A stretch of 64,000 nucleotides of DNA from Myrmaecium sp. VS I D KN 1 (taxonomy: Eukaryota > Ascomycota > Dothideomycetes > Valsariales > Valsariaceae), in NCBI GenBank assembly GCA_019775845.1, contig JADQAV010000022.1:448830-512829 (forward strand). Reading direction: 5' to 3'. The position numbers were made by a program, and so were the translations under genes. The notes beneath the pieces are model-generated. The model had not been told where the DNA came from. It saw only the letters and a program-made list of their open reading frames with translations, and made no database searches. The first letter of the stretch is position 1; each line of letters begins with the position of its first letter. This document shows positions 1 to 64,000 of the stretch, piece after piece.

Positions 1-3000
1 GGTTGCACTACCTCATCACATCCCATATGGGAGGCGGGGTGTTCATACTCTGGACTCTGGAGAAGAAGAAAGACTCGATTGAGAAGAAGGAAGCGAAACA
101 ATCTGAACCATACGAAGGAGAAAGGAAAGACAAGGTACTTCAAAGGCACATTGCCTTTTTCGGGCTCGGTTAACTGGTTGACAGAAACGAAAGGAGGGAA
201 AAAAGCCACAGCGTGTCGAACATTACGCGTGAGAGATATGCGAGGGGAAGTGGACAGCGGAGTTACAGATGATGCAAACCTGGGACGCGTACTCGCATAT
301 CACGGTGGGTGATGGAGGTCTGGAAGAATCAGCCCTACTACCTACTCCGTACGACCTCTTGGAAGTGCGGATTAGGGAAACCGTGTCCCCTTTCAACCCC
401 TCAAGTCCCTCCTCATTCTCCACTCGTCCGCTGCCGGAGGTCCACCAACGGTCGGGCCGTCACCGTAACACTCGACGGCGGCCGTTGGGGGGAGACGTAG
501 CGCTTCCGTCAGAAGAGAAAGTGAGGCCTCCAGTGTCCAAAGAGAGCGTGCTGGGAGATGAGGGGTCGTCAAAGATTGGACCATCCTTGCCCATTCAAGC
601 CACGCTCTTCCCTTCTCTACCCTGGCCGTGGGAGCTGAGTGGTTACGTGCAGAGGACCCGGCCGCATATCGCGACGGTCATGTGACGCCGGTGTGGATGG
701 CGGAACTGAGGACGAGGGCGAATGAGAAGCGGCAGCAGGGAGTGGAGAGAGTCACTCGTCCCGCGAAGCCTGAAAGCGGCATGGGAGGATGTTGCGATGG
801 TGATGGTGGTTGGAGGCACGAGAAACCTGGGAGGGGGAAGGGGGACAGTCGGGGCGGAGTGGGTGCCGTTCGACTAAGCGGGAGCTACCAGGTAAGCTAA
901 CCTCCATCCTCCATAGCACTCGCCGATGCCCCCCTTTTGGCGAGCAGCCACAGCGGTAATTTCACCTGCCCATGCCCCATGCCTTGCCCGTGAGCTTAGC
1001 GAGAGGATCATGCCACACCTTAGGATCCGAGGACGGCGGCTGCTGCCGTGACGAAATGAACCACGGTGCTCCAAACTACTAGTACCCTTGCGACAACAAC
1101 ACTGGAACAACATCACCGCTTGCCTCGCAACGGACGACAAACCTTCAAGCTTCTAGAGTCCAGAAGATGCCAGCAACGAAGGCGAAAGCGCTGCGCTGGC
1201 AAGGTGGCGGTTGCGGCGAGCAGCTCAGGCACCGCAGTACCTGCACACAGCCACCATGCGCGATTCAGAGAGCCGCATAACGCATGAACCAGGCCCTCAA
1301 TTTTTCAGTTCAGCTGTGCGGGGGGGTTTGCAAGAAGCAAGCAGGAAAATTTTGAGTACAGTATGTACATACATACGTCAGGCCTTGGGGCCATTCGATC
1401 CTCCTCTACCTGTCTAATGCATGGTCGATCCCATTTTCGCGAAGCTGTGGCTGGAAAGGAAGGAAATGCTTTCATGCCCACGAGTGGATGCAACCAGGTA
1501 GATGTAGCGATTACGACTGGTTGCCTCCCCATCAAGGACCAGGACTGATCGGATCTGATGGATTTCGCTCACGGCGGCCGACTTCGGGGGCGCATTTGCC
1601 TACTACTAGTACGGGTCGCAAGGTGTTGGTGCTGCTGTTTCGCGATATGCGCGAGAAAAGAAGGCACGTAAGCTCGGTCGAGTGGCCGCCGTTGCTTCGC
1701 TGCACATGCGATCTGATGCTTGCCATCGTCCAAAGCCTGTATGGCGGCATCAGAGTGCTAAGAGAACGTCAAGAAATGGGCTTTCGGTCAGGTCTGTCTT
1801 GGCCAACGCGAGCGAGTCTGAGAGAGGCCCCTTTTAATATCACCCTCAGCTCATCTGCCCGTTGGTATTGATGCTGTGCGTCCTATCCGGAGACGTACCA
1901 CGGCCTCCGATTCCAAATTTTGACTCCTGTTGATCCTTCGCGGGGTACGTTATCGCTCCCGGGCGGCTCCGGCGTGGATGCGCAAGGATTGCTTGAACGT
2001 CCATCTCAAAAGGTTCTGGATACCCGGACATGGCGTAAGTAGGTGGCGTGGAGCGGTGCCATGTACGGAGTACTGTGAATATTTAAAGGACGATATGACT
2101 GCCAACCTCTTGCTTAGGAGGCCCGTCAAACGCGGCACTGGGCGAGGTTGCGACTGTATCCGGCATCGACAATCCTTCCAGCCGCGCTCCAGGAGGGAGA
2201 GCGCAAGCAGAATACATATCACTTTGCACGAGGTAATGATGTACGCTTGCGCGGAAGATGCGCGACGGGCGGGCGCGATCCAAAGTGACAGGGACCGGCT
2301 TGGGAGCTTGGCCCACCAGCAGCGGCCCTTCGCCCCCGGTCTCGTGGCTGTACCTTGCCTCCTCTGAACATCCTGCACCCGCACTCTCACTCACCTCCTC
2401 TCGTCCTCGTCCTCGTCCCCCCCTGGCCCAGTCGTCCGATGCGCAGCGTCTTCCCGGCGGACTGTGCACCCCGGCCGGCCCACGAATGATGGCAACCGCA
2501 ATCCCACCCAGACGCTCTGCGTACTGCAACTCCAGGGCTGCGTCGCCGAATGACCATCCTCCATCATGCTTTACATCTCTGAATGGCCGTCTCCATCTGC
2601 ACGGTCGGGGAGTTTGGGCGGTCACATCCAGTTGCAAGCGCCCTGTCGCTGCCTCGATCGATCCTCTGGCGAAAAGCCCGTTGCCAGACTCGGAAATGGG
2701 GTGCCATACTCGCAGTCATGGCCGTGATATTACCTTATGCCCTCATCCTCCCGAATGCCTTCAACTGCTACTACATACATACACTTTGCTCGCAGGATGC
2801 GGGACGCCGTCCTGATATACATACAATACTACGCGAACCTCCTCCGCCTTCAGTCAACGGACCGCTCTGACAGCTTCTCGGGCACCAGACGGAGGACCGG
2901 ACCGGAGGCAAGCCCACAGCCATCAGCCAACGAGATCGCTCGTCTCTATCGTTCGCCTCAGACCTGCGATAGATTCCGCCTCTCGCGTTGCCTAGCTACT

Positions 3001-3827
3001 CCGTTAGTCACTGCTTAGTACGGCAAGCCGGGCGGCAACCACGGCCGACCCTCTTTTCCCGTTCTCAACGTTCGACGGCTTCCAGGGACTTAATTTTTCT
3101 CTCTCGAGGCGGCCTCAGCTTCCCCACAACGCCGCCCCGCGCCTTTCGTGGACCCTTAAACAGGCTGCGTCCTCCTGCGAACCTGGAATTCACCTCCGAT
3201 GTCTTCTACATATTTAGAAACTTCCTGCATACGATTTTCTGCCTGCATCTCTTCATGCGTCTCGGTGTCCGGCCAGTAGTATAGACTGGCGTGCTAAGCC
3301 ACACTGCCGCCTCGCACGGTGTCGCTTCGGCGGGGCCGGTGGCGCTGCAACCGCTGAAGACGGCGATATACGCCCAACGGCCTTGGGTTCTGCAAAAAAT
3401 CGTATCTGCTACTCAGCGTCATCGTCAATTTGCACGCGCTTCTGTTTGCCGGATAAGAATCTGTACCCATCCCTCCCCGTCGGAATCGGAAAGCCATCTA
3501 CCCAACTCTCGGATCCTGTCACACCCTCCTAAACCATCGTCAGATCCAGCATCTTACTTCTCGACCTCAGCTTAACCCCACCAACACTCGAGACCCTATG
3601 TCCCTCACGGTATAGTCTTCTTCCCCAGACAGTAATCACTCTGCATACCCTGAGATGGCATTTGCTAACGATGTGGTGTAGATTTCGTTGGCCTAAATCT
3701 TTGCCGCTATTAGACTTGCAGTCTCCATGAGTTTCATGAAGTGTATGGGGCGTATCAACGGTACTCCACCCCTTGATCAGCAAGATCCTGTGGTCACCGA
3801 ACCGGTTGCACCAAGCGGCTTACCGAG
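1..3827. other. gene-poor upstream region with probable 5'UTR intron
   Basis: I see no convincing gene here. The open frames on both strands around 2.1-2.8 kb overlap each other in GC-rich DNA and match nothing I know. The last part probably holds the 5' leader of the downstream methyltransferase gene: a CTAAC branch site at about 3665 followed by an AG at 3680-3681 looks like the end of a leader intron, with a possible but weak donor at about 3610. TACTCCGTAC-type motifs occur at about 343 and 2063. Confidence 0.5.
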
Positions 3828-6800
3828 ATGGCATCGTCCTATAAATCTCACTTCAGCCCACCGACGAGGGCGGACCGTCCGTCTCCGCCGGTCTCTCAAT
3901 CTCAGCGCGCCTCATCGACTCGTTTCCCGACAAGGTCGGTAACGCCTGCGTTGCCGGCACAATCTCAACTCCCTGTTTTTGCTGCATCTACAGTGTCATC
4001 GTCCAAAAAGCTGCAAAAGAAATATAGCAAGGACAATGCGCAGGAAAGTAGTGCATCTGGAATCACCGTTCAGCAAAGCAGGAGCACAGGCCTGGATCCG
4101 CTAAGAAAGCCCGCGTTCAGATCGATGTCATCAGGTCTACACCCGCCGCATGTGTCCTCGGGTCCTTCGATAGCATCTCGTTCCTCGTCCCGGCTACCCA
4201 AATTCGATGCTACCAGAGGGGCTTCCACTCCTTCGCTTGTCTCTGGGTCTTCAATATCTACGGTTGACAGCCCGCGGTCTAATAAACTGAGGAGGAAGCC
4301 TTCATCGATTGGCAGGCAGGTTCAAAGGGTCCGAGCGACGTCTGTTTCCTCTGATGAGGAGGATATGGGCTGTGAGGCTACTATTCCGATAAGCTACAAG
4401 GATGCATTCTCGGGCACCGCATTAGGGATCAGCATGCCAGCCATTGGAGACACCGAAAAGAACAATGCGGCCGTGGACAGCTCTATAGGGTCGTTGTATC
4501 CCCTGACGACCGAAAATCTCCCTCCTCCAACGCCACTGTACGCACTTTCAGGCACACCGTCAACCCGCTATTCCGAGTCTCCCGGTCCTTTCAGCCTTAG
4601 CTCGACACCAACCTCCATGTCCTCTTCCTCTCCCGGTGTCATGCTGGCATCGGCAAGACCGACGGCCCGAACTCGACAAATAAACCCCATGCAGTCCAGG
4701 CCCCCCGTAACGAGACGAAGAACTGAGGAACCAAGTACACCGATTGTTGAGCCCCGTGGCCTTTCTTCCGTGCGAGAATCCTCTGCGTCATCTTCTTCAG
4801 CATCCACAGTGCGACACGGCGATACTCAAAAGCATAAGCAAATGGAGGTCCAGAGCAGGCTACCGGCCCCACCACTTAGTCCGCCAATGCAGCGGCAGTG
4901 GTCGAATACTACCGAGTATGTCCAAAAGGACCCCAGTTCCAGGGGCGACGTGCAGAACACCAAATCACCCCATTTTCGGGCCCAAGCCCCTCCCGAACTG
5001 GCCCATCTGGCCCACGCGATTCCGCCTCAGATCGGCCATCCAACAGTTCGGAGACCATCTCGGCCCAGTAGGGATGGTGCGCCAGATATCAGCGGGATGC
5101 GGGAGCCTTCTCCTATCATACAAAGCAACCTGATCAGTCTTCCCGCTCATCATAGACGCACAAGTTCGATCGAGTCTAGATCTGACATTGCTGGGACCTT
5201 CAATGGAAGTAAAACACGTTTAGCGATTCCTTCTCCTGTTATTGGTTCTTCTAGGAACGCATCACCCAGTCGGAGCAACCCTACCTCCGGAATCCACCCG
5301 ACCACGAGCCGTGCGCCTATCGGAGGACCTTCTTCTGAGAACCAGCCCGACCGACGTGCAAAGACGCTGCCAATGACAGGCTCGAGCCCAAGCAAGACCT
5401 CCTCGAAGTTTGGCTTCTTGACCCGGCGTACGAGGACCGAACCGAGTCCGACTACATCTACAAAACCAGAGAAGAAGGCCCGCAAGGGTCCCGCAGCTGG
5501 CACTGGACATGAAGGATACGGCAGGTATGCCAACCGTGGCCGCAGTGGCAGCACTACATCTGCTACAGGGAGCTGTGGACGCTCGGCTAGTGTCGACAGT
5601 ACATATGGAAGTACCAACCGAAACTCCACCCGGAAGAGTAGCTTCAGCAGTACCAAAGGTCAAGAGATGGATGAATTCCTTGCGGAACGCTTGGCGCCGG
5701 TGGTCATACGCGGTTCTGGCAGTACTGATCTTTTGAAAAGCCCGGACTCGATGCGGAGCGATACTAGCTTGGACTCAACGATCAGCCGAACTGCATCGCG
5801 GTTCGCTCGGGACGCTTTTGCATCTCAGGCTGGAGTCAGTTCTTTCTCCGTGAACTCGGCGGGTTTAAGAGAACCCAGTGCACCTCCTCCGACGATTCCT
5901 AATATTATTAATACGGCCGAGAAGATAGGAACGCGAGCCACGACTGTCAAAAGCTCCGAAAGTGATGGGAGGGTCAACAATGCATCGTCTTCGATCAGCG
6001 GTCCTCGAAAACATTCAAGGTGGTCGAGTCTTGTGTCTGACAAGTACCCGATAAAGCTTCCGACGCTAAATAGTTCGAGAGTAGACCTGGCAGCACCACC
6101 CGCTGAAGATGGCGACGGTGTCAAAGAGAAAAACGTGTCGAAGACGAAGAAGCCAGCGAAACCCCAAAAGAAGTGGAATTTCTTCCAGCGGTCCTACGAT
6201 ACGAAGAAGGAGGAATCCGTTGACTATCTGTCAACAACCCCCCGGATCGGAGGGTTGCGGTCTGTTCCTCATTACGCGATGGTGGATCCGGCTGATCACA
6301 TGGACATGGAAGACATTGAGAAGATCTTACGGGAGGCAGATGATATCCCAGATCCTGACACATCACCATCGGACATCCATGCGAATCTGCAAAATCGACC
6401 AGCTCCAGAACATGTGCACTCAATCTTATTGCCGGATCCGCCATCCTATCCAACCGAATACGCACATCCTATGAGGCCAGCGTCGCCGAAAGTATCATTA
6501 AGGAGAGGGCCCGTGTCGGACCTACGATCAAATGAAGAAGCCAGACCAAACGCGTCAGTCGCCTCTTTAGATGCTGCCGCCATATACCCGCCCCCGCAGG
6601 CTCAGCCTTCGTCGCCTCAAAAGCCGCAAAGTACGCAGCCGTTGCCCTCACGTCCTAGTCGTCTGCCTCAGGTGGGAAGAATTCCAAAAGTCGTCCCCAG
6701 GCGACCTCAGGGGATTGATGAAAAACAATGCAAGCCCTCAATGCAGTCTTTTTCTCGGCCTTTTACTCGAGACGAACCTCCTCCGTCGATGCCTGCAGCC

Positions 6801-8507
6801 GGACCTGTTGTCGGCCCGCGGGAGACTTCAAAAGCCAAGCAGAGTCCCCCCATGCCGGCCGCGCTGCAGATTGAAAATATGACTCATCAGTTCCATGAAT
6901 CTGCCGAGACGGCCTCCATGATTCTCACGGACATTACACAACCCCCGGAACTCTTCAAATTCCCGCCTAGGAAAGATTCGGAACACTCCTACTCCACCAG
7001 CTCCAGCGGTTGGAGCGTAAGTGTGCCTACCGCTGTCATTCCTCCTCCTGACGCGCCTCTCTCGGATGATGAGGTCTGGGATGAGTACGATGATTTGATT
7101 GACGATGTGCTTTCACCTAGTGATCTCGCCTCTCGGATCGCTCGCCGGACCTCGTCGACTGCGAAGGACTTCAAGGCCGGATCTGCACAAGACGAGGAGC
7201 GTCGCATTACTCCCGAGTCGTCTTCTGCTTCGCAACATCATCCCGCATCTATACATCTCCGGCGCTCTCGCTTACTCTCGGTGTTGAGGTCCTCACAGTC
7301 CACTTTGCCGTCCGCGTCCGAGTTCACTGCCAACAATAGCGACCATCGCATCAGTATCATCAATCCAGTTACAGGTCGCCTGGGTATATCTTCTGCCAAA
7401 CGGACTACTGATCATCCCGCTTCAACTTGTACTGCTGCCCCCGCTGCCAGCTCTGCTGAAGGCCAGCAGTTCGAGCACTACCCAGAGAGTCAACCCAGCT
7501 CCGGTACTAAGAATGGGCCCACCTCTCGCTATCGCGATACACGTCTCCTCGAGATGGCTGAAGCGCAGAATTCCGGTCTCATGTCGATGGCCAATCTCCG
7601 CTTTGGAGCCCTCATGACGAGCAAGTGGCTATCCTTTGGCCGTGTTCTCTTCTCTCCCGTTCACTCCGAGCTCAAGAATCCCGCGGAAGATCGGATTTTG
7701 GTTATTGATGGCCTAGGCAAGGACTGGAGCTACTACTGCGCGCTGACCTATCCCAAAGCAACGGTGTATAATTTGGGGCTTGATGAAGAGGCCATCAATC
7801 CCACCTTGCCGGTCAACGCCACCACTAGCACTCCCTGGTCGACGCTCTCCAACCATCGACACCTCGCACATCCATCCCTATCGTCCCCGTTCCCGTTTCC
7901 TCGTGGCTTCTTCGCCGGCATCGTGCTGCGCTTCCCGCCCGCGTCCTCCAGCGCGACATACGCGTTCGTGATCAAAGAATGCAAGCGCGTCCTGCGTCCG
8001 GGTGGCTATCTCGAGCTCTGCATGTTGGACATGGACCTGCTAAACATGGGCAACCAAGCTCGCAAGGCGGTCCGGGCGCTGAAACTGCGGATTCAAGCGG
8101 TCGATGAGACGGTGAGCCTGAGGAGCTTGAGCGACGAGGTTATGCGGCTGGTGGGTCGGAGGGGCTTTGAGGACTGTCGACGAGGCGTGGTAGGCGTTCC
8201 CGTCGCGGGTTCCGATGCATCTCCCACAGCGAACGCAAATGGCGGAGTTGATGTGGGTGCCGGGAAAAGCTTTTCGGAGCTGTTGGACGGTGAGGCCGAG
8301 ATCACTGACATGGTCGCGCGGGTGGGAAGGTGGTGGTACAAGAGGTGCTATGAGGTTGCTGCTGGGAGCGGCGAGGGCGGAGTGGGGATGTGGGCGGAGG
8401 ACCGCGAGCTGCTGGAGGAGTGCCGGGAGTGGGGAACCAGCTTTCGCCTCGTGATGGGATACGCGCAAAAACCGGTTGTGAAGGTCAGGCGGACGGTGAG
8501 TGTTTAG
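3828..8507 (+). CDS. large protein with disordered N-terminus and C-terminal methyltransferase fold
   Basis: A single uninterrupted frame of 1559 residues. Residues 1 to about 1240 are low in complexity, rich in Ser, Pro, Thr and Arg, and probably disordered, with a few acidic conserved-looking islands (such as WDEYDDLIDDVLSP near residue 1090). Residues about 1240-1540 look like a class I SAM-dependent methyltransferase: a strand with VIDGLGKDW near residue 1290 in the motif I position, and CKRVLRPGGYLEL near residue 1385, the typical post-strand-4 segment. The domain resembles the methyltransferase type 11 group; the substrate is unknown. The motif I glycines are atypical, so activity is not certain. 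The start is the first ATG of the frame; a spliced leader is likely upstream. The whole protein may act as a scaffold with a methyltransferase-like module. Confident as a gene, less so about enzyme activity. Confidence 0.9.
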   Translation: MASSYKSHFSPPTRADRPSPPVSQSQRASSTRFPTRSVTPALPAQSQLPVFAASTVSSSKKLQKKYSKDNAQESSASGITVQQSRSTGLDPLRKPAFRSMSSGLHPPHVSSGPSIASRSSSRLPKFDATRGASTPSLVSGSSISTVDSPRSNKLRRKPSSIGRQVQRVRATSVSSDEEDMGCEATIPISYKDAFSGTALGISMPAIGDTEKNNAAVDSSIGSLYPLTTENLPPPTPLYALSGTPSTRYSESPGPFSLSSTPTSMSSSSPGVMLASARPTARTRQINPMQSRPPVTRRRTEEPSTPIVEPRGLSSVRESSASSSSASTVRHGDTQKHKQMEVQSRLPAPPLSPPMQRQWSNTTEYVQKDPSSRGDVQNTKSPHFRAQAPPELAHLAHAIPPQIGHPTVRRPSRPSRDGAPDISGMREPSPIIQSNLISLPAHHRRTSSIESRSDIAGTFNGSKTRLAIPSPVIGSSRNASPSRSNPTSGIHPTTSRAPIGGPSSENQPDRRAKTLPMTGSSPSKTSSKFGFLTRRTRTEPSPTTSTKPEKKARKGPAAGTGHEGYGRYANRGRSGSTTSATGSCGRSASVDSTYGSTNRNSTRKSSFSSTKGQEMDEFLAERLAPVVIRGSGSTDLLKSPDSMRSDTSLDSTISRTASRFARDAFASQAGVSSFSVNSAGLREPSAPPPTIPNIINTAEKIGTRATTVKSSESDGRVNNASSSISGPRKHSRWSSLVSDKYPIKLPTLNSSRVDLAAPPAEDGDGVKEKNVSKTKKPAKPQKKWNFFQRSYDTKKEESVDYLSTTPRIGGLRSVPHYAMVDPADHMDMEDIEKILREADDIPDPDTSPSDIHANLQNRPAPEHVHSILLPDPPSYPTEYAHPMRPASPKVSLRRGPVSDLRSNEEARPNASVASLDAAAIYPPPQAQPSSPQKPQSTQPLPSRPSRLPQVGRIPKVVPRRPQGIDEKQCKPSMQSFSRPFTRDEPPPSMPAAGPVVGPRETSKAKQSPPMPAALQIENMTHQFHESAETASMILTDITQPPELFKFPPRKDSEHSYSTSSSGWSVSVPTAVIPPPDAPLSDDEVWDEYDDLIDDVLSPSDLASRIARRTSSTAKDFKAGSAQDEERRITPESSSASQHHPASIHLRRSRLLSVLRSSQSTLPSASEFTANNSDHRISIINPVTGRLGISSAKRTTDHPASTCTAAPAASSAEGQQFEHYPESQPSSGTKNGPTSRYRDTRLLEMAEAQNSGLMSMANLRFGALMTSKWLSFGRVLFSPVHSELKNPAEDRILVIDGLGKDWSYYCALTYPKATVYNLGLDEEAINPTLPVNATTSTPWSTLSNHRHLAHPSLSSPFPFPRGFFAGIVLRFPPASSSATYAFVIKECKRVLRPGGYLELCMLDMDLLNMGNQARKAVRALKLRIQAVDETVSLRSLSDEVMRLVGRRGFEDCRRGVVGVPVAGSDASPTANANGGVDVGAGKSFSELLDGEAEITDMVARVGRWWYKRCYEVAAGSGEGGVGMWAEDRELLEECREWGTSFRLVMGYAQKPVVKVRRTVSV

Positions 8508-9484
8508 GATGCCCTTTTCCTCTTTCCTCTTTTCCCTTTCTCCTGGGTTTGTCTTGTTTTTTGTGCTTTTGCCATCGAAGCGTTCACGCATTTCCCTTTT
8601 TGACGAAGCCTTGCTCCCCCTCATGATCTCTTTCCCGGGGGTTTCCTTTTTCCCTTTAAAGACGGCCGCGATCGATTTGATGTCCGTGGGATTCATGAAC
8701 GATTCATTTGCCCCTGTAACGACTGGAGTCCAATCTGTTGTGTTATTCCTCTCTTGCTCACTTGGTGCTTCAGGGCGGCACAGAAAGATCCTCTTTTCCC
8801 AGGGGCGCGAGCCTGTATGATTGCTTTCCTTTCTTTTTGTTATGGCGGCGATCTGATTTCTTTCTCTCTTCTTTTGTTTCATTCAATGCTGTTGTTTGCA
8901 ATGCATGCTGGACATGGGATTGTGATGCGATGGGACGGACGGTGCTAGATACCCCTGGGGTCTTGTTAAAACTTAATGACGTCGAACCGGATTTCTATGA
9001 GACTAGCTCGATGAGACAGCGAACTGAGCTACTCGGATGGGGAAATCATAATGAGAAATGAATTTGGAAGCGTCTCGTGTTCATCCAAGTGTATATATGA
9101 ATGGGATTTCCGAGTGTTAGCTTGGCACGACTGCAGTAGGAAAATTGGTTCTATAGAAAATGCCTATAAACCACTTGTACCAGTGGGTTAATTCTTTCCG
9201 CCATTCGAAAGCGGGCGAGGCTGTCGATACGCGCCCGAAGGGGACCACAGATCAGATGAACAAGGGTCGCGCGGAATGCCTCGGCACATCCTGCTTCAAC
9301 AACGACCGCACTCCCTCGATACGATGATCATCAACTCTTCAACCTACACAGTTGTCCCCTTCCTAGTACACGACCAGCCAATAACTTCATCGCCAGACCT
9401 CTCCGTACAACAAAGCATCTCTAGTGTATAAAATCAAGAAGTCCATCGACAACCGTCGAGGCCGACGGTGATTCCCTTTCCACC
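8508..9484. other. 3' region and promoter between methyltransferase and lipase genes
   Basis: No gene is visible. The first few hundred bases are T-rich and likely hold the 3'UTR of the upstream gene. The stretch just before 9485 contains a TATA-like run (gtgtataaaatc near 9425) at a plausible distance from the lipase start codon. Confidence 0.5.
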
Positions 9485-10870
9485 ATGCCCATCGAAGAGG
9501 TCGAAGGATGGCACGCGGCCGCCGTGGACGGGAAGAAGCTGTACACGAAGACGTGGAAGGTAAGCCGACGGCGAATGCACGGTGAACTCCTTATCGAATG
9601 CGCCCCTTCCTCCCTTTTCCCGGACCTTTGTCGATATGCGTGGAACGAGGTGGGCGTTAGGCTGATTACTGTTGCGTACGTGTGTATGATAGGCTGAAGG
9701 CGAGGAGCGGGCGCGCGTGGTATTCGTGCATGGGTTCAGTGAGCATTGTGAGTTTTACATCTCGTTTATTTTTGCCTTTGCATGCTACGACGTTGTTCCT
9801 TGTTGGAAGATGGACTCGATCTCGTTATATACGTCTATCTGCAGTTTGAATTTGTGTGTTGTTCTTGTTCTCGTTCGTACCTAAAAAGCTCGTCCTTCTC
9901 TTTCGCCTTTGCTTTCCGTCATGCTTTCCATTTTCCTGTGTCTGCGACCATCCTTAACACGTCTATGGAGGCAATACCCACGGTATCCTCTTCCCAACTC
10001 TGGCCCAGCACGGGATTTCGGTCTACTCGTTCGATCAACGCGGCTGGGGCCGCTCGGTCAGCAAACCCTCCGAGCGTGGCCTCACCGGACCGACCCGTCT
10101 CGTCCTAGACGACATCTCCTCCTTCCTCCGCACCCTCGTCCCGAGCCCGGTCCCGCTCTTCCTGATGGGCCATTCGATGGGCGGCGGCGAGGTGCTCTGC
10201 TATCTCGCGCTCGGGCCGACGGAGCTCCTTAGCCAGATCCGCGGATTCATGGTCATTGCACCCTTCGTCTCGATCCACCCGGACAGCCGGCCGGGCAAAC
10301 TGACGGTCGTCCTGGGTCGGCTGGCCAGCAAGGTGTTCCCCACCCATCAGATGGTGAACAAGATCGACCCGGCGCTGCTCTGCCGCGACCCGGCCGTGCA
10401 GCGGGAGATCGAGCGGGACCCGCTGTGCCACGACACGGGCACGCTGGAGGGACTGGCCGGCATGCTGGACCGGGCTAAGGCGCTGGGGACGGGCGCGGTG
10501 CGGATCCCGGGCGATGCGGGCGAGGGCGGCGTGACGCGGTTGTGGATCAGCCACGGGACGGAGGATCGGGTGTGCGACTTCGCGGGGACGAAGCGGTTCG
10601 TGGAGCGGATCGAGGGGGTGAGGGACTTGACGTTCAAGGTGTATGAGGGGTGGTATCATCGATGTAAGTGTTCCCTCACGGAGATCATCTAGTCTCTCCG
10701 CATCATTACCTGGTGTTCTGGTACGCTCTGCTGGGAGGGAAGTATGCTTGCTGACTTGGACACCAGTGCATCAGGAGCCCGGGGAGGACAAGGTGAGGTA
10801 TATAAATGACATCCTGGCGTGGATCGAGGAGAAGTTGAAGGACCCGACAGCTTCGCGGTCGAAACTCTGA
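9485..10870 (+). CDS. YJU3: monoacylglycerol lipase (Yju3-like serine hydrolase)
   Basis: Exons 9485-9559, 9693-9747, 9971-10663 and 10767-10870 give 308 residues, close to the roughly 310 of yeast Yju3. All introns are GT..AG and all junctions keep frame. The alpha/beta hydrolase signs are clear: the oxyanion HG motif (FVHGFSEH, residues 36-43), the nucleophile Ser112 in GHSMGG, Asp242 in GTEDRV and His273 in YHRLHQEP, matching the Ser-Asp-His triad of mammalian MGLL. Family members cleave monoacylglycerols to glycerol and fatty acid at lipid droplets and membranes. No signal peptide is seen. The second intron is long (223 bp) for this window. Neighbouring genes give no pathway link. Confidence 0.93.
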
Positions 10871-11935
10871 GAGGACGTTGGATTCATGAATGGGTTAGGT
10901 TGGGTTCGGGAGATAATGTCAGATGCACGGCGTTAAACATATTCTCTGGATTCCTTCATACTCGCCGCTCGGGGCATGCCACAGACAGTAGACTTCTCAA
11001 GTGATCATAACGCTTTCAGACTTTGCCGCAACACGAAAGAAAATGGTTTTCGCAGATATCTGTTCAAGCTATTCAAAGAGAGTACGTGAACTTCGATTTC
11101 AGTCTACGTAAAGAACGATAAAGAGTACCCTGAAACGGTGTAGAATGATGAATTGTATTAGATAAGTATACAAACCTTAGAGTTACTTGCTTCGGTGAAA
11201 CCCAAATGTCGCGGGAGGAGTGATATCATCACCGAGAACGGTTAACCGACCGGATGACTTCCGCATCAATCTGCCGCCGCCGCCGCCGCCGCCGCTGCAG
11301 CCGCTGCCCGCCCGCCCAACGGACGTCGGAAAATAATCAGGATGAACTCCCGCCTCTGTTGGGCTGGTTGGCTGATCGGATCGAGTCATCCGGGCCCGCG
11401 GCGTCGGTAACGAACGTGGTCATGTATCAAAATTGGAAAACCGAGCACGCGTGCCTGAGCTAGTAAGTAAGATAACGGTAATCATCGCGGCCGGTATTCG
11501 CTCGTGCTTTCGGCCGACGTCGCCCGACAGAAGCGTCATTATCCTGGCCGGGAAAGAATGGGGGGAGTGGAGGGAAGACGGTCCGGTCCCGTCCTCATCC
11601 ATCGTTCTTCCGGACATCTGGCGAAGCAACAGGGAATATATCGTTCCATGCCTACCAGGTATACATATTCAATCCACCGTGATACGTCCCCCAGTTCTTC
11701 CATTCACGCTTCGCTTTCGCGCGCCCCTAGCCTGCGTTGCCAGACACCCCACCACCGACGGAGAGACGACAGAAAGAACGAAGCACGCTTACTAGTAAAT
11801 CTCACCGTTGCGACGCCGTTGACTCGCATGCGCGCGGCATTGCACCTCAAGCCCTGCCTGCCACGGTAGATTGAGCGAGCGGCTTACGTTTCCCTCTCCG
11901 CCTCCCTCTCCCCTTCTCTTCCCTCTTGATTCTTC
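10871..11935. other. intergenic region with CCG microsatellite
   Basis: Holds the lipase 3' region and the promoter of the cation transporter gene. A (CCG)n run lies at about 11273-11294. The short open frames here have biased, low-complexity content and I do not accept them as genes. Confidence 0.5.
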
Positions 11936-13512
11936 ATGTTGCCACGGCGAAATCCGCACAGCTATGGCGTCCACGTTTGCAGGCGAAACCTCTTACGCGT
12001 CCAACCGCGGCCCCTGCTGAAGTCGCCCGCTCGCCGCGACAGCCTTTGCCTCACAAACCCTGCCTCCCTTCAGCAACGTCGCGTGCTGCTGACTTCCTCG
12101 ACATCCCCTATCGACCTCCTCCCGACTCACCATCCGCATCCGCACCACGCCCTCTCTCCCCGGATCACCACTTCGAAGATGCAGACGCGGAATCACGCCG
12201 GCCATGGCCACGGCCACCACCACCATCACGATAACACATACCTCACCTCCACAAACAAGAAGGATGCGGGCGTCCGAATCACTCGGCTCGGGCTGTACGT
12301 CAACCTGGGTATGGCAGTGGGCAAGGGGTTCGGAGGTTACATCTTCAACAGCCAAGGTTAGGAGACTATCACCACGGCTGCTCCGCCATTTCTCCGTGGA
12401 CGCTAACCGACTGGAGACAGCGCTCATCGCCGACGCCATTCATGCCCTCACCGATCTGGTCAGCGACATCATGACCCTCGCCACGGTCTCCTGGTCCCTC
12501 AAACCTCCGACCGAGCGATTCCCGATGGGTTACGGAAAGGTGGAGAGCCTGGGCTCCCTCGGCGTGAGCGGGCTGCTGCTCGGCGGCGGTGTCATGATGG
12601 GCTGGGCGGCCGTCGTCGCCCTTTTGCAACAGTTTTGCCCGGACTTCATGGAGATGCTGGAACATTTCGGGGTCGGGCATGGACACAGCCATAGCCACAG
12701 CCATATCGATCTGGGGCCGAACATCCACGCCGCTTGGCTGGCCGGAGGCTCGATCCTGATCAAGGAGTGGCTGTATCGAGCAAGTAAGGAGCCCCGACAA
12801 AAGAATTCTGTCAGATGGACAGACACGCACAAGGTGACGGTGCTAACACCCTGCAGCCATGAAGGTCGCCAAAGAACGCAAATCCTCCGTGCTCGCCTCC
12901 AACGCGTACCACCACCGCGTTGATTCACTCACCTCCTTTGTTGCGCTTCTCATGATTGGCGGGTCGAACTATCTCACGAACGCCGCTTGGCTGGATCCCG
13001 TTGGCGGCCTCGTCATTTCCATTATGGTCATCCAGGCCGGCTGGGGGAATACCAAGTCGGCCCTGTTGGAGCTGGCAGACGTGGGCGTAGACAAGGAGAT
13101 GACGGACAACGTGCGACGGGCGACGAGCAAAGCGCTTTCCGAGCTGGCCGATGTCGTCTCCCCGCAGGATATGGTGGAGCTGCGGCAGGTGCAGGGGATC
13201 AAGTCCGGCCAGAACTACCTCATGGACCTCGAGCTGGCGGTGCCGTCCGACTGGACGGTCGAGCGGACGCGCGCAGTTGAGGCGGCCGTCCGCGGCCGCG
13301 TGGGCGCCAAGGTTCGCGGCGTCAAGCGCGTCCGCATCCGCTTCGTGACCAAGGAGGAGCCGAGGGCGGATTACCTGGACGAGTTCATCCAAGATGTGCG
13401 CACCCGAGCGAACCCGGAGCCGGAGGCTGAGCTGGAACATGACCATGACCACGACCACGTGCACGAGCACGAGCACAGTCATGCGAATGGAGAGGCGAGG
13501 AAGACGAAGTAA
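11936..13512 (+). CDS. cation diffusion facilitator, Mmt1/Mmt2-like metal transporter
   Basis: Exons 11936-12356, 12421-12783 and 12857-13512 encode 479 residues. The first 60 or so residues are basic and free of acidic residues, fitting a mitochondrial targeting peptide, as in yeast Mmt1/2, which move iron or related metals across mitochondrial membranes. The CDF metal site is visible: His148 and Asp152 in IHALTDLVSD (helix 2) and His280/281 and Asp284 in YHHRVD (helix 5). A cytosolic or matrix C-terminal domain follows. Three His-rich clusters stand out: HGHGHHHHHD near residue 85, HGHSHSHSH between membrane segments, and alternating His/Asp/Glu near the C-terminus; such runs usually bind metal ions. 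The first donor is GTTAGG, slightly off consensus, but the join restores the conserved helix. The metal could be iron, zinc or manganese. Confidence 0.9.
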
Positions 13513-14424
13513 AAGAGAGAAGGAGGGTTTCAAAAGAGCGTTCGGCGTGCACATTTAGACCATACATCTCTTGTATTTGTTACTGTTATCCATCATCTTT
13601 GCGAGCATACTGTACGGTATGAAATGGCATGAATGGGAATCTTGGTCCACGGGAGGGGTTATGGGTGGGGTGACAACGGTATGAAGGGTGGGAGGGAGGG
13701 AATGGGAAACAGCATGATCTTGAAAGAAAAAAGGATTGAATGTGAAGAAGGATCACGGATATATGGATTTGGGACTGTATGTATGTAAATCTACTGTGAT
13801 CCCTCCTCCCATCGAGAAAATCAAGAAGAAATGTACAACTTTTTTTCTTTTTTTCATTTATTGATGATTGACGAATGGATGGATGGATGTATGAGGAGAG
13901 AAGAAGAGAGGGAAAGAGCGAAAGATGGGAGGGCATCGGTTTGAGCTGGGGAAGATATGGATTGGATATGATTTGGATACTATAAGTACTTGAATCTTTA
14001 CTTATAGAGAGCCAACCCGATCACACCCTCGTCTGACCGCCCGGGTGTTTGCCCGCCGGGTAAATTGATCGTTAGCGGGGTGGGGGTTGGCCGAAAAGAG
14101 ACGACGTCATGCGATGGGGAAGATTGGCCCCACCGACGAGGCGGAACATCATCCCGTCCAGGCACGTCCCGGAGGTGGGCGGCCGCCGCGGGGTAAAGAG
14201 GAGGATGGGATTGAAGAAGGAAGGACGGAAAGACTTCTTCCTCGCTCACGCACTTCTTACTAGTACTACTAATCTTCCAATTGTCGTCTCGTCTCGTCTC
14301 GTCTCGTCTCGTCTCTTGTCGGGATTGCCGGTGATATACCTTCTTCCTCCTTTCCGACTGCGAGGGTTTGAGATACACCAGAGAAGCCTGAAAGGAAAAA
14401 CTTCCTCTTCTCACTCCGACCGAC
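13513..14424. other. intergenic region, transporter 3' end to xylulokinase leader
   Basis: No gene seen. Contains the 3' region of the transporter and the pyrimidine-rich promoter and leader of the xylulokinase gene, including a pentanucleotide repeat listed separately. Confidence 0.5.
14286..14315 (+). repeat. (GTCTC)6 pentanucleotide microsatellite
   Basis: Six perfect GTCTC units lie about 110 bp before the xylulokinase start codon, probably inside its 5' leader or core promoter. Confidence 0.95.
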
Positions 14425-16405
14425 ATGGCGACAGATCACCACTATCTGGGCTTCGACCTGTCGACCCAACAGCTGAAAGGTATGCGCCGCCGTCCGCCCC
14501 GTCTTTGCCCTCCTTCACATGTTTAGCTCACTCTCTCTAACACCCCCACCAGGCATCATCGTCCATTCAAACCTCAAGAAGCTGCATGAAGCCAAGGTCG
14601 ACTTCGACGCCGACCTCGGCCACTACGGCATCGAGAAGGGCGTGCTGACCAACCCGGCCGAAGGCGAGATCTTCGCGCCCGTCGCCATGTTCATCGAGGC
14701 CGTTGACCTCGTGCTCCGGCGATTGCGGGAGGACGGCGCGGATTTCGGCAAGATCAAGGGTGTCAGCGGCGCCGGCATGCAGCACGGCACCGTCTTCTGG
14801 AGCGCGCAGGCGGAGACGGTGCTGGGGAGCTTGGACGCGGCGAAGAGTCTGAAGGAGCAGCTGGTGGGCGAGGGCGAGGGTCTGCGAGAAGGCAGGGTTT
14901 TCAGCCACCCGTACAGTCCGAACTGGCAGGATGCTAGCACGCAGCGGCAGTGTGACGCCTTCGACGACTGCATGGGTGGCCCGGAGGAGCTGGCGCGATT
15001 AACGGGGAGCAAGGCGCATCATGTGAGTGGGTGGACCGAGGGGGCTTCATTCATCATCGTGCGGCGGCTTGCTGACTTGTGGAAATTGTAGCGCTTCAGC
15101 GGACCGCAGATTATGCGCTTCCGGGAGAAGTACCCAGACAGGTATAATGAGACGGCCCGGATCTCTCTCGTCTCCTCGTTCCTCGCCTCGGTCTTCCTGG
15201 GCAAGGTGGCCCCGATCGATATTAGCGATGTCACCGGCATGAACCTCTGGCACATTGAGAAGGGGCGGTGGCACGACGACCTCATCGCTCTCGCCGCGGG
15301 CGGCAAGGAACACGCCGCCGAGCTGAAGGCGAAGCTGGGGTCCGTCCCCGAAGACGGCGGCGCCAGCTTCGGTCCCATCTCTCCCTACTTCGTTTCCCGC
15401 TATGGCTTTCCCAAGGACTGCGCCATCATCCCCTTCACCGGCGACAACCCGGCCACCATCCTGGCTCTCCCGCTGCGCGCCTCCGATGCCATTGTCTCCC
15501 TCGGGACCAGCACCACCTTCCTCATGTCCACCCCGCGCTACCAGCCCGATCCGGCCTACCACTTCATGAACCACCCCACCACCGCCGGGCTGTACATGTT
15601 TATGCTCTGCTACAAGAACGGCGGCCTGGCGCGGGAGCACGTCCGGGACGCGATCAACCGGGCAACGGGCGCGACGGACCCGAAGGCCTGGGACGCCTTC
15701 AACGCGGCGACGACGAGCACGCCGGTGCTGGGCCAGGCTAAGCCGGACCAGGACCCCATGCGCCTGGGCTTGTTCTTCCCTCGGCCGGAGATCGTGCCAA
15801 ATGTCCGCGAGGGGGTGTGGCGGTTTCTGTACAACAGCCATACTGGCGGTTTAGAGCGGGTGGAGGCGTCAGAGGGCAAAGAACAGAAGGGTGAAGGCGC
15901 ATGGCCGCTGCCCACGGCGGACGCGCGGGCGATCGTCGAGAGCCAGTTCCTCAGCCTACGGCTGCGGAGCCGAGGGCTGGTAACGCCACAGGACGAACTT
16001 CCAGCCCAGCCGCGGCGGATCTACCTCGTCGGCGGCGGCAGCGCGAACCCGGCGATCGCGGAGCTGGCGGGCCAGGTCCTGGGCGGGGCCGAGGGCGTCT
16101 TCAAGCTGGACATCGGCGGCAACGCGTGCGCGCTCGGCGCGGCGTACAAGGCCGTCTGGGGCGTGGAGCGCGCGGCCGGCGAGCGCTTCGAGGAGCTCGT
16201 CGAGAGCCGCTGGGACGAGGAGGGCTTCGTGCGCAAGGTCGCGGACGGCTACCGTCCTGGCGTGTGGGAGCGCTACGGCGAGAGTCTGAAGGGCTTCGAG
16301 GCGGTTGAGCGGCGTGCGTTGGAGGAACGTGGTGAGCGCGTGCTGGAGGAGCGGGATAAGAAGCGGGAGGCGGGGGCGGCGCTGGGGGAGAAGAAGCAGG
16401 ATTGA
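14425..16405 (+). CDS. xkiA: D-xylulose kinase
   Basis: Exons 14425-14479, 14553-15022 and 15092-16405 give 612 residues. The enzyme phosphorylates D-xylulose to D-xylulose 5-phosphate, linking xylose and arabinose catabolism to the pentose phosphate pathway. FGGY-kinase signs: [11 protein letters not shown] at the N-terminus (ATP-phosphate loop), [26 protein letters not shown] and [11 protein letters not shown] in the middle, and [12 protein letters not shown] with [15 protein letters not shown] in the C-terminal ATP-binding half. The order and wording match Aspergillus XkiA closely. The protein is some 40 residues longer than the Aspergillus niger enzyme as I recall it, from a Gly/Glu-rich insert near residue 150 and a charged C-terminal tail. 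A 7-residue tag after LRG-type sequences is absent, and no targeting signal is seen, so it should be cytosolic. Confidence 0.95.
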
Positions 16406-17215
16406 GGGTAAGGTGGAGGGATGGGGCTGGGTGAGTTGACATCTGTGTGTATGTAGGTATGTACTGTAAGTATGTTTGGACGTTATCTAGGAGGGACTCT
16501 CTTTCTTTTCCTTTTCTTCTTCTTCCTCTTTTTCTTCCTCATTTTCCCTTCTTTTTTCCTTCCCTATAACATTCTCTCCGTTTCGTTTAGTCACGCTCTC
16601 TCCTCTACGGGCTCTCTCTACTTCGCAGGTTCCCACCTGATTAGCAGATCATGGTACGCAAGGCTATCCGGTTCTTCCTGTGGTTTTATTTTATTTTCTT
16701 CTCTCCTTCCTGTTTTTTGACCGTCAGCTCGTCGTTTGCCCGTACATATCTACGTACCCTTCTACTTCACTCTACACGATCCAACCCCGCAAACCACCTG
16801 CCTTCTCTTCGTCCGACCATCTCTATCTATTGATTGGCTTTGCGTTGGTTGTGTGTTGGTGGGCGTTGGTTCAAAGGTGGGCGTGAAGTATGTCCCTAGA
16901 AAGGGTGGAGGTGCTGATGGGTATGTGATCGCGGCTGGCCGTGATGACGACGCGAACAACTGAAGGCGTTGAATGTGCGTTGTATACTGTAGGTATGTCT
17001 GGCTTCCGTAGATGCGTGGCAAGGCACTACAGCCAGCCGCCAGCAAGACAGCATTGACTTCCGCTTCCGCTGTCCTGGTGACCCGGCTGTAACGGGAATA
17101 CATATTAACGGCTTACCTAGGTACGTATTGAAGAGCTGGCAGGCACGGTAAACGGAGCATCTCTGCTCCCGCTTGGTCTTTCGTTTGCATCTGACGGGAA
17201 TCTCGCTTACTGGAG

Positions 17216-17223
17216 TATATAAA
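17216..17223 (+). promoter_or_regulatory. TATA box of a possible non-coding or small-peptide transcript
   Basis: TATATAAA is followed by a pyrimidine-rich stretch (17230-17310) typical of fungal transcription start regions. No large gene follows, so it may drive the unassigned repeat-bearing transcript downstream. Confidence 0.45.
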
Positions 17224-17312
17224 CACACACATTGAACTTCACTCATTCCCCCACAACCTTCACTTCACTTCCTTCTTCCCATCCTCTTTACTCCTCCACC
17301 TCCACCACCACG

Positions 17313-17384
17313 ATGCAACATCTGCCGCCGCCCAACCGCCAGCCTCACTTGAAAAACAACAACATCGCTGTTCGTCCAACATGA
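17313..17384 (+). CDS. possible 23-residue small ORF behind the TATA box
   Basis: The first ATG after the TATA box, in the good context CACGATGC, opens a 23-residue frame rich in Pro, Asn and Gln. A CTAAC at about 17400 and an AG near 17423 hint at an intron end just after it, so it could be a first exon, a leader ORF, or chance. I recognise no family. Confidence 0.2.
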   Translation: MQHLPPPNRQPHLKNNNIAVRPT

Positions 17385-17717
17385 TGTTGAATATGGATCT
17401 GCTAACTCGGTGTGCCTAATTAGGTTTGACTTCGTTCCCACACATACGCGCTTCGTCGCCAATTTCCCACTTCTTCTTCTTGTTCGACGGTCTTGATTTT
17501 CGAATCTTGACTTGCGCGCGCTTCATTCGCCGCTCGTTTTCCAGGCACTTTCCTACCTGCTTGCGGACTCTGTCTGCACACATCACTTCCTTTCCTTTTC
17601 TTCAGTTCCTTCGTTTGTTGGTGACGGAGAGGGATGCACCGCCCGCTTGCTTGCTTCCTTGCGCGAACTTGGTTTGCATCCTACACTATCCTTCTCATTC
17701 AACCTTCCCTATTTTCC

Positions 17718-18467
17718 CTCCGGAACGTCACCGTTTCCGTCGAGCCTTCTTTTTTCTTCGTTCGTTACCTTATTCTTCTTCTCCGGAATTTTGACCACGT
17801 CCTGTCGAGCATGCGGCACTTCTACAACCACAGCCAACTCTTTCTCCTTTTGGTTTGTCTCTGGGGCTTCATGTCTTTTGTGAAGGACCCGTTGAGCTTT
17901 CCCGCACAACCCAGCGTAGCCGCATCTTTTTTTTCTCCGGAACGACTTGGTGTCTTCCGTCGAGCTTCTGCAGGACGACAATCTCCAGGGTTTTGACTTC
18001 TTCGGCTCCGGAACATTTCGGTGTTCTGTCGAGCGTCGTTGAACAAACCAGCTTGTTTCTTCTCCAGGATCCTCTTTCCGTTCTGTCGACTCCCCGTGCG
18101 AGCGCCAATGCCGCCCACATCATGGACATCATCTGTTGGCTTCCGCCTACGGGCAGAATCCAACACATTTTTCCTCCGGGCTTCGGCCCGTCGAGCCTTG
18201 CGCCACATCTTCCGCGCATCCCAGTCCATCCGACCCAGCCGTCCCCGGTGTAACGTCATTTTCCCTCCAGGTGTCGGTCTGTCCAATCAACGACGTCAGC
18301 GGCATTCGTGCTTCTTTTCCGTCCCCAGACCCGGCACCTGTCGAGCTTTCATAATCGCGCCTGAGCTCGCTGGAGGCTTCTTGCCAGGCGCCGTTTTTTT
18401 TCTTTCCTCCGGTCTCTTCCCCAATGCGTGATTCCTTGAAACTGCATCAAGGCGGAGATCCGTCGAG
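17718..18467 (+). repeat. cluster of about nine degenerate direct repeats (CTCCGGAAC ... CCGTCGAGC)
   Basis: Units of mostly 23-38 bp begin with CTCCGG or CTCCAG after a T-rich run and end with GTCGAG. Copies: 17718-17745, 17781-17810, 17935-17965, 18006-18034, 18062-18090, 18174-18196, 18265-18284 (partial), 18319-18346, 18407-18467 (expanded). The gap between starts varies (about 53 to 155 bp) and is usually not a multiple of three, so this is not a repeated protein segment. Two later copies are followed directly by TCATAATC, which recurs at 18350, 18469 and 18572. Confidence 0.6.
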
Positions 18468-18600
18468 TCATAATCCCCATTCCTGTTCGCAGGATGGGCG
18501 GTAATCATACAGGCAGCGCCGAACCAGCGTGCTCACCGCGTTGATAATCCCGCACCACACGGTTTGAATGTGGTTCATAATCCCCCCAGCTCGCTGGGTC
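18346..18600 (+). repeat. secondary repeat TTCATAATC..CAGCTCGCTGG
   Basis: Near-identical 22-25 bp copies at about 18348-18374 and 18571-18597 share TTCATAATC and CTCGCTGG; shortened forms sit at about 18468 and 18542. They overlap and follow the main repeat cluster and may be part of the same unit. Confidence 0.5.
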
Positions 18601-19053
18601 GTAATGCCGGGACTTTCAAGTCTCGGACCTGGATACTGGAGAGATCAGAAAAGAAGGGTATGTTAGTTCTAATCCCTCATGTTTTCATTTTATTCCTCTT
18701 CCCTTCCCTCCCGCCCTTCATCCCCGTTCCCCTACGAGGCTGTTTGCTCGGTGGTGGCGGATAATACAGATGGATTGGGTTTCTTACTGGGTTTTCTAGC
18801 TTGGTAAGTCTGATTCCCCCCTTTACTGCTATTCTACTGCTCTAGTCACATCTGCTCGACTTCACTCGACGACCAGATTAACTCCGTATATTTCACGCGG
18901 GCGAACCCGAACTTATGAGCTTGCTTGCTTCATCTGCCGTTAGGAAGACCGGAACAGATGTGCGACGAGAGTGTATGGGAGAGCGGTATCAAGCCGACAG
19001 CGGCGGTGGATCATGGTCATTGCAAACAAAATACTCAGTTCTTAGGTTTGGCT

Positions 19054-19110
19054 GGGGGGGGGGGGGGGGGGGGGGGGGGGNNCCCCCCCCCCCCCCCCCC
19101 CCCCCCCCCC
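19054..19110. other. assembly gap: poly-G, NN, poly-C
   Basis: Twenty-seven G, two N and twenty-eight C in a row. A true G/C tract this long is unlikely; it most likely marks a poorly resolved join, so the distance between flanks is unknown. Confidence 0.9.
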
Positions 19111-19356
19111 GCGCACTCTGTCCGCGAAGCATCGGCGTTGGAACAAGCCTTGAAAGACGAATAGTCATAATGATTTGACACATAAAGAATGCACGTCAAG
19201 GCTGAAACTCGGTGGTGGAATATAACAGCTAAATAGTTAGACAGCAAGAAACATCTGAATGATGGCATAAAAAAGAAAGCATGCTGCAACAGTCTTTCAC
19301 ATAGGTCCTTGAGATATAAGACCCACATACACCACCCTCCCTTGCCGCCTTCCCTC

Positions 19357-21222
19357 TCAGTATATATACCGAAAATTCACATTCTCCCGATCCGTCAGGT
19401 CCTCAAACGCATGAACAAACTTGGTATCGACAATCACGGGCGCGTTGCCAGCCGCCGCTGCTGCCGCAGCCGCCGCCTCCCGCTCGGCGCCGAGACGGGC
19501 GGCGGCCTCGCGATCCTTCTTCCGGTTCTGGGAACGCAGCCAGCAGCGCAGGAAGACCAGGATGGCGACGAGGAGGACGTAGCAGCCCATGTGAACGGCG
19601 AAGGCGATGAAGTAGCGGGGCGCGTTCCAGGAGAGGAAGACTTGGGGTCCTGTGGATTGGATTCGATTAGTTAGTCTGCGGATGGAAAGGAGAGGAGAGG
19701 AGGGGAGAGGAGGAGGAAAGGAAAGAAGGGAGAGGGGCCGTTTACCGATGGCGTTCCCGACGCTCCAGGCGATGAAGTTGGCGGCGACGACGACGGACTT
19801 CTTGGTCTGGCCGGCCACGTTGCGAGACAGCAGGGACATGGAGAGGGTCTGGGCGGCCCAGAAGGAGAGAACGATGTAGTAGGAGATGAGCAAGCCGGCC
19901 TGGGTGGCCCGGTCCGTGTTCTCGACGGACATGAGGACGATGGTCCCCACGAAGGAGGGGATAACGTACAGGCCCATGACGAGCACGTTCTGGCCCGTCC
20001 GGCGGACGAGCCAGGTGCTCGAGAGCAGGATGAGGATGATGTAGGCGCCCAGGACCATGGCGAGTAGCTGGGTCTGCAGGACGGTGAAGTGGAAGCCGGC
20101 GATGATGATGTTGGCGAAGGCGCCCAGGCCGGACGTGGGCAGGGTCGTGCAGATGGCGATGCCGCAGTAGCACCACATCTGCGGGTCGAGCAGGGCCTCG
20201 CGGACCTGGTAGGCCCGGAAGGTTCGGTTCTGTAGCCCCGTCTGGTTCGTCCGCACTCGCTCGACCATGAGCCGTTTGTCGGATTCGGAGAAGCACTTGG
20301 CGCGCATGGGCGAGTCGGGCAGCCACCAGAGGACGAAGAGGCCCCAGAGGACGGAGAAGGCGCCGTAGGTGACAAAGATGGCCTGCCAGGACGTGAGCGG
20401 GCCGGAGTGGATGAGGGAGAAGCAGAAGGCGAGGAGGCCGCCGACGATCTGCTGGCCGCCGTTCATCATGTACCAGTACGTGACCGTCTGGGCCTGCTCC
20501 TCGCGCCGGTACCACATCCCGCTCATGATGAGAAAGGAGGGCTGACAGGCTGCTTCGAAGATCCCCAGGAGCGTCCGCACCGTCACCAGGCTGGCGAAGT
20601 TCCGGCACGCCGCGTGCAGGGCCAGCACCGCGCCCCAGAGGACGATGTTGGCGCCGAGGTACTTCCCGATCGGCACTCGCTGGATTACCCAGTTTGTCGG
20701 GTACTCGACAATGAGGACGGCAATGTAGATGCAGGTGGTGAGCCAGGAGAACTGGAGTTGGTGTCAGTCTCCAGATGGTGGTCGAAGGTGTGTCTCATGG
20801 GGTGGTCGTGGAAAAGGAAGATAACGGCAGAGACGGTTGGAAGAGGAGGGAGAGGACGGAGAACTGACCTGCTGGCCATGAAGATGGGTATCTTGCGGCA
20901 GATTCATAATACTCGTAAAGCTCATTGTGCCCTTGTCGAGGGCCTGGAGGAAGTAGGTGAAGACCATAACGGTCAGGACACGCTTGTCGATCATGCGGCG
21001 CAACCGCTTGTTCTCCTCCTCGGAAACCTCGACGGCGACGGCGTTGGCGTACTTGGCCACCTCGGCGTCCATCCGCTCGTAGTTCGCGTGGTCCTTTTCC
21101 AAGGCGTCGCCGGAGAGAACCCGCTCGATCTGCGAGACGTCCCCAGCGTCCTTCTTCTCCATGCTCAGCCGGTCCGCGTCCATCGGGACGGGACCGGTGA
21201 TGTCGTGCTTGTCGCCGGACAT
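19357..21222 (-). CDS. MFS transporter, allantoate permease (Dal5) type
   Basis: Exons (minus) 21222-20869, 20751-19746 and 19649-19357 give 550 residues. It belongs to the anion:cation symporter branch of the major facilitator superfamily, which imports small organic anions. Signs: a cytosolic N-terminus of about 80 residues, LQALDKGTMSFTSIM in helix 1, PTNWVIQRVPIGKYLG in the helix 2-3 loop, LGIFEAACQPSFLIMSGMWYRREEQ in helices 4-5, LPDSPMRAKCFSESDKRLMVERVR in the central loop, and the late motif NAIGPQVFLSWNAPRY restored exactly by removing the second intron. Twelve helices are expected. The cytosolic tail holds a run of nine to ten Ala. An in-frame ATG at 21327 would add 35 Ser-rich residues; I cannot exclude it. 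It is divergent from the GH105 gene, which suggests the substrate is a pectin-derived acid sugar (inference). Confidence 0.92.
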
Positions 21223-21914
21223 GGTTCGACCAGTGACAGTGACGAGGGAATGGTCGGAGTCGAGTGATGAGCGGCGGATGAGGGGAGATTGGTATGCCGC
21301 AGAAGGAGAGCTGGAAAAGGGATTCAAGATGGGGTGCGATTGATGGCCGACGATGAAGAAGGATGACTTGGGGGCAACGAAGGAAGAGGATAGAGGGACA
21401 GAGAGTAAGAGAGCGACTCGGTGACGTGAGGAAGAATGGATGAATGGACGGATGGATGGGTGGATGTGATAAGAGTCAGAACGAGAAGAAACCCCGGCCT
21501 TCTGATGGAGCGAAGCTTGCGCATCCGGCGGGCAAGCACATGGCAGGCCTACTTAAGCATGATATGTCCTCCCCAGATGCAACCTCAGCGCCGCTCGGGA
21601 CATCCTAAACCGGGGGAGGAGAGCCGGTTAAGAGCCGGAGGTGGTTGGGCAGCGGGTGTGATTGCAGGACAATCATTTCCCCCGGGGGGTCAGGTTGGCC
21701 ACGACTGTTGACTGGCGGAGATCCACGCCGTATTCGGACGAGGCCATGGCGGGCGGGCTCGTGTAAGGGTTGGAGTAAGTTAATTTAGTGAACTGAGATG
21801 TGAACCGAGAGCAGAGCAGGCTGGAGGCGAGAGAGGTTCCCCACATCCCTTTTCCCCACCCCCGCAACCCCCGGATGCGGAGGAATGACTCCATGGGGTT
21901 GAGGACGAATATGG

Positions 21915-21944
21915 ATGGTGAATGGTGAATGGTGAATGGTGGAT
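21915..21944 (+). repeat. tandem heptamer ATGGTGA x4
   Basis: Four adjacent copies of a 7 bp unit, the last slightly changed, in the divergent promoter. Confidence 0.85.
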
Positions 21945-22221
21945 GGCGGGTCTGTGGGGAAGCCAGGTGCGGACGTGGGGAAGCGCGGGGAAGGGTTCGT
22001 TCGGTTGTTAAGCGCACCTTAGCGGCGGCGTACACCCACCCCCAGCTTCGTACTTGATGCCTCAGTCAATCAACGGCGGGCCTCGGGATTTCGGGAGAAT
22101 GAGCAGCGGGAGGATGATCCTCACTCTCCTCACTCAACATCCGATGAACCATCATCCTGAGGGCCGCCATGACGGGCCGATTGAGAGGGTGAGAGCGTGC
22201 TGGCTGGCCTGACCTGACGTA

Positions 22222-22308
22222 TCTTCTTCCTCTTCTACTTCCTCTTCCTCTTCCTCTTCCTCTTCCTCTTCCACTTCCACTTCCACTTCCACTTCCACTT
22301 CCACTTTC
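22222..22308 (+). repeat. CTTCCT / TTCCAC hexamer microsatellite
   Basis: A run of CTTCCT units passes into a run of TTCCAC units, all pyrimidine-rich on plus, ending about 120 bp before the GH105 start codon. It probably lies in the core promoter or leader. Confidence 0.9.
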
Positions 22309-22428
22309 TCTCCCTCTTCCACTTCTCCGCTCCTCTCATTCACTCTTTCGCGAGTCTCTCTCGAAACTCCCCGCCAGTCCTCATCATCTCCTCTCAATCC
22401 GTACACCCACAACCCTCTTGGGCCCGCC

Positions 22429-23607
22429 ATGCCGACGACCATTCAGTCCCACGGGCTCACGGAAGGCGAGATCCACGCCGCCATCCACTCCCTGATCAAC
22501 AACCTGGTCAACATCCAGGACACGACGGGCGAGTTCCTGCTCAAGCTCCCGGACGGCCGAGTCATCGACACCAAGGGCTGGCATGACTGGGAGTGGACGC
22601 ACGGCGTCGGCCTGTACGGCCTCTACCACTACTACACCCTCACCAACAGCATCCTCGCCCGAGACGCCATTACCGACTGGTTCGCGAAGCAACTGGCCAA
22701 GGGGACCACGAAGAACATCAACACCATGGCCCCCCTCCTCACCCTCGCCCACCTCTACGCCGACCCGCCCACGCGCGACCCAACCCACCTCGCCTGGCTG
22801 GACAGTTGGGCCGAGTGGGCCTACCACGACCTCCCCCGCACCCCCGGCGGCGGCATGCAGCACCTCACCTACCTCTCCCCGAACCGCAACGAGCTCTGGG
22901 ACGACACGCTCATGATGACCGTCCTCCCCCTCGCCAAGATTGGCCTCGTCCTCGACCGGCCGCACTACGTCGAAGAGGCCAAGCGCCAGTTCCTCCTGCA
23001 CTGCCAGTACCTCTTCGACCCTACCACCTCGCTCTTCTTCCACGGCTGGAAGTTCGAGGAGGAGGAACAACAACCCTCCACCGGCACTAGCACCAGTGCC
23101 CCCACCATCGTCGGCCACAACTTCGCCCGCGCCCGCTGGGCCCGGGGCAACAGCTGGCTCACCATCGCCATCCCGGACTTCATCGAAATGCTTGACCTGC
23201 CCCCCACCGACCCGATCCGCACCTTCCTCCTCACCATCCTGCACGCCCAATGCACCGCCCTCGCCCGTCTCCAAGCGCCCACGGGCTTCTGGCGCACCCT
23301 CCTGGACGTGCCCGCGGACCGGGGCAGCTACGAGGAAGCCTCCGCCACCGCCGGCTTCGCCTACGGCATCCTCAAGGCCGTCCGCAAACGCTACCTCGAT
23401 CTGGCCGCCTTCCTGCCCGTCGCCGTCAAGGCCGTCCGCGCCGTCCTCGGCGCCGTCGACGCCAACGGCGCCCTCACCCGGACCAGCTTCGGCACCGCCA
23501 TGGGCGCGGATCTGCAGCATTATCTGGATATCCCCGTGACGACGATGCCGTATGGTCAGGCCATGGCGATCATGTGTCTGGCGGAGTTTTTGAGGACGTT
23601 TATTTGA
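22429..23607 (+). CDS. GH105 unsaturated rhamnogalacturonyl/glucuronyl hydrolase
   Basis: An intronless frame of 392 residues. GH105 enzymes (YteR/YesR family) remove the 4,5-unsaturated uronic acid from the non-reducing end of oligosaccharides made by rhamnogalacturonan or other polysaccharide lyases, by hydrating the double bond. The (alpha/alpha)6-barrel family is recognisable from WEWTHGVGLYGLYHYY (about residues 52-67), GGGMQHLTY, NELWDDTLMMTVLPLAKIG with the likely catalytic Asp158/159 (equivalent to Asp143 of YteR by motif, inferred), FFHGWKF, and RARWARGNSWLTIAIPDF. The length fits the family. There is no signal peptide, so the enzyme is intracellular and needs imported substrate, which fits the divergent transporter gene. 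A Gly/Thr-rich insert follows the FEEEEQQ segment near residue 215. Confidence 0.93.
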   Translation: MPTTIQSHGLTEGEIHAAIHSLINNLVNIQDTTGEFLLKLPDGRVIDTKGWHDWEWTHGVGLYGLYHYYTLTNSILARDAITDWFAKQLAKGTTKNINTMAPLLTLAHLYADPPTRDPTHLAWLDSWAEWAYHDLPRTPGGGMQHLTYLSPNRNELWDDTLMMTVLPLAKIGLVLDRPHYVEEAKRQFLLHCQYLFDPTTSLFFHGWKFEEEEQQPSTGTSTSAPTIVGHNFARARWARGNSWLTIAIPDFIEMLDLPPTDPIRTFLLTILHAQCTALARLQAPTGFWRTLLDVPADRGSYEEASATAGFAYGILKAVRKRYLDLAAFLPVAVKAVRAVLGAVDANGALTRTSFGTAMGADLQHYLDIPVTTMPYGQAMAIMCLAEFLRTFI

Positions 23608-24519
23608 GGTGGAGGGTGAGGTGGGATGGAAAGGACAGGGGCGGGAGGAAGGAAGACGAGATGAAAAGGAGACGTAGAAGAGAAGAAGTAGACAAAGGAA
23701 AAGCCTTCCATTTCCGTTCTTAGAAATAGGCGGCGGTCGGTTAGATTATTGTCTGTTGTCGGAGTTCTGTGATAAGTAAGCAAGCATCAGAGAGCGCATG
23801 GTCCGGAAGCTTTTACCAGATTTATAGATTCCAACTCGACTGCACCGTTTCAGGGAAACACAACCCCAATAATGACATCAACATGAATATGCACATGCAC
23901 AACATAACTCTCCCCCTCTTGCTGTTAGTACAGATCTGTGAAGATGTGCACACGGAACATGATGAGGAAAGGAATAAAGAAGAGGAAGGACACGAGAAAG
24001 AAGAAGGGAAAAGAAAAAGGAAGAGAAAGAAAGTAAAAGAGCCCCGACATGGACATTCGTCACCTTTGATTTTTGGACTAGTGTACAGTTGAGAGAGAAA
24101 GTAAGAAGAAAAAGGGAAACGAAATACAATGAAATATGAATGGAGCCAAAAGGGGCTTTTCCTCCCTCCCAATCCCCTAGCGACGATAATAACAACTACT
24201 TGATTTACTCGATCTACGACCTACTATAAATCACGGCCAAACAGAGCGCTTTCTCCCACTTCAAGCCCCGTTTCGAGTCCGCTTTGCACGTAGCACTTCC
24301 GGATTCCTTTCTTCGACCGCCACGGTCCCTTCTCCATCCTGCATTTCCCCCTCACGGTGGACCACCTCATCACGTCGAGATCTTCTAGTCTCAACGCTAC
24401 AAGCATGTTGCGCTCAAACCGCAAAACGCCCTCCTCGCTCATAACCCATCGACCAAGTCAAGTCCTTGTAAGCCACAAGACGACGAGCCGTTTTGACAGC
24501 CGAGTACGACTCTCCCATT
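23608..24519. other. intergenic region between convergent GH105 and cwc22
   Basis: Both genes end here, so this should be 3'UTR and terminator sequence. A purine-rich stretch on plus (about 23940-24040) encodes only low-complexity Lys/Glu. No gene seen. Confidence 0.5.
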
Positions 24520-27216
24520 TCAACGACGGCGCCGTCGTTCCGGAGTCGGGCTCCTTTCGGCGCTCGAACCGGCCCTCCTTCTCCCCTCCGCCGGCGCCGG
24601 TCGTCGGGGCGGGGGAGTGTAGCTTGCACTCCGGCTCCTGCTGTCTCGAGCGCCGAGAGCGCCGCGTGACCTCGCAGGACTGGGACTGCTCCTCCGGGCC
24701 GCTCGGGTCCGCGGAGGGGGGCTGATTCGGCGAGCGGCGCCCCGCGGGGGCGGACTGTCACGTCTCCGCGGCGGACTACGGGAGCGAGCGTAAGAAGGGG
24801 ACCTGCTACGGCTGGGGGAGTCGTCGCGACGTCGCTCACGCCCACGGCGAGGCGGCGGCGTGGGAGAGCGGGAGGGAGAGCGGGAGTAGCTGACTCGCCG
24901 GGTCCGACGGGGCGGAGGAGTGACGGAACGGCCGCGAGAAGGAGATCGAGATGGGGATGGAGTGTAAGAGGCACGACGGGCACGGCGTGGAGGCGTGCGG
25001 GACCGGCTAACGGACGGCGAGCGAGATGGTGACGGCGTGTAGCTGTCGCGTCTGCTGCGACCACGAGGGGGCGTGAGAGAGCGTGTGCGCGACCGCGAGC
25101 GGGACGCATCCGAATAGCTGTCCCGACGACGACGGCGGGGAGTCGGCGAACGGGAACGAGAGTCGGAGCGAGATTTCGAATAGGAACGGGAACTGGAGCT
25201 GTAGCTGGAGTAGCTGGAGTAGCTGGACACGCTCTCCGAGCCTGAGGGCGAGGCGTCTCGGATCGGTGGCGGAGCTGGCTTTGGCAGGTTCTTGAGGTAC
25301 TCGCGCATGCCTTCGGTGAGGACACCCATTCCGATCGCGGTGAAGAAGTTGATGGCGAAACGGGTGTGACGAGGATCACCCGTGGGGAATATCCCCTCGA
25401 GGCTGGGCTGCAAGAAATCCTCCTTCAAGCGCTCTGCGAGCTTCTTCATCCCGAGATTTTGAGCAAGGTCCTCGAACAGGATCTTGATGAAGATACGGCT
25501 GCTCGAAGTCGTTTCGTCCTCATTGAGGTGAATGACGGAGAGCACATGCCACCCAATGGCATCGCTGGCCAAAAGCCAGGCGAACAGCTGAGCGATAATG
25601 CGCAAGCGAGCCGTCTCATAGCGATGAATGGTTTCGTAATACTTGACAAATTGCGCCTCGAACAGTTCCATCCAGAGGCGGTTGAGCTTGCAGAAACGTT
25701 CTGCGATTTGGCCGTAGAACTTCTGGAAAGTACGCTCCTGGGAGGCGCACTCCACGATCATGGACGGCAGCTCCTCCTCGTACCCGGGCGGGATGTTGAC
25801 ACGCATCAGCTTGTGCACACACTCCTCGAACCCGCCGCTGGACTTGATCGTCAGATAAATCGTCCGCCGAAGATTGACAAGATCCGCATTGCTCTGATCC
25901 TTGATTTCCATGGCCTTCTCCTCCGGCGCCTCCTCGTCCTCAGAGCTCTCGTCCTCGTCAGTTTCGTATTCTTCGTCATCATCATCTTCTTCTCCTAGAA
26001 TCTGCGCTTTGATCTTCCTGTAAGCCTCCTCGTTCGCCTCCCACTCTGGGTCATACTTGAATACGTTCAAGCCATCCTGGACATTGAGCTCGTCGTCGAG
26101 ACTAATTTGATGCGTGATTTGATCCTCCTCCTCGACGAGGTCAAGCTCTTCCTTGATACTGGGGTGGTTCTTGTATCTGTCCTTCCTGACCTGAAACAAG
26201 ACTTCAATCTGATACTGCGTACGCTTTTCGAGATCCGCCTCGTGGAGGATATGGCGAAATTGGTCGAAGATGGCATGTGCGATGGCGGAATTTGTTTCCT
26301 CAAGATAAAGTCCCACCTCTCTCGTGAGGCTCACCGCGATCTCCACGCTGTCGTCAGTAGGTGTGGCCAGCAGCAGCAACAGCATTTGGGCAGCTAGCTC
26401 TTCCTTGACGACCTGTTGGTTGACCAAATGCGCAAGGAACGAAGCTGAAGAAATGGCGGTAGTCTTGTCATTACGCTTGAACGCCTTGCGGAACTGGACG
26501 ACCAGACGCGTAGCCAGCAGTTCTCCAACCGCAGGAAGCTTCGTGTTGACCACGGCCGTCATAGACGCATAGATCGGAGTAAACGGCAAACTGGCTGCTT
26601 GCGCCTTCATAATGCTTCGGCAGTACAGACCGCGGCCCCGGATCAGGTTTTCCTGGAACAGCTCCGGGACAATGTTCTTGATGTTGGAGACGTTGACCTT
26701 GTTGATGAGACCGTTGATGCTCTTCTTCAACGCCTCCCACATCATGCGCTGATACTCCTTGCTGCTCTTGTCTGTGATCTGTGCCTGCAGCGCCCGCAGC
26801 TTGGCCGGCGGGATGTAGGTGCCTCCGCTGCGCATATTCAGCAGCTTGTCATACTCCGCCTTCGCCGCTGCTTGCTTCTCCTCCTCCGTAAGCTCCTTCT
26901 TGCTCTCACCATCCTGCTGCTCGCGCTGACGAATCTCCATCTGTCGCAGCCGCTCGGCCGCACGAGCGCGGTCGTAATCACGCGGCAACGGAGCGGAAGG
27001 GCCATCCCTTCTACGTGCAGGGCTACGGCTGCGAGAGTAAGACCGGCGCTCATCGCGGAGACGACGGCGGCGAGGAGACGGAGATCGCGAGGAGGTACGG
27101 GACGGCGACCGCGACCGGGGTGTCGGGGATCGGTTCCGCTTACGGCCGGTCCCGTTCGATTCTGCTGGGACAGGCTCCGGTGTGGGAAGCCGAACAGCGG
27201 ACTGCACTGTCGCCAT
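24520..27216 (-). CDS. cwc22: pre-mRNA-splicing factor Cwc22
   Basis: One open frame on minus; from the ATG at 27216 it gives 898 residues. Cwc22 is a spliceosome component of the active complex and, in animals and probably here, holds eIF4A-III for exon junction complex assembly. Domains: an RS-rich N-terminal 80 residues, then GGTYIPPAKL, the MIF4G domain (about residues 120-330, with INGLINKVN and ELFQENLIRGRGLYCRS), an acidic linker (DDDDEEYETDEDESSEDEE), the MA3 domain (about 410-600, LRRTIYLTIKSSGGFEECVHKLM and LFAWLLASDAIGWHVLSVIHLNEDETTSSSRIF in shorter pieces), and a C-terminal RS domain of about 240 residues. The frame extends upstream to an ATG at 27339, adding 41 residues; I prefer 27216 because MATVQ..LPTPEP resembles the start of other fungal Cwc22. 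Yeast Cwc22 lacks the RS tail. Confidence 0.95.
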   Translation of the reverse strand: MATVQSAVRLPTPEPVPAESNGTGRKRNRSPTPRSRSPSRTSSRSPSPRRRRLRDERRSYSRSRSPARRRDGPSAPLPRDYDRARAAERLRQMEIRQREQQDGESKKELTEEEKQAAAKAEYDKLLNMRSGGTYIPPAKLRALQAQITDKSSKEYQRMMWEALKKSINGLINKVNVSNIKNIVPELFQENLIRGRGLYCRSIMKAQAASLPFTPIYASMTAVVNTKLPAVGELLATRLVVQFRKAFKRNDKTTAISSASFLAHLVNQQVVKEELAAQMLLLLLATPTDDSVEIAVSLTREVGLYLEETNSAIAHAIFDQFRHILHEADLEKRTQYQIEVLFQVRKDRYKNHPSIKEELDLVEEEDQITHQISLDDELNVQDGLNVFKYDPEWEANEEAYRKIKAQILGEEDDDDEEYETDEDESSEDEEAPEEKAMEIKDQSNADLVNLRRTIYLTIKSSGGFEECVHKLMRVNIPPGYEEELPSMIVECASQERTFQKFYGQIAERFCKLNRLWMELFEAQFVKYYETIHRYETARLRIIAQLFAWLLASDAIGWHVLSVIHLNEDETTSSSRIFIKILFEDLAQNLGMKKLAERLKEDFLQPSLEGIFPTGDPRHTRFAINFFTAIGMGVLTEGMREYLKNLPKPAPPPIRDASPSGSESVSSYSSYSSYSSSSRSYSKSRSDSRSRSPTPRRRRRDSYSDASRSRSRTRSLTPPRGRSRRDSYTPSPSRSPSVSRSRTPPRRARRASYTPSPSRSPSRGRSVTPPPRRTRRVSYSRSPSRSPTPPPRRGRERRRDDSPSRSRSPSYARSRSPPRRRDSPPPRGAARRISPPPRTRAARRSSPSPARSRGALGARDSRSRSASYTPPPRRPAPAEGRRRAGSSAERSPTPERRRRR

Positions 27217-27779
27217 CGTCGAGATGGTCGTGGATGGAGCTCGGTTGCTGTATCCGTAGTACGGCTCGAATGCAGCGGACAACGCGTCGGGGCTGATCGT
27301 GGGGCGGAGAGGAGGTGAGATGCGATAACAGCACCTCAAGCTACCTTCTGCCAGAGGACTCCCGTGGCAAGTCGGGAAGCGTGGCAGCTCAGAAGCTATG
27401 GGTGGGTTGAGTTGACGTCCACGGGTCGGAAAAGTTCACGAATGGGGGCAACTGTCATCGAGCCGGTGCCAAGTTCCAGTGGACTGCACCGCATGGAGCC
27501 ATGCGACAACGCGAGTCGGGGAAAGCGCGCCGAGCCTCCGAGGCAGACCTAAGGTATCCATGAGGTGCCCGGGACCAACTGAAGGTGCCTCAGGCAGGTT
27601 ATTCGTGGGCTCATTACTACTCCTACCACCTACCTATAGGTACTAACTTAGTAGACGTCGACGCAACATCGTTGTCCTCAACGCGACTCACGATTCTCTC
27701 CAGCACGCACGCGACAAACGTCTCTCCCACCACTTCTCGCATCACTTTTCCCCCACCGCCCTTTTCTCTCCCTGGCACA
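27217..27779. promoter_or_regulatory. shared promoter of cwc22 and dpm2
   Basis: The two genes diverge across 563 bp. The stretch holds GTACC/TAGGTA-type motifs near 27628-27645 and the pyrimidine-rich leader of dpm2. No separate gene seen. Confidence 0.5.
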
Positions 27780-28297
27780 ATGGTACGTACAGGCCCCTGC
27801 GACGAGCTCAGACGGACCAAGGCCAGCGAGCTGCCGCTCTCCTTTCCCTCTGCCCGCCCCCCGTCGCCGCGCTTGAAACCCGCAGCAGAAGGAAAGGAAC
27901 AATTTCAGCTAAACAAAATTTGCGACACGCAACAGCTCGACCGTCTGATCGGCCTCGCCATGCTCATCGTAGCAACCGCCGTCTTCCTCTACTACACCAT
28001 CTGGACCCTCCTCATGGTAACGTTCCTCCCTCCTCCCCCGACACCACGCCTCCCACCCGGCCCACGAACGAACCTCACCAGCCCACCCACTAACGCAAAC
28101 TGCAGCCCTTCGTCGACGAGGACCATCCGCTCCAATCCCTTTTCCCACCCCGCGTCTGGGCGATCCGCATCCCCGTCATGCTCATCCTCCTCGGCACCGC
28201 CGTCGTCGGCTCCTTCCTCGCCGTTGTCATGATTCGGAGCAACCGCAAGCGCGCCCTCAAGGCCAAGGCCAAAGCCGCCGCCGCCAAGTCCAAGTAG
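27780..28297 (+). CDS. dpm2: dolichol-phosphate-mannose synthase regulatory subunit Dpm2
   Basis: Exons 27780-27782, 27936-28016 and 28106-28297 encode 91 residues. The first coding exon is the ATG alone: the start codon is followed at once by the donor GTACGT. Dpm2 is a small ER membrane protein that stabilises the catalytic Dpm1 and supports synthesis of dolichol phosphate mannose for N-glycans, O-mannose and GPI anchors. The spliced protein shows two transmembrane helices (about residues 5-28 and 47-72), the loop PFVDEDHPLQSLFPPRVWAIRIP, which is the family signature, and a Lys/Ala-rich cytosolic tail ending KSK. Length agrees with the usual 80-95 residues. Unspliced frames in this area are not real. 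Confidence 0.93.
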
Positions 28298-28720
28298 TAG
28301 AAACACGAACGGATCCGAGGCCTGGGCGGGACGTTTGAGAGGAAAACGAAAGTTAAACAAAATACCCCTGAGCTGATCTGGAGGGAAGAAAAGGACCGTG
28401 GTAAGCTGGTTGGATAGGCAGGTGGGTAGGTGTGAACGAAAAGGAGGCAAAGGGAAGGGACTTCTGGTGAGGGAAATGAAGTCAGGGCAATGCCCCTCTT
28501 CCAATCGACGGGAGATTTACTACTTGAGCCGGAAGGCCTCACGAGGAAGCGAGACCCGTCTTGCGTGGCGGGCGTCGCACAGGAAAAGTCTGGCGTGTAT
28601 GCTCTCCTACATGAACTATGTGATGGCATTGATCTAAACATACATAATCCCACTATGAACTTGCGTCCACATGCATTCTTCGCCCAGACCGGTGGTCAAA
28701 CCCGCTGGGCTTTTTACGGA
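28298..28720. other. convergent 3' region of dpm2 and WD40 gene
   Basis: Probably 3'UTR of both genes. No gene seen. Confidence 0.5.
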
Positions 28721-31700
28721 TCACATAACTGAACAGTCCCCATCCACAAGGATCGGCCCGTCATTCTCCCCCAACTCGCTCTCGGGACCAACCCCCTGCG
28801 CGGCCAACTCCGCCTGTCGCTGGCTGATCCGCTGAGCCAAAGCGTGCAGCATGCTCCGGGTGATGAAATGCTCGCGGTTTCCCCCGCGACGCTCCACATC
28901 GTTCTGCGACGTGATCTGATACTCGAGATGCAGCCGCTTCCGAGAACTGAGCCCCTCCGGCGCAACCTTCTCCTCGTCTTCCTCATCGGCAGCACTGGAC
29001 CCCCGTTCCACGGCTGGCTCGGATGTGGCGCCACTGGCCATTCGCGACCGACGGCGCGGGCGGCCCCAGTCAAGGGAGCTAAATCCGGACGGGTCGTGAG
29101 GTGTCACGCCGACGCCAAGTCGAGCGTTGGTGCGAGCGTTGTGATCGGCGGAGAAGATCTTGATGCTGTGATCAATGCCGGAGACGGCTACCATGGGCTC
29201 GTAGGGATGTCCTGAATACATCATAGTTGAGCATCAGATATGTTGGGCCATTTCCAGGGGTTTCACGTACCTTGAACCACGTTGACGACCTCGCCATCAC
29301 CTTCCAAAATGTTCACAATCTCAGTCGTCTTCCTATCCCAGATGAAGAGATGACCGGAGTCGCTGCCGCTGACCACATACTCATCGTTGAGGCCGTAATA
29401 GTTAACATCCTTGACTGTCCGAACATTGCAATGCCCCCTGTATTTCCGAGTATGCGAAGAGGTAGGGACGTTTGCTTCTACCTTTTCCTTCATCCTGCGT
29501 TGTTCAAACGCGGATCGGTAGATGAATGCAGGCCCATCCTCTTCATCTTCGTCTTCGTCTTCGTCGTCATCATTGTCATCATCGTCGGCCATGTCACCAT
29601 CGGTGTCATCCTCATCATCATCGTCCTCGTCTGCATCATCTTCCTCTTCGGCATGTTCACCCCCACGAGCAGTCTGGAGGACGTCTTCGGGAGGAACAGC
29701 CCCCTCTTCCTCTTCATCAGTCTGCCCATCCGAATCATGCCCTGTTTCCTCGATCGACCGCTCGAGCAACGAGTCTGCTCCTCGTCCCACCAACATCGCC
29801 TCTTCAACTACTTCGTCCTCCTCGTCAGGGTCTATCTCTTCCAGATGACTCCTCAACCGCCTTTCTTCAACCCTCGTTGCCCGATCCGGCCGTCCCAGCC
29901 CCCCGAATGCGCGATCAACAAAAGTAAAATTGACCTCTTTGCCCGCATTCATCAGCAATCCCCTACTAACCTTCAACGCCCAAAACCTCAGTGCTCCGCG
30001 ACGGTCCTGTGCTTCGATACGAGGCGCGGATGCACCTCCTTCGCTCGAAGGTGCAAGTACAATAGCGCTCGAGAGGTCGGCAAATGGTAGCTTCAAAGCA
30101 CGAGCGAAAGCTAGCACCGCTGCCTTCTCGGTGGCAAACGTTACCCGTGTCTCGTCGGTTTCGAACGGCGAAGCATCCACGTTGATGATGGGTTCATCGC
30201 TGGCAAGGCGAAGGAGATACGGGATCAGAATGTCATCGATGGCATCGATACTCGACTCCGGCGGAATAGGGAAGCGTGGATTTCTTCTGCGGCCCACATC
30301 ACTACGCATGCTAAAGCCTTCAACAAGCGCACCAAGCCCGCTGTCTAACCATAGCGTGATTGCTTTGAGGAAATCATACCCGAACTGCTCATGTTGAGGG
30401 ATTTCGGAGAAATCGCTAGGAGAAGCATGGACAGTAGAGAACAGGTCAGCCAGGGTAGTACTGTTCCCGTGCCCGGCAGTGTGAAGTTGGCCTCCTAACA
30501 CCCTACCAAGCAGACCTGCCGCCTGTACAAAACGGTAAGCGGACTGGCGGTGTGCACGGAGCGTATTTTGGAACGCCACATCGATGTTCGAAGGGTCGAC
30601 GGGATACCGCCATTGCCGCATGATCTCACCCATCTCTGGAAGGATCGAAGCGGCAATGCCAACCGCCGTGGTGAATGAGGCACCATATCCTGTCGGATCG
30701 GATTCAGGAGGATTTTCCAATCTCCGGCCAAGCGTGAACATCGCCTTTCTCAGCTTGACCGTGGATTTAGCCAGTCGAAAGCTCCTTCGTTGAGGCTCCG
30801 TGAGGACCGATTTTCGCACCACTGAAAGCGACTCTTGTTCAATTGGTATCTCCTCGCTCTGTCCATTTTGGTATTGAACCCGAAGAGAAACTTCCGGACG
30901 TGATTCGCTTGCAGCGCTACTTTCAGTTCTTTGCCTTGAGCTGGTACGTTCTTCCTGGTCAACTGAAGATCCCGTCTTCCTACGCTTCCTTTTTCGTGCT
31001 TTGGATTCTCTAACTCTCGCGTTTACAGATGCCCTAGCGGCATGCTCCTTGCCGCCCGTCTCCTCATCAGCGTCGGGGCTCCGGACAAGGTCAAAGCTAT
31101 AGATCCAGTCACCGGACCAACTGACCACCATTTCATTGGGATTTGCGTCACTGATTTTGCAGGCTGTGATATGACCGCTCTCATGGCGTCTCATCCGTTT
31201 CTTCCCCTCAGGAGCGAACTTCCGCACACATTGGGTAGCCTGGGCTATCAGGTCTTCGTCATGAGCGTTCCCAAAGGATGCGGGAGCGCCGCGCTCCGCA
31301 AGGTGGTCTCGGCCAAGCATGCGGCGGTCATGGAGAAAGCAGTGCAGATGTGCGCCCCCAAGTGCTATGTAGTGGGGCTGACTAGGAGAGCAAGATATAG
31401 TATTGAGATCTAAGCCGTAGCGCTTGTATGAGATCAAGGGAGGCGGTCTCTTATCCTCTGCGGAAGCCTCTGGGCGTAGGCTGCGGAACACGCGACGACC
31501 CGGCGCCGGCGGGTATGCAGAGGATGGCTGACGAACGTCCCACTGGCGAACCTCGCCATCTTCGGAGCAGGTCAAGAAATAATGTGGGGATGATTCCGTG
31601 ACGATCCTTTTCACCCGATCACTGTGCGACCTGAAGACCTTGGCGTTCGTGTCCCCGTCGCTCAGATACCTGACTCCGTTGTAGACTGTGTTGAGTCCTG

Positions 31701-32202
31701 TCCGTCTCCCCGCAATTGATACACTTGCAGCAACAGAGGGTACGGTCGTACTACCGGAGTACTCGATGTCGAATATTCTTACTTCGCCATCTCCAGCTGC
31801 TGTGACAATCGTGCGATCGTTTGAGTACGGCATAAACTTGACAGAGAAAATGTTTTGCGTATGGCCAGTCGAGATGGACGTGGTCAAGGCAAACTGCGAG
31901 GCGGAAGATTCCGGCATATAGGTATGTATATTGACGTGGAGATCATCGGAACCTGAAGCAAGAAGCTGACCAGAGCGGGACCAGCTGTGGGAGCAGGATG
32001 TCAGCACTAGACGTCCAGTAACTGCGAGGCAGACCTACCATAGGGCATTGACGCATCCAGAATGCCCCCCTAACTCGTTCACTATGTCGAGGTCATCAAC
32101 CCACTTCCGATCTCCATATATACCCCGGATGTCCGAATATCTGGTCTTGATCTCCGCACCCAGCTCGCGTCGTAAGATGCGGTCGTAGATTGGGTGCTTC
32201 AT
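28721..32202 (-). CDS. WD40 repeat protein of the DCAF6 (IQWD1/NRIP) type
   Basis: Exons (minus) 32202-32039, 31984-29271 and 29211-28721 give 1122 residues. The first exon supplies a conserved start, MKHPIYDRILRRELG and WVDDLDIVNELGGHSGCVN, which continues at the join into WSRSGQLLASGSDD, a WD40 blade. WD repeats fill the first roughly 320 residues, then a long linker with basic and acidic low-complexity parts (an Asp/Glu tract near residue 860), then two final blades (YRGHCNVRTVKDVNYYG..SGHLFIWDR and GHPYEPMVAVSGIDHSIKIF). This split propeller is typical of DCAF6-type proteins, substrate receptors for Cul4-DDB1 ubiquitin ligases in animals. That role in fungi is inference. Both introns are short (54 and 59 bp) with good acceptors. 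Confidence 0.93.
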
Positions 32203-35126
32203 TTCAACAAGCTATGTCTCCGGAGACCCAAGCGTAGAAGCTCCAGAGGTCAAAGTACAACGTCGTGTCGGCCAAAGTAGGGCTGGGGTAGGCAGATTCG
32301 AAGGCGGCGCTAGAAGCCGGTTGTCTACTACTCCGTACCTGTAGTATCTCGTTCAGTCGGGGTTTCGTCGAGTGAAGTCTATGTCCACGGGATGCAGCGC
32401 TTGCATGGCGAGCACGCTGCCCGATACGATGCAGCGTTATCTTGGGGCAATGGAAATAGCGAAGCAACAGTAAGGTAGTTAGTGAAGCGTCCGGATTGTG
32501 CGTGTTGCAGTTCGTCATCGACCTGGATGTTGTGCAGTGGAAGCTCGGAGGAACCCCGAGACCCAGATGGCCTAAGCGGGCGCCCGTGCACCAACTACGG
32601 CAGCCAGCGCAGCCTTATACCAACGTTCGCTCCTCAAGACGTTTACGGAGTAGTTGGGAGGACTTCCCACAGCATGCTATATTACCATCTGTAGCTACCA
32701 TATAGCAGCTTTTGTACGACTGACCGGACATTGGCCAGACAGACAGTCGCAAGTTTTGGCATACATTGTAAATCACGCAGAAATGCCATGGTGAACGCTT
32801 TGACGCGGGCGTGTGACCGAGCATGGAAGCAGACTTGTGTCACTCTCAACGTCTCTCTTGTAGTACCTACCTTACATACATATGTATGTATGTAAGCAAA
32901 GGCATCGCCAGCCGGTCCAGAGGTGAAGTTCAACGGTAAAGTAGGGACCTAGAGCTAAAAGCGTCTTCGTTGTTAGCAAAATACACAGGACGACCAAAGT
33001 CAATCGGCAGCTGCGTTACTCCTACAGACAGTACTCATGTCCCAACCCATGGAGCACATAATCGCCAATCCTTGAGGGCAATGGTGCCTCAGGCAGACAT
33101 AACACGGACGCCCCCGGCAAGTGGACCCGCACCGGCTGGGCAAGCGCGGGGTCAAGCGACCTCCAGGACCGAAGAAACATCGAGAAATCGGCAACAGTGC
33201 AGCCCGGAAGGAGACAAGTTGCATGGGCTCGGCTTATGACGCCCGCGAGGACTCTCACGAATTCCCTGGTGCAGCAAGGGAGAGGCGGGAAAACAGGTAA
33301 ATATCAGGTGTCATAACGGTTTTGGTCGGCCGAGGCTGCGTCAGTGGGAGAAAATGGCTCACATGCGGCGTCACGGAAGTAGAAGAGTCACCAACATCCC
33401 CTCTGTCTCACCGGGTCATCCTCTGTCAGTCGATCTCCTCCGACCGAGTGACGGGATGGTTCGTGAGTCGGTTAGTAACTTACGTGACCAAATGCCATGG
33501 CAGAGGGAGGCTGATGAGCTATCAGATGGCAACCATGAACGTCCGGGTAAGTTCGCCAGGGACGGAAGACTTGCAGCACACAAAGGACATATGATGCCGT
33601 CCCGGCTGGATCCGAGTGCGGAGGCAGCGAACCCGGACTAGGAGAACCGAAAAGGGAGGTATTGTACGGTACGGGGTTTAGTAATTCAGGCTCTTCGGTT
33701 ACGCGTATTGTACGTGGGACGCACGCTGAATAGTGGATAAGTATCAAGGAAGCGCTGAAGATTACGCCTTTGACACGGCACGGCTTTCCCGGTGGGGAAC
33801 GGGAAGACGCTTGGGGGAAGGCCACCCCCCGCTCTTACCCCGCTTTTGAGCACGCACTCGCGAACTGGCCGCCTTCAGGTTGGGTCCCACGATAGGTGTG
33901 ATAATTTACCATCGCCATGATGAAGAAAGAGCGAGGAATGTGAGGGGCCTCGGGACGTCTGAGGGAGGTCTGAGGAACATTAGTCGTGTTAGTGGTCTGA
34001 GGGATGATCGAACGATGCGCGCGCCTTCTTGCCCTCCCGCTCTCCAACACACCAATCCACGCGTACAGCTGCCTCTCTACTAACGGTACTAACTACTGTT
34101 ATACCTACTACCTTACAGTCCTTACTAGTAGGTACCGGTAACCTTGAACCCCCCTACCCTACCACTCTGACTCTGGCACGTCATGTCTGGGCTGCCTCAC
34201 ACCGGAGACGAGGCCTTACTAAGGTACCTTACCTTACCTACCTACAGTATCTAGGTACCTAAGTACCTTTAGTACCTACAAGTACCGTAAGTACGAGGTA
34301 CTGTAGGTACTATTACATAAATTAGTAGTAGTTAGTAGTACCTCCTACTACTCCCACTGGCCTCCCTCCCTTCCCTAGTACCTTATTATATACCTTACAT
34401 AAGGTACCCTTCCCTTCCCTTCCCTCTCCCCCTCCCCTCCCCTCCTCACCTTCCACCTTCCTCCTCTCCCTTCGCGCCCCAGCCCCAACGCAACGGCTAC
34501 CGCTGCGCGTGTTACCGATTCCGCGCTAGCCACGACGCCCCCCCCCTCTCCCCCCGCCTTTCCTCGACCGTCCATCTCCACACGGCCAGCACAGCCAGCA
34601 CCGCCAAACACCGCCAAACACAGTCTGTCCGACCGACAAGGGCCTGTTCACTCCATCCCTCCATCCCTCCAGTCCTTAGCGCTCGCTCGGCCCCGGCCTC
34701 GTTATTTAAACACCATCCACCATCGACTGCTCAGTCCAGCCCGTTCGTCGAGTCGCGTGAGGACCAGTGGCACTGCCCGAGTTAAGTCCACTCCTTCATC
34801 CCCATCCGTTCGCCAGCAGCCCATCCAACGGCATCCCCGGCCTATCTTACGACTTGGCACCTGGGGAAAGGATCAAAAGTCAGGCTTGCTCGCCCTTTTA
34901 CCCTCCCGCCTGTCATGGTGTCGTCATTAGCCGATGTTCGAACGGCTTCTGAGGGTGCAAATTAACTGCTATTGAGGTCGGAAAAGGTAAATCACCTGTT
35001 CCTTCCGCGCCGAGCCGCCCTTCCGATTGGCATTCTGGAGTATATACTCACCTTCGACTGTTCTCTCCCAGGCTAAGTCGCGCTCAACCATCGACAGTCC
35101 TATCGACAGTACATACAGTACACACC
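32203..35126. other. 2.9 kb non-coding region before an unrecognised gene
   Basis: No convincing gene. Small frames are scattered on both strands. A near-palindromic TACATA/TATGTA hairpin lies at about 32871-32896, TACGGAGTA at 32644, and a GTACC-rich block at 34.1-34.4 kb (listed). A TTATTTAAAC TATA-like box at about 34702 and a long C-rich stretch suggest that the leader of the 35127 gene is several hundred bases long. Confidence 0.5.
34084..34410. repeat. block dense in GTAC/GGTACC/TAGTA motifs
   Basis: GGTACC, AGTACC, GTACCT, GTACGA and TAGTAG words recur many times, often as overlapping palindromes, in an otherwise TA-rich stretch about 0.7-1 kb before the 35127 gene. Such clusters are common in promoters of some filamentous ascomycetes; their function is unknown. 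Confidence 0.6.
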
Positions 35127-36325
35127 ATGGTTCATATCAACATGGACTACTCCACCTCCACCACCACTGCCGGAAGCAGGCGGCATCCCTTCTCCCACTG
35201 CACCGCTCCCGATGTTCACGACGTCCCCAGCCTCCTCTCCCTCCAAGATGAAGAACAACGCTTCGCTGGGAGCCGCAAAGGATCCTCGGCTTCCGATCTG
35301 CCCATAGATCTCCTCGCAGAACATCCAGGAAAATCCACCTACGCACGCCTTGATGAGATGATCAAAGACTGCGCAGCCGACGACCCGGACCTGGATGTCG
35401 TTCACCTCATGCCTCCCGATGAGGAGGATCTGCAAGACCTGGAGTTCCATTTCAAGCAGCTACCTCTCAAAGGAGCACACCACCCTTCAAGAACCTTGAT
35501 GCCGCCGGGCCACTTGCGAGGCCACCCGCACTATGAAGTCAACAAAATCTCGGACGAGGAATGCATATCATCCAGCTCCGATACGAGCGATGGTGAAATC
35601 GAAGACCAGATCAATGGTGCCTCATTACCCTCGACATTCTCGCAAGACGACGAACCAGAATTTGAGGTAGCGTCGCAGCCGCGGGGAGATACAGAGACTC
35701 CAGAGCACAGTCTCATTCTCATGGATCGTGGCCCAGTTGCCCATTCGGAACCTATCAACAAAAAACATATCCGAGCTCACACCATCGCCTTGCCTCTTCC
35801 GCCGCTTCCCTGTGACGGGCCAACCGCTGAGCACTCGAACATTCACCGGGTTCAGACTCAACCCGTCAACCCTGTATTGCGAGATCCTGATCAGCAGGCT
35901 TTTATCGACGAGCTATTAGGGAAGCTTTATGATCTTAAGAGCCGGCTCGATCACTTGTCCACGCCGGAGCAGGACAAACTCAGGAGCCCAAGAATTGTTC
36001 CTCTGGTTGATACCCCACATGAACAAGATCCTAAAGACGCGGCGGGGCATGCTGATGCAAAGGAGGGTTCTAATTCGAACAAAACCCAGAACCGTGCCGT
36101 TGTTGATGAGGACGATGAATATGATCCAGACAGTGACGGTTACGACGATGTAAGCTTGCCCCTTACCTGCGACCTCTGTCGAAACGTCCATCTAGCTAAC
36201 TATTTCATGCACAGGATGAGACCTTTTGGGTTCCACCACAGCCTCAACTCATACTTCGCCGGAGAAGTGAAGGTCGAGGCAGGCTATGGAGGAGGAAACA
36301 GTTCAGCTACGGAAATTTCAAATGA
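35127..36325 (+). CDS. unrecognised acidic protein, 377 residues
   Basis: Exons 35127-36149 and 36215-36325. The 65 bp intron has GTAAGC, a textbook GCTAAC branch and CACAG; splicing gives the C-terminal end DDDETFWVPPQPQ..WRRKQFSYGNFK. Reading through instead would give 419 residues with a less plausible tail, so I prefer the spliced form. I recognise no domain. The N-terminal half has an acidic stretch with a predicted helix (TYARLDEMIKDC and PDEEDLQDLEFHF), the middle is Ser/Asp-rich and likely disordered, a short coiled-coil-like helix lies near residue 265 (ELLGKLYDLKSRLDHL), and the C-terminus is strongly basic after an Asp-rich run. No signal peptide or membrane helix. Looks like a regulatory or scaffolding protein, but this is a guess. 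Confidence 0.75.
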
Positions 36326-39001
36326 TGTTTCTTTCGGGATCATGTCGGCGGTCTCTTTCATTTTCGACTCTGGTATCTCCCTATGATCGGACATTTACTG
36401 CGGATCTCTTGTTGGCTTTCGAGGCCACTGATACCCAGTTGGACGAATGACTTCGCTTCACCTTCCTGTATTCCACCAATTTGTTTAAGGTGGCCAGAAC
36501 TACCCCCAGCATGGAGTCACGATCTCTTTGACTGCTCGGCAATGATGGTGGCTGCGTCACGAAGGTGACGTGCGCCGTGTAACCTGACCATCAGCCAAGA
36601 ACGTGAAGGACCAGACTTTACTCGGAACGGCAACAAGCCGTATGACGAACCACAGCCGAGTCGACTCGACTGGGAGAAATGACCACGAACTGCATGGTCC
36701 AGTAAAGACAGGGGTTCAGTCCTGATGCAGAAGTGAGGGCTGAGGGGTATGTTTCTTGGCCATCTCGTGTACATCTGCATCCGCTCACCCGACCGGTACA
36801 AAGCCGGTGTTCAGGGGTTTTGCGGGGATCCTGTTTTTTGAGGCAAAGGGAGGAAGGAATGGTACATTTCGCGGGTGCCTGGATGGCGTCTATCCAGGCA
36901 AGCGTTCGATGACGGGTGACTTGTGAAGAATGAGCTCGTGGTTCGTCACGTTCGATATTTACGCATGTATGTATGCGTGTAGGATGAGAAGATCTGTCTG
37001 TCCTTCTGATCACATAGACATACATCTACTATATACATAACTTAGATGTTTTCTTTGCATTCTCCACTTCAACCCCTCCTCCCGAATGGTCATCACGTGC
37101 TTCCTCCTCCTCAAGTTCCCTCTTCTTTCTTCCATCCTATTTTCTTCTTCTCCTCCTTCATCTTCTTCTTGTTCTTCTTCTTTCAAAACGGCGCTGGAGT
37201 GAAGGTAGTTGTGTGGTAAGCCTTTTTTGCACGACTTCGTTGATTCTATCAATATACCTGATCGTCCCGTCCCGTCGCGTCCCATCCCGGATCGTACCGT
37301 ACCTATTAGGGGTTTTGAGCTATGCTCCCCCGCGGAAGCTGCTGCGTTTTTGCATCCTGTGTTTCCTTTTTTGCTCCTTTCCTCGCCAAAAATCAACCAA
37401 CATAACATTTTGAAGGCGCGTGCATGCGTGTGTGCGGGTGTATTCTAGAAAGCTATGCTTTTTTCTCTTCTGCATCTTGCATCCTCGCCTTCTCCTTCCC
37501 CTGTCCAGCTGCTGCTGGTGCTGCATGTCAGCTCCGCTCAGCTCCGCGCCGAGGTTTTGTTTTCTTGGCTGCGCCTCTTTCCTCTGGCGAAGGGGCGAAA
37601 GGCTGAGCTGCCTTGCTGCCTCTGCTGGGGTCGTTGTCGGAGCGCTGTTGCCTTTGACTAATGTATACATACTACGCTGACGGAGGGGCACGGGATCGCT
37701 ATGGATTGCATTTTGTACTATGTGACAGGTTCTAAGCGAAGGGAAGGAAGAACTGGATTGCTGGAGAAAGCTGGCGCCTCGAGTTAATCTACCGTCGGCG
37801 TGTTTGATTGGGTTCGTTCTGGGGAGTCTGCATAGGCGGGAAACAAGGCTGGATGCGTTTAGTAACGGTCTACGTTGGTGTGCATGCTCAGAACAATGTT
37901 TCTTTCTTCTTCCCGCTCTTCCATATCTTTCTTTTTCTGTCCCGGACTGACCGGAAATTTACACTCACACCACCATCGCCCCATATGATCGGACCTTACG
38001 ATCGATCACTTCCATTCTCTACCCCCACCACATCCCAAAAACACTTCCTCGCTTAGTGACTCTCATACCAGTAAGGTACCTCATGGAAAGATACTTGGCA
38101 ACCGCTGTCTCTGCGCGTCATCAACAAACTCAGGGGTATTTGGAAAAAGAAGGGGAAAAAGAAAAACAATCCCCTTTTCTCCCTTTGCTTTCTCGAAATG
38201 GGTGATCTGGAAACGAGGAATGTTGTCTTCATTTCACCCTTCCTCCCTTGTGGAGACTTTGTTTGTCATGTGCAACTCACTTGGCTCGTCGCCGATCGGT
38301 TGGACACGGTTGCCAGTTTTTTTCTGATTTGCCACTTTCTTTGTGTTCCTTGCCCCCCTTCCCTCTCTTCTTCCTCCCTTCGGAGCATGCGCGAGCTCGG
38401 ACGGGCATGGGATTCTACCCCTCGTGCGCGTTGATTTGCCATGCTCAGCAGCTTCGCCTTTCTCTCCGCTTTCTTTCAGAGGTCGCCCTGATTTCCCACT
38501 CCAGGGCGTCGTCCTTTTCCTTCGTTTTGTTTTCTTGCTTTGTACAGTACCATAAGGTCGTTAATTTTTTGACAACCGTTGTACGGAGGACTGTCCTCTC
38601 AAGCTTCAGGGATCCGGGTATCTGACGAGTCTGTTTTGTAGGCTCTAGGTCACTGGGAAGAAAGCAACACCTGTGGGAGTAGTGTATTGCTATATCGCTA
38701 GGGCATGACGTGCGATTTGAACTTATGGAGTGTGGCACTATACACGAAGGCGCAAGCTGATGATGTTCGAGGATGTACCGGGTAACATCACCATGGCACG
38801 GGTAAATACAAGGCTGAGACATCTCGCGAAAGTGAGCGCGCTAGCCGTATTCGGACAGCTACGAGCCGAGGAGAAGTCAGACCCACCATCCACCAGTCAC
38901 GACTCGTCCCAACCTCGGTGACCACCCACGACACCTACTTCGTCCGTTGCTTTGCAAGGCTTTAGTGTCATATACTCCGTCCAAGTACGTACTTACTGAG
39001 G
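36326..39001. other. 2.7 kb non-coding region
   Basis: Between the 35127 gene and the 39002 gene. The plus strand is rich in pyrimidine runs (37.05-38.6 kb) and a (CGTCC)-like stretch lies at about 37263-37290. No frame with protein-like content was found. TATA-like words are present but I cannot place a promoter with confidence. Confidence 0.5.
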
Positions 39002-39724
39002 ATGGCTCACGAACGTGAGAGGCGTTCGTGGTCGCTCGTGACGACGGCGCTGTATGCCACCTGGGATGTCGAGCAGCCGCACGGAAGCCAGAGTGACGAA
39101 GCCACCTCAGCGCCGTCCCAGACGATCGATGTAGGACAGGACGAAGTCGACGGCCACCTCCGCAAGCCGCATTTCTTCTCCCATCCGCAGGCGGAGGAAA
39201 CATTGTCTCGCGAAAGCTTCTTAGCAGCGACCGGCAACAGACCGCAAGACGTGCCGACTGCGTGGGCGTCGTGGAAAGCCAGCGGCCGACCGCCGTGCAC
39301 CAAGTGCGTGGCGTTGGGGATCAGGGACGAGCAGTCTGACCATCCCGAGATGATTTGCCTTCCCCGTTTCCAGGCCCAAAAGTTGAGGGAGATGGGCCGC
39401 GCACCTCCCAAGCAGACAAGAAATCCTCCCGCACGTATTCACAAGGCTGGAAGAGGAACGCGTGCCCCTTCTGCCTTCAACGTGAGAATGAAGCGGAACG
39501 AATCCACTCCTCACCGCGATCCGGCGTCCACCGATGCTCTTGACATGCAGATTGAGAATTTGACCGCCGCCATCTCGGAAGCCTCAGACCCGGTGGCTCG
39601 CAAGGTGCTGCTGGAACGTCTCTCGCAACTGATGCAGCAGCAGCATCCGCATCCGCATCCGCATTCGAAGTCTCGACCGTCGAGCAAGGCGAGCAAGTAC
39701 CAAAAGAAGCCATCTGTGAAATAA
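39002..39724 (+). CDS. unrecognised small protein, 240 residues
   Basis: An uninterrupted frame with one ATG in the context GAGGATGGC. No known domain. Residues about 96-140 carry a conserved-looking segment, TAWASWKASGRPPCTKCVALG followed by ICLPRFQAQKLREMG; the CTKC pair might bind a metal but only two Cys are present in it. The next part is basic, then a helix with leucines (DMQIENLTAAISEASDPVARKVLLERLSQLMQQQ in pieces), then a HP-rich repeat (HPHPHPHS) and a Lys/Ser-rich end. No signal peptide. Length and composition suggest a nuclear or RNA-related protein, but nothing shows it. No intron needed; a 5' leader may be spliced. Confidence 0.65.
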   Translation: MAHERERRSWSLVTTALYATWDVEQPHGSQSDEATSAPSQTIDVGQDEVDGHLRKPHFFSHPQAEETLSRESFLAATGNRPQDVPTAWASWKASGRPPCTKCVALGIRDEQSDHPEMICLPRFQAQKLREMGRAPPKQTRNPPARIHKAGRGTRAPSAFNVRMKRNESTPHRDPASTDALDMQIENLTAAISEASDPVARKVLLERLSQLMQQQHPHPHPHSKSRPSSKASKYQKKPSVK

Positions 39725-40623
39725 GAAGATACTACGAACCCTAATGAACGCAGACATGAGATGATCAAATTGACAAGTTCAGCCTTGCAGGATACAACGG
39801 CAGGTATTGCACTGAAGGCCGAAGAGGGATTTCACAAACTAAGCAACCTTTACTCCTTGCCTTGAGCTCGCACGACTGGATATCCAACACTCAACCGCAC
39901 TTGAAGCTTCATTACTCGCCCCAACAAAGCGTTCACACCACCCAGAGCTCAAACGCTTTTCTCACTGATCACGTACCCAAGACTCAGGCGGCCAATACAG
40001 GCTTGATTGCACCAGAGTGTATCCGGAATCGTTGCTCTAATCCGCCACATCGTAGCGCTCTGCTACTCCTCTTGCGTTGGGAGAAAGAGATAATATCTTA
40101 GTGGATGGAAGAGCGGAAGAGCGGGAGAGCAGCCGGAGATGGCTAGGGACATGAGAGAATGGACAGCATGGTTAACTAGCTTTAGTAACATGGATTGCGA
40201 TTCCAAGACAGGAGGGATTTACCGGATGAGAGGGCGATGCGCAAAGTTTCCTTGATGAGGGTATCGAAACACAGTCACAGGACATAGATGTGACCTAGCC
40301 ACAGGAATGAGTTAATGGAATAAGACGACTCCTTTCTCCCGACCACCACTGCATGATCTGATTGCCGGTCTTCATCGTCCCAGCGTGACATCCACATCCT
40401 TGAGGCATGAACACAAAACCGCCGGCGATGTCCTAAAAGACACCGTAAAGGGGGGGAAACACAACGGCCCCCCATTGAACCATCCAAATGGGGATGAAAT
40501 AAAACTCCGAGGATGCTCCGAATATGCCGCTGAAAATAACAACATGCATTGTCCCGAAAAGAGATGATTGTTTTTGAATGAAAGGCGAGAAGGGAAGGAG
40601 GGTGCCGGCAACTTATACCCTCC
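39725..40623. other. intergenic region between convergent small genes
   Basis: Convergent 3' ends; AT content is higher than average. No gene seen. Confidence 0.5.
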
Positions 40624-41424
40624 TCACTTTGACCCCTGTATTTGCTTCCGCAACTGGGTGAAGAAATCCTGCCCACTCGGCATCTGGTGAGGAAGCGGTT
40701 CTGTCCGGGAATCAGCGATGGGACGAAGAGACCATGCTACCAAAGTACAACCACGCCACCATCAGACTCCCTCCCTCATAGCAAAAGAGACTACGAAAAT
40801 GGAAGGACTGCAAGGCAGGAGAATCCACTTACGCTTCGCCGCCCAAACCCCACCGCTTCGACTCGTCACCGAATCGCCTTGGACCTTGTGGAAGACCGTC
40901 TTGCCGTCCGCGCCCACGGTATCCGTGTAACCTGAAGTAGAGACCCGTAAGCCCTAACGCCCGTCGAATGATCGGATTCTCCCACTCGGCATGGTAAAGT
41001 CACGTCGGAATGACTCACTCTTCCGCAGAAACGCCCTCACCTCCCCCGCGTTGAAGCCCCGGACTGGGACGTGCTGCTCCTGCTGCTGCTGCGGCGGCGG
41101 CGGCGTTGCGCCGCCGCTACCGCTTGCACGCTGCGCGCCCCAGGCATTCCCAGTGTGGCCGGTGTAAGCCGCCTTGTTATTGCCGTTGTCCTGGCGTCCG
41201 CTGGCGCCGCCAGCGCCACTACCGCGCTGCTGCTGCTGCTGGGGCATGCCACGCTGTCTCCAGCCACTGCGTCTCGTCGTGTCAGCAGTGGGAGTTTTCT
41301 CACTGCGGTGCCAAGGGGAGAATGGAGGGAAGGGAAAATTATCGGGCAGCAAAGAAGAGGGGAATGAGTAGGGAAGGAGAAGCATCATAAGCGGGACTCA
41401 CCGGTTCTCGCCAGATCCACTCAT
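40624..41424 (-). CDS. small low-complexity protein with conserved C-terminus, 160 residues
   Basis: Exons (minus) 41424-41402, 41302-41019, 40931-40833 and 40700-40624. All junctions keep frame and introns are GT..AG. The N-terminus MSGSGENREKTPTA is followed by a Gln, Gly and Asn-rich part (QQQQQRGSGAGGA, PPPPQQQQEQH), then VPVRGFNAGEVRAFLRK and a C-terminal motif, MPSGQDFFTQLRKQI, both of which look like conserved helices. No known family comes to mind. The last exon's acceptor at 40701 was chosen because the other acceptors nearby break the helix. No signal peptide. Likely cytosolic or nuclear; function unknown. Confidence 0.7.
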
Positions 41425-41852
41425 CGCGTCAGAGTCTGGCGGGCTTGGGCGTTGAAGAGCTGGCTTGGTCGAAGTTGAGTTGGGATTTGGGAGGTTGCGG
41501 AGAGTGGTGTCCCTTCCGGGCGGCGAGCGGTGATGACGACCGGGGTGGGTCTTGGCAGGGTCCATTCCGTGCAGCCTCGGCGAAACGGGCGGGAGCCTCG
41601 TCCAGTGACTTGAGTTGATGATCTATACCAGGAGACAGAGCTGTGTATGTCCACTCCTAATCCAGGAGTGACGCTGTGTGGGAAGTGATGATGATGATCT
41701 GTAAGAGATGGACATTCCAGATCCAACTACTGTACATACATTCTGCGCTTACATGGGTATCTAGATCGGAGTAAATTGCAACGATTACAACAAGGAACTG
41801 CTACCTCCTGATACTCCATAAATTCCAACGACATTAATAGTAAATCTCGCCA
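41425..41852. other. short intergenic region before the TFIIIA gene's 3' end
   Basis: Promoter of the small minus-strand gene and the 3' end of the TFIIIA gene. No gene seen. Confidence 0.5.
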
Positions 41853-43574
41853 TCAAGTTTCGTCCGCATAAAGATAGTTCAGCACAGCGTCCTTCATCGT
41901 CAACTCGAGCTCATTCGAACCTGCGTCATGCTCCATGGATTGTTCGTAGTCAGCAAACATGTTCCCCTCCCTGATATCAAGGCCACCCAGACCAGGCTCA
42001 ATGCCCATTTGCATATCCAACTCATAGTTGGCTCTGGGATCATCCAACTCCCCCCACTCCAGGCCTTCCACGCCACCGACCCAGAAAGCACCACCTTCGC
42101 GGGCATTGCGCTCCTTGATCCGTTCGGTGATTTCATACAACGCCAACCCATGAGCACGCTGACAATGGGCTTCGAGCTCGACATCATGTGTGAAGGTCTG
42201 TTCACATGAGTCAAGCAAACATCTGACGCCCCTGCCGGTCTCGTCATCATGCTCCACGCCAGTAAGCTTCCTCAGAGCTGAAGCTTCAGCCTTCTTCTTC
42301 CGGCGCCTCGTCATACGGTTGCCGTTCACATCGAGCTGCGGGCCGTGGTTTTTAGGACCTGGGATGCCTAGGTGTTGAGTCTTGATGTGGTCTTCCAGCC
42401 CTTGCTTAGTCGCCAGTCCTCGGCCACATGCCCCAGTGCCGTCCCACTGAGCGATCGCTGGATCCTTGAAGGAGCTCAAATCAGCCTCGCCACAGATAAA
42501 CCCCCTAACCTTATTATGCACCGTTTGTATGTGAACCTTTAGGTTTCCGTTCCGTGTGAACGAACGACCACACCCTGGGTATGTGCAGGGGAACGTACGT
42601 CGTTCATCCAACGTTGCTTTAGAATGTGTGATGTCGATGTGAGCCCGAAGCTGCTTTTGAGACTGGCATTTGGTACTGCAGTGCGGGCATGTGGGCGGAT
42701 GGACCTCATGAATATGAGCCTGAAGAGCCGCATATGTCGGAAAACCAACCACCCCCGACTGTTCTGATACTGCATCGCTCGAGCAGTCTGGCATGACTTC
42801 TGGATCCGACCCGCAGAGATTGCAAACGTAGCGATTGCCGCCATGAATCCGAGCAATATGTGCGTCGAGCTTGGCTTGTGTTTCGAAGCCACGGGCGCAA
42901 GGTTCGCCTGTCGTCTGGTCTATCTCCGTGCAAGGGAAAGGCTTTTGACCAAGGTGAACCAGCATGATATGTTTTTGAAGAGTTGCGTGCTTCCGGAAGC
43001 TTTCATTACAAGGTGGGTATTCCTTGCACCGGAACTGTTCCTTCTGATCGTGAGACTCCTTGTGCCGCCGTAGACGAGTGCCGTTGGCAAACTTCTTGTC
43101 ACATCCTGGCCAATCACAGACAAACTTCCGAACATCACTATGTGCGGAGACCAGATGGCGGGTGAGGTGAACCTTACGGATGAAGGTCTTGTTACAACCG
43201 TGTTCTTCGCAAGCAAATGGGCGCTCATTTGTGTGTGATCGCAAATGCTCCTCCAGCCGACACGGGCGATTGAAAGATTTGCCGCAGCTGTCGTATGAGC
43301 AGAAATAGAGGTTCTGCCGCCGGTCTTTGTCTGGAAGAGATGGAGAAGCGGATGTCGGAGGCGTATCGACGGAACTCAGTTGTCTAGGGCCAGGCTCTTC
43401 TTCATCGTCAGACCGTACATCAATATCGTCGGGCGAGTAATTTGAACCGCTATCGTCTGATGCACTTCCGTTCTTGTCGTCCTGTTCATAACGAGTGCGT
43501 TTAACATCAGGCAACTCAGCTGCTTGGGAAGCTTTACGCTTCCTGAGAGGCCACGGGGCCATCAGGCTGGCCAT
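41853..43574 (-). CDS. transcription factor IIIA (ten C2H2 zinc fingers)
   Basis: One frame of 573 residues on minus. TFIIIA binds the internal control region of 5S rRNA genes and recruits TFIIIC/Pol III; it also binds 5S RNA. Ten C2H2 fingers can be counted between about residues 88 and 480: YFCSYDSCGKSF, FACEEHGCNKTF, FVCDWPGCDKKF, FRCKEYPPCNESF, then longer fingers with wide Cys spacing (FPCTEIDQTTGEPC), YVCNLCG, PTCPHCSTKC, FPCTYPGCGRSF, a ninth with an insertion, and VRCLLDSCEQTF. TFIIIA usually has nine fingers in animals and nine to ten in fungi. The N-terminus is basic (LRKRKAS, VKRTRY) and acidic in turn; the C-terminus is acidic. The start context is normal. It diverges from rpb6 with 289 bp between starts. 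Confidence 0.92.
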   Translation of the reverse strand: MASLMAPWPLRKRKASQAAELPDVKRTRYEQDDKNGSASDDSGSNYSPDDIDVRSDDEEEPGPRQLSSVDTPPTSASPSLPDKDRRQNLYFCSYDSCGKSFNRPCRLEEHLRSHTNERPFACEEHGCNKTFIRKVHLTRHLVSAHSDVRKFVCDWPGCDKKFANGTRLRRHKESHDQKEQFRCKEYPPCNESFRKHATLQKHIMLVHLGQKPFPCTEIDQTTGEPCARGFETQAKLDAHIARIHGGNRYVCNLCGSDPEVMPDCSSDAVSEQSGVVGFPTYAALQAHIHEVHPPTCPHCSTKCQSQKQLRAHIDITHSKATLDERRTFPCTYPGCGRSFTRNGNLKVHIQTVHNKVRGFICGEADLSSFKDPAIAQWDGTGACGRGLATKQGLEDHIKTQHLGIPGPKNHGPQLDVNGNRMTRRRKKKAEASALRKLTGVEHDDETGRGVRCLLDSCEQTFTHDVELEAHCQRAHGLALYEITERIKERNAREGGAFWVGGVEGLEWGELDDPRANYELDMQMGIEPGLGGLDIREGNMFADYEQSMEHDAGSNELELTMKDAVLNYLYADET

Positions 43575-43863
43575 GTCAACGGGCTGGAAACCGTTTATTT
43601 GATGTTTTCGACGGTTCGGCGATAAGCTGGCAGAGCCGAAATAAAATTTACCCCGGACTCAATGATTTGTTACATAAGCGGGCGTCTGCGGCCGAGGCCT
43701 TGGCAAGGCGGTCGCGGAGAACTCCGTGTCCAGCTGGAATTTTTGGACATGAGCTTCTTTGACCTCTTGCCTTGCGTCGGAACCACCCAGACGGACGTCG
43801 CCGACACCATTCGCTGCAGCGCTGTACCACTACCGACATATAGCTTAGCTTCTACCCGCGAAG
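43575..43863. promoter_or_regulatory. shared promoter of TFIIIA and rpb6
   Basis: 289 bp separate two start codons that diverge. Contains TTTACCCC at about 43648, CGTCGG words and a CCATTCG near 43806. I cannot name a factor site with confidence. No gene fits. Confidence 0.55.
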
Positions 43864-44545
43864 ATGTCTGATCACGAAGATAATGCTGGCGAGGACATGA
43901 ACGACTATGAGTGAGTTACATCCAAATACGGCTGTTTCTGGTCCCTTTTTGAGACCAGCATCGGACGACTTGACGGCCCAACTCTGACAAACATGGATCA
44001 GGGAGGTTCTCGATGACTACGACGAGCCCGAAGAGCCCGAAATCTACGAGGAGGATAACGAAGAAGCCGGCGGTAACGAGGCGCGCGAGGTTGATGCGGA
44101 ACAGAGCAACATCGTACACAGTGGCGACCCCAGTGCCGCAGCCGCTTCAAAGGCAAAGAACACCGTCGCGTCACTCAAAAGCAAGAGGATTCCGAAGGAG
44201 AAGCGCACCACCACGCCCTATATGACCAAGTACGAGAGAGCGAGAATCTTGGGCACACGCGCACTTCAAATCAGGTACGGCGCAGGATAGGATGCATCGT
44301 ATGGGAAGACTCAGCGTGCTAAACAACATCTGATAGTATGAATGCGCCTCTCCTAGTAGATGCAGAGGGAGAGTCTGATCCTCTGCAACTGGCCATAATG
44401 GAGCTGCGCGAGAAGAAGACCCCGCTGATTGTCCGGAGATATCTGCCCGACGGATTGTAAGTTTATGGCGACGTTGCGAAAGTCGCTACTATAGTATACT
44501 AATCTGCCTAGTTACGAGGATTGGACATGCGAAGAGCTCCTGTAA
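43864..44545 (+). CDS. rpb6: DNA-directed RNA polymerases I, II and III subunit Rpb6
   Basis: Exons 43864-43910, 44002-44274, 44337-44456 and 44512-44545 give 157 residues, almost the 155 of yeast Rpo26. Rpb6 is shared by all three nuclear RNA polymerases. The N-terminal half is acidic and disordered ([18 protein letters not shown]), as in other fungi. The conserved globular part is unmistakable: [67 protein letters not shown], and the end CEELL. Introns are 91, 62 and 55 bp, all GT..AG. The head-to-head partner is TFIIIA. Confidence 0.97.
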
Positions 44546-44967
44546 TTCCGCAACAAGAGACGAAGACTGTACAAGTCGTTGAGCGAACACAAAAAGGCAT
44601 ATACGGAGTTCTGGAGTAATAATTGATTCATGCGGTCGGGTGGCTTGATTAACCGGCCAGGAGTTTCACCAATCGCAAGCGACAGCCTGAAGCGACAGGA
44701 TCTGATTGTATGTAGTAAGCGGAAATCGTTACCATAAATAGTTGCGTGTTCCTTTGGGTGTGGGTTGTTCATCAATTGCACCTATGAATCAGCGGTTTAG
44801 CTTTTCCGACATGGTACTTTTACCGACGGGGATGATGAGGGGAAGCTCCAGAGTGGGGGTGTGCCCCGCAACCACAGCAAAGCGTCACTGTTTATCAGAA
44901 GCTCTAAGCCTCTCCCATCTATTTCTCCCTTCAGAATTCCAGTGTCCCTTTCTCTTCAGTACAGGCC
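44546..44967. other. intergenic region between rpb6 and S-formylglutathione hydrolase
   Basis: rpb6 3' end and the promoter of the next gene. No gene seen. Confidence 0.5.
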
Positions 44968-45933
44968 ATGGTTTTCAACACTACAGCTACCATTGCCTCC
45001 TTTGGCGGGAAACTCTTGAAGCTTACCCACAAAGCTTCAACCACCAACTGTGACATGGCCTTGAACCTATATCTCCCTCCGCAAGCGTCCAAGGGGAAGG
45101 TACCCGTGTTGTTCTATCTTTCCGGCTTGACGTGTACAGGCGACAACTGCTCCGAAAAAGGCTTCTTCCAACACAGCGCGAGCAAGAAGGGCATCGCCGT
45201 GGTCTATCCCGACACTTCCCCACGTATGTCTTCAGGAACCCTCGAGCGGATGATACTCGGTGCTGATGCAGTTGTTTACAGGAGGCCTTAAGATTGCTGG
45301 CGAAGATGAGTCTTGGGATTTCGGCACCGGTGCTGGTTTCTACGTTGATGCGACCAAGGAGCCATGGACCAAGGGTTACAACATGTACAGCTACATCACC
45401 GAGGAGCTTCCCAAAGCGCTCTTCTCGGCCTTTGACCAGCTGGATTCGAGCAGAGTGAGCATCACAGGCCATAGCATGGGCGGCCATGGTGCTCTTACAT
45501 TGGTAAATCAAACCATGCGTTTTGAGAGACGCCGCTAACGAGGTGGCCATAGTTTCTGAAGAACCCTGGAAAATACAAGTCCGTGTCAGCCTTTGCACCC
45601 ATCTCGAACCCCATCAACTGCCCGTGGGGCCAAAAGGCGTTCACAGGATACTTTGGCGAAGACAACCAGGACAAGTGGAAAGAGCACGATGCCACAGAAC
45701 TAGTCAAGCAGTGGAAGGGGCCGTTGGATATTCTGATTGACGTTGGTACTGGGGATAATTTCTACAAGCAGGGCCAGCTGCTGCCGGAAAACTTTGTTAA
45801 GGCTGCGAAGGAGACCGGGAGTGATAAGGACATAAAGCTTAGGCTGCAACAGGACTATGACCACAGCTACTACTTCATCTCAACATTCTCAGAGGACCAC
45901 GTGGATCACCACGCTAAATATCTGTTTACATAG
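44968..45933 (+). CDS. S-formylglutathione hydrolase (esterase D)
   Basis: Exons 44968-45223, 45282-45502 and 45553-45933 give 285 residues, the usual size. The enzyme hydrolyses S-formylglutathione to formate and glutathione, the last step of glutathione-dependent formaldehyde detoxification. Alpha/beta hydrolase signs: [16 protein letters not shown] (about residues 50-65), [25 protein letters not shown], the nucleophile Ser150 in GHSMGGHG, Asp227 in DVGTGDN and His263 in DYDHSYYF, all in the order of human ESD and yeast YJL068C. The first ATG is accepted; a second in-frame ATG is 30 codons later. No signal peptide: cytosolic. Introns 58 and 50 bp. Confidence 0.95.
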
Positions 45934-48269
45934 TAAGTCTCCAGGGGTTACACTCATTGATGTTATATTTACTGATCTGCGTAGAAGCGGCGATCGTAAG
46001 AGGGAAAAGTTGTAGGGCGGGTTTACGACTGTACATAGTGCCCGGAGGAATATGTATGTATGACTTCTGGTGCAAGGATGAAGTGGGAAGTGTGTCGAAG
46101 ATCAACCAATTCCGTCATCAAGTCGATGTTGAACATATCATCGGGTTAACGCATGCTTGCTCTGGATCTGTGCAACGCGGAAACAGTAACGGTCGAGTTC
46201 TGCCTTCCTCAACCTCAGGATCCCAGATATGATGGTGTCAGGGTTGGTGAATTTCCCGATCGAGCCTAGCAAATCTATCAGGCCTAAGGACCTTCGTCAT
46301 TCTCCGTCTGCATGAATCTTATAGCAACAACATACATACATGCGTTTCACGTGTACTAACTGATAGTTCCTACTACGTTTTCCCCCCAAGCAAACGGATT
46401 GGATCTCCTGAAAAGGAGGAGTCTATGCAGCTCGTCAGCTTTCTCGGGCCATGATCCGCCGTGTAACCAGCACATGAGCCATCTCGTGCTGCCAGGTGCA
46501 CACGGCGATGAGTCCCGATACTCCGTGCCAATTGCAGATCGCGACAGTCTCGACATATATCAGGACCATTTCTAGCCAAAGATTGGCATCAGCTTGCCTT
46601 GCTGCGCATAGGTATCGACCGAGCAAGCGCAGGTCCTGATCGTCGCCAAGCAGGCTTTCAGTAGCTTTTGCACTGGCGGGCTGAGCCGGTCGGTTCATGG
46701 GGAGCGGCATGCCGATTGCAACCGTGAATGCTGGGGCCATTCGGGAAGGGAACGCATCCATCGAGAGCGGCTCCAGACAATCCAGTTACACAAGACTACA
46801 CAAGACTCCTGAACCCCCTGTCCTGCCGGAGTACGTCGGCGATGAAGGACGAGCGTTCAATCTGCTTGACCAGGCGACACGGACAACAGCTACCCCTGCC
46901 TTCTCAACCTGGACGCTGAAGGTAACACTGTTTCCGCCATCATCTAAAGAAATGAGAGGCTCTCTTCCATGACGTCCAGTCACTCAGCAGTCTCGACTCG
47001 CTGGGTCGTTGCAAATTGAGGCAGGAAGAACACCACGTCGCGATCAAATCTCACCCAAAGGCTCTTCCCTTGTTCGAGCCCCCTCTTGGGCCGCTGGTTG
47101 ATCCTTACACAGCGCAGCGTGGGGACTGGCTGCCCCTGATTATCATTTCTATGAAACGTATGGCGGCCCCGGGGGGACGTGGCCTGCTGGTGTTCCGGAT
47201 CTCACGGCCAAGGAACGCTATTCCCAAAGGAGGCGAGATCTCCTGGGGCAGCGATAGAGCACAAGAGCTGAAGAACCAGCGAGATAATGTACCTCAGTGG
47301 TATGTATGTACAGTACAGTACGTATGTTTCTCAATTTTACCGGTAGTGTTATGCGGAAAGACGTCCACCCCTCCTGTTCTCGCCCGGGGCGGCTGGAGAC
47401 GGTGTGTCTGAAGGCACACTAGCGCATGACACAGGAAATCGATGTACAGTATGTACAGTGGTACCCAAGTACCCAAGATACTACTGCCTTAGCTTTTGAT
47501 GTGGCAGCAGAATAGCGGTGCCGCGGCTCTCTCAGAGCAATGCAACGGCCTTTCCCCTGACACGGATCCCCCCCAGATTCCGGGTTGCATTCGCGGCGGA
47601 TTGGACTGGAACCAAGGCTATGGCGGTGACATGGACGCCCGCGCTTACATACATTAGTTAGTAGGGAACACACCTAGTCGGTCCGCCGGTCGGAAATTAT
47701 CGCGGGCGGCTGTCAGACCGGACGGCAGCGAGTGAGATTTCGCTGCGCAAATTATCAACAAACGTTCCCTCACGGCCTCGGTCTTGAAACCGTCCAAGCT
47801 CAGCTGCTGCTCCGCAATGTCAATCTTGGGTCCGCCCCTGTAATCGTAGGTAGTAGGCTGCTGCGGGCGCTCCGTGCGCACCTGGATAGCCTCGTCCCTC
47901 CTCTCCCTTTCACTCCTCCCTCCTCCTCTGCACTGCAGTCTTGCCCGTTTATATGGCCGGCTCCACCCCCTCAACGCCTTCCCTTCCTCTCCTTTTGCGC
48001 TTCTTGCTCTCCTTGCTCTGAGTCGACACACATCGTCTCGTCCATTCCTTTTTTTGCCTCTGCGCAAATTCGCTCGTTAGCAAGTCTTTTCCCGCTCACT
48101 CTGCCTCCACGGCTCCCTCTCCCACGCGTTTGCAACCGACAACACCGTTGACCGGTCTCAATCGTCACAAAGCAGTCCTCGTCAGATAGACGCTTAACCT
48201 CCGCAGACTGACGAATCGCTCGACCCAATCACATCGACCTCGTCAGGAACACTGCAAGGGTTGATAGAT
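45934..48269. other. 2.3 kb intergenic region
   Basis: No gene seen. A 108-residue frame on minus (46435-46761) is mentioned under rejected items. TACTCCGT at about 46518, GTACAGTACAGTACG near 47313, and a pyrimidine-rich leader of the CAP gene from 47900. Confidence 0.5.
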
Positions 48270-49471
48270 ATGCGCTCTGTCATACTCGCCGGCCTTATGG
48301 CCGCGTCCGCATATGCTGCTCCCAAGGACAAGCGGGCATACGTCACTGACCTCGAGATTGTCACCGTCACCAAAACCGTTACCGCCGGTGACCAAGTTGA
48401 GACCATCCTGTCGATCTCTTCCGCCGCTCCTGTTCTCGAGCAGGCTGTCGAGCCCGAGCAGACGTCTGCGCAGACGTCCATCGTCGTTTTCACACCGTCT
48501 CCGTCGTCCACCTCCACTCCTACCCCCACCCCCACTTCTTTCTCCACGGAAGTGGCCTCCGCCGCTGCGGTTTCGTCTACCTTGGCCATCTCTACCATTG
48601 AGCTGTCATCGACGCAAGCCGCCTACAGCACGCAGGCTACCTCTAGTGCTGTGGTTGCCGTAAGCTCTTCTGCGGCTACCTCTTTTGCCGTGAGCTCTTC
48701 CGCCGCAAGCTCCTCCGCTGATTCCGCGGCGACCGGTTCATGCGTTCGCACCGGTGACGCTGCCATTCCCACGGGCTTCTCAGGTAGCGACACAGCCACC
48801 ACTGACGCCCAGACGATTTCCCTCAAAGTGACCAACTATCACCGTGCTAACCACACTGATACCTGCTCGCTCTTGTGGGACTCTTCTCTGGAAGCTAGTG
48901 CGACCACGATCGCCAACACTTGCACCTACAAGCATCAGCTGTGCGTATGACCCGACATTGTGGAACCTGCTTGTACTGACTGATGTCCAGGGATGTGAAC
49001 GGCGGTGGGTATGGACAGAACATCGCTGTCGGTATCTCCACCGACGAGCAATACAAAGCCATCAACATGTTCTATGATGAAGAGTCTACCTTCGCTAGCA
49101 TTGGCGGTTATGGTTCCTCTCTCGCTGGGATCTCTGACAGCACCTTCGAGGAGATTGGCCACTTTACTCAGCTCGTTTGGAAGGACACCTACGCCATGGC
49201 CTGCGTGACTGTGGATTGCACCGACGTAGACAACGACGAGTATCCCCTTGGCTCTGAGCGGAATCCCAACGGCATCGTCAATGTTGCCGACTCTTTCGAT
49301 GCCGATAGCTGGAAGGAAGTCTCCCCATACTTCACCGTATGCAACTACAAAACCCCCGGCAACTACGCGGGCGAGTATAACGTCAACATTGGTTCCCTTA
49401 TCGCGGACCCGCTCGAGCCCATCTGCGAATCTGATGATCAGACCGGCTGCGTCGACCCTACGAGCTTGTAA
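48270..49471 (+). CDS. secreted CAP-domain protein (PRY1/PR-1-like)
   Basis: Exons 48270-48940 and 48991-49471 give 383 residues. MRSVILAGLMAASAYA is a signal peptide and KR at residues 21-22 a likely Kex2 site. Residues 25 to about 180 are Ser/Thr/Pro/Ala-rich (PTPTPTPTS) and should be O-mannosylated. The CAP domain spans about 190-350: NYHRANHTDTCSLLWDSSLEASA, the CAP1 motif GHFTQLVWKDTYAMACVTVDC and the CAP2 motif YFTVCNYKTPGNYAGEYNVNI, with several Cys for disulphides. Fungal PRY proteins bind and export sterols and other hydrophobic ligands; this role is inferred. The start is the ATG in GATATGCGC; the in-frame codons upstream are not ATG. C-terminal about 30 residues hold four or so Cys/Asp and no GPI signal is evident. 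Confidence 0.93.
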
Positions 49472-51643
49472 GCGAAGCGGTCAAGCTCAGAGGAGCTCAG
49501 ATGTATGAAGGGTTCAGGATTGGGGAATGCCTTATCAGGATCTAACAAACTGTCACCTTCGTCGTCGACTAGGTTGACGCTGTGAAGAAAGGACTCTGGG
49601 GCTGGTTCTTGGTGTTTCTCTCTGGATATACAACAACCTACGCTCTTCTCCCGGCGTGCTTGCATGCCGGACGAGCAGCGACGGCGCTCAATCAAAAACA
49701 GGCAATCCCACGATCCTCTCTGTTCGCCCCGGTGTATGTGTATTTGGTGCCGCAGGTCAGCGGAATTGTAGACAGGCTTGCTGCAATGGTCTAGCTGCGG
49801 GTCACTTGCGAGCATTCAGCAGCAAAACCTCTTTATTCACTTCTTCGTTATATTCATTGAACCTTCCATTTTTGGCCCTGGCATGGACCGTCAGCCATTT
49901 CACACCGCACTTTTGTACCTTCGGCGAGGTGAGAGAAGGAATATCTACTTCTTCATTGTCGCGGTTGTCGGACACCTCCGCGTCCACTTATGGGTTACGA
50001 ATATCCACATTGTCCCTCCGGACTGTCGTCACTTCTTTTCCTTTGTTTGTCCTTTCCTTGTATATATATCGCTTCATCAAACCTGTCTCGTCTCAGTCTT
50101 AGTTCTTCTGTCATGTTCAATGTGGGCTCAATGAGCTTCCGCGTGTGGGTATGCACTAAAAACATTTGCGCTGCTGTCACATGTGCTGTTATTATTGTCT
50201 CTACGTCATTGCGTTTCTGTTCCATTTGCGCGTCTTAGACTTTGGGTCACCACGTGCACGGTCACGTACGCAGGGCGTGTGACACTCGTAGGAGAAGCAC
50301 CTTCCGCCTAGGTGGTTATATACCCCGAAAACATGTCTATTTTCCATCAGCCAGTCCTGCTAAGATCCCAGTTGCGACCCCCAGCCCCCATGGCGGAGTT
50401 GCCTGTACGCAGGGTAAGAAGTGTCTTCCAAGAGCCGCTGGCTAAAAACCGATAATTGGGGATCCCGGTTTTCTCCCGACCCGACGCGGGTTAGGTTTTT
50501 GTCCCCTCGAAGGACTCGGGTTCGAGTTTGGGCTTGGAGGGGTGATTATGTTCTTTCTTTTTAGCCCTTGCTTTCCTTGTTTTGCGTGAGCGACGGCATT
50601 GCTCGTGTGCCTGTGTCATCTACATGAGGCTTCCCTCTCTTACCTATGAAGCAGTATATGACAAAGTACATCAGGTGCTCACGCATCGATGGGGCGCAGG
50701 TCGTCCTCTTCTTTTAAAGACATATGATTCTCTTGATGAAGCAGTAGCGCTTGCCATACATCTGTTCCTCTTAACCACTCTCTACTTAACAAGATAACAC
50801 TACGTCTCACAACAGGACTTCTGAACGTCTCTAGAAATCAGGAGGAAGTGAACGAGCTTCACGGCACCGACCTCACGCTGCACCTCTGCTTATTATAACG
50901 AAACCTCTCAGACCTTGTAAGGTTCTTGACAGTAAGCTCTTGGCGATATATATGCCTACTAGATCATAAGCGCAAGCGCGCAGACTATCAGCAAACCCAT
51001 CCCTCTCTATTTCTTGATCTGGCATGAACAGGACTGACTCCTTTGACTGAATGACCGCAGTACCGGTAACAGGTATCGCCCGACCCAGCCCTCATCATGC
51101 ATGGCTTTACTCCTTCGACCTCCTCCCGCCGCGACGATATTCTAACCGCCGTCCACAGGTTCGAGGTACGCAACTGCGACCACCGTCGCTTATGTCCGCC
51201 GTATCTGCAATATCATAACTCAAGGCGCCAAGATGCTTGTCTAACCAAACGTCCTATACCTCGGATACGCCAGAGCGCTTCCAAAACACGAGCGCACGCC
51301 GCGGCCTTATGCATACCAATAATTGGTGGCTCGCGCCCGGTGTCCTTCACGCAAACCCGTAGAGCGCCGTTATATAGTGTCTACGGCTTAGGAGGTCCGT
51401 CCAGCATGACGTTAGAGGGCGTCATGGGTTAGCAGAGTTAAAAGAGGCGATGCGCATGTGTCTTTTTCATCACTTAGCTGGTTCTGTATAGAAGGAGGAT
51501 CGGGGAGCTTCGGGAATATCAGGGTGCACTAGGTCTTTAGGTTATCAGGGGCTTAGTAGGAACTGGGTGAGAAGGAGCGAGGAAAGAATACGCTTAGTAA
51601 GATTAGGTATTCAGAATCTGAGGCTTTCGTCATAAGGGGTGCC
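49472..51643. other. intergenic transition to the AT-rich block
   Basis: No gene seen. GC content falls off towards the end. Up to 51643 this is ordinary host sequence; the next base starts the first fossil repeat. Confidence 0.5.
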
Positions 51644-52400
51644 TGTTATGGGCCGTGGGCCAGGGAGGCTGAAGACTTGCCTGGCCAGAGGTAAGGCTTC
51701 GTAAACTCGTATATAACCATTTTATATCTATATATATAACCTATAAGGGATATTATATAAACTAGTAAGCTCCCTTATCTTCCTATCTTACGCTCTTTGA
51801 ATAATCTTTTCTATCTTATAGTTAATCTATTAGGCTATTTTAAGCTATAGTTTAGACTATAATATAAGAACTATCTCTTATTTTCTTTTATTTAAGATAC
51901 TAGGTTTCCTAATATTATAAAGCTAATAGAAAGATACTAGATATTAATTTTAATATCTTTACTAAGATATTTATATAATAAAATAAGCTTTTACTTTAAT
52001 AAAAATAAACCTATATAATTAGGAAGCTTTATATAGAAAATAAGATTATCTAGAAGTTAGATAATAATTATAATAATACCTTCTATCTCCTGTATTATTA
52101 AGACTCTAATTATAGCGACTAAAGCCTTATTCAGACTAATATTTTAGACCTAATAAAATATATTTATAATAATCCTAAAGAATACCTCATAACTAGAATA
52201 AACCTATATATAAATCTAGTAATAGATATTCGCTAATTTAATATGAAAGAGTAAAAGGCTTAGTATATTTTCAGCTAGAAAGGTAATTTAGAGTATCTCT
52301 CCTTAAATTTATATAAAGGAAGAGAAATAAATAAATATTATAAGTAGCTAAGTTATAGAATATTATAAATATTATTTCTAGAGATACTAATAGCTATTAA
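51644..52400 (+). mobile_element. fossil Ty3/gypsy fragment: 5' LTR and start of internal region
   Basis: A 221 bp LTR (51644-51864, starting TGTTAT) is followed by internal sequence that matches the start of the plus-strand element at 57129. It is truncated at about 52400, where another repeat (in reverse orientation) begins. Heavily decayed, with many breaks; age cannot be read because of RIP. Confidence 0.7.
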
Positions 52401-52734
52401 AGAGGATAGAGCTAACTAAGTATATAAGGAGTTATGAAAGGTTTAGAAGAGTATTTTATTAGTAATAGATTAGCCCCAGTTTATTTTATTATCCTAGTAG
52501 TTATCTAGATTACTTAGATAGTCTATCTAGATATAGATAGGTAGGCCTTATTTATAAACTTTATTATAGTAATACCGAGCTTCTAGTATAGGGGCTAGGC
52601 TTCTATATTTTTTTTTTAGAGTTTTCTATTAATTTAATATTAACTAGGTAGAGCTAGTTAGCTAGTTCTAAGCCTAAGTCTAGGCCTTAGTTAATTCTAA
52701 ATTATCTATATCTAGACCTTAGCTAATCCTAAGT
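52401..52734 (-). repeat. unclassified repeat D, reverse copy
   Basis: About 330 bp that reappears in opposite orientation at 60880-61400. It carries short tandem units around ACTAAGGCCTAGAC. Its class is unknown; it may be a piece of an older element. Confidence 0.6.
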
Positions 52735-55700
52735 TATTATAGTCTGAACTGCTAGAAATAGCCTAATAGATTAACTATAAGATAAAAAGGATTATTTAAG
52801 TAGGGAAGGTTAGGAGGATAAAGGGGCTCGCTTATTTATATAATTACCCCTAATAGATTATATATATAAGTATGTAATAGTTATATACTAACTTATAAAG
52901 CCTTACCTCTATTAAGGTAAGTCTTTAGTATCCCTAGCCTTAGGCCTATAACATTACCCCCCTCCTCCACCCTTTTAAGCTATAGGTATACCTTTATAGA
53001 ATAATATTTAACTATCTTTTAATATAGTAGTTAACTATAGTTAACTATCCTCTTTTAAAATATAGTATTAGTTTCTATATTAGCCTAGTTCTTTCCCTTC
53101 CTACTATAAAGAGTTAACTATTTTTTCTTATATTTACCACTCTTCTCTAGTTCTCGGGCGCTTTATATAAGGTAGTAGTATATTATATAATTACTACTTC
53201 TCCTGTCTTTAATATTATTATCTAACTACTTCTCTCTATATCCTTGTTTATAAAAGAGGGCTCTCCTTATTTTATTTCTACTTCTTCTCCTCTTTATTAT
53301 CTTTAATTACTAGCTTTATCTCTCTCTCTCTTTTTTTTCTCTTTTTTTTACTGTATCCTACTACCGCCTTTATATAATATCCTTTTCTTATCCTTAAGTT
53401 TTAACTTAATTACTAATATTAGGTAGAATCTTCGTTCGTTCCGGCTATATAAGAAAGATTTTAATCCTACTTAAGTTCTAATAGCCTTACCTGCTCCCGC
53501 CGCACCCGCTATTATCTCTATAACCCGCTTATTTCTTACTTATCTATAAGGACCTCCTATTAGAGAAGAAGATAAATACTATTATATATAGTTTAAATAA
53601 ATAGCTATTATAAGTTTATATCTTTTCGAAGTCTCTAGGTAAGTAGCCTTCTTTACTTCTTATATAATTATATTAATATTTAGTAAGTAATATAAGATCT
53701 AATAAATACCGGCTTATTTATTCCTTCTTTAAGTTAATAGTTAGGACTATCCTCTTATTATTATTTACTAGATAAGTACTAGGATCTAGTCTTAAATAAA
53801 CTGTTATATTAATCTTATTTTCTTAGCTTACTATAGCTTACTAATCCTATATTAATATTATATTAATTATCTTTTATAACGCCCTATTCCTGGTCTATTA
53901 TACCTATAGTTTATATAGAAACTTTAGGAATGTTATAAGACTTACTAGGTTTAATAAGGGTACTTATAAATTCTATAAACAGAAGTCTTATTAATAGCGT
54001 TATTCTTATTAGAATAGTTAAGAGGCTTTTATACTTCTAGTAACTCTAGCCGTCCTTTCCCTCGCTATTTATAATATAGAGGATTTGTTATTTATATAAT
54101 AGTCTATCATTATCTAGTATAATCCGGTGCCTTTACTCCTCTTTATTCTAGGAATTTAAATAGTAGTCTATAGAATAAATAAAAGTCCTTATTTTTTTAT
54201 TATTATATATATTTTCTACTAATATCTTTTATTATAAAGCTTCTTTTTTTTATATAAGTTAGTCCTCTAAGGCCGCTATACCTTCTAGTATTACTTTAGA
54301 TTCTTAAATAGATTTAGTATAGTTTACTTATTCTATTAAGTATTATGCCTACTAGCCTCTCCCTCTCCTTATACAGCGCTTATTAATAATCTTCTTAATT
54401 ATATAATCATCCTTATAGTCCTATTATATTAGTAGTAGTTAAGAGTCGTCTACTTATTAGGATAATAGTAGGTTATTCACTATTAAGTAGACCTAATCTA
54501 TATAAAATATATTATAGATTTTAGGAGAAGTATTTAGTTAAATAGTATATAAGCCTATAGTCTTTAAGATAGTATATTCAGCGTTCTTCTAGTTTAGTTT
54601 CTTATAAGGCTATATTATATAAATATTCTTTAAGGATAGCTAGACCTTATCTCGTATATAAAATTTTAGAGTTAAGCCTCTTTTCTTATTTATCTAGTAT
54701 TCTGCTTCTTACTAGGCGTAAACTATATATAATCTACTCTTCTTTTTATAAAGAAGTTTTAATCCTAATTAGGGTTTCTTCTAGTAGTTCTTTCGGCTTA
54801 AAGGGAGATAGATTAAACTTATAAAATAGGAAGAAGGGACTAGCCCTAGTAATAATATTTATAAAGGCGTTAAGAGCTAACTTAATTAAGGGAAGTAGCT
54901 TTATTTAATCGCTCTAATTAAAGTATATATAAGCCCTAAGATAAGCCTCTATAGTACTATTAATCCTTTTAGTAGCGCCGTCTATCTACAGGTAGAAAGC
55001 CGTACTTAGACGTCTTTTAATCCCTATTAGTCTATATATATAACTAGAGTTTTCTTATAAATTAAGTACTTCTATTAGAAGTAATTACCTAAAGAAAACT
55101 ATAGAATTATATAAAGCTTTAGATTATAACTCTAGCTAAGTATTCTATAATTATTTTTTTTACTCTCTTAAGGATTACGCCTCTTATTAGCTAGTTTATT
55201 ATAATAAGGATATTTATATAACTACTACTCTCTAGGAGATTAGTTATAAAGTCTATTAATATCTTTTACTATAGCCTATTAGGAATAGGTAGAGATTTAA
55301 GAGTCCTTATTTCTACTATTAGAAGGCTTTAGTTCTTTTATATATAGTATAATTTTATATAAATTACTTAATATTTTTACTTATATTTAGCTATAAGTAG
55401 GCTTAGGTAATAGAAATATGTATTTATTTACGTCCTAGATATTTAATTTATATTAAATTATAAGCCTCCTATATAATCTTTATATATAGTAATTTATACT
55501 ACGGTATTTATCGTCTCTTTTTATAGAGGATAAAGCCTTTCTTATCTAGTTTATATTCTTCTATAAAGACCTTAAGCTATAGCCTTTAAAAAAATTATTA
55601 GGCTCTATTTTATATAGTCTAGATAGCTTATAGTTCTTAGCTACTTCTTATTCTGAAGGAATCCCTTCTATTAAGATAGAAGCTTATAGTAAAACAGTAA

Positions 55701-57110
55701 AACTATTATATACTTTTTTAAAATTAGTTAATAAAGGAGCTAAATTATATAGCTAGTTACTCGCTTATTTATATTATTTAGTATATCCTATATCCTCCTT
55801 AATATGGCGTCTACTATATTATTCTTAGTACCCTTCTAGTATTAAAAGTAGAAGTTAAACTAGTTAAAGAATAGCTACTATTATATATACCTCTCTATTA
55901 GCTTCCTAGGGCTAAAGAGGTACTCTAGATTCTATAATTCATAATAACTTAAACTCTCTAAGTAATCTAAGTTCTAAGTTCTATTCTTTATAATAGCTAG
56001 TAGTTCTTTATTATAGATTTTATAATTATACTTAGCTAGTAAGTTATACTTTAAAAAAAAGATATAGGGCCTAAGTAAACTATCCTCGCTATATTAAGAG
56101 AGGACTCCTCTAATATTATACCCTAAAGAATTACTCTTAATAATAAGTATATAAAGGAGGTTAAATACTATAAATACTAGCCCTTCTAAGAATATCTTTT
56201 CTAGTTTTTAAAAAGTATTTTAATATTCCTCTATTTATCTAAGGACCTTATCTTTATAGGTTAGCTCTACTAAAGGTTGTATAATCTTTAAAAAGTTTCT
56301 ATAGAATATTAATAAAAATTAGTAAAGCCTAAGAATCCTCTAACTTTTTTAATTAAGGATAGAGCTTCCTATTCCTATATATAATTTTAATCTTTATAAG
56401 ATCTAATTAGACTTTCCTACCTACTTATATAATAAATCTAAGGTACTTTATCTCCTTTACTTTAAATTTATATTTATTAATATCTAGATAAAGTCTAGTA
56501 TTCTTTAACTTTTTTAGTACTTTTTTTATTTTTATATAGTAGTCTTCTAGGCTTTTATTTAAGTAGATTAATACGTCGTCTATATAGGCTAAATAGAATT
56601 TATTTAAGTATTCTCTTAAGGTCTAATTAATATACTTTTAGAAGGTACTTAGTATATTTATAAGGCTAAAAGGGGTAATAAGCTATTTATATAAGCTATA
56701 TTTTATACGAAAGGCTATTATCTACTCCTTTTTTAAGTAATTTAGATCTTATAAAAGATAATTCATTATACTAATATTTAGTTTAATAAATTACTTAGCT
56801 TAGCTAAAGTCTTATAGATTAACGGTAAAGAGTATCTATCCTTTTTAGTAGTTATTTTAAAAGTTTAATAATTTATATAGAAGTATAAGCCTTTTCCTAG
56901 TTTTTATATGAAAAGGACTAAGGCTACTACTATAGAGGAGTAACTAACTTAGATAAAGTTTTTATCTAAAAGACTAGTAAGTATTTCCTTAATATTATTA
57001 ATTTATCTTACGTTATATTATATAAAGGACCTTAATCTTATAGTATATCTAGCTTCTTTCTATCCTTTTATATAAGCTTAATATTATAGTTAATTCCGGA
57101 GCCCTAATAA
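52735..57110 (-). mobile_element. fossil Ty3/gypsy retrotransposon on minus, 5'-truncated
   Basis: Reads on the minus strand. The 3' LTR is 52735-52953 (starting TGTTATAGGCC, 219 bp), preceded by a polypurine tract at 52954-52976. The internal region continues to about 57110 and shows pieces of reverse transcriptase (near 56.5 kb), RNase H and integrase-type sequence in the gypsy order. The start of the element is missing: the gag region and 5' LTR are not seen. Strong TA enrichment means RIP; many breaks. Same family as the plus-strand element at 57129. Confidence 0.75.
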
Positions 57111-57128
57111 AGTAAGAATAAGAAGGCG

Positions 57129-60100
57129 TTTTATTAGGGGCCTAAGGCTAGGGAGGCTGAAGACTCGCCTTACTAGAGGTAAGGCTTCATAAGCTAGTAT
57201 ATAACTATTATGTACTTATATATATAACCTCTTAGGGGTACCGTATAAACTAGCGAGCCCCCTTATACTCTTAACTTTCCTTCCTTAGATAATCCTTCTT
57301 ATCTTATAGTTAATTTATTAGGCTATTTCTAGCCGCAGTTTAGACTATAATATTAAGATTATTTTTTATCTAGTATACTAGGTTCCTCTAGTACTATATA
57401 GCTAATATAGAGATATTAGATATTAACCTAGATACTCTTACTAAGGAGGTTATATAACTATATAATAAGCTTATAACCACCTAGTAGTAAAACCGCGTAA
57501 TTAAAATACTTTATATAGAAATTAAATAACTCCGGAATTAGAGAATGGCTATAGTAATACCTTCTACTACCTTTATTACTAAAATCCTAATTATAATAGT
57601 TAAGGCCCTACTAAAACTATACTTCTCTAACCCGACCTGATATACTTATAACGACCTAAAAAGTACCTTATATTTAGGATAAACCTCTATATAAAACTAA
57701 TAATAGATACCTAATACTTTAATATAGAGGAGGAGAAGGCTTAGTATATCTTTAGCCGCCTAGGCGGAAAGGCCGCTTAGCGAATCTTATCTTAAATTAT
57801 AAATATATATAAAAGAAGGGAATAATAAGGTCCTATAAGTAGATAAGCTATACTAAGTTATAAATACTACCTTCGGGGATATTAATAGCTAGTAGAAGGC
57901 CCTTATATATATTAATAATATAAAGTAGGGATCTCGGGATCTGAATAAGTTCCTAAGTAAGTTTAATAAGGTTATAATTAAAGTCGGAGGTTTATCCTAG
58001 GCAGACGACTAGAAGAAGACCCTCTTCTAGACGGGTATTAATATAAAGCTCCTATAAGGGATAATCGGGGCTAAGAGAGATAAGTTATATAAATACTATT
58101 ATAACTAGCTTAGATAGGTAAATAAGGATTAGAAAGTAATAGCTTAAATCTAGAATTAAACTAATTATTATATAATACTAATATTCTAGTTATAGGCTCC
58201 TATTTAACTACCTTATAACTAGGATTAGATAAATTAGAAACCAACTAAGGTAAATACTATCGAGACTTACGGATAATAGCCTTATACGCGCATTAGATAA
58301 GTAACTTAGGACGAGTTATAAAAGAGACGGATAGAAAGGATATACTTTAGATATAATAAGAAGAACTACTTCGTAAGATAATACTAGCTACTTCTAGCCT
58401 GAAGGCCGAAATAAGTTATAGCTATATAAGATATAGAAAAGAAATTCTAATAATAAAGAGTACTAGTTAGCTAATAAAGAATAGGGAGATACGCTCGTAT
58501 AAAGTTACGAATAAGGGGATAATAGTATAAAATCTATAAAGTTTCTCTTTAATTAATAAGACTTTAAAAGATCGCGTATAAACTTATCTCCTTTTATCGT
58601 CTATACTATTATTAAAAAGGTATATATAGTATATACCCTAGTAGATAATAGGTATTTAAGTTACGGAATTATTAGTAAACGGTTTATATGAAAATATCGG
58701 CTTCTAACTTTTAAGATTAAACTTAGAAGAGTAATAGGGGTGGCTAATAGGAAAGGCTAGATTATATAGATTATATAAATAAGGCTAGATAATAAAATAT
58801 ATAATAAAAAAGGAACCTACTTCTATATCCTTTTAGACTATTTAGGATATAACTTAATCCTAGGAAAGATAAAGCTAGACTACTATAATACCTGGATAAA
58901 TTTAAAGCGAAGGAGAATCTTCCTTTATATAATAAGAGTTAAGCTTCGGGATAGAAGGAGAAAACCCCTATTAAAAATAGAAATTATTTAAGTATACGCC
59001 TCTATTTTAGGAGCCTTACTAGGAAAAGGAAAGAAAAAAAAGAAAAGTTTAAATATTTATAATAATCCTAGGGGATATCTAGAAGGTTTTTATATTTAAG
59101 AAGAAGCTTAACTCTTATATAAGCCTACCTAAGTAATACTAGGCTTATTTAGACTTATTTAAACTAGAAAACGCCTCCTTACTTCTATTATATTAGGGCC
59201 CCGGGGTTAACTACGATATTAAGCTTATATAAAAGGACGGAAAGGAGTTAAAGATATTATAAGGCCCTTTATATAATATAACCTAGGATAAATTAATAAT
59301 ATTAAGGAAAAAACTTATTAAGCTCTTAAATAAGAGCTTTATTAAGGTTAGCTATTCCTCTATAATAGCCCCGGTCTTTTTATATAAAAGCTAGAAGGAG
59401 GTATACGCTTCTATATAAATTATTAAGCCCTTAATATAATTACTAAAAAGAATAAATATCCTTTACTATTAATTTATAAAACCCTTAGATAGATCAGCTA
59501 AGGTAAATAGTTTATAAAACTAGATATTAGTATAGCCTTCTATAAGATCTAAATTACTAAAGAAAAAGAGTAGATAACGACTTTTTATATAAGATATAGC
59601 TTATATAAATAGCTAGTTACTCCCTTTAGCCTTATAAATATCCTAAATACTTTTTAAAAGTATATTAACTAGACTTTAAGGGAGTCTTTAGATAAGTTCT
59701 ACTTAGCCTATATAGATAATATATTAATATACTTAAATAGAAGCTTAGAAGGCTATTATATAAAGGTTAAAAAGATACTAGAGAAGCTAAAGGAAGCCGG
59801 GCTTTATTTAGATATTAATAAATATAAATTTAAATTAAAGGAGATTATTATCTCGGATTTATTATATAAATAGGAGGGGGAGTATAGATAGACCTTATAA
59901 AGATAAAAATAATATAAGAATAGAAAGCCCTATCTTCTATTAAAGAAGTAAGAGGATTCCTAGGCTTTAGAAACTTCTACTAATATTTTATAAAGGATTT
60001 TTTAAGGATTAAGAAGATATTCTTAGAAGGGCTAGTATTTACTATATTTAACCCCCTTTATACGATAGTTATTAAGAGTAATTCTTTAGATTATAATATT

Positions 60101-60870
60101 AGGAGAGGCCTCTCCTAGTATAATAAAAATAGTTTATTTAGGCTATATATCTTTTTCTTAAAGAAGAACTTACTAGTTAAGTATAACTATAAGATCTATA
60201 ATAAGGAACTACTAGCTATTATATAATACTTAGAGTAATAGGACTTAGAGCTAAGATTAATTAAGGAATTTAAAATTATTATAAATTATTAGAACTTAGA
60301 GTACTTCTTTAGCCCTAAGAAACTAATAGAGAGGTATATATAATAGTAGGTATTCTTTAACTGATCTAACTTCTACTTCTATTATAGAAAAGCTATAAAG
60401 AATAGCGTAGTAGACGCCCTATTAAGAAGATTATAAGATATACTAAATAATAAAAATAAGCGGGTAACCAGTTATATGATTTAACTAATTTACTAATTAG
60501 TTTTAAAAGAGTATATAATAATCTTACTACTAGCCCCTATTTTAGTAGAAGGAATCTCTTTAGAATAGGAAATAGTTAAGAATTATAATAAAGTCTACTA
60601 AGAAGTTTTCTAGACTATATAAAGCGGAGTCTAGTAGTTCTTTTTACGGCTCTAACTTAAGGTCTCTCTATAAAAGAATATGAACTAGACGAGGAAGGCT
60701 TTATCCTTTATTAGAAAAGACAATAGGCATAAGAGTATAAACTATTATATATAAAGATTATATAGGAGGCTTATAATTTGGATTTAGCTAGATATTTAGG
60801 ACAAGAATAAATATATATCTATATTACCTAAGTATATTTCTAGCTAAATATAAATAGGGATATTATTAGA
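57129..60870 (+). mobile_element. fossil Ty3/gypsy retrotransposon on plus, 3'-truncated
   Basis: 5' LTR 57129-57352 (224 bp), then gag-like sequence to about 59 kb, reverse transcriptase about 59.2-59.9 kb, RNase H about 60.0-60.45 kb, and the start of the integrase region to about 60.87 kb, where it stops at repeat D. Compared with the minus-strand copy, the integrase end and 3' LTR are absent. Broken in many places and RIP-affected; the age cannot be estimated from LTRs. Confidence 0.75.
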
Positions 60871-60879
60871 ACTAAGGCA

Positions 60880-61400
60880 TTATAATATGGTTATATTACA
60901 TTAAAACCACTAAATAAAGGCATTATAAGATGCCTGTAATACTAGGAACTGAGGTAAAGAACCAGCTGATTAGGAATTAAGCGGGGCCCAGAATTAGATG
61001 ATTTTGAATTAACTAAAGCCTAGACACAGATGATTTGGAATTAACTAAGGCCCAGACTTAGATAATTTAAAATTAACCAAGGCCTAGACTCAGGCCTAGA
61101 ACTAGCTAACTAGTTCCACTAAGTTAATTTTAAATTAATAGAAAACTCTATAAGAAACTAGAAGCCTAGTACCTATACTATACTAGGGGCTTAATATTAC
61201 CGCAGGGAAGGTCTATAAATAAGGCCTACCTATCTGTATCTAGAAAAACCATCTAAGTAATCCAGATAACTACTAGAATAATAAAACAGACTAGGGCTAA
61301 TTTATTACCTGTAAAATACTCCTCTAAAATCTTTTATAATTCCTTATATACTTAGTCACCTTAATCCTGTTTAACAGAAGGAACTCCTAAGAGAGGAAGG
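60880..61400 (+). repeat. unclassified repeat D, forward copy with tandem array
   Basis: Inverted relative to 52401-52734. Begins with several tandem units of about 32 bp (core AATTAACTAAGGCCTAGACT) between about 60975 and 61100. Less TA-rich than the surroundings. Confidence 0.6.
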
Positions 61401-64000
61401 GGAACTAGGAGGATATCTAGACCCTATATTACTTACTAAAGGACCTAGGAATAGAGTATAGTAAATCTTAGGAAGATAGGTAAATTTATAATAGTTATAA
61501 CCCTAAGTAGCTCCTTATCCTCTTTATATCCTCCCTACTATCCTCCTAATTTTTCTCCTATTCCTCTTAGAAGTTAGGGTCTTTACTACCTATAATCTAT
61601 CTATAATCCGTGCTATTCCTAGGAGTAGATAACCCCTATTAGGGTTTATATAGGGTCTTAAAGATATAAGGAAAGAGTATCTAATATTAAATAAGATAAA
61701 TTACTAAAGTCCTAATACTACCTTTAGCTCTTCCTTAAGTAATAAAAAACTCTTTTATATCTCCTAGTAGCTAGAGCTCCTCTAACTAGCTATTAATACT
61801 ATTAATATTACTTTTAGTATTAGTATAAGCCCTAGTCTATATTCTTTAGCGCTATTTAGTTTATATTAGCTTAGAAGGCCGCTTAGCACTACTTAGTACT
61901 ACTTAAGCTTATTTAGTACTATCTAAGGGTACCTAGTACCTCCTTAGGCTACTAGCTAGGGTAGTTTCTAAGATTATCCCTTCTTTAAGACTTAAGATAT
62001 CCTCGGCTCGCTTAATATCCGCTTTAAGGTTAGTATATACTATACTTATATTACTAAAATTTAAGTTACTTACTTCTAATTTCTTATATCTTTATATTAC
62101 TACTAACGCTATCTTCTATTTAGTAAACTAGCCTACTAGTTTTAAATCCTATTAGGCCTATTTTAGGCTATAGTTATATTAGCTAATTTTATCTAGTTTC
62201 TATCTACTATACTTACTTCCTCCTTAGTAAAGAGACATCTATAAAATACTAAAGCTAGTACTAAGTCGAAGAAATTTATATAAAAGATATATAAATAGAT
62301 ACTATAATAGATATAAAGATATAAAGATAGAAGTATACCGTTTTAGTACTAGTAAGAACCTTTAACGTCTTATCTTATCTTCTAGGAATACTATAGGAAT
62401 AAAATATATATATTATACTAAATAAGGGTAAGACTACTTCTCTATATATATTTTTTAGCCCTCTTTAACCTATATATTACTAACTTAGCTTTTTTACAGG
62501 TTCCTAAACTTATTAAGACCTAAATATAAGAACTTAGCACGCCCTTAATAAGAAGACGCGACTATAGAAGCAGAATCCTTACTATTCCGGTAAGAAATTT
62601 CACCCTAGATACTTAATAAAAAGCTATCGGAATAGAGAAAAAAATATATAGAATATTATAATAGCTTCTTCTATTTATACTAATAATTTTTCTTAAAAAC
62701 TTTTCTAAATATATAGGGACGGCTTTTTCATATTACCGGTTAATACACGGTCGCGTTTTTTTTATTAAGGGCGTGCTTAGATAGTTAATTAACTTAAAAT
62801 CTAATAGAATTACTACTAAGAGGGCCTCCGGGCCTTATAAAGAGGAGCTAGACGTACGTACTAAAGCTAGAGAAATTATTAGGGTTATTTAAAAGTATAC
62901 TTCCCTTCTAACTATAGTTAATCTACTTTAACTTCTATAGTACGTTTTCTAAATATCCTAAAGGTCTATACGCCTATATAGGTAATAATACTCTTAAATA
63001 GTTTAGACTAGTCTTATAGGGTAGGGACCGCTCTATCTTAGGGATTATATATAAAAGTACCGCGCTATTAAGGAGGTTATAAATAATAACGACCCTATTA
63101 TAGTAGCGTTATTACCTTTAATTAGTATCCTCCCTCTTTAGCTTTATTTAGTACTAATTAGCCCTTAGAAATATTAGATATATTTATTAGGATATATTAA
63201 TCTTATCCGTCGCCTTAACCTTTATAGTTAGTATAATATAGACCGTAATTAAGCTACTTAGAGTATTATAAATACTACTCTCTTTATATATCTCTTTATT
63301 CTAAAGTTAGTCGTTCCTATTACTCCTTACTACTCCCCTCGCTATTATAGCTATTAGTAATATCCTTTTCTAGTTTATTAATTTACTAGGGGTCTGCCCC
63401 CTTCTAAATACTATATAATATATATTTACTAGTTATATTATTTATTACCTAGGCTACTATAGTTAAATTACTTATTCTCTAGGCTTCTATAGTTATATAT
63501 ATATATAAATAGTAGAGTTTTTTACTCTTTTTATCTAGCTAGTATACTAGTTTCTTACTTACCTTCTATAGCTTTAATAACTTTAATAAAGCTATTATAT
63601 AAAGGTATTCTCTACTTTACTTATTTCCTATCTTTTATATTACTTAACTCCTTAGCTTACCTTAGTCTAGTAAGTCTATTATTAATATAGGCTAAAAAGC
63701 GCTATTAAAACCTAAAAATACTCTTTTAGGAAAAATAGAGAAAATATAGCTTTTATTTATCTCTTCTAGCCTTACTTTACCTCTTTCTTATTTATTTATT
63801 CCTCTTAATCCTTCTCTAGAACCTTATAAATATTAATAAACTTAAGTTTAGTCCTTTCTCCTAAATATTCTTTTTTCAGGGATAGTTCTTCTACTTAATA
63901 AAGTATTCTTATTATCCTTTAGTATTCTCTCTTCTATCCTTAATCTTTTCTACTTTATAAATATCTTCGCTATTTTCTAGTAACCTTATTACTATATATT
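61401..64000. other. TA-rich, RIP-affected repeat DNA to the window end
   Basis: No gene is seen. The sequence is dominated by TA and by words such as CTTAGT and TATTAG. Fragments of decayed elements are likely but I could not assign them. It runs past the window end. Confidence 0.5.
62537..62776. mobile_element. MITE-like element with terminal inverted repeats
   Basis: Left end GCACGCCCTTAATAAGAAGA, right end its near-perfect reverse complement (a run of A replaces G at the middle); the arms extend to about 27 bp with CGCGAC. The element is 240 bp. TTA flanks both ends (62534-62536 and 62777-62779), consistent with a 3 bp target duplication of the PIF/Harbinger type (TWA) or with a TA duplication of Tc1/mariner. 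The interior has no coding content. Confidence 0.6.

Follow-up and report, generated by a model that had tools for sequence, protein, structure and literature searches.

Ten predicted bulged hairpins clustered between two convergent genes of a filamentous fungus: a candidate modular noncoding RNA

The interval between two convergent genes of Myrmaecium sp. was found to contain ten copies of a repeat unit that share a predicted bulged-hairpin fold, no coding signal was detected there, and pattern searches of the genome (25.66 Mb in 66 contigs) revealed no second array of this kind. The feature is real and non-random, and probably operates at the RNA level, with a likely role as a modular noncoding RNA. 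The best explanation, to which a probability of roughly 0.55 was assigned, is that an intergenic gene on the + strand gives rise to a noncoding RNA whose repeated bulged hairpins would bind several copies of one protein. All coordinates refer to the window, i.e. the whole stretch of 64,000 nt analysed (C13:448830-512829).

To the left of the array, the frame of an FGGY sugar kinase on the + strand ends at 16405, and to the right, an MFS frame on the − strand ends at 19357. The hairpins therefore lie downstream of both genes, as in the initial annotation, which had placed a group of repeats between two convergent genes. The TATA box and pyrimidine-rich leader that it described upstream were also recovered (Table 1), as TATATAA at 17216, a word found only twice on the + strand and twice on the − strand in the first 50 kb of the window, and as a segment with 78% pyrimidine at 17231-17312. 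A scan for bacterial-type promoters and terminators was uninformative (promoter-like 1 vs 0.6 in shuffles, terminator-like 1 vs 2.3).

Other features of the window were noted. Short introns appear to interrupt its genes. A second possible 5' splice site, GTAAGT, was seen by eye downstream of the array (18804-18809, + strand). Between the array and the MFS gene, a G run followed by two N and a C run (19054-19110) is an assembly gap of unknown true size. An open frame on the − strand (41856-43658) matches C2H2 zinc-finger models and probably encodes several fingers, and at 51000-64000 the GC content drops from ~55% to 26-30%, forming an AT-rich block of the kind that RIP leaves in ascomycetes.

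Table 1. Predicted features of the intergenic region (window coordinates)
Feature	Position	Strand	Remarks
Likely TATA box, TATATAA	17216-17222	+	Inferred; rarity in the window
Pyrimidine-rich leader, 3' end at ATG of a very short ORF	17231-17312	+	By eye
Possible 54-nt intron, GTTCGT...CTAAC...TTAG	17370-17423	+	By eye
u1 (core 17718-17744)	17708-17746	+	Module 1; alignment, fold, held-out score
u2 (core 17781-17809)	17771-17811	+	Module 1; consensus fold not its own minimum
u3 (core 17859-17896), TT bulge	17849-17898	+	Module 1; 11 non-unit positions score higher in held-out test
u4 (core 17935-17964)	17925-17966	+	Module 1; alignment, fold, held-out score
u5 (core 18006-18033)	17996-18035	+	Module 1; alignment, fold, held-out score
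u6 (core 18062-18090), A-U/G-U variant of the inner stem, outer GAG to GAC	18052-18092	+	Module 1
u7 (core 18174-18195), short, UUCG loop	18164-18197	+	Module 1
u8 (core 18265-18286), outer GAG lost, inner stem retained	18255-18288	+	Module 1
u9 (core 18323-18345), CTC to CCC	18313-18347	+	Module 1; consensus fold not its own minimum
u10 (core 18407-18467), long loop	18397-18469	+	Module 1
CATAATC and hairpin 18357-18391	18350-18391	+	Module 2; z −0.79
CATAATC and hairpin 18476-18498	18469-18498	+	Module 2; z −3.57
GGTAATC and weak hairpin 18514-18543	18500-18543	+	Module 2; z −0.07; minimum-energy helix is another
GATAATC and hairpin 18554-18574	18543-18574	+	Module 2; z −0.74
CATAATC and hairpin 18585-18598	18576-18598	+	Module 2; z −2.47
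CGTAATG and hairpin 18607-18626	18600-18626	+	Module 2; z −3.60
GTATGT, possible 5' splice site past the last hairpin	18658-18663	+	By eye

The ten units make up module 1 (17708-18469), and all are on the + strand. Each consists of a U-rich run, CUC, mostly C-R-G, a variable arm and loop, an arm ending in C-Y-G, then UC, GAG and C. The pattern CTCCRG-N4-34-GTCGA has eight matches on both strands of the window, where 2.05 are expected, with six of the eight at 17718-18194 and all of these on the + strand; when the shuffle check proposed in the initial annotation was run, at least eight matches were obtained in 0 of 100 shuffles, though figures for the motif rules, and for the UAAU pattern considered below, are optimistic because both were chosen after the sequence had been seen. 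On the + strand, 9 of the 49 CTCC[AG]G words in the window fall inside 17690-18660 (0.9 expected), as do 7 of the 30 GTCGAG words (0.6 expected). The original claim of about nine clustered motif copies in the same orientation was thus borne out, with a count of ten units here. The nine-fold CTCC[AG]G includes a copy at 17983 that overlaps the u5 frame, and u3 (17859-17896, CTCTGGGG...CCCGTTGAG) and u9 (CCCCAG...) lie outside the original wording of the motif, yet align with the other units.

The start-to-start distances between units are 63, 78, 76, 71, 56, 112, 91, 58 and 84, and three of the nine are divisible by 3, consistent with the earlier statement that the spacings vary and mostly break the reading frame. 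A blind ungapped repeat finder recovered only small subsets of the units, such as u1, u4 and u5, because loop lengths differ. Column information is 0.5-1.5 bits in the U-run and mostly 1-2 bits in the constant ends, and is mostly <0.5 bits in the loops and in bases beyond the motif, with a few outer columns reaching 0.84; similarity between units fades beyond the motif edges. The 5' arm is nearly identical in u1, u2, u4 and u5.

A hairpin covariance model (R1) scored the ten units at 24.4-40.5 bits, and its next-best match in the window reached 13.3 bits, though these scores prove little as the model was trained on the same ten units. Each unit was therefore left out in turn and scored using a two-part weight matrix without a pairing term against ~128,000 non-unit positions. 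Seven of the ten units scored above every non-unit position, while u9 was beaten by 3 positions, u3 by 11 and u8, the weakest, by 22.

The fold of module 1 was predicted using RNAalifold, unguided, on a plain MAFFT alignment of the ten units. The consensus has eight pairs, three in a CUC/GAG foot and five above a UC bulge of 2 nt on the 3' side, and coincides with the foot, bulge and 5-bp stem that had been proposed beforehand. Standard pairs are present in 70 of the 80 pair cells (87.5%), compared with 30-47% after shifting the partner by 1-3 columns. The three pairs directly above the bulge are formed in all 30 cells on the + strand, and the second of these, which is G-C in five units, A-U in three and G-U in two, is intact in 10/10. 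Double changes were also seen at two further pairs, each broken in 3 of 10 units.

The strength of covariation was assessed by permuting the 3' letters among units (500 shuffles). The percentage paired and the covariation score were each matched in 10 shuffles and the seven double-change cells in 19, whereas the number of double-change pairs and the number of pair types were no better than chance (as high in 129 and 229 shuffles, respectively). Compared with swapped arms, the units' own arms gave P values of 0.017 for pairs and 0.012 for contiguous pairs over all ten units, and of 0.027 and 0.006 over u3-u10; for energy the values were 0.09 (ten units) and 0.07 (u3-u10). The covariation check raised in the initial annotation was therefore positive for three of five shuffle measures and two of three arm-swap measures, but not for the other two shuffle measures or for arm-swap energy (P 0.09). 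The arms tend to change together, and the covariation is modest (P about 0.01-0.1).

A descriptor requiring CTC, at least four contiguous pairs and T[CT]GAG has six matches in the region, representing five distinct units and one overlapping alternative of u5, against a mean of 0.06 and a maximum of 2 in 1000 shuffles; elsewhere in the window it occurs five times on the + strand and three times on the − strand. The consensus fold is the minimum-energy fold of six of the ten units (u1, u3, u4, u5, u7 and u10). The minimum of u6 and u8 contains the inner stem only, and that of u2 and u9 is another helix. Folded singly, the units gave z values of −2.01 to +0.62, and none beat more than 190 of 200 shuffles. 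The 971-nt stretch as a whole was more stable than 20/20 shuffles on the + strand (z −2.65). In 120-nt windows over the array (+ strand), the mean z of −0.36 (22 windows) was no more stable than that of the upstream flank (−0.55, 31 windows) but more stable than that of the downstream flank (+0.23, 10 windows). Taken as predictions, these folds favour, but do not prove, a shared bulged hairpin. Two alternative folds may exist for u5, because its 3' arm can pair either with its own 5' arm or with the extra CTCCAG at 17983 (region 17983-18033).

Module 2 is made up of six [CG][AG]TAAT[CG] elements at 18350-18606, where 0.10 are expected, a number matched in 0 of 1000 shuffles. A predicted hairpin begins 0-7 bases 3' of each element, and the hairpin score 3' of the elements averages 16.6 (8.5 for all positions), a value reached in none of 2000 draws and none of 200 shuffled stretches. 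Taken singly, three of the six hairpins were equalled by very few of 200 shuffles (0, 0 and 6), whereas the other three did not stand out from them (40, 53 and 90). The hairpin sequences differ, the recurring part being the UAAU(C) that is predicted to be unpaired, and both u9 and u10 are followed by a module-2 element within 1-4 bases. The second repeat reported in the initial annotation is therefore present, but is better described as six [CG][AG]TAAT[CG] elements each with a hairpin; the GCTGG-ending part recurs in two. In the genome, spaced UAATC triplets have 36 matches, 2 of them in the array, against 61 in the control, and thus it is the pairing context that stands out and not the element. 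Pairs of CATAATC have six matches in the genome, none in the array (control 16).

Further copies of the array were sought in the same genome with a tool that scores the best candidates only and skips very common words. Among these, a DNA search with 17000-18700 returned the self-match only. The pattern TTCTCCGG-N6-30-GTCGAG was found 17 times, with 2 matches in the array and 13 in the control, so that there is no enrichment with that wording. A stricter pattern that includes the pyrimidine run has four matches, all in the array (control 1), and a looser pattern has 54 (control 34). Of these 54, 6 are in the array; among the 48 listed from other places, no pair of non-overlapping matches is <1 kb apart. 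The initial annotation had suggested that the same motif order might be found elsewhere; in this genome the pattern searches gave no second array, and by DNA and pattern search the array appears to be a single locus.

The hairpin model was also applied to five genomic stretches with pattern matches. With E <=10 it found three matches, which all lie in one stretch, L089, and are separated by more than 1.5 kb. The strongest is a lone match at 2348-2423 (18.1 bits, E 0.01, 45 kb searched). Another of the five stretches, L086, has repeated AATAATCC words at 5800-5980, which by eye resemble a coding repeat rich in Asn and Pro and are unrelated to module 2. In viral contigs, a pattern scan identified 74 loci with one match apiece, and the hairpin model found two matches there (E <=1), one of 19.4 bits and the other, in a different locus, of 18.1 bits; both results were taken as chance background.

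A functionless decayed minisatellite or tandem duplication, in which the hairpin is left over from the ancestral unit, would account for copies that all share one orientation, for the failure of pattern searches to find a second array, for the near identity of the 5' arm in u1, u2, u4 and u5, and for the covariation measures that do not exceed those of shuffles. However, a decayed duplication should leave some similarity in the spacers and loops, where there is little, and what is conserved is instead mainly the ends that pair, the bulge and the U-run. Arms that differ in sequence also still pair in u3, u6, u7, u8 and u10. The degenerated satellite put forward in the initial annotation is thus weakened because similarity fades at the motif edges, and is considered unlikely, though it retains some weight.

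The array might alternatively be double-stranded DNA bound by regulators that act on a neighbouring gene. Zinc-cluster proteins read CGG...CCG and homeodomain proteins read TAATCC, and by eye the former is present in several units and the latter in three module-2 elements. However, the distance between the two halves ranges from ~10 to ~50 bases, A-U and G-U variants break CGG...CCG while the stem is kept, and the position is downstream of both neighbouring genes. This option, also named in the initial annotation, is weakened because the half-to-half distance varies so widely, and it is improbable. Of the possibilities named there, a structured or protein-binding lncRNA fits best, because the predicted hairpins share a bulged foot, the units' own arms pair better by two of three measures, and there is no coding signal.

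The + strand is suggested to be the transcribed strand by the TATA box and leader, which face that way, and by the three pairs above the bulge, which are formed in 30/30 cells on the + strand vs 27/30 on the − strand. By hand count, however, 44/50 core cells pair as + RNA vs 42/50 as − RNA, and the − strand of the 971-nt stretch is also more stable than 20/20 shuffles (z −3.32). The last two observations would fit a functional RNA from the opposite strand, either an antisense RNA or the MFS transcript extended at its 3' end. A hairpin cluster processed to small RNAs would be a further possibility, but the hairpins are shorter than the milRNA precursors known to us. Given the direction of the upstream signals and the less complete pairing above the bulge, these readings are held to be quite improbable.

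Codon scores for 16450-19449 were negative in all six frames, the best frame of any 240-nt window reaching −0.29, whereas three stretches outside the training set, presumed to be further exons from three of the four genes used for training, scored +0.06, +0.32 and +0.23 bits per codon. Among eight ORFs none matched a Pfam model at its cut-off, and two had sub-threshold matches. Together with the spacings that fall out of frame, these results uphold the earlier rejection of a repeated protein or RiPP precursor, and by computed evidence the region has no coding function, as is the case for a lncRNA. Open frames of up to 136 aa (+) and 154 aa (−) and possible splice sites seen nearby by eye could indicate an exon of an unannotated, intron-split protein gene, but with negative scores in every frame, no Pfam match at cut-off and only 3/9 spacings that are multiples of 3, this is very improbable.

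Searching all 64000 bases on both strands against Rfam 15 gave no matches at the gathering score. At E up to 3, seven weak matches were obtained in 16400-19350, all at 19008-19154, and are due to the poly-G/poly-C run at the assembly gap. A tRNA or tmRNA was rejected, as ARAGORN called no gene anywhere in the window. The telomeres consist of TTAGGG repeats, with which many contigs begin and C66 ends. None of CCCTAA, TAACCC, TTAGGG or GGGTTA is present in 16001-19400, and telomerase RNA was rejected as a template complementary to this telomere is absent. Membership of a known RNA class (telomerase RNA or a tRNA-like element, for instance) is therefore the least probable of the readings considered, even though filamentous fungi have telomerase RNA genes of comparable length.

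The preferred reading, a + strand gene for a protein-binding noncoding RNA, predicts a transcript that would start near 17240 and end past 18626, yielding a lncRNA of ~1.4 kb with a modular 3' half. Module 1 would supply ten copies of a small RNA-protein site, in which a single-stranded U-rich run would precede a foot of three CUC/GAG base pairs, followed by two bulged nucleotides (UC) on the 3' side and, above these, a stem of ~3-8 bp; the foot and preceding U-run would be constant, while the upper stem sequence and loop would be free. Module 2 would contribute six single-stranded UAAU(C) elements in the linkers, each of which the adjoining hairpin would help to keep open. As a contact site of bulged foot and U-run repeated about ten times fits such a role, the RNA may be a multivalent scaffold or sponge to which one protein, reading both, would bind. 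A second protein, a single-strand binder, may read UAAU(C), since module 2 presents this in hairpin linkers.

The bacterial sponge RNAs CsrB and RsmZ are chains of hairpins that titrate one RNA-binding protein and carry GGA in the loops. The array is likewise a chain of predicted hairpins, but its loops vary freely and what stays constant is the foot of each stem.

The Drosophila lncRNAs roX1 and roX2 are described as carrying a short motif repeated in stem-loops, with rescue improving with motif number (PMC4719309). The array may resemble roX in design, since one consensus fold is predicted for its ten units, although this is the own minimum in only 6/10 and has modest covariation. It differs in organism and motif, and has no dosage-compensation context. 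In fungi, HAX1 of Trichoderma reesei is described as an intergenic lncRNA with a predicted structure that acts by binding Xyr1; it is 299 nt in QM9414, lies between genes for 2-isopropylmalate synthase and a hypothetical protein, and in these papers is reported only in T. reesei (PMC5865335, PMC6948969). The array is similarly an intergenic fungal lncRNA candidate with a predicted structure, but consists of predicted tandem hairpins, which those accounts of HAX1 do not describe. Identity with HAX1 was rejected, as the neighbours here are the FGGY kinase and the MFS transporter. The Schizosaccharomyces pombe lncRNAs meiRNA and mamRNA are presented as protein scaffolds, mamRNA for Mmi1 and Mei2 (PMC12566771), but a series of bulged hairpins like that found here is not part of that description.

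Structured RNAs predicted computationally in fungi are reported as intergenic, intronic or in UTRs, with functions that are partly unknown, and have one or two hairpins rather than a tandem array; one of them, an AU-rich hairpin, is found in eight copies in a single species (PMC8216456, PMC5640933). The words 'tandem' and 'repeat' are absent from the main text of PMC5640933, and 'stem-loop', 'hairpin' and 'repeats', so spelled, from that of a review of fungal lncRNAs (PMC12566771), which states that relatively few lncRNAs have been studied in detail in fungi beyond two model yeasts. In the open PMC literature, as far as its accessible text goes, no fungal lncRNA with such a motif was found.

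The locus may tentatively be regarded as encoding an RNP scaffold RNA with two modules, one of about ten bulged hairpins and one of about six UAAU-hairpin sites, which would be the single-locus counterpart in filamentous fungi of the roX/CsrB design. If this is true, the hairpin with its fixed bulged foot would be a ready probe, and one synthetic unit could be used to fish out the protein. The motif order would likewise provide a handle for finding the RNA in species with a diverged sequence, as it did for roX (PMC4719309).
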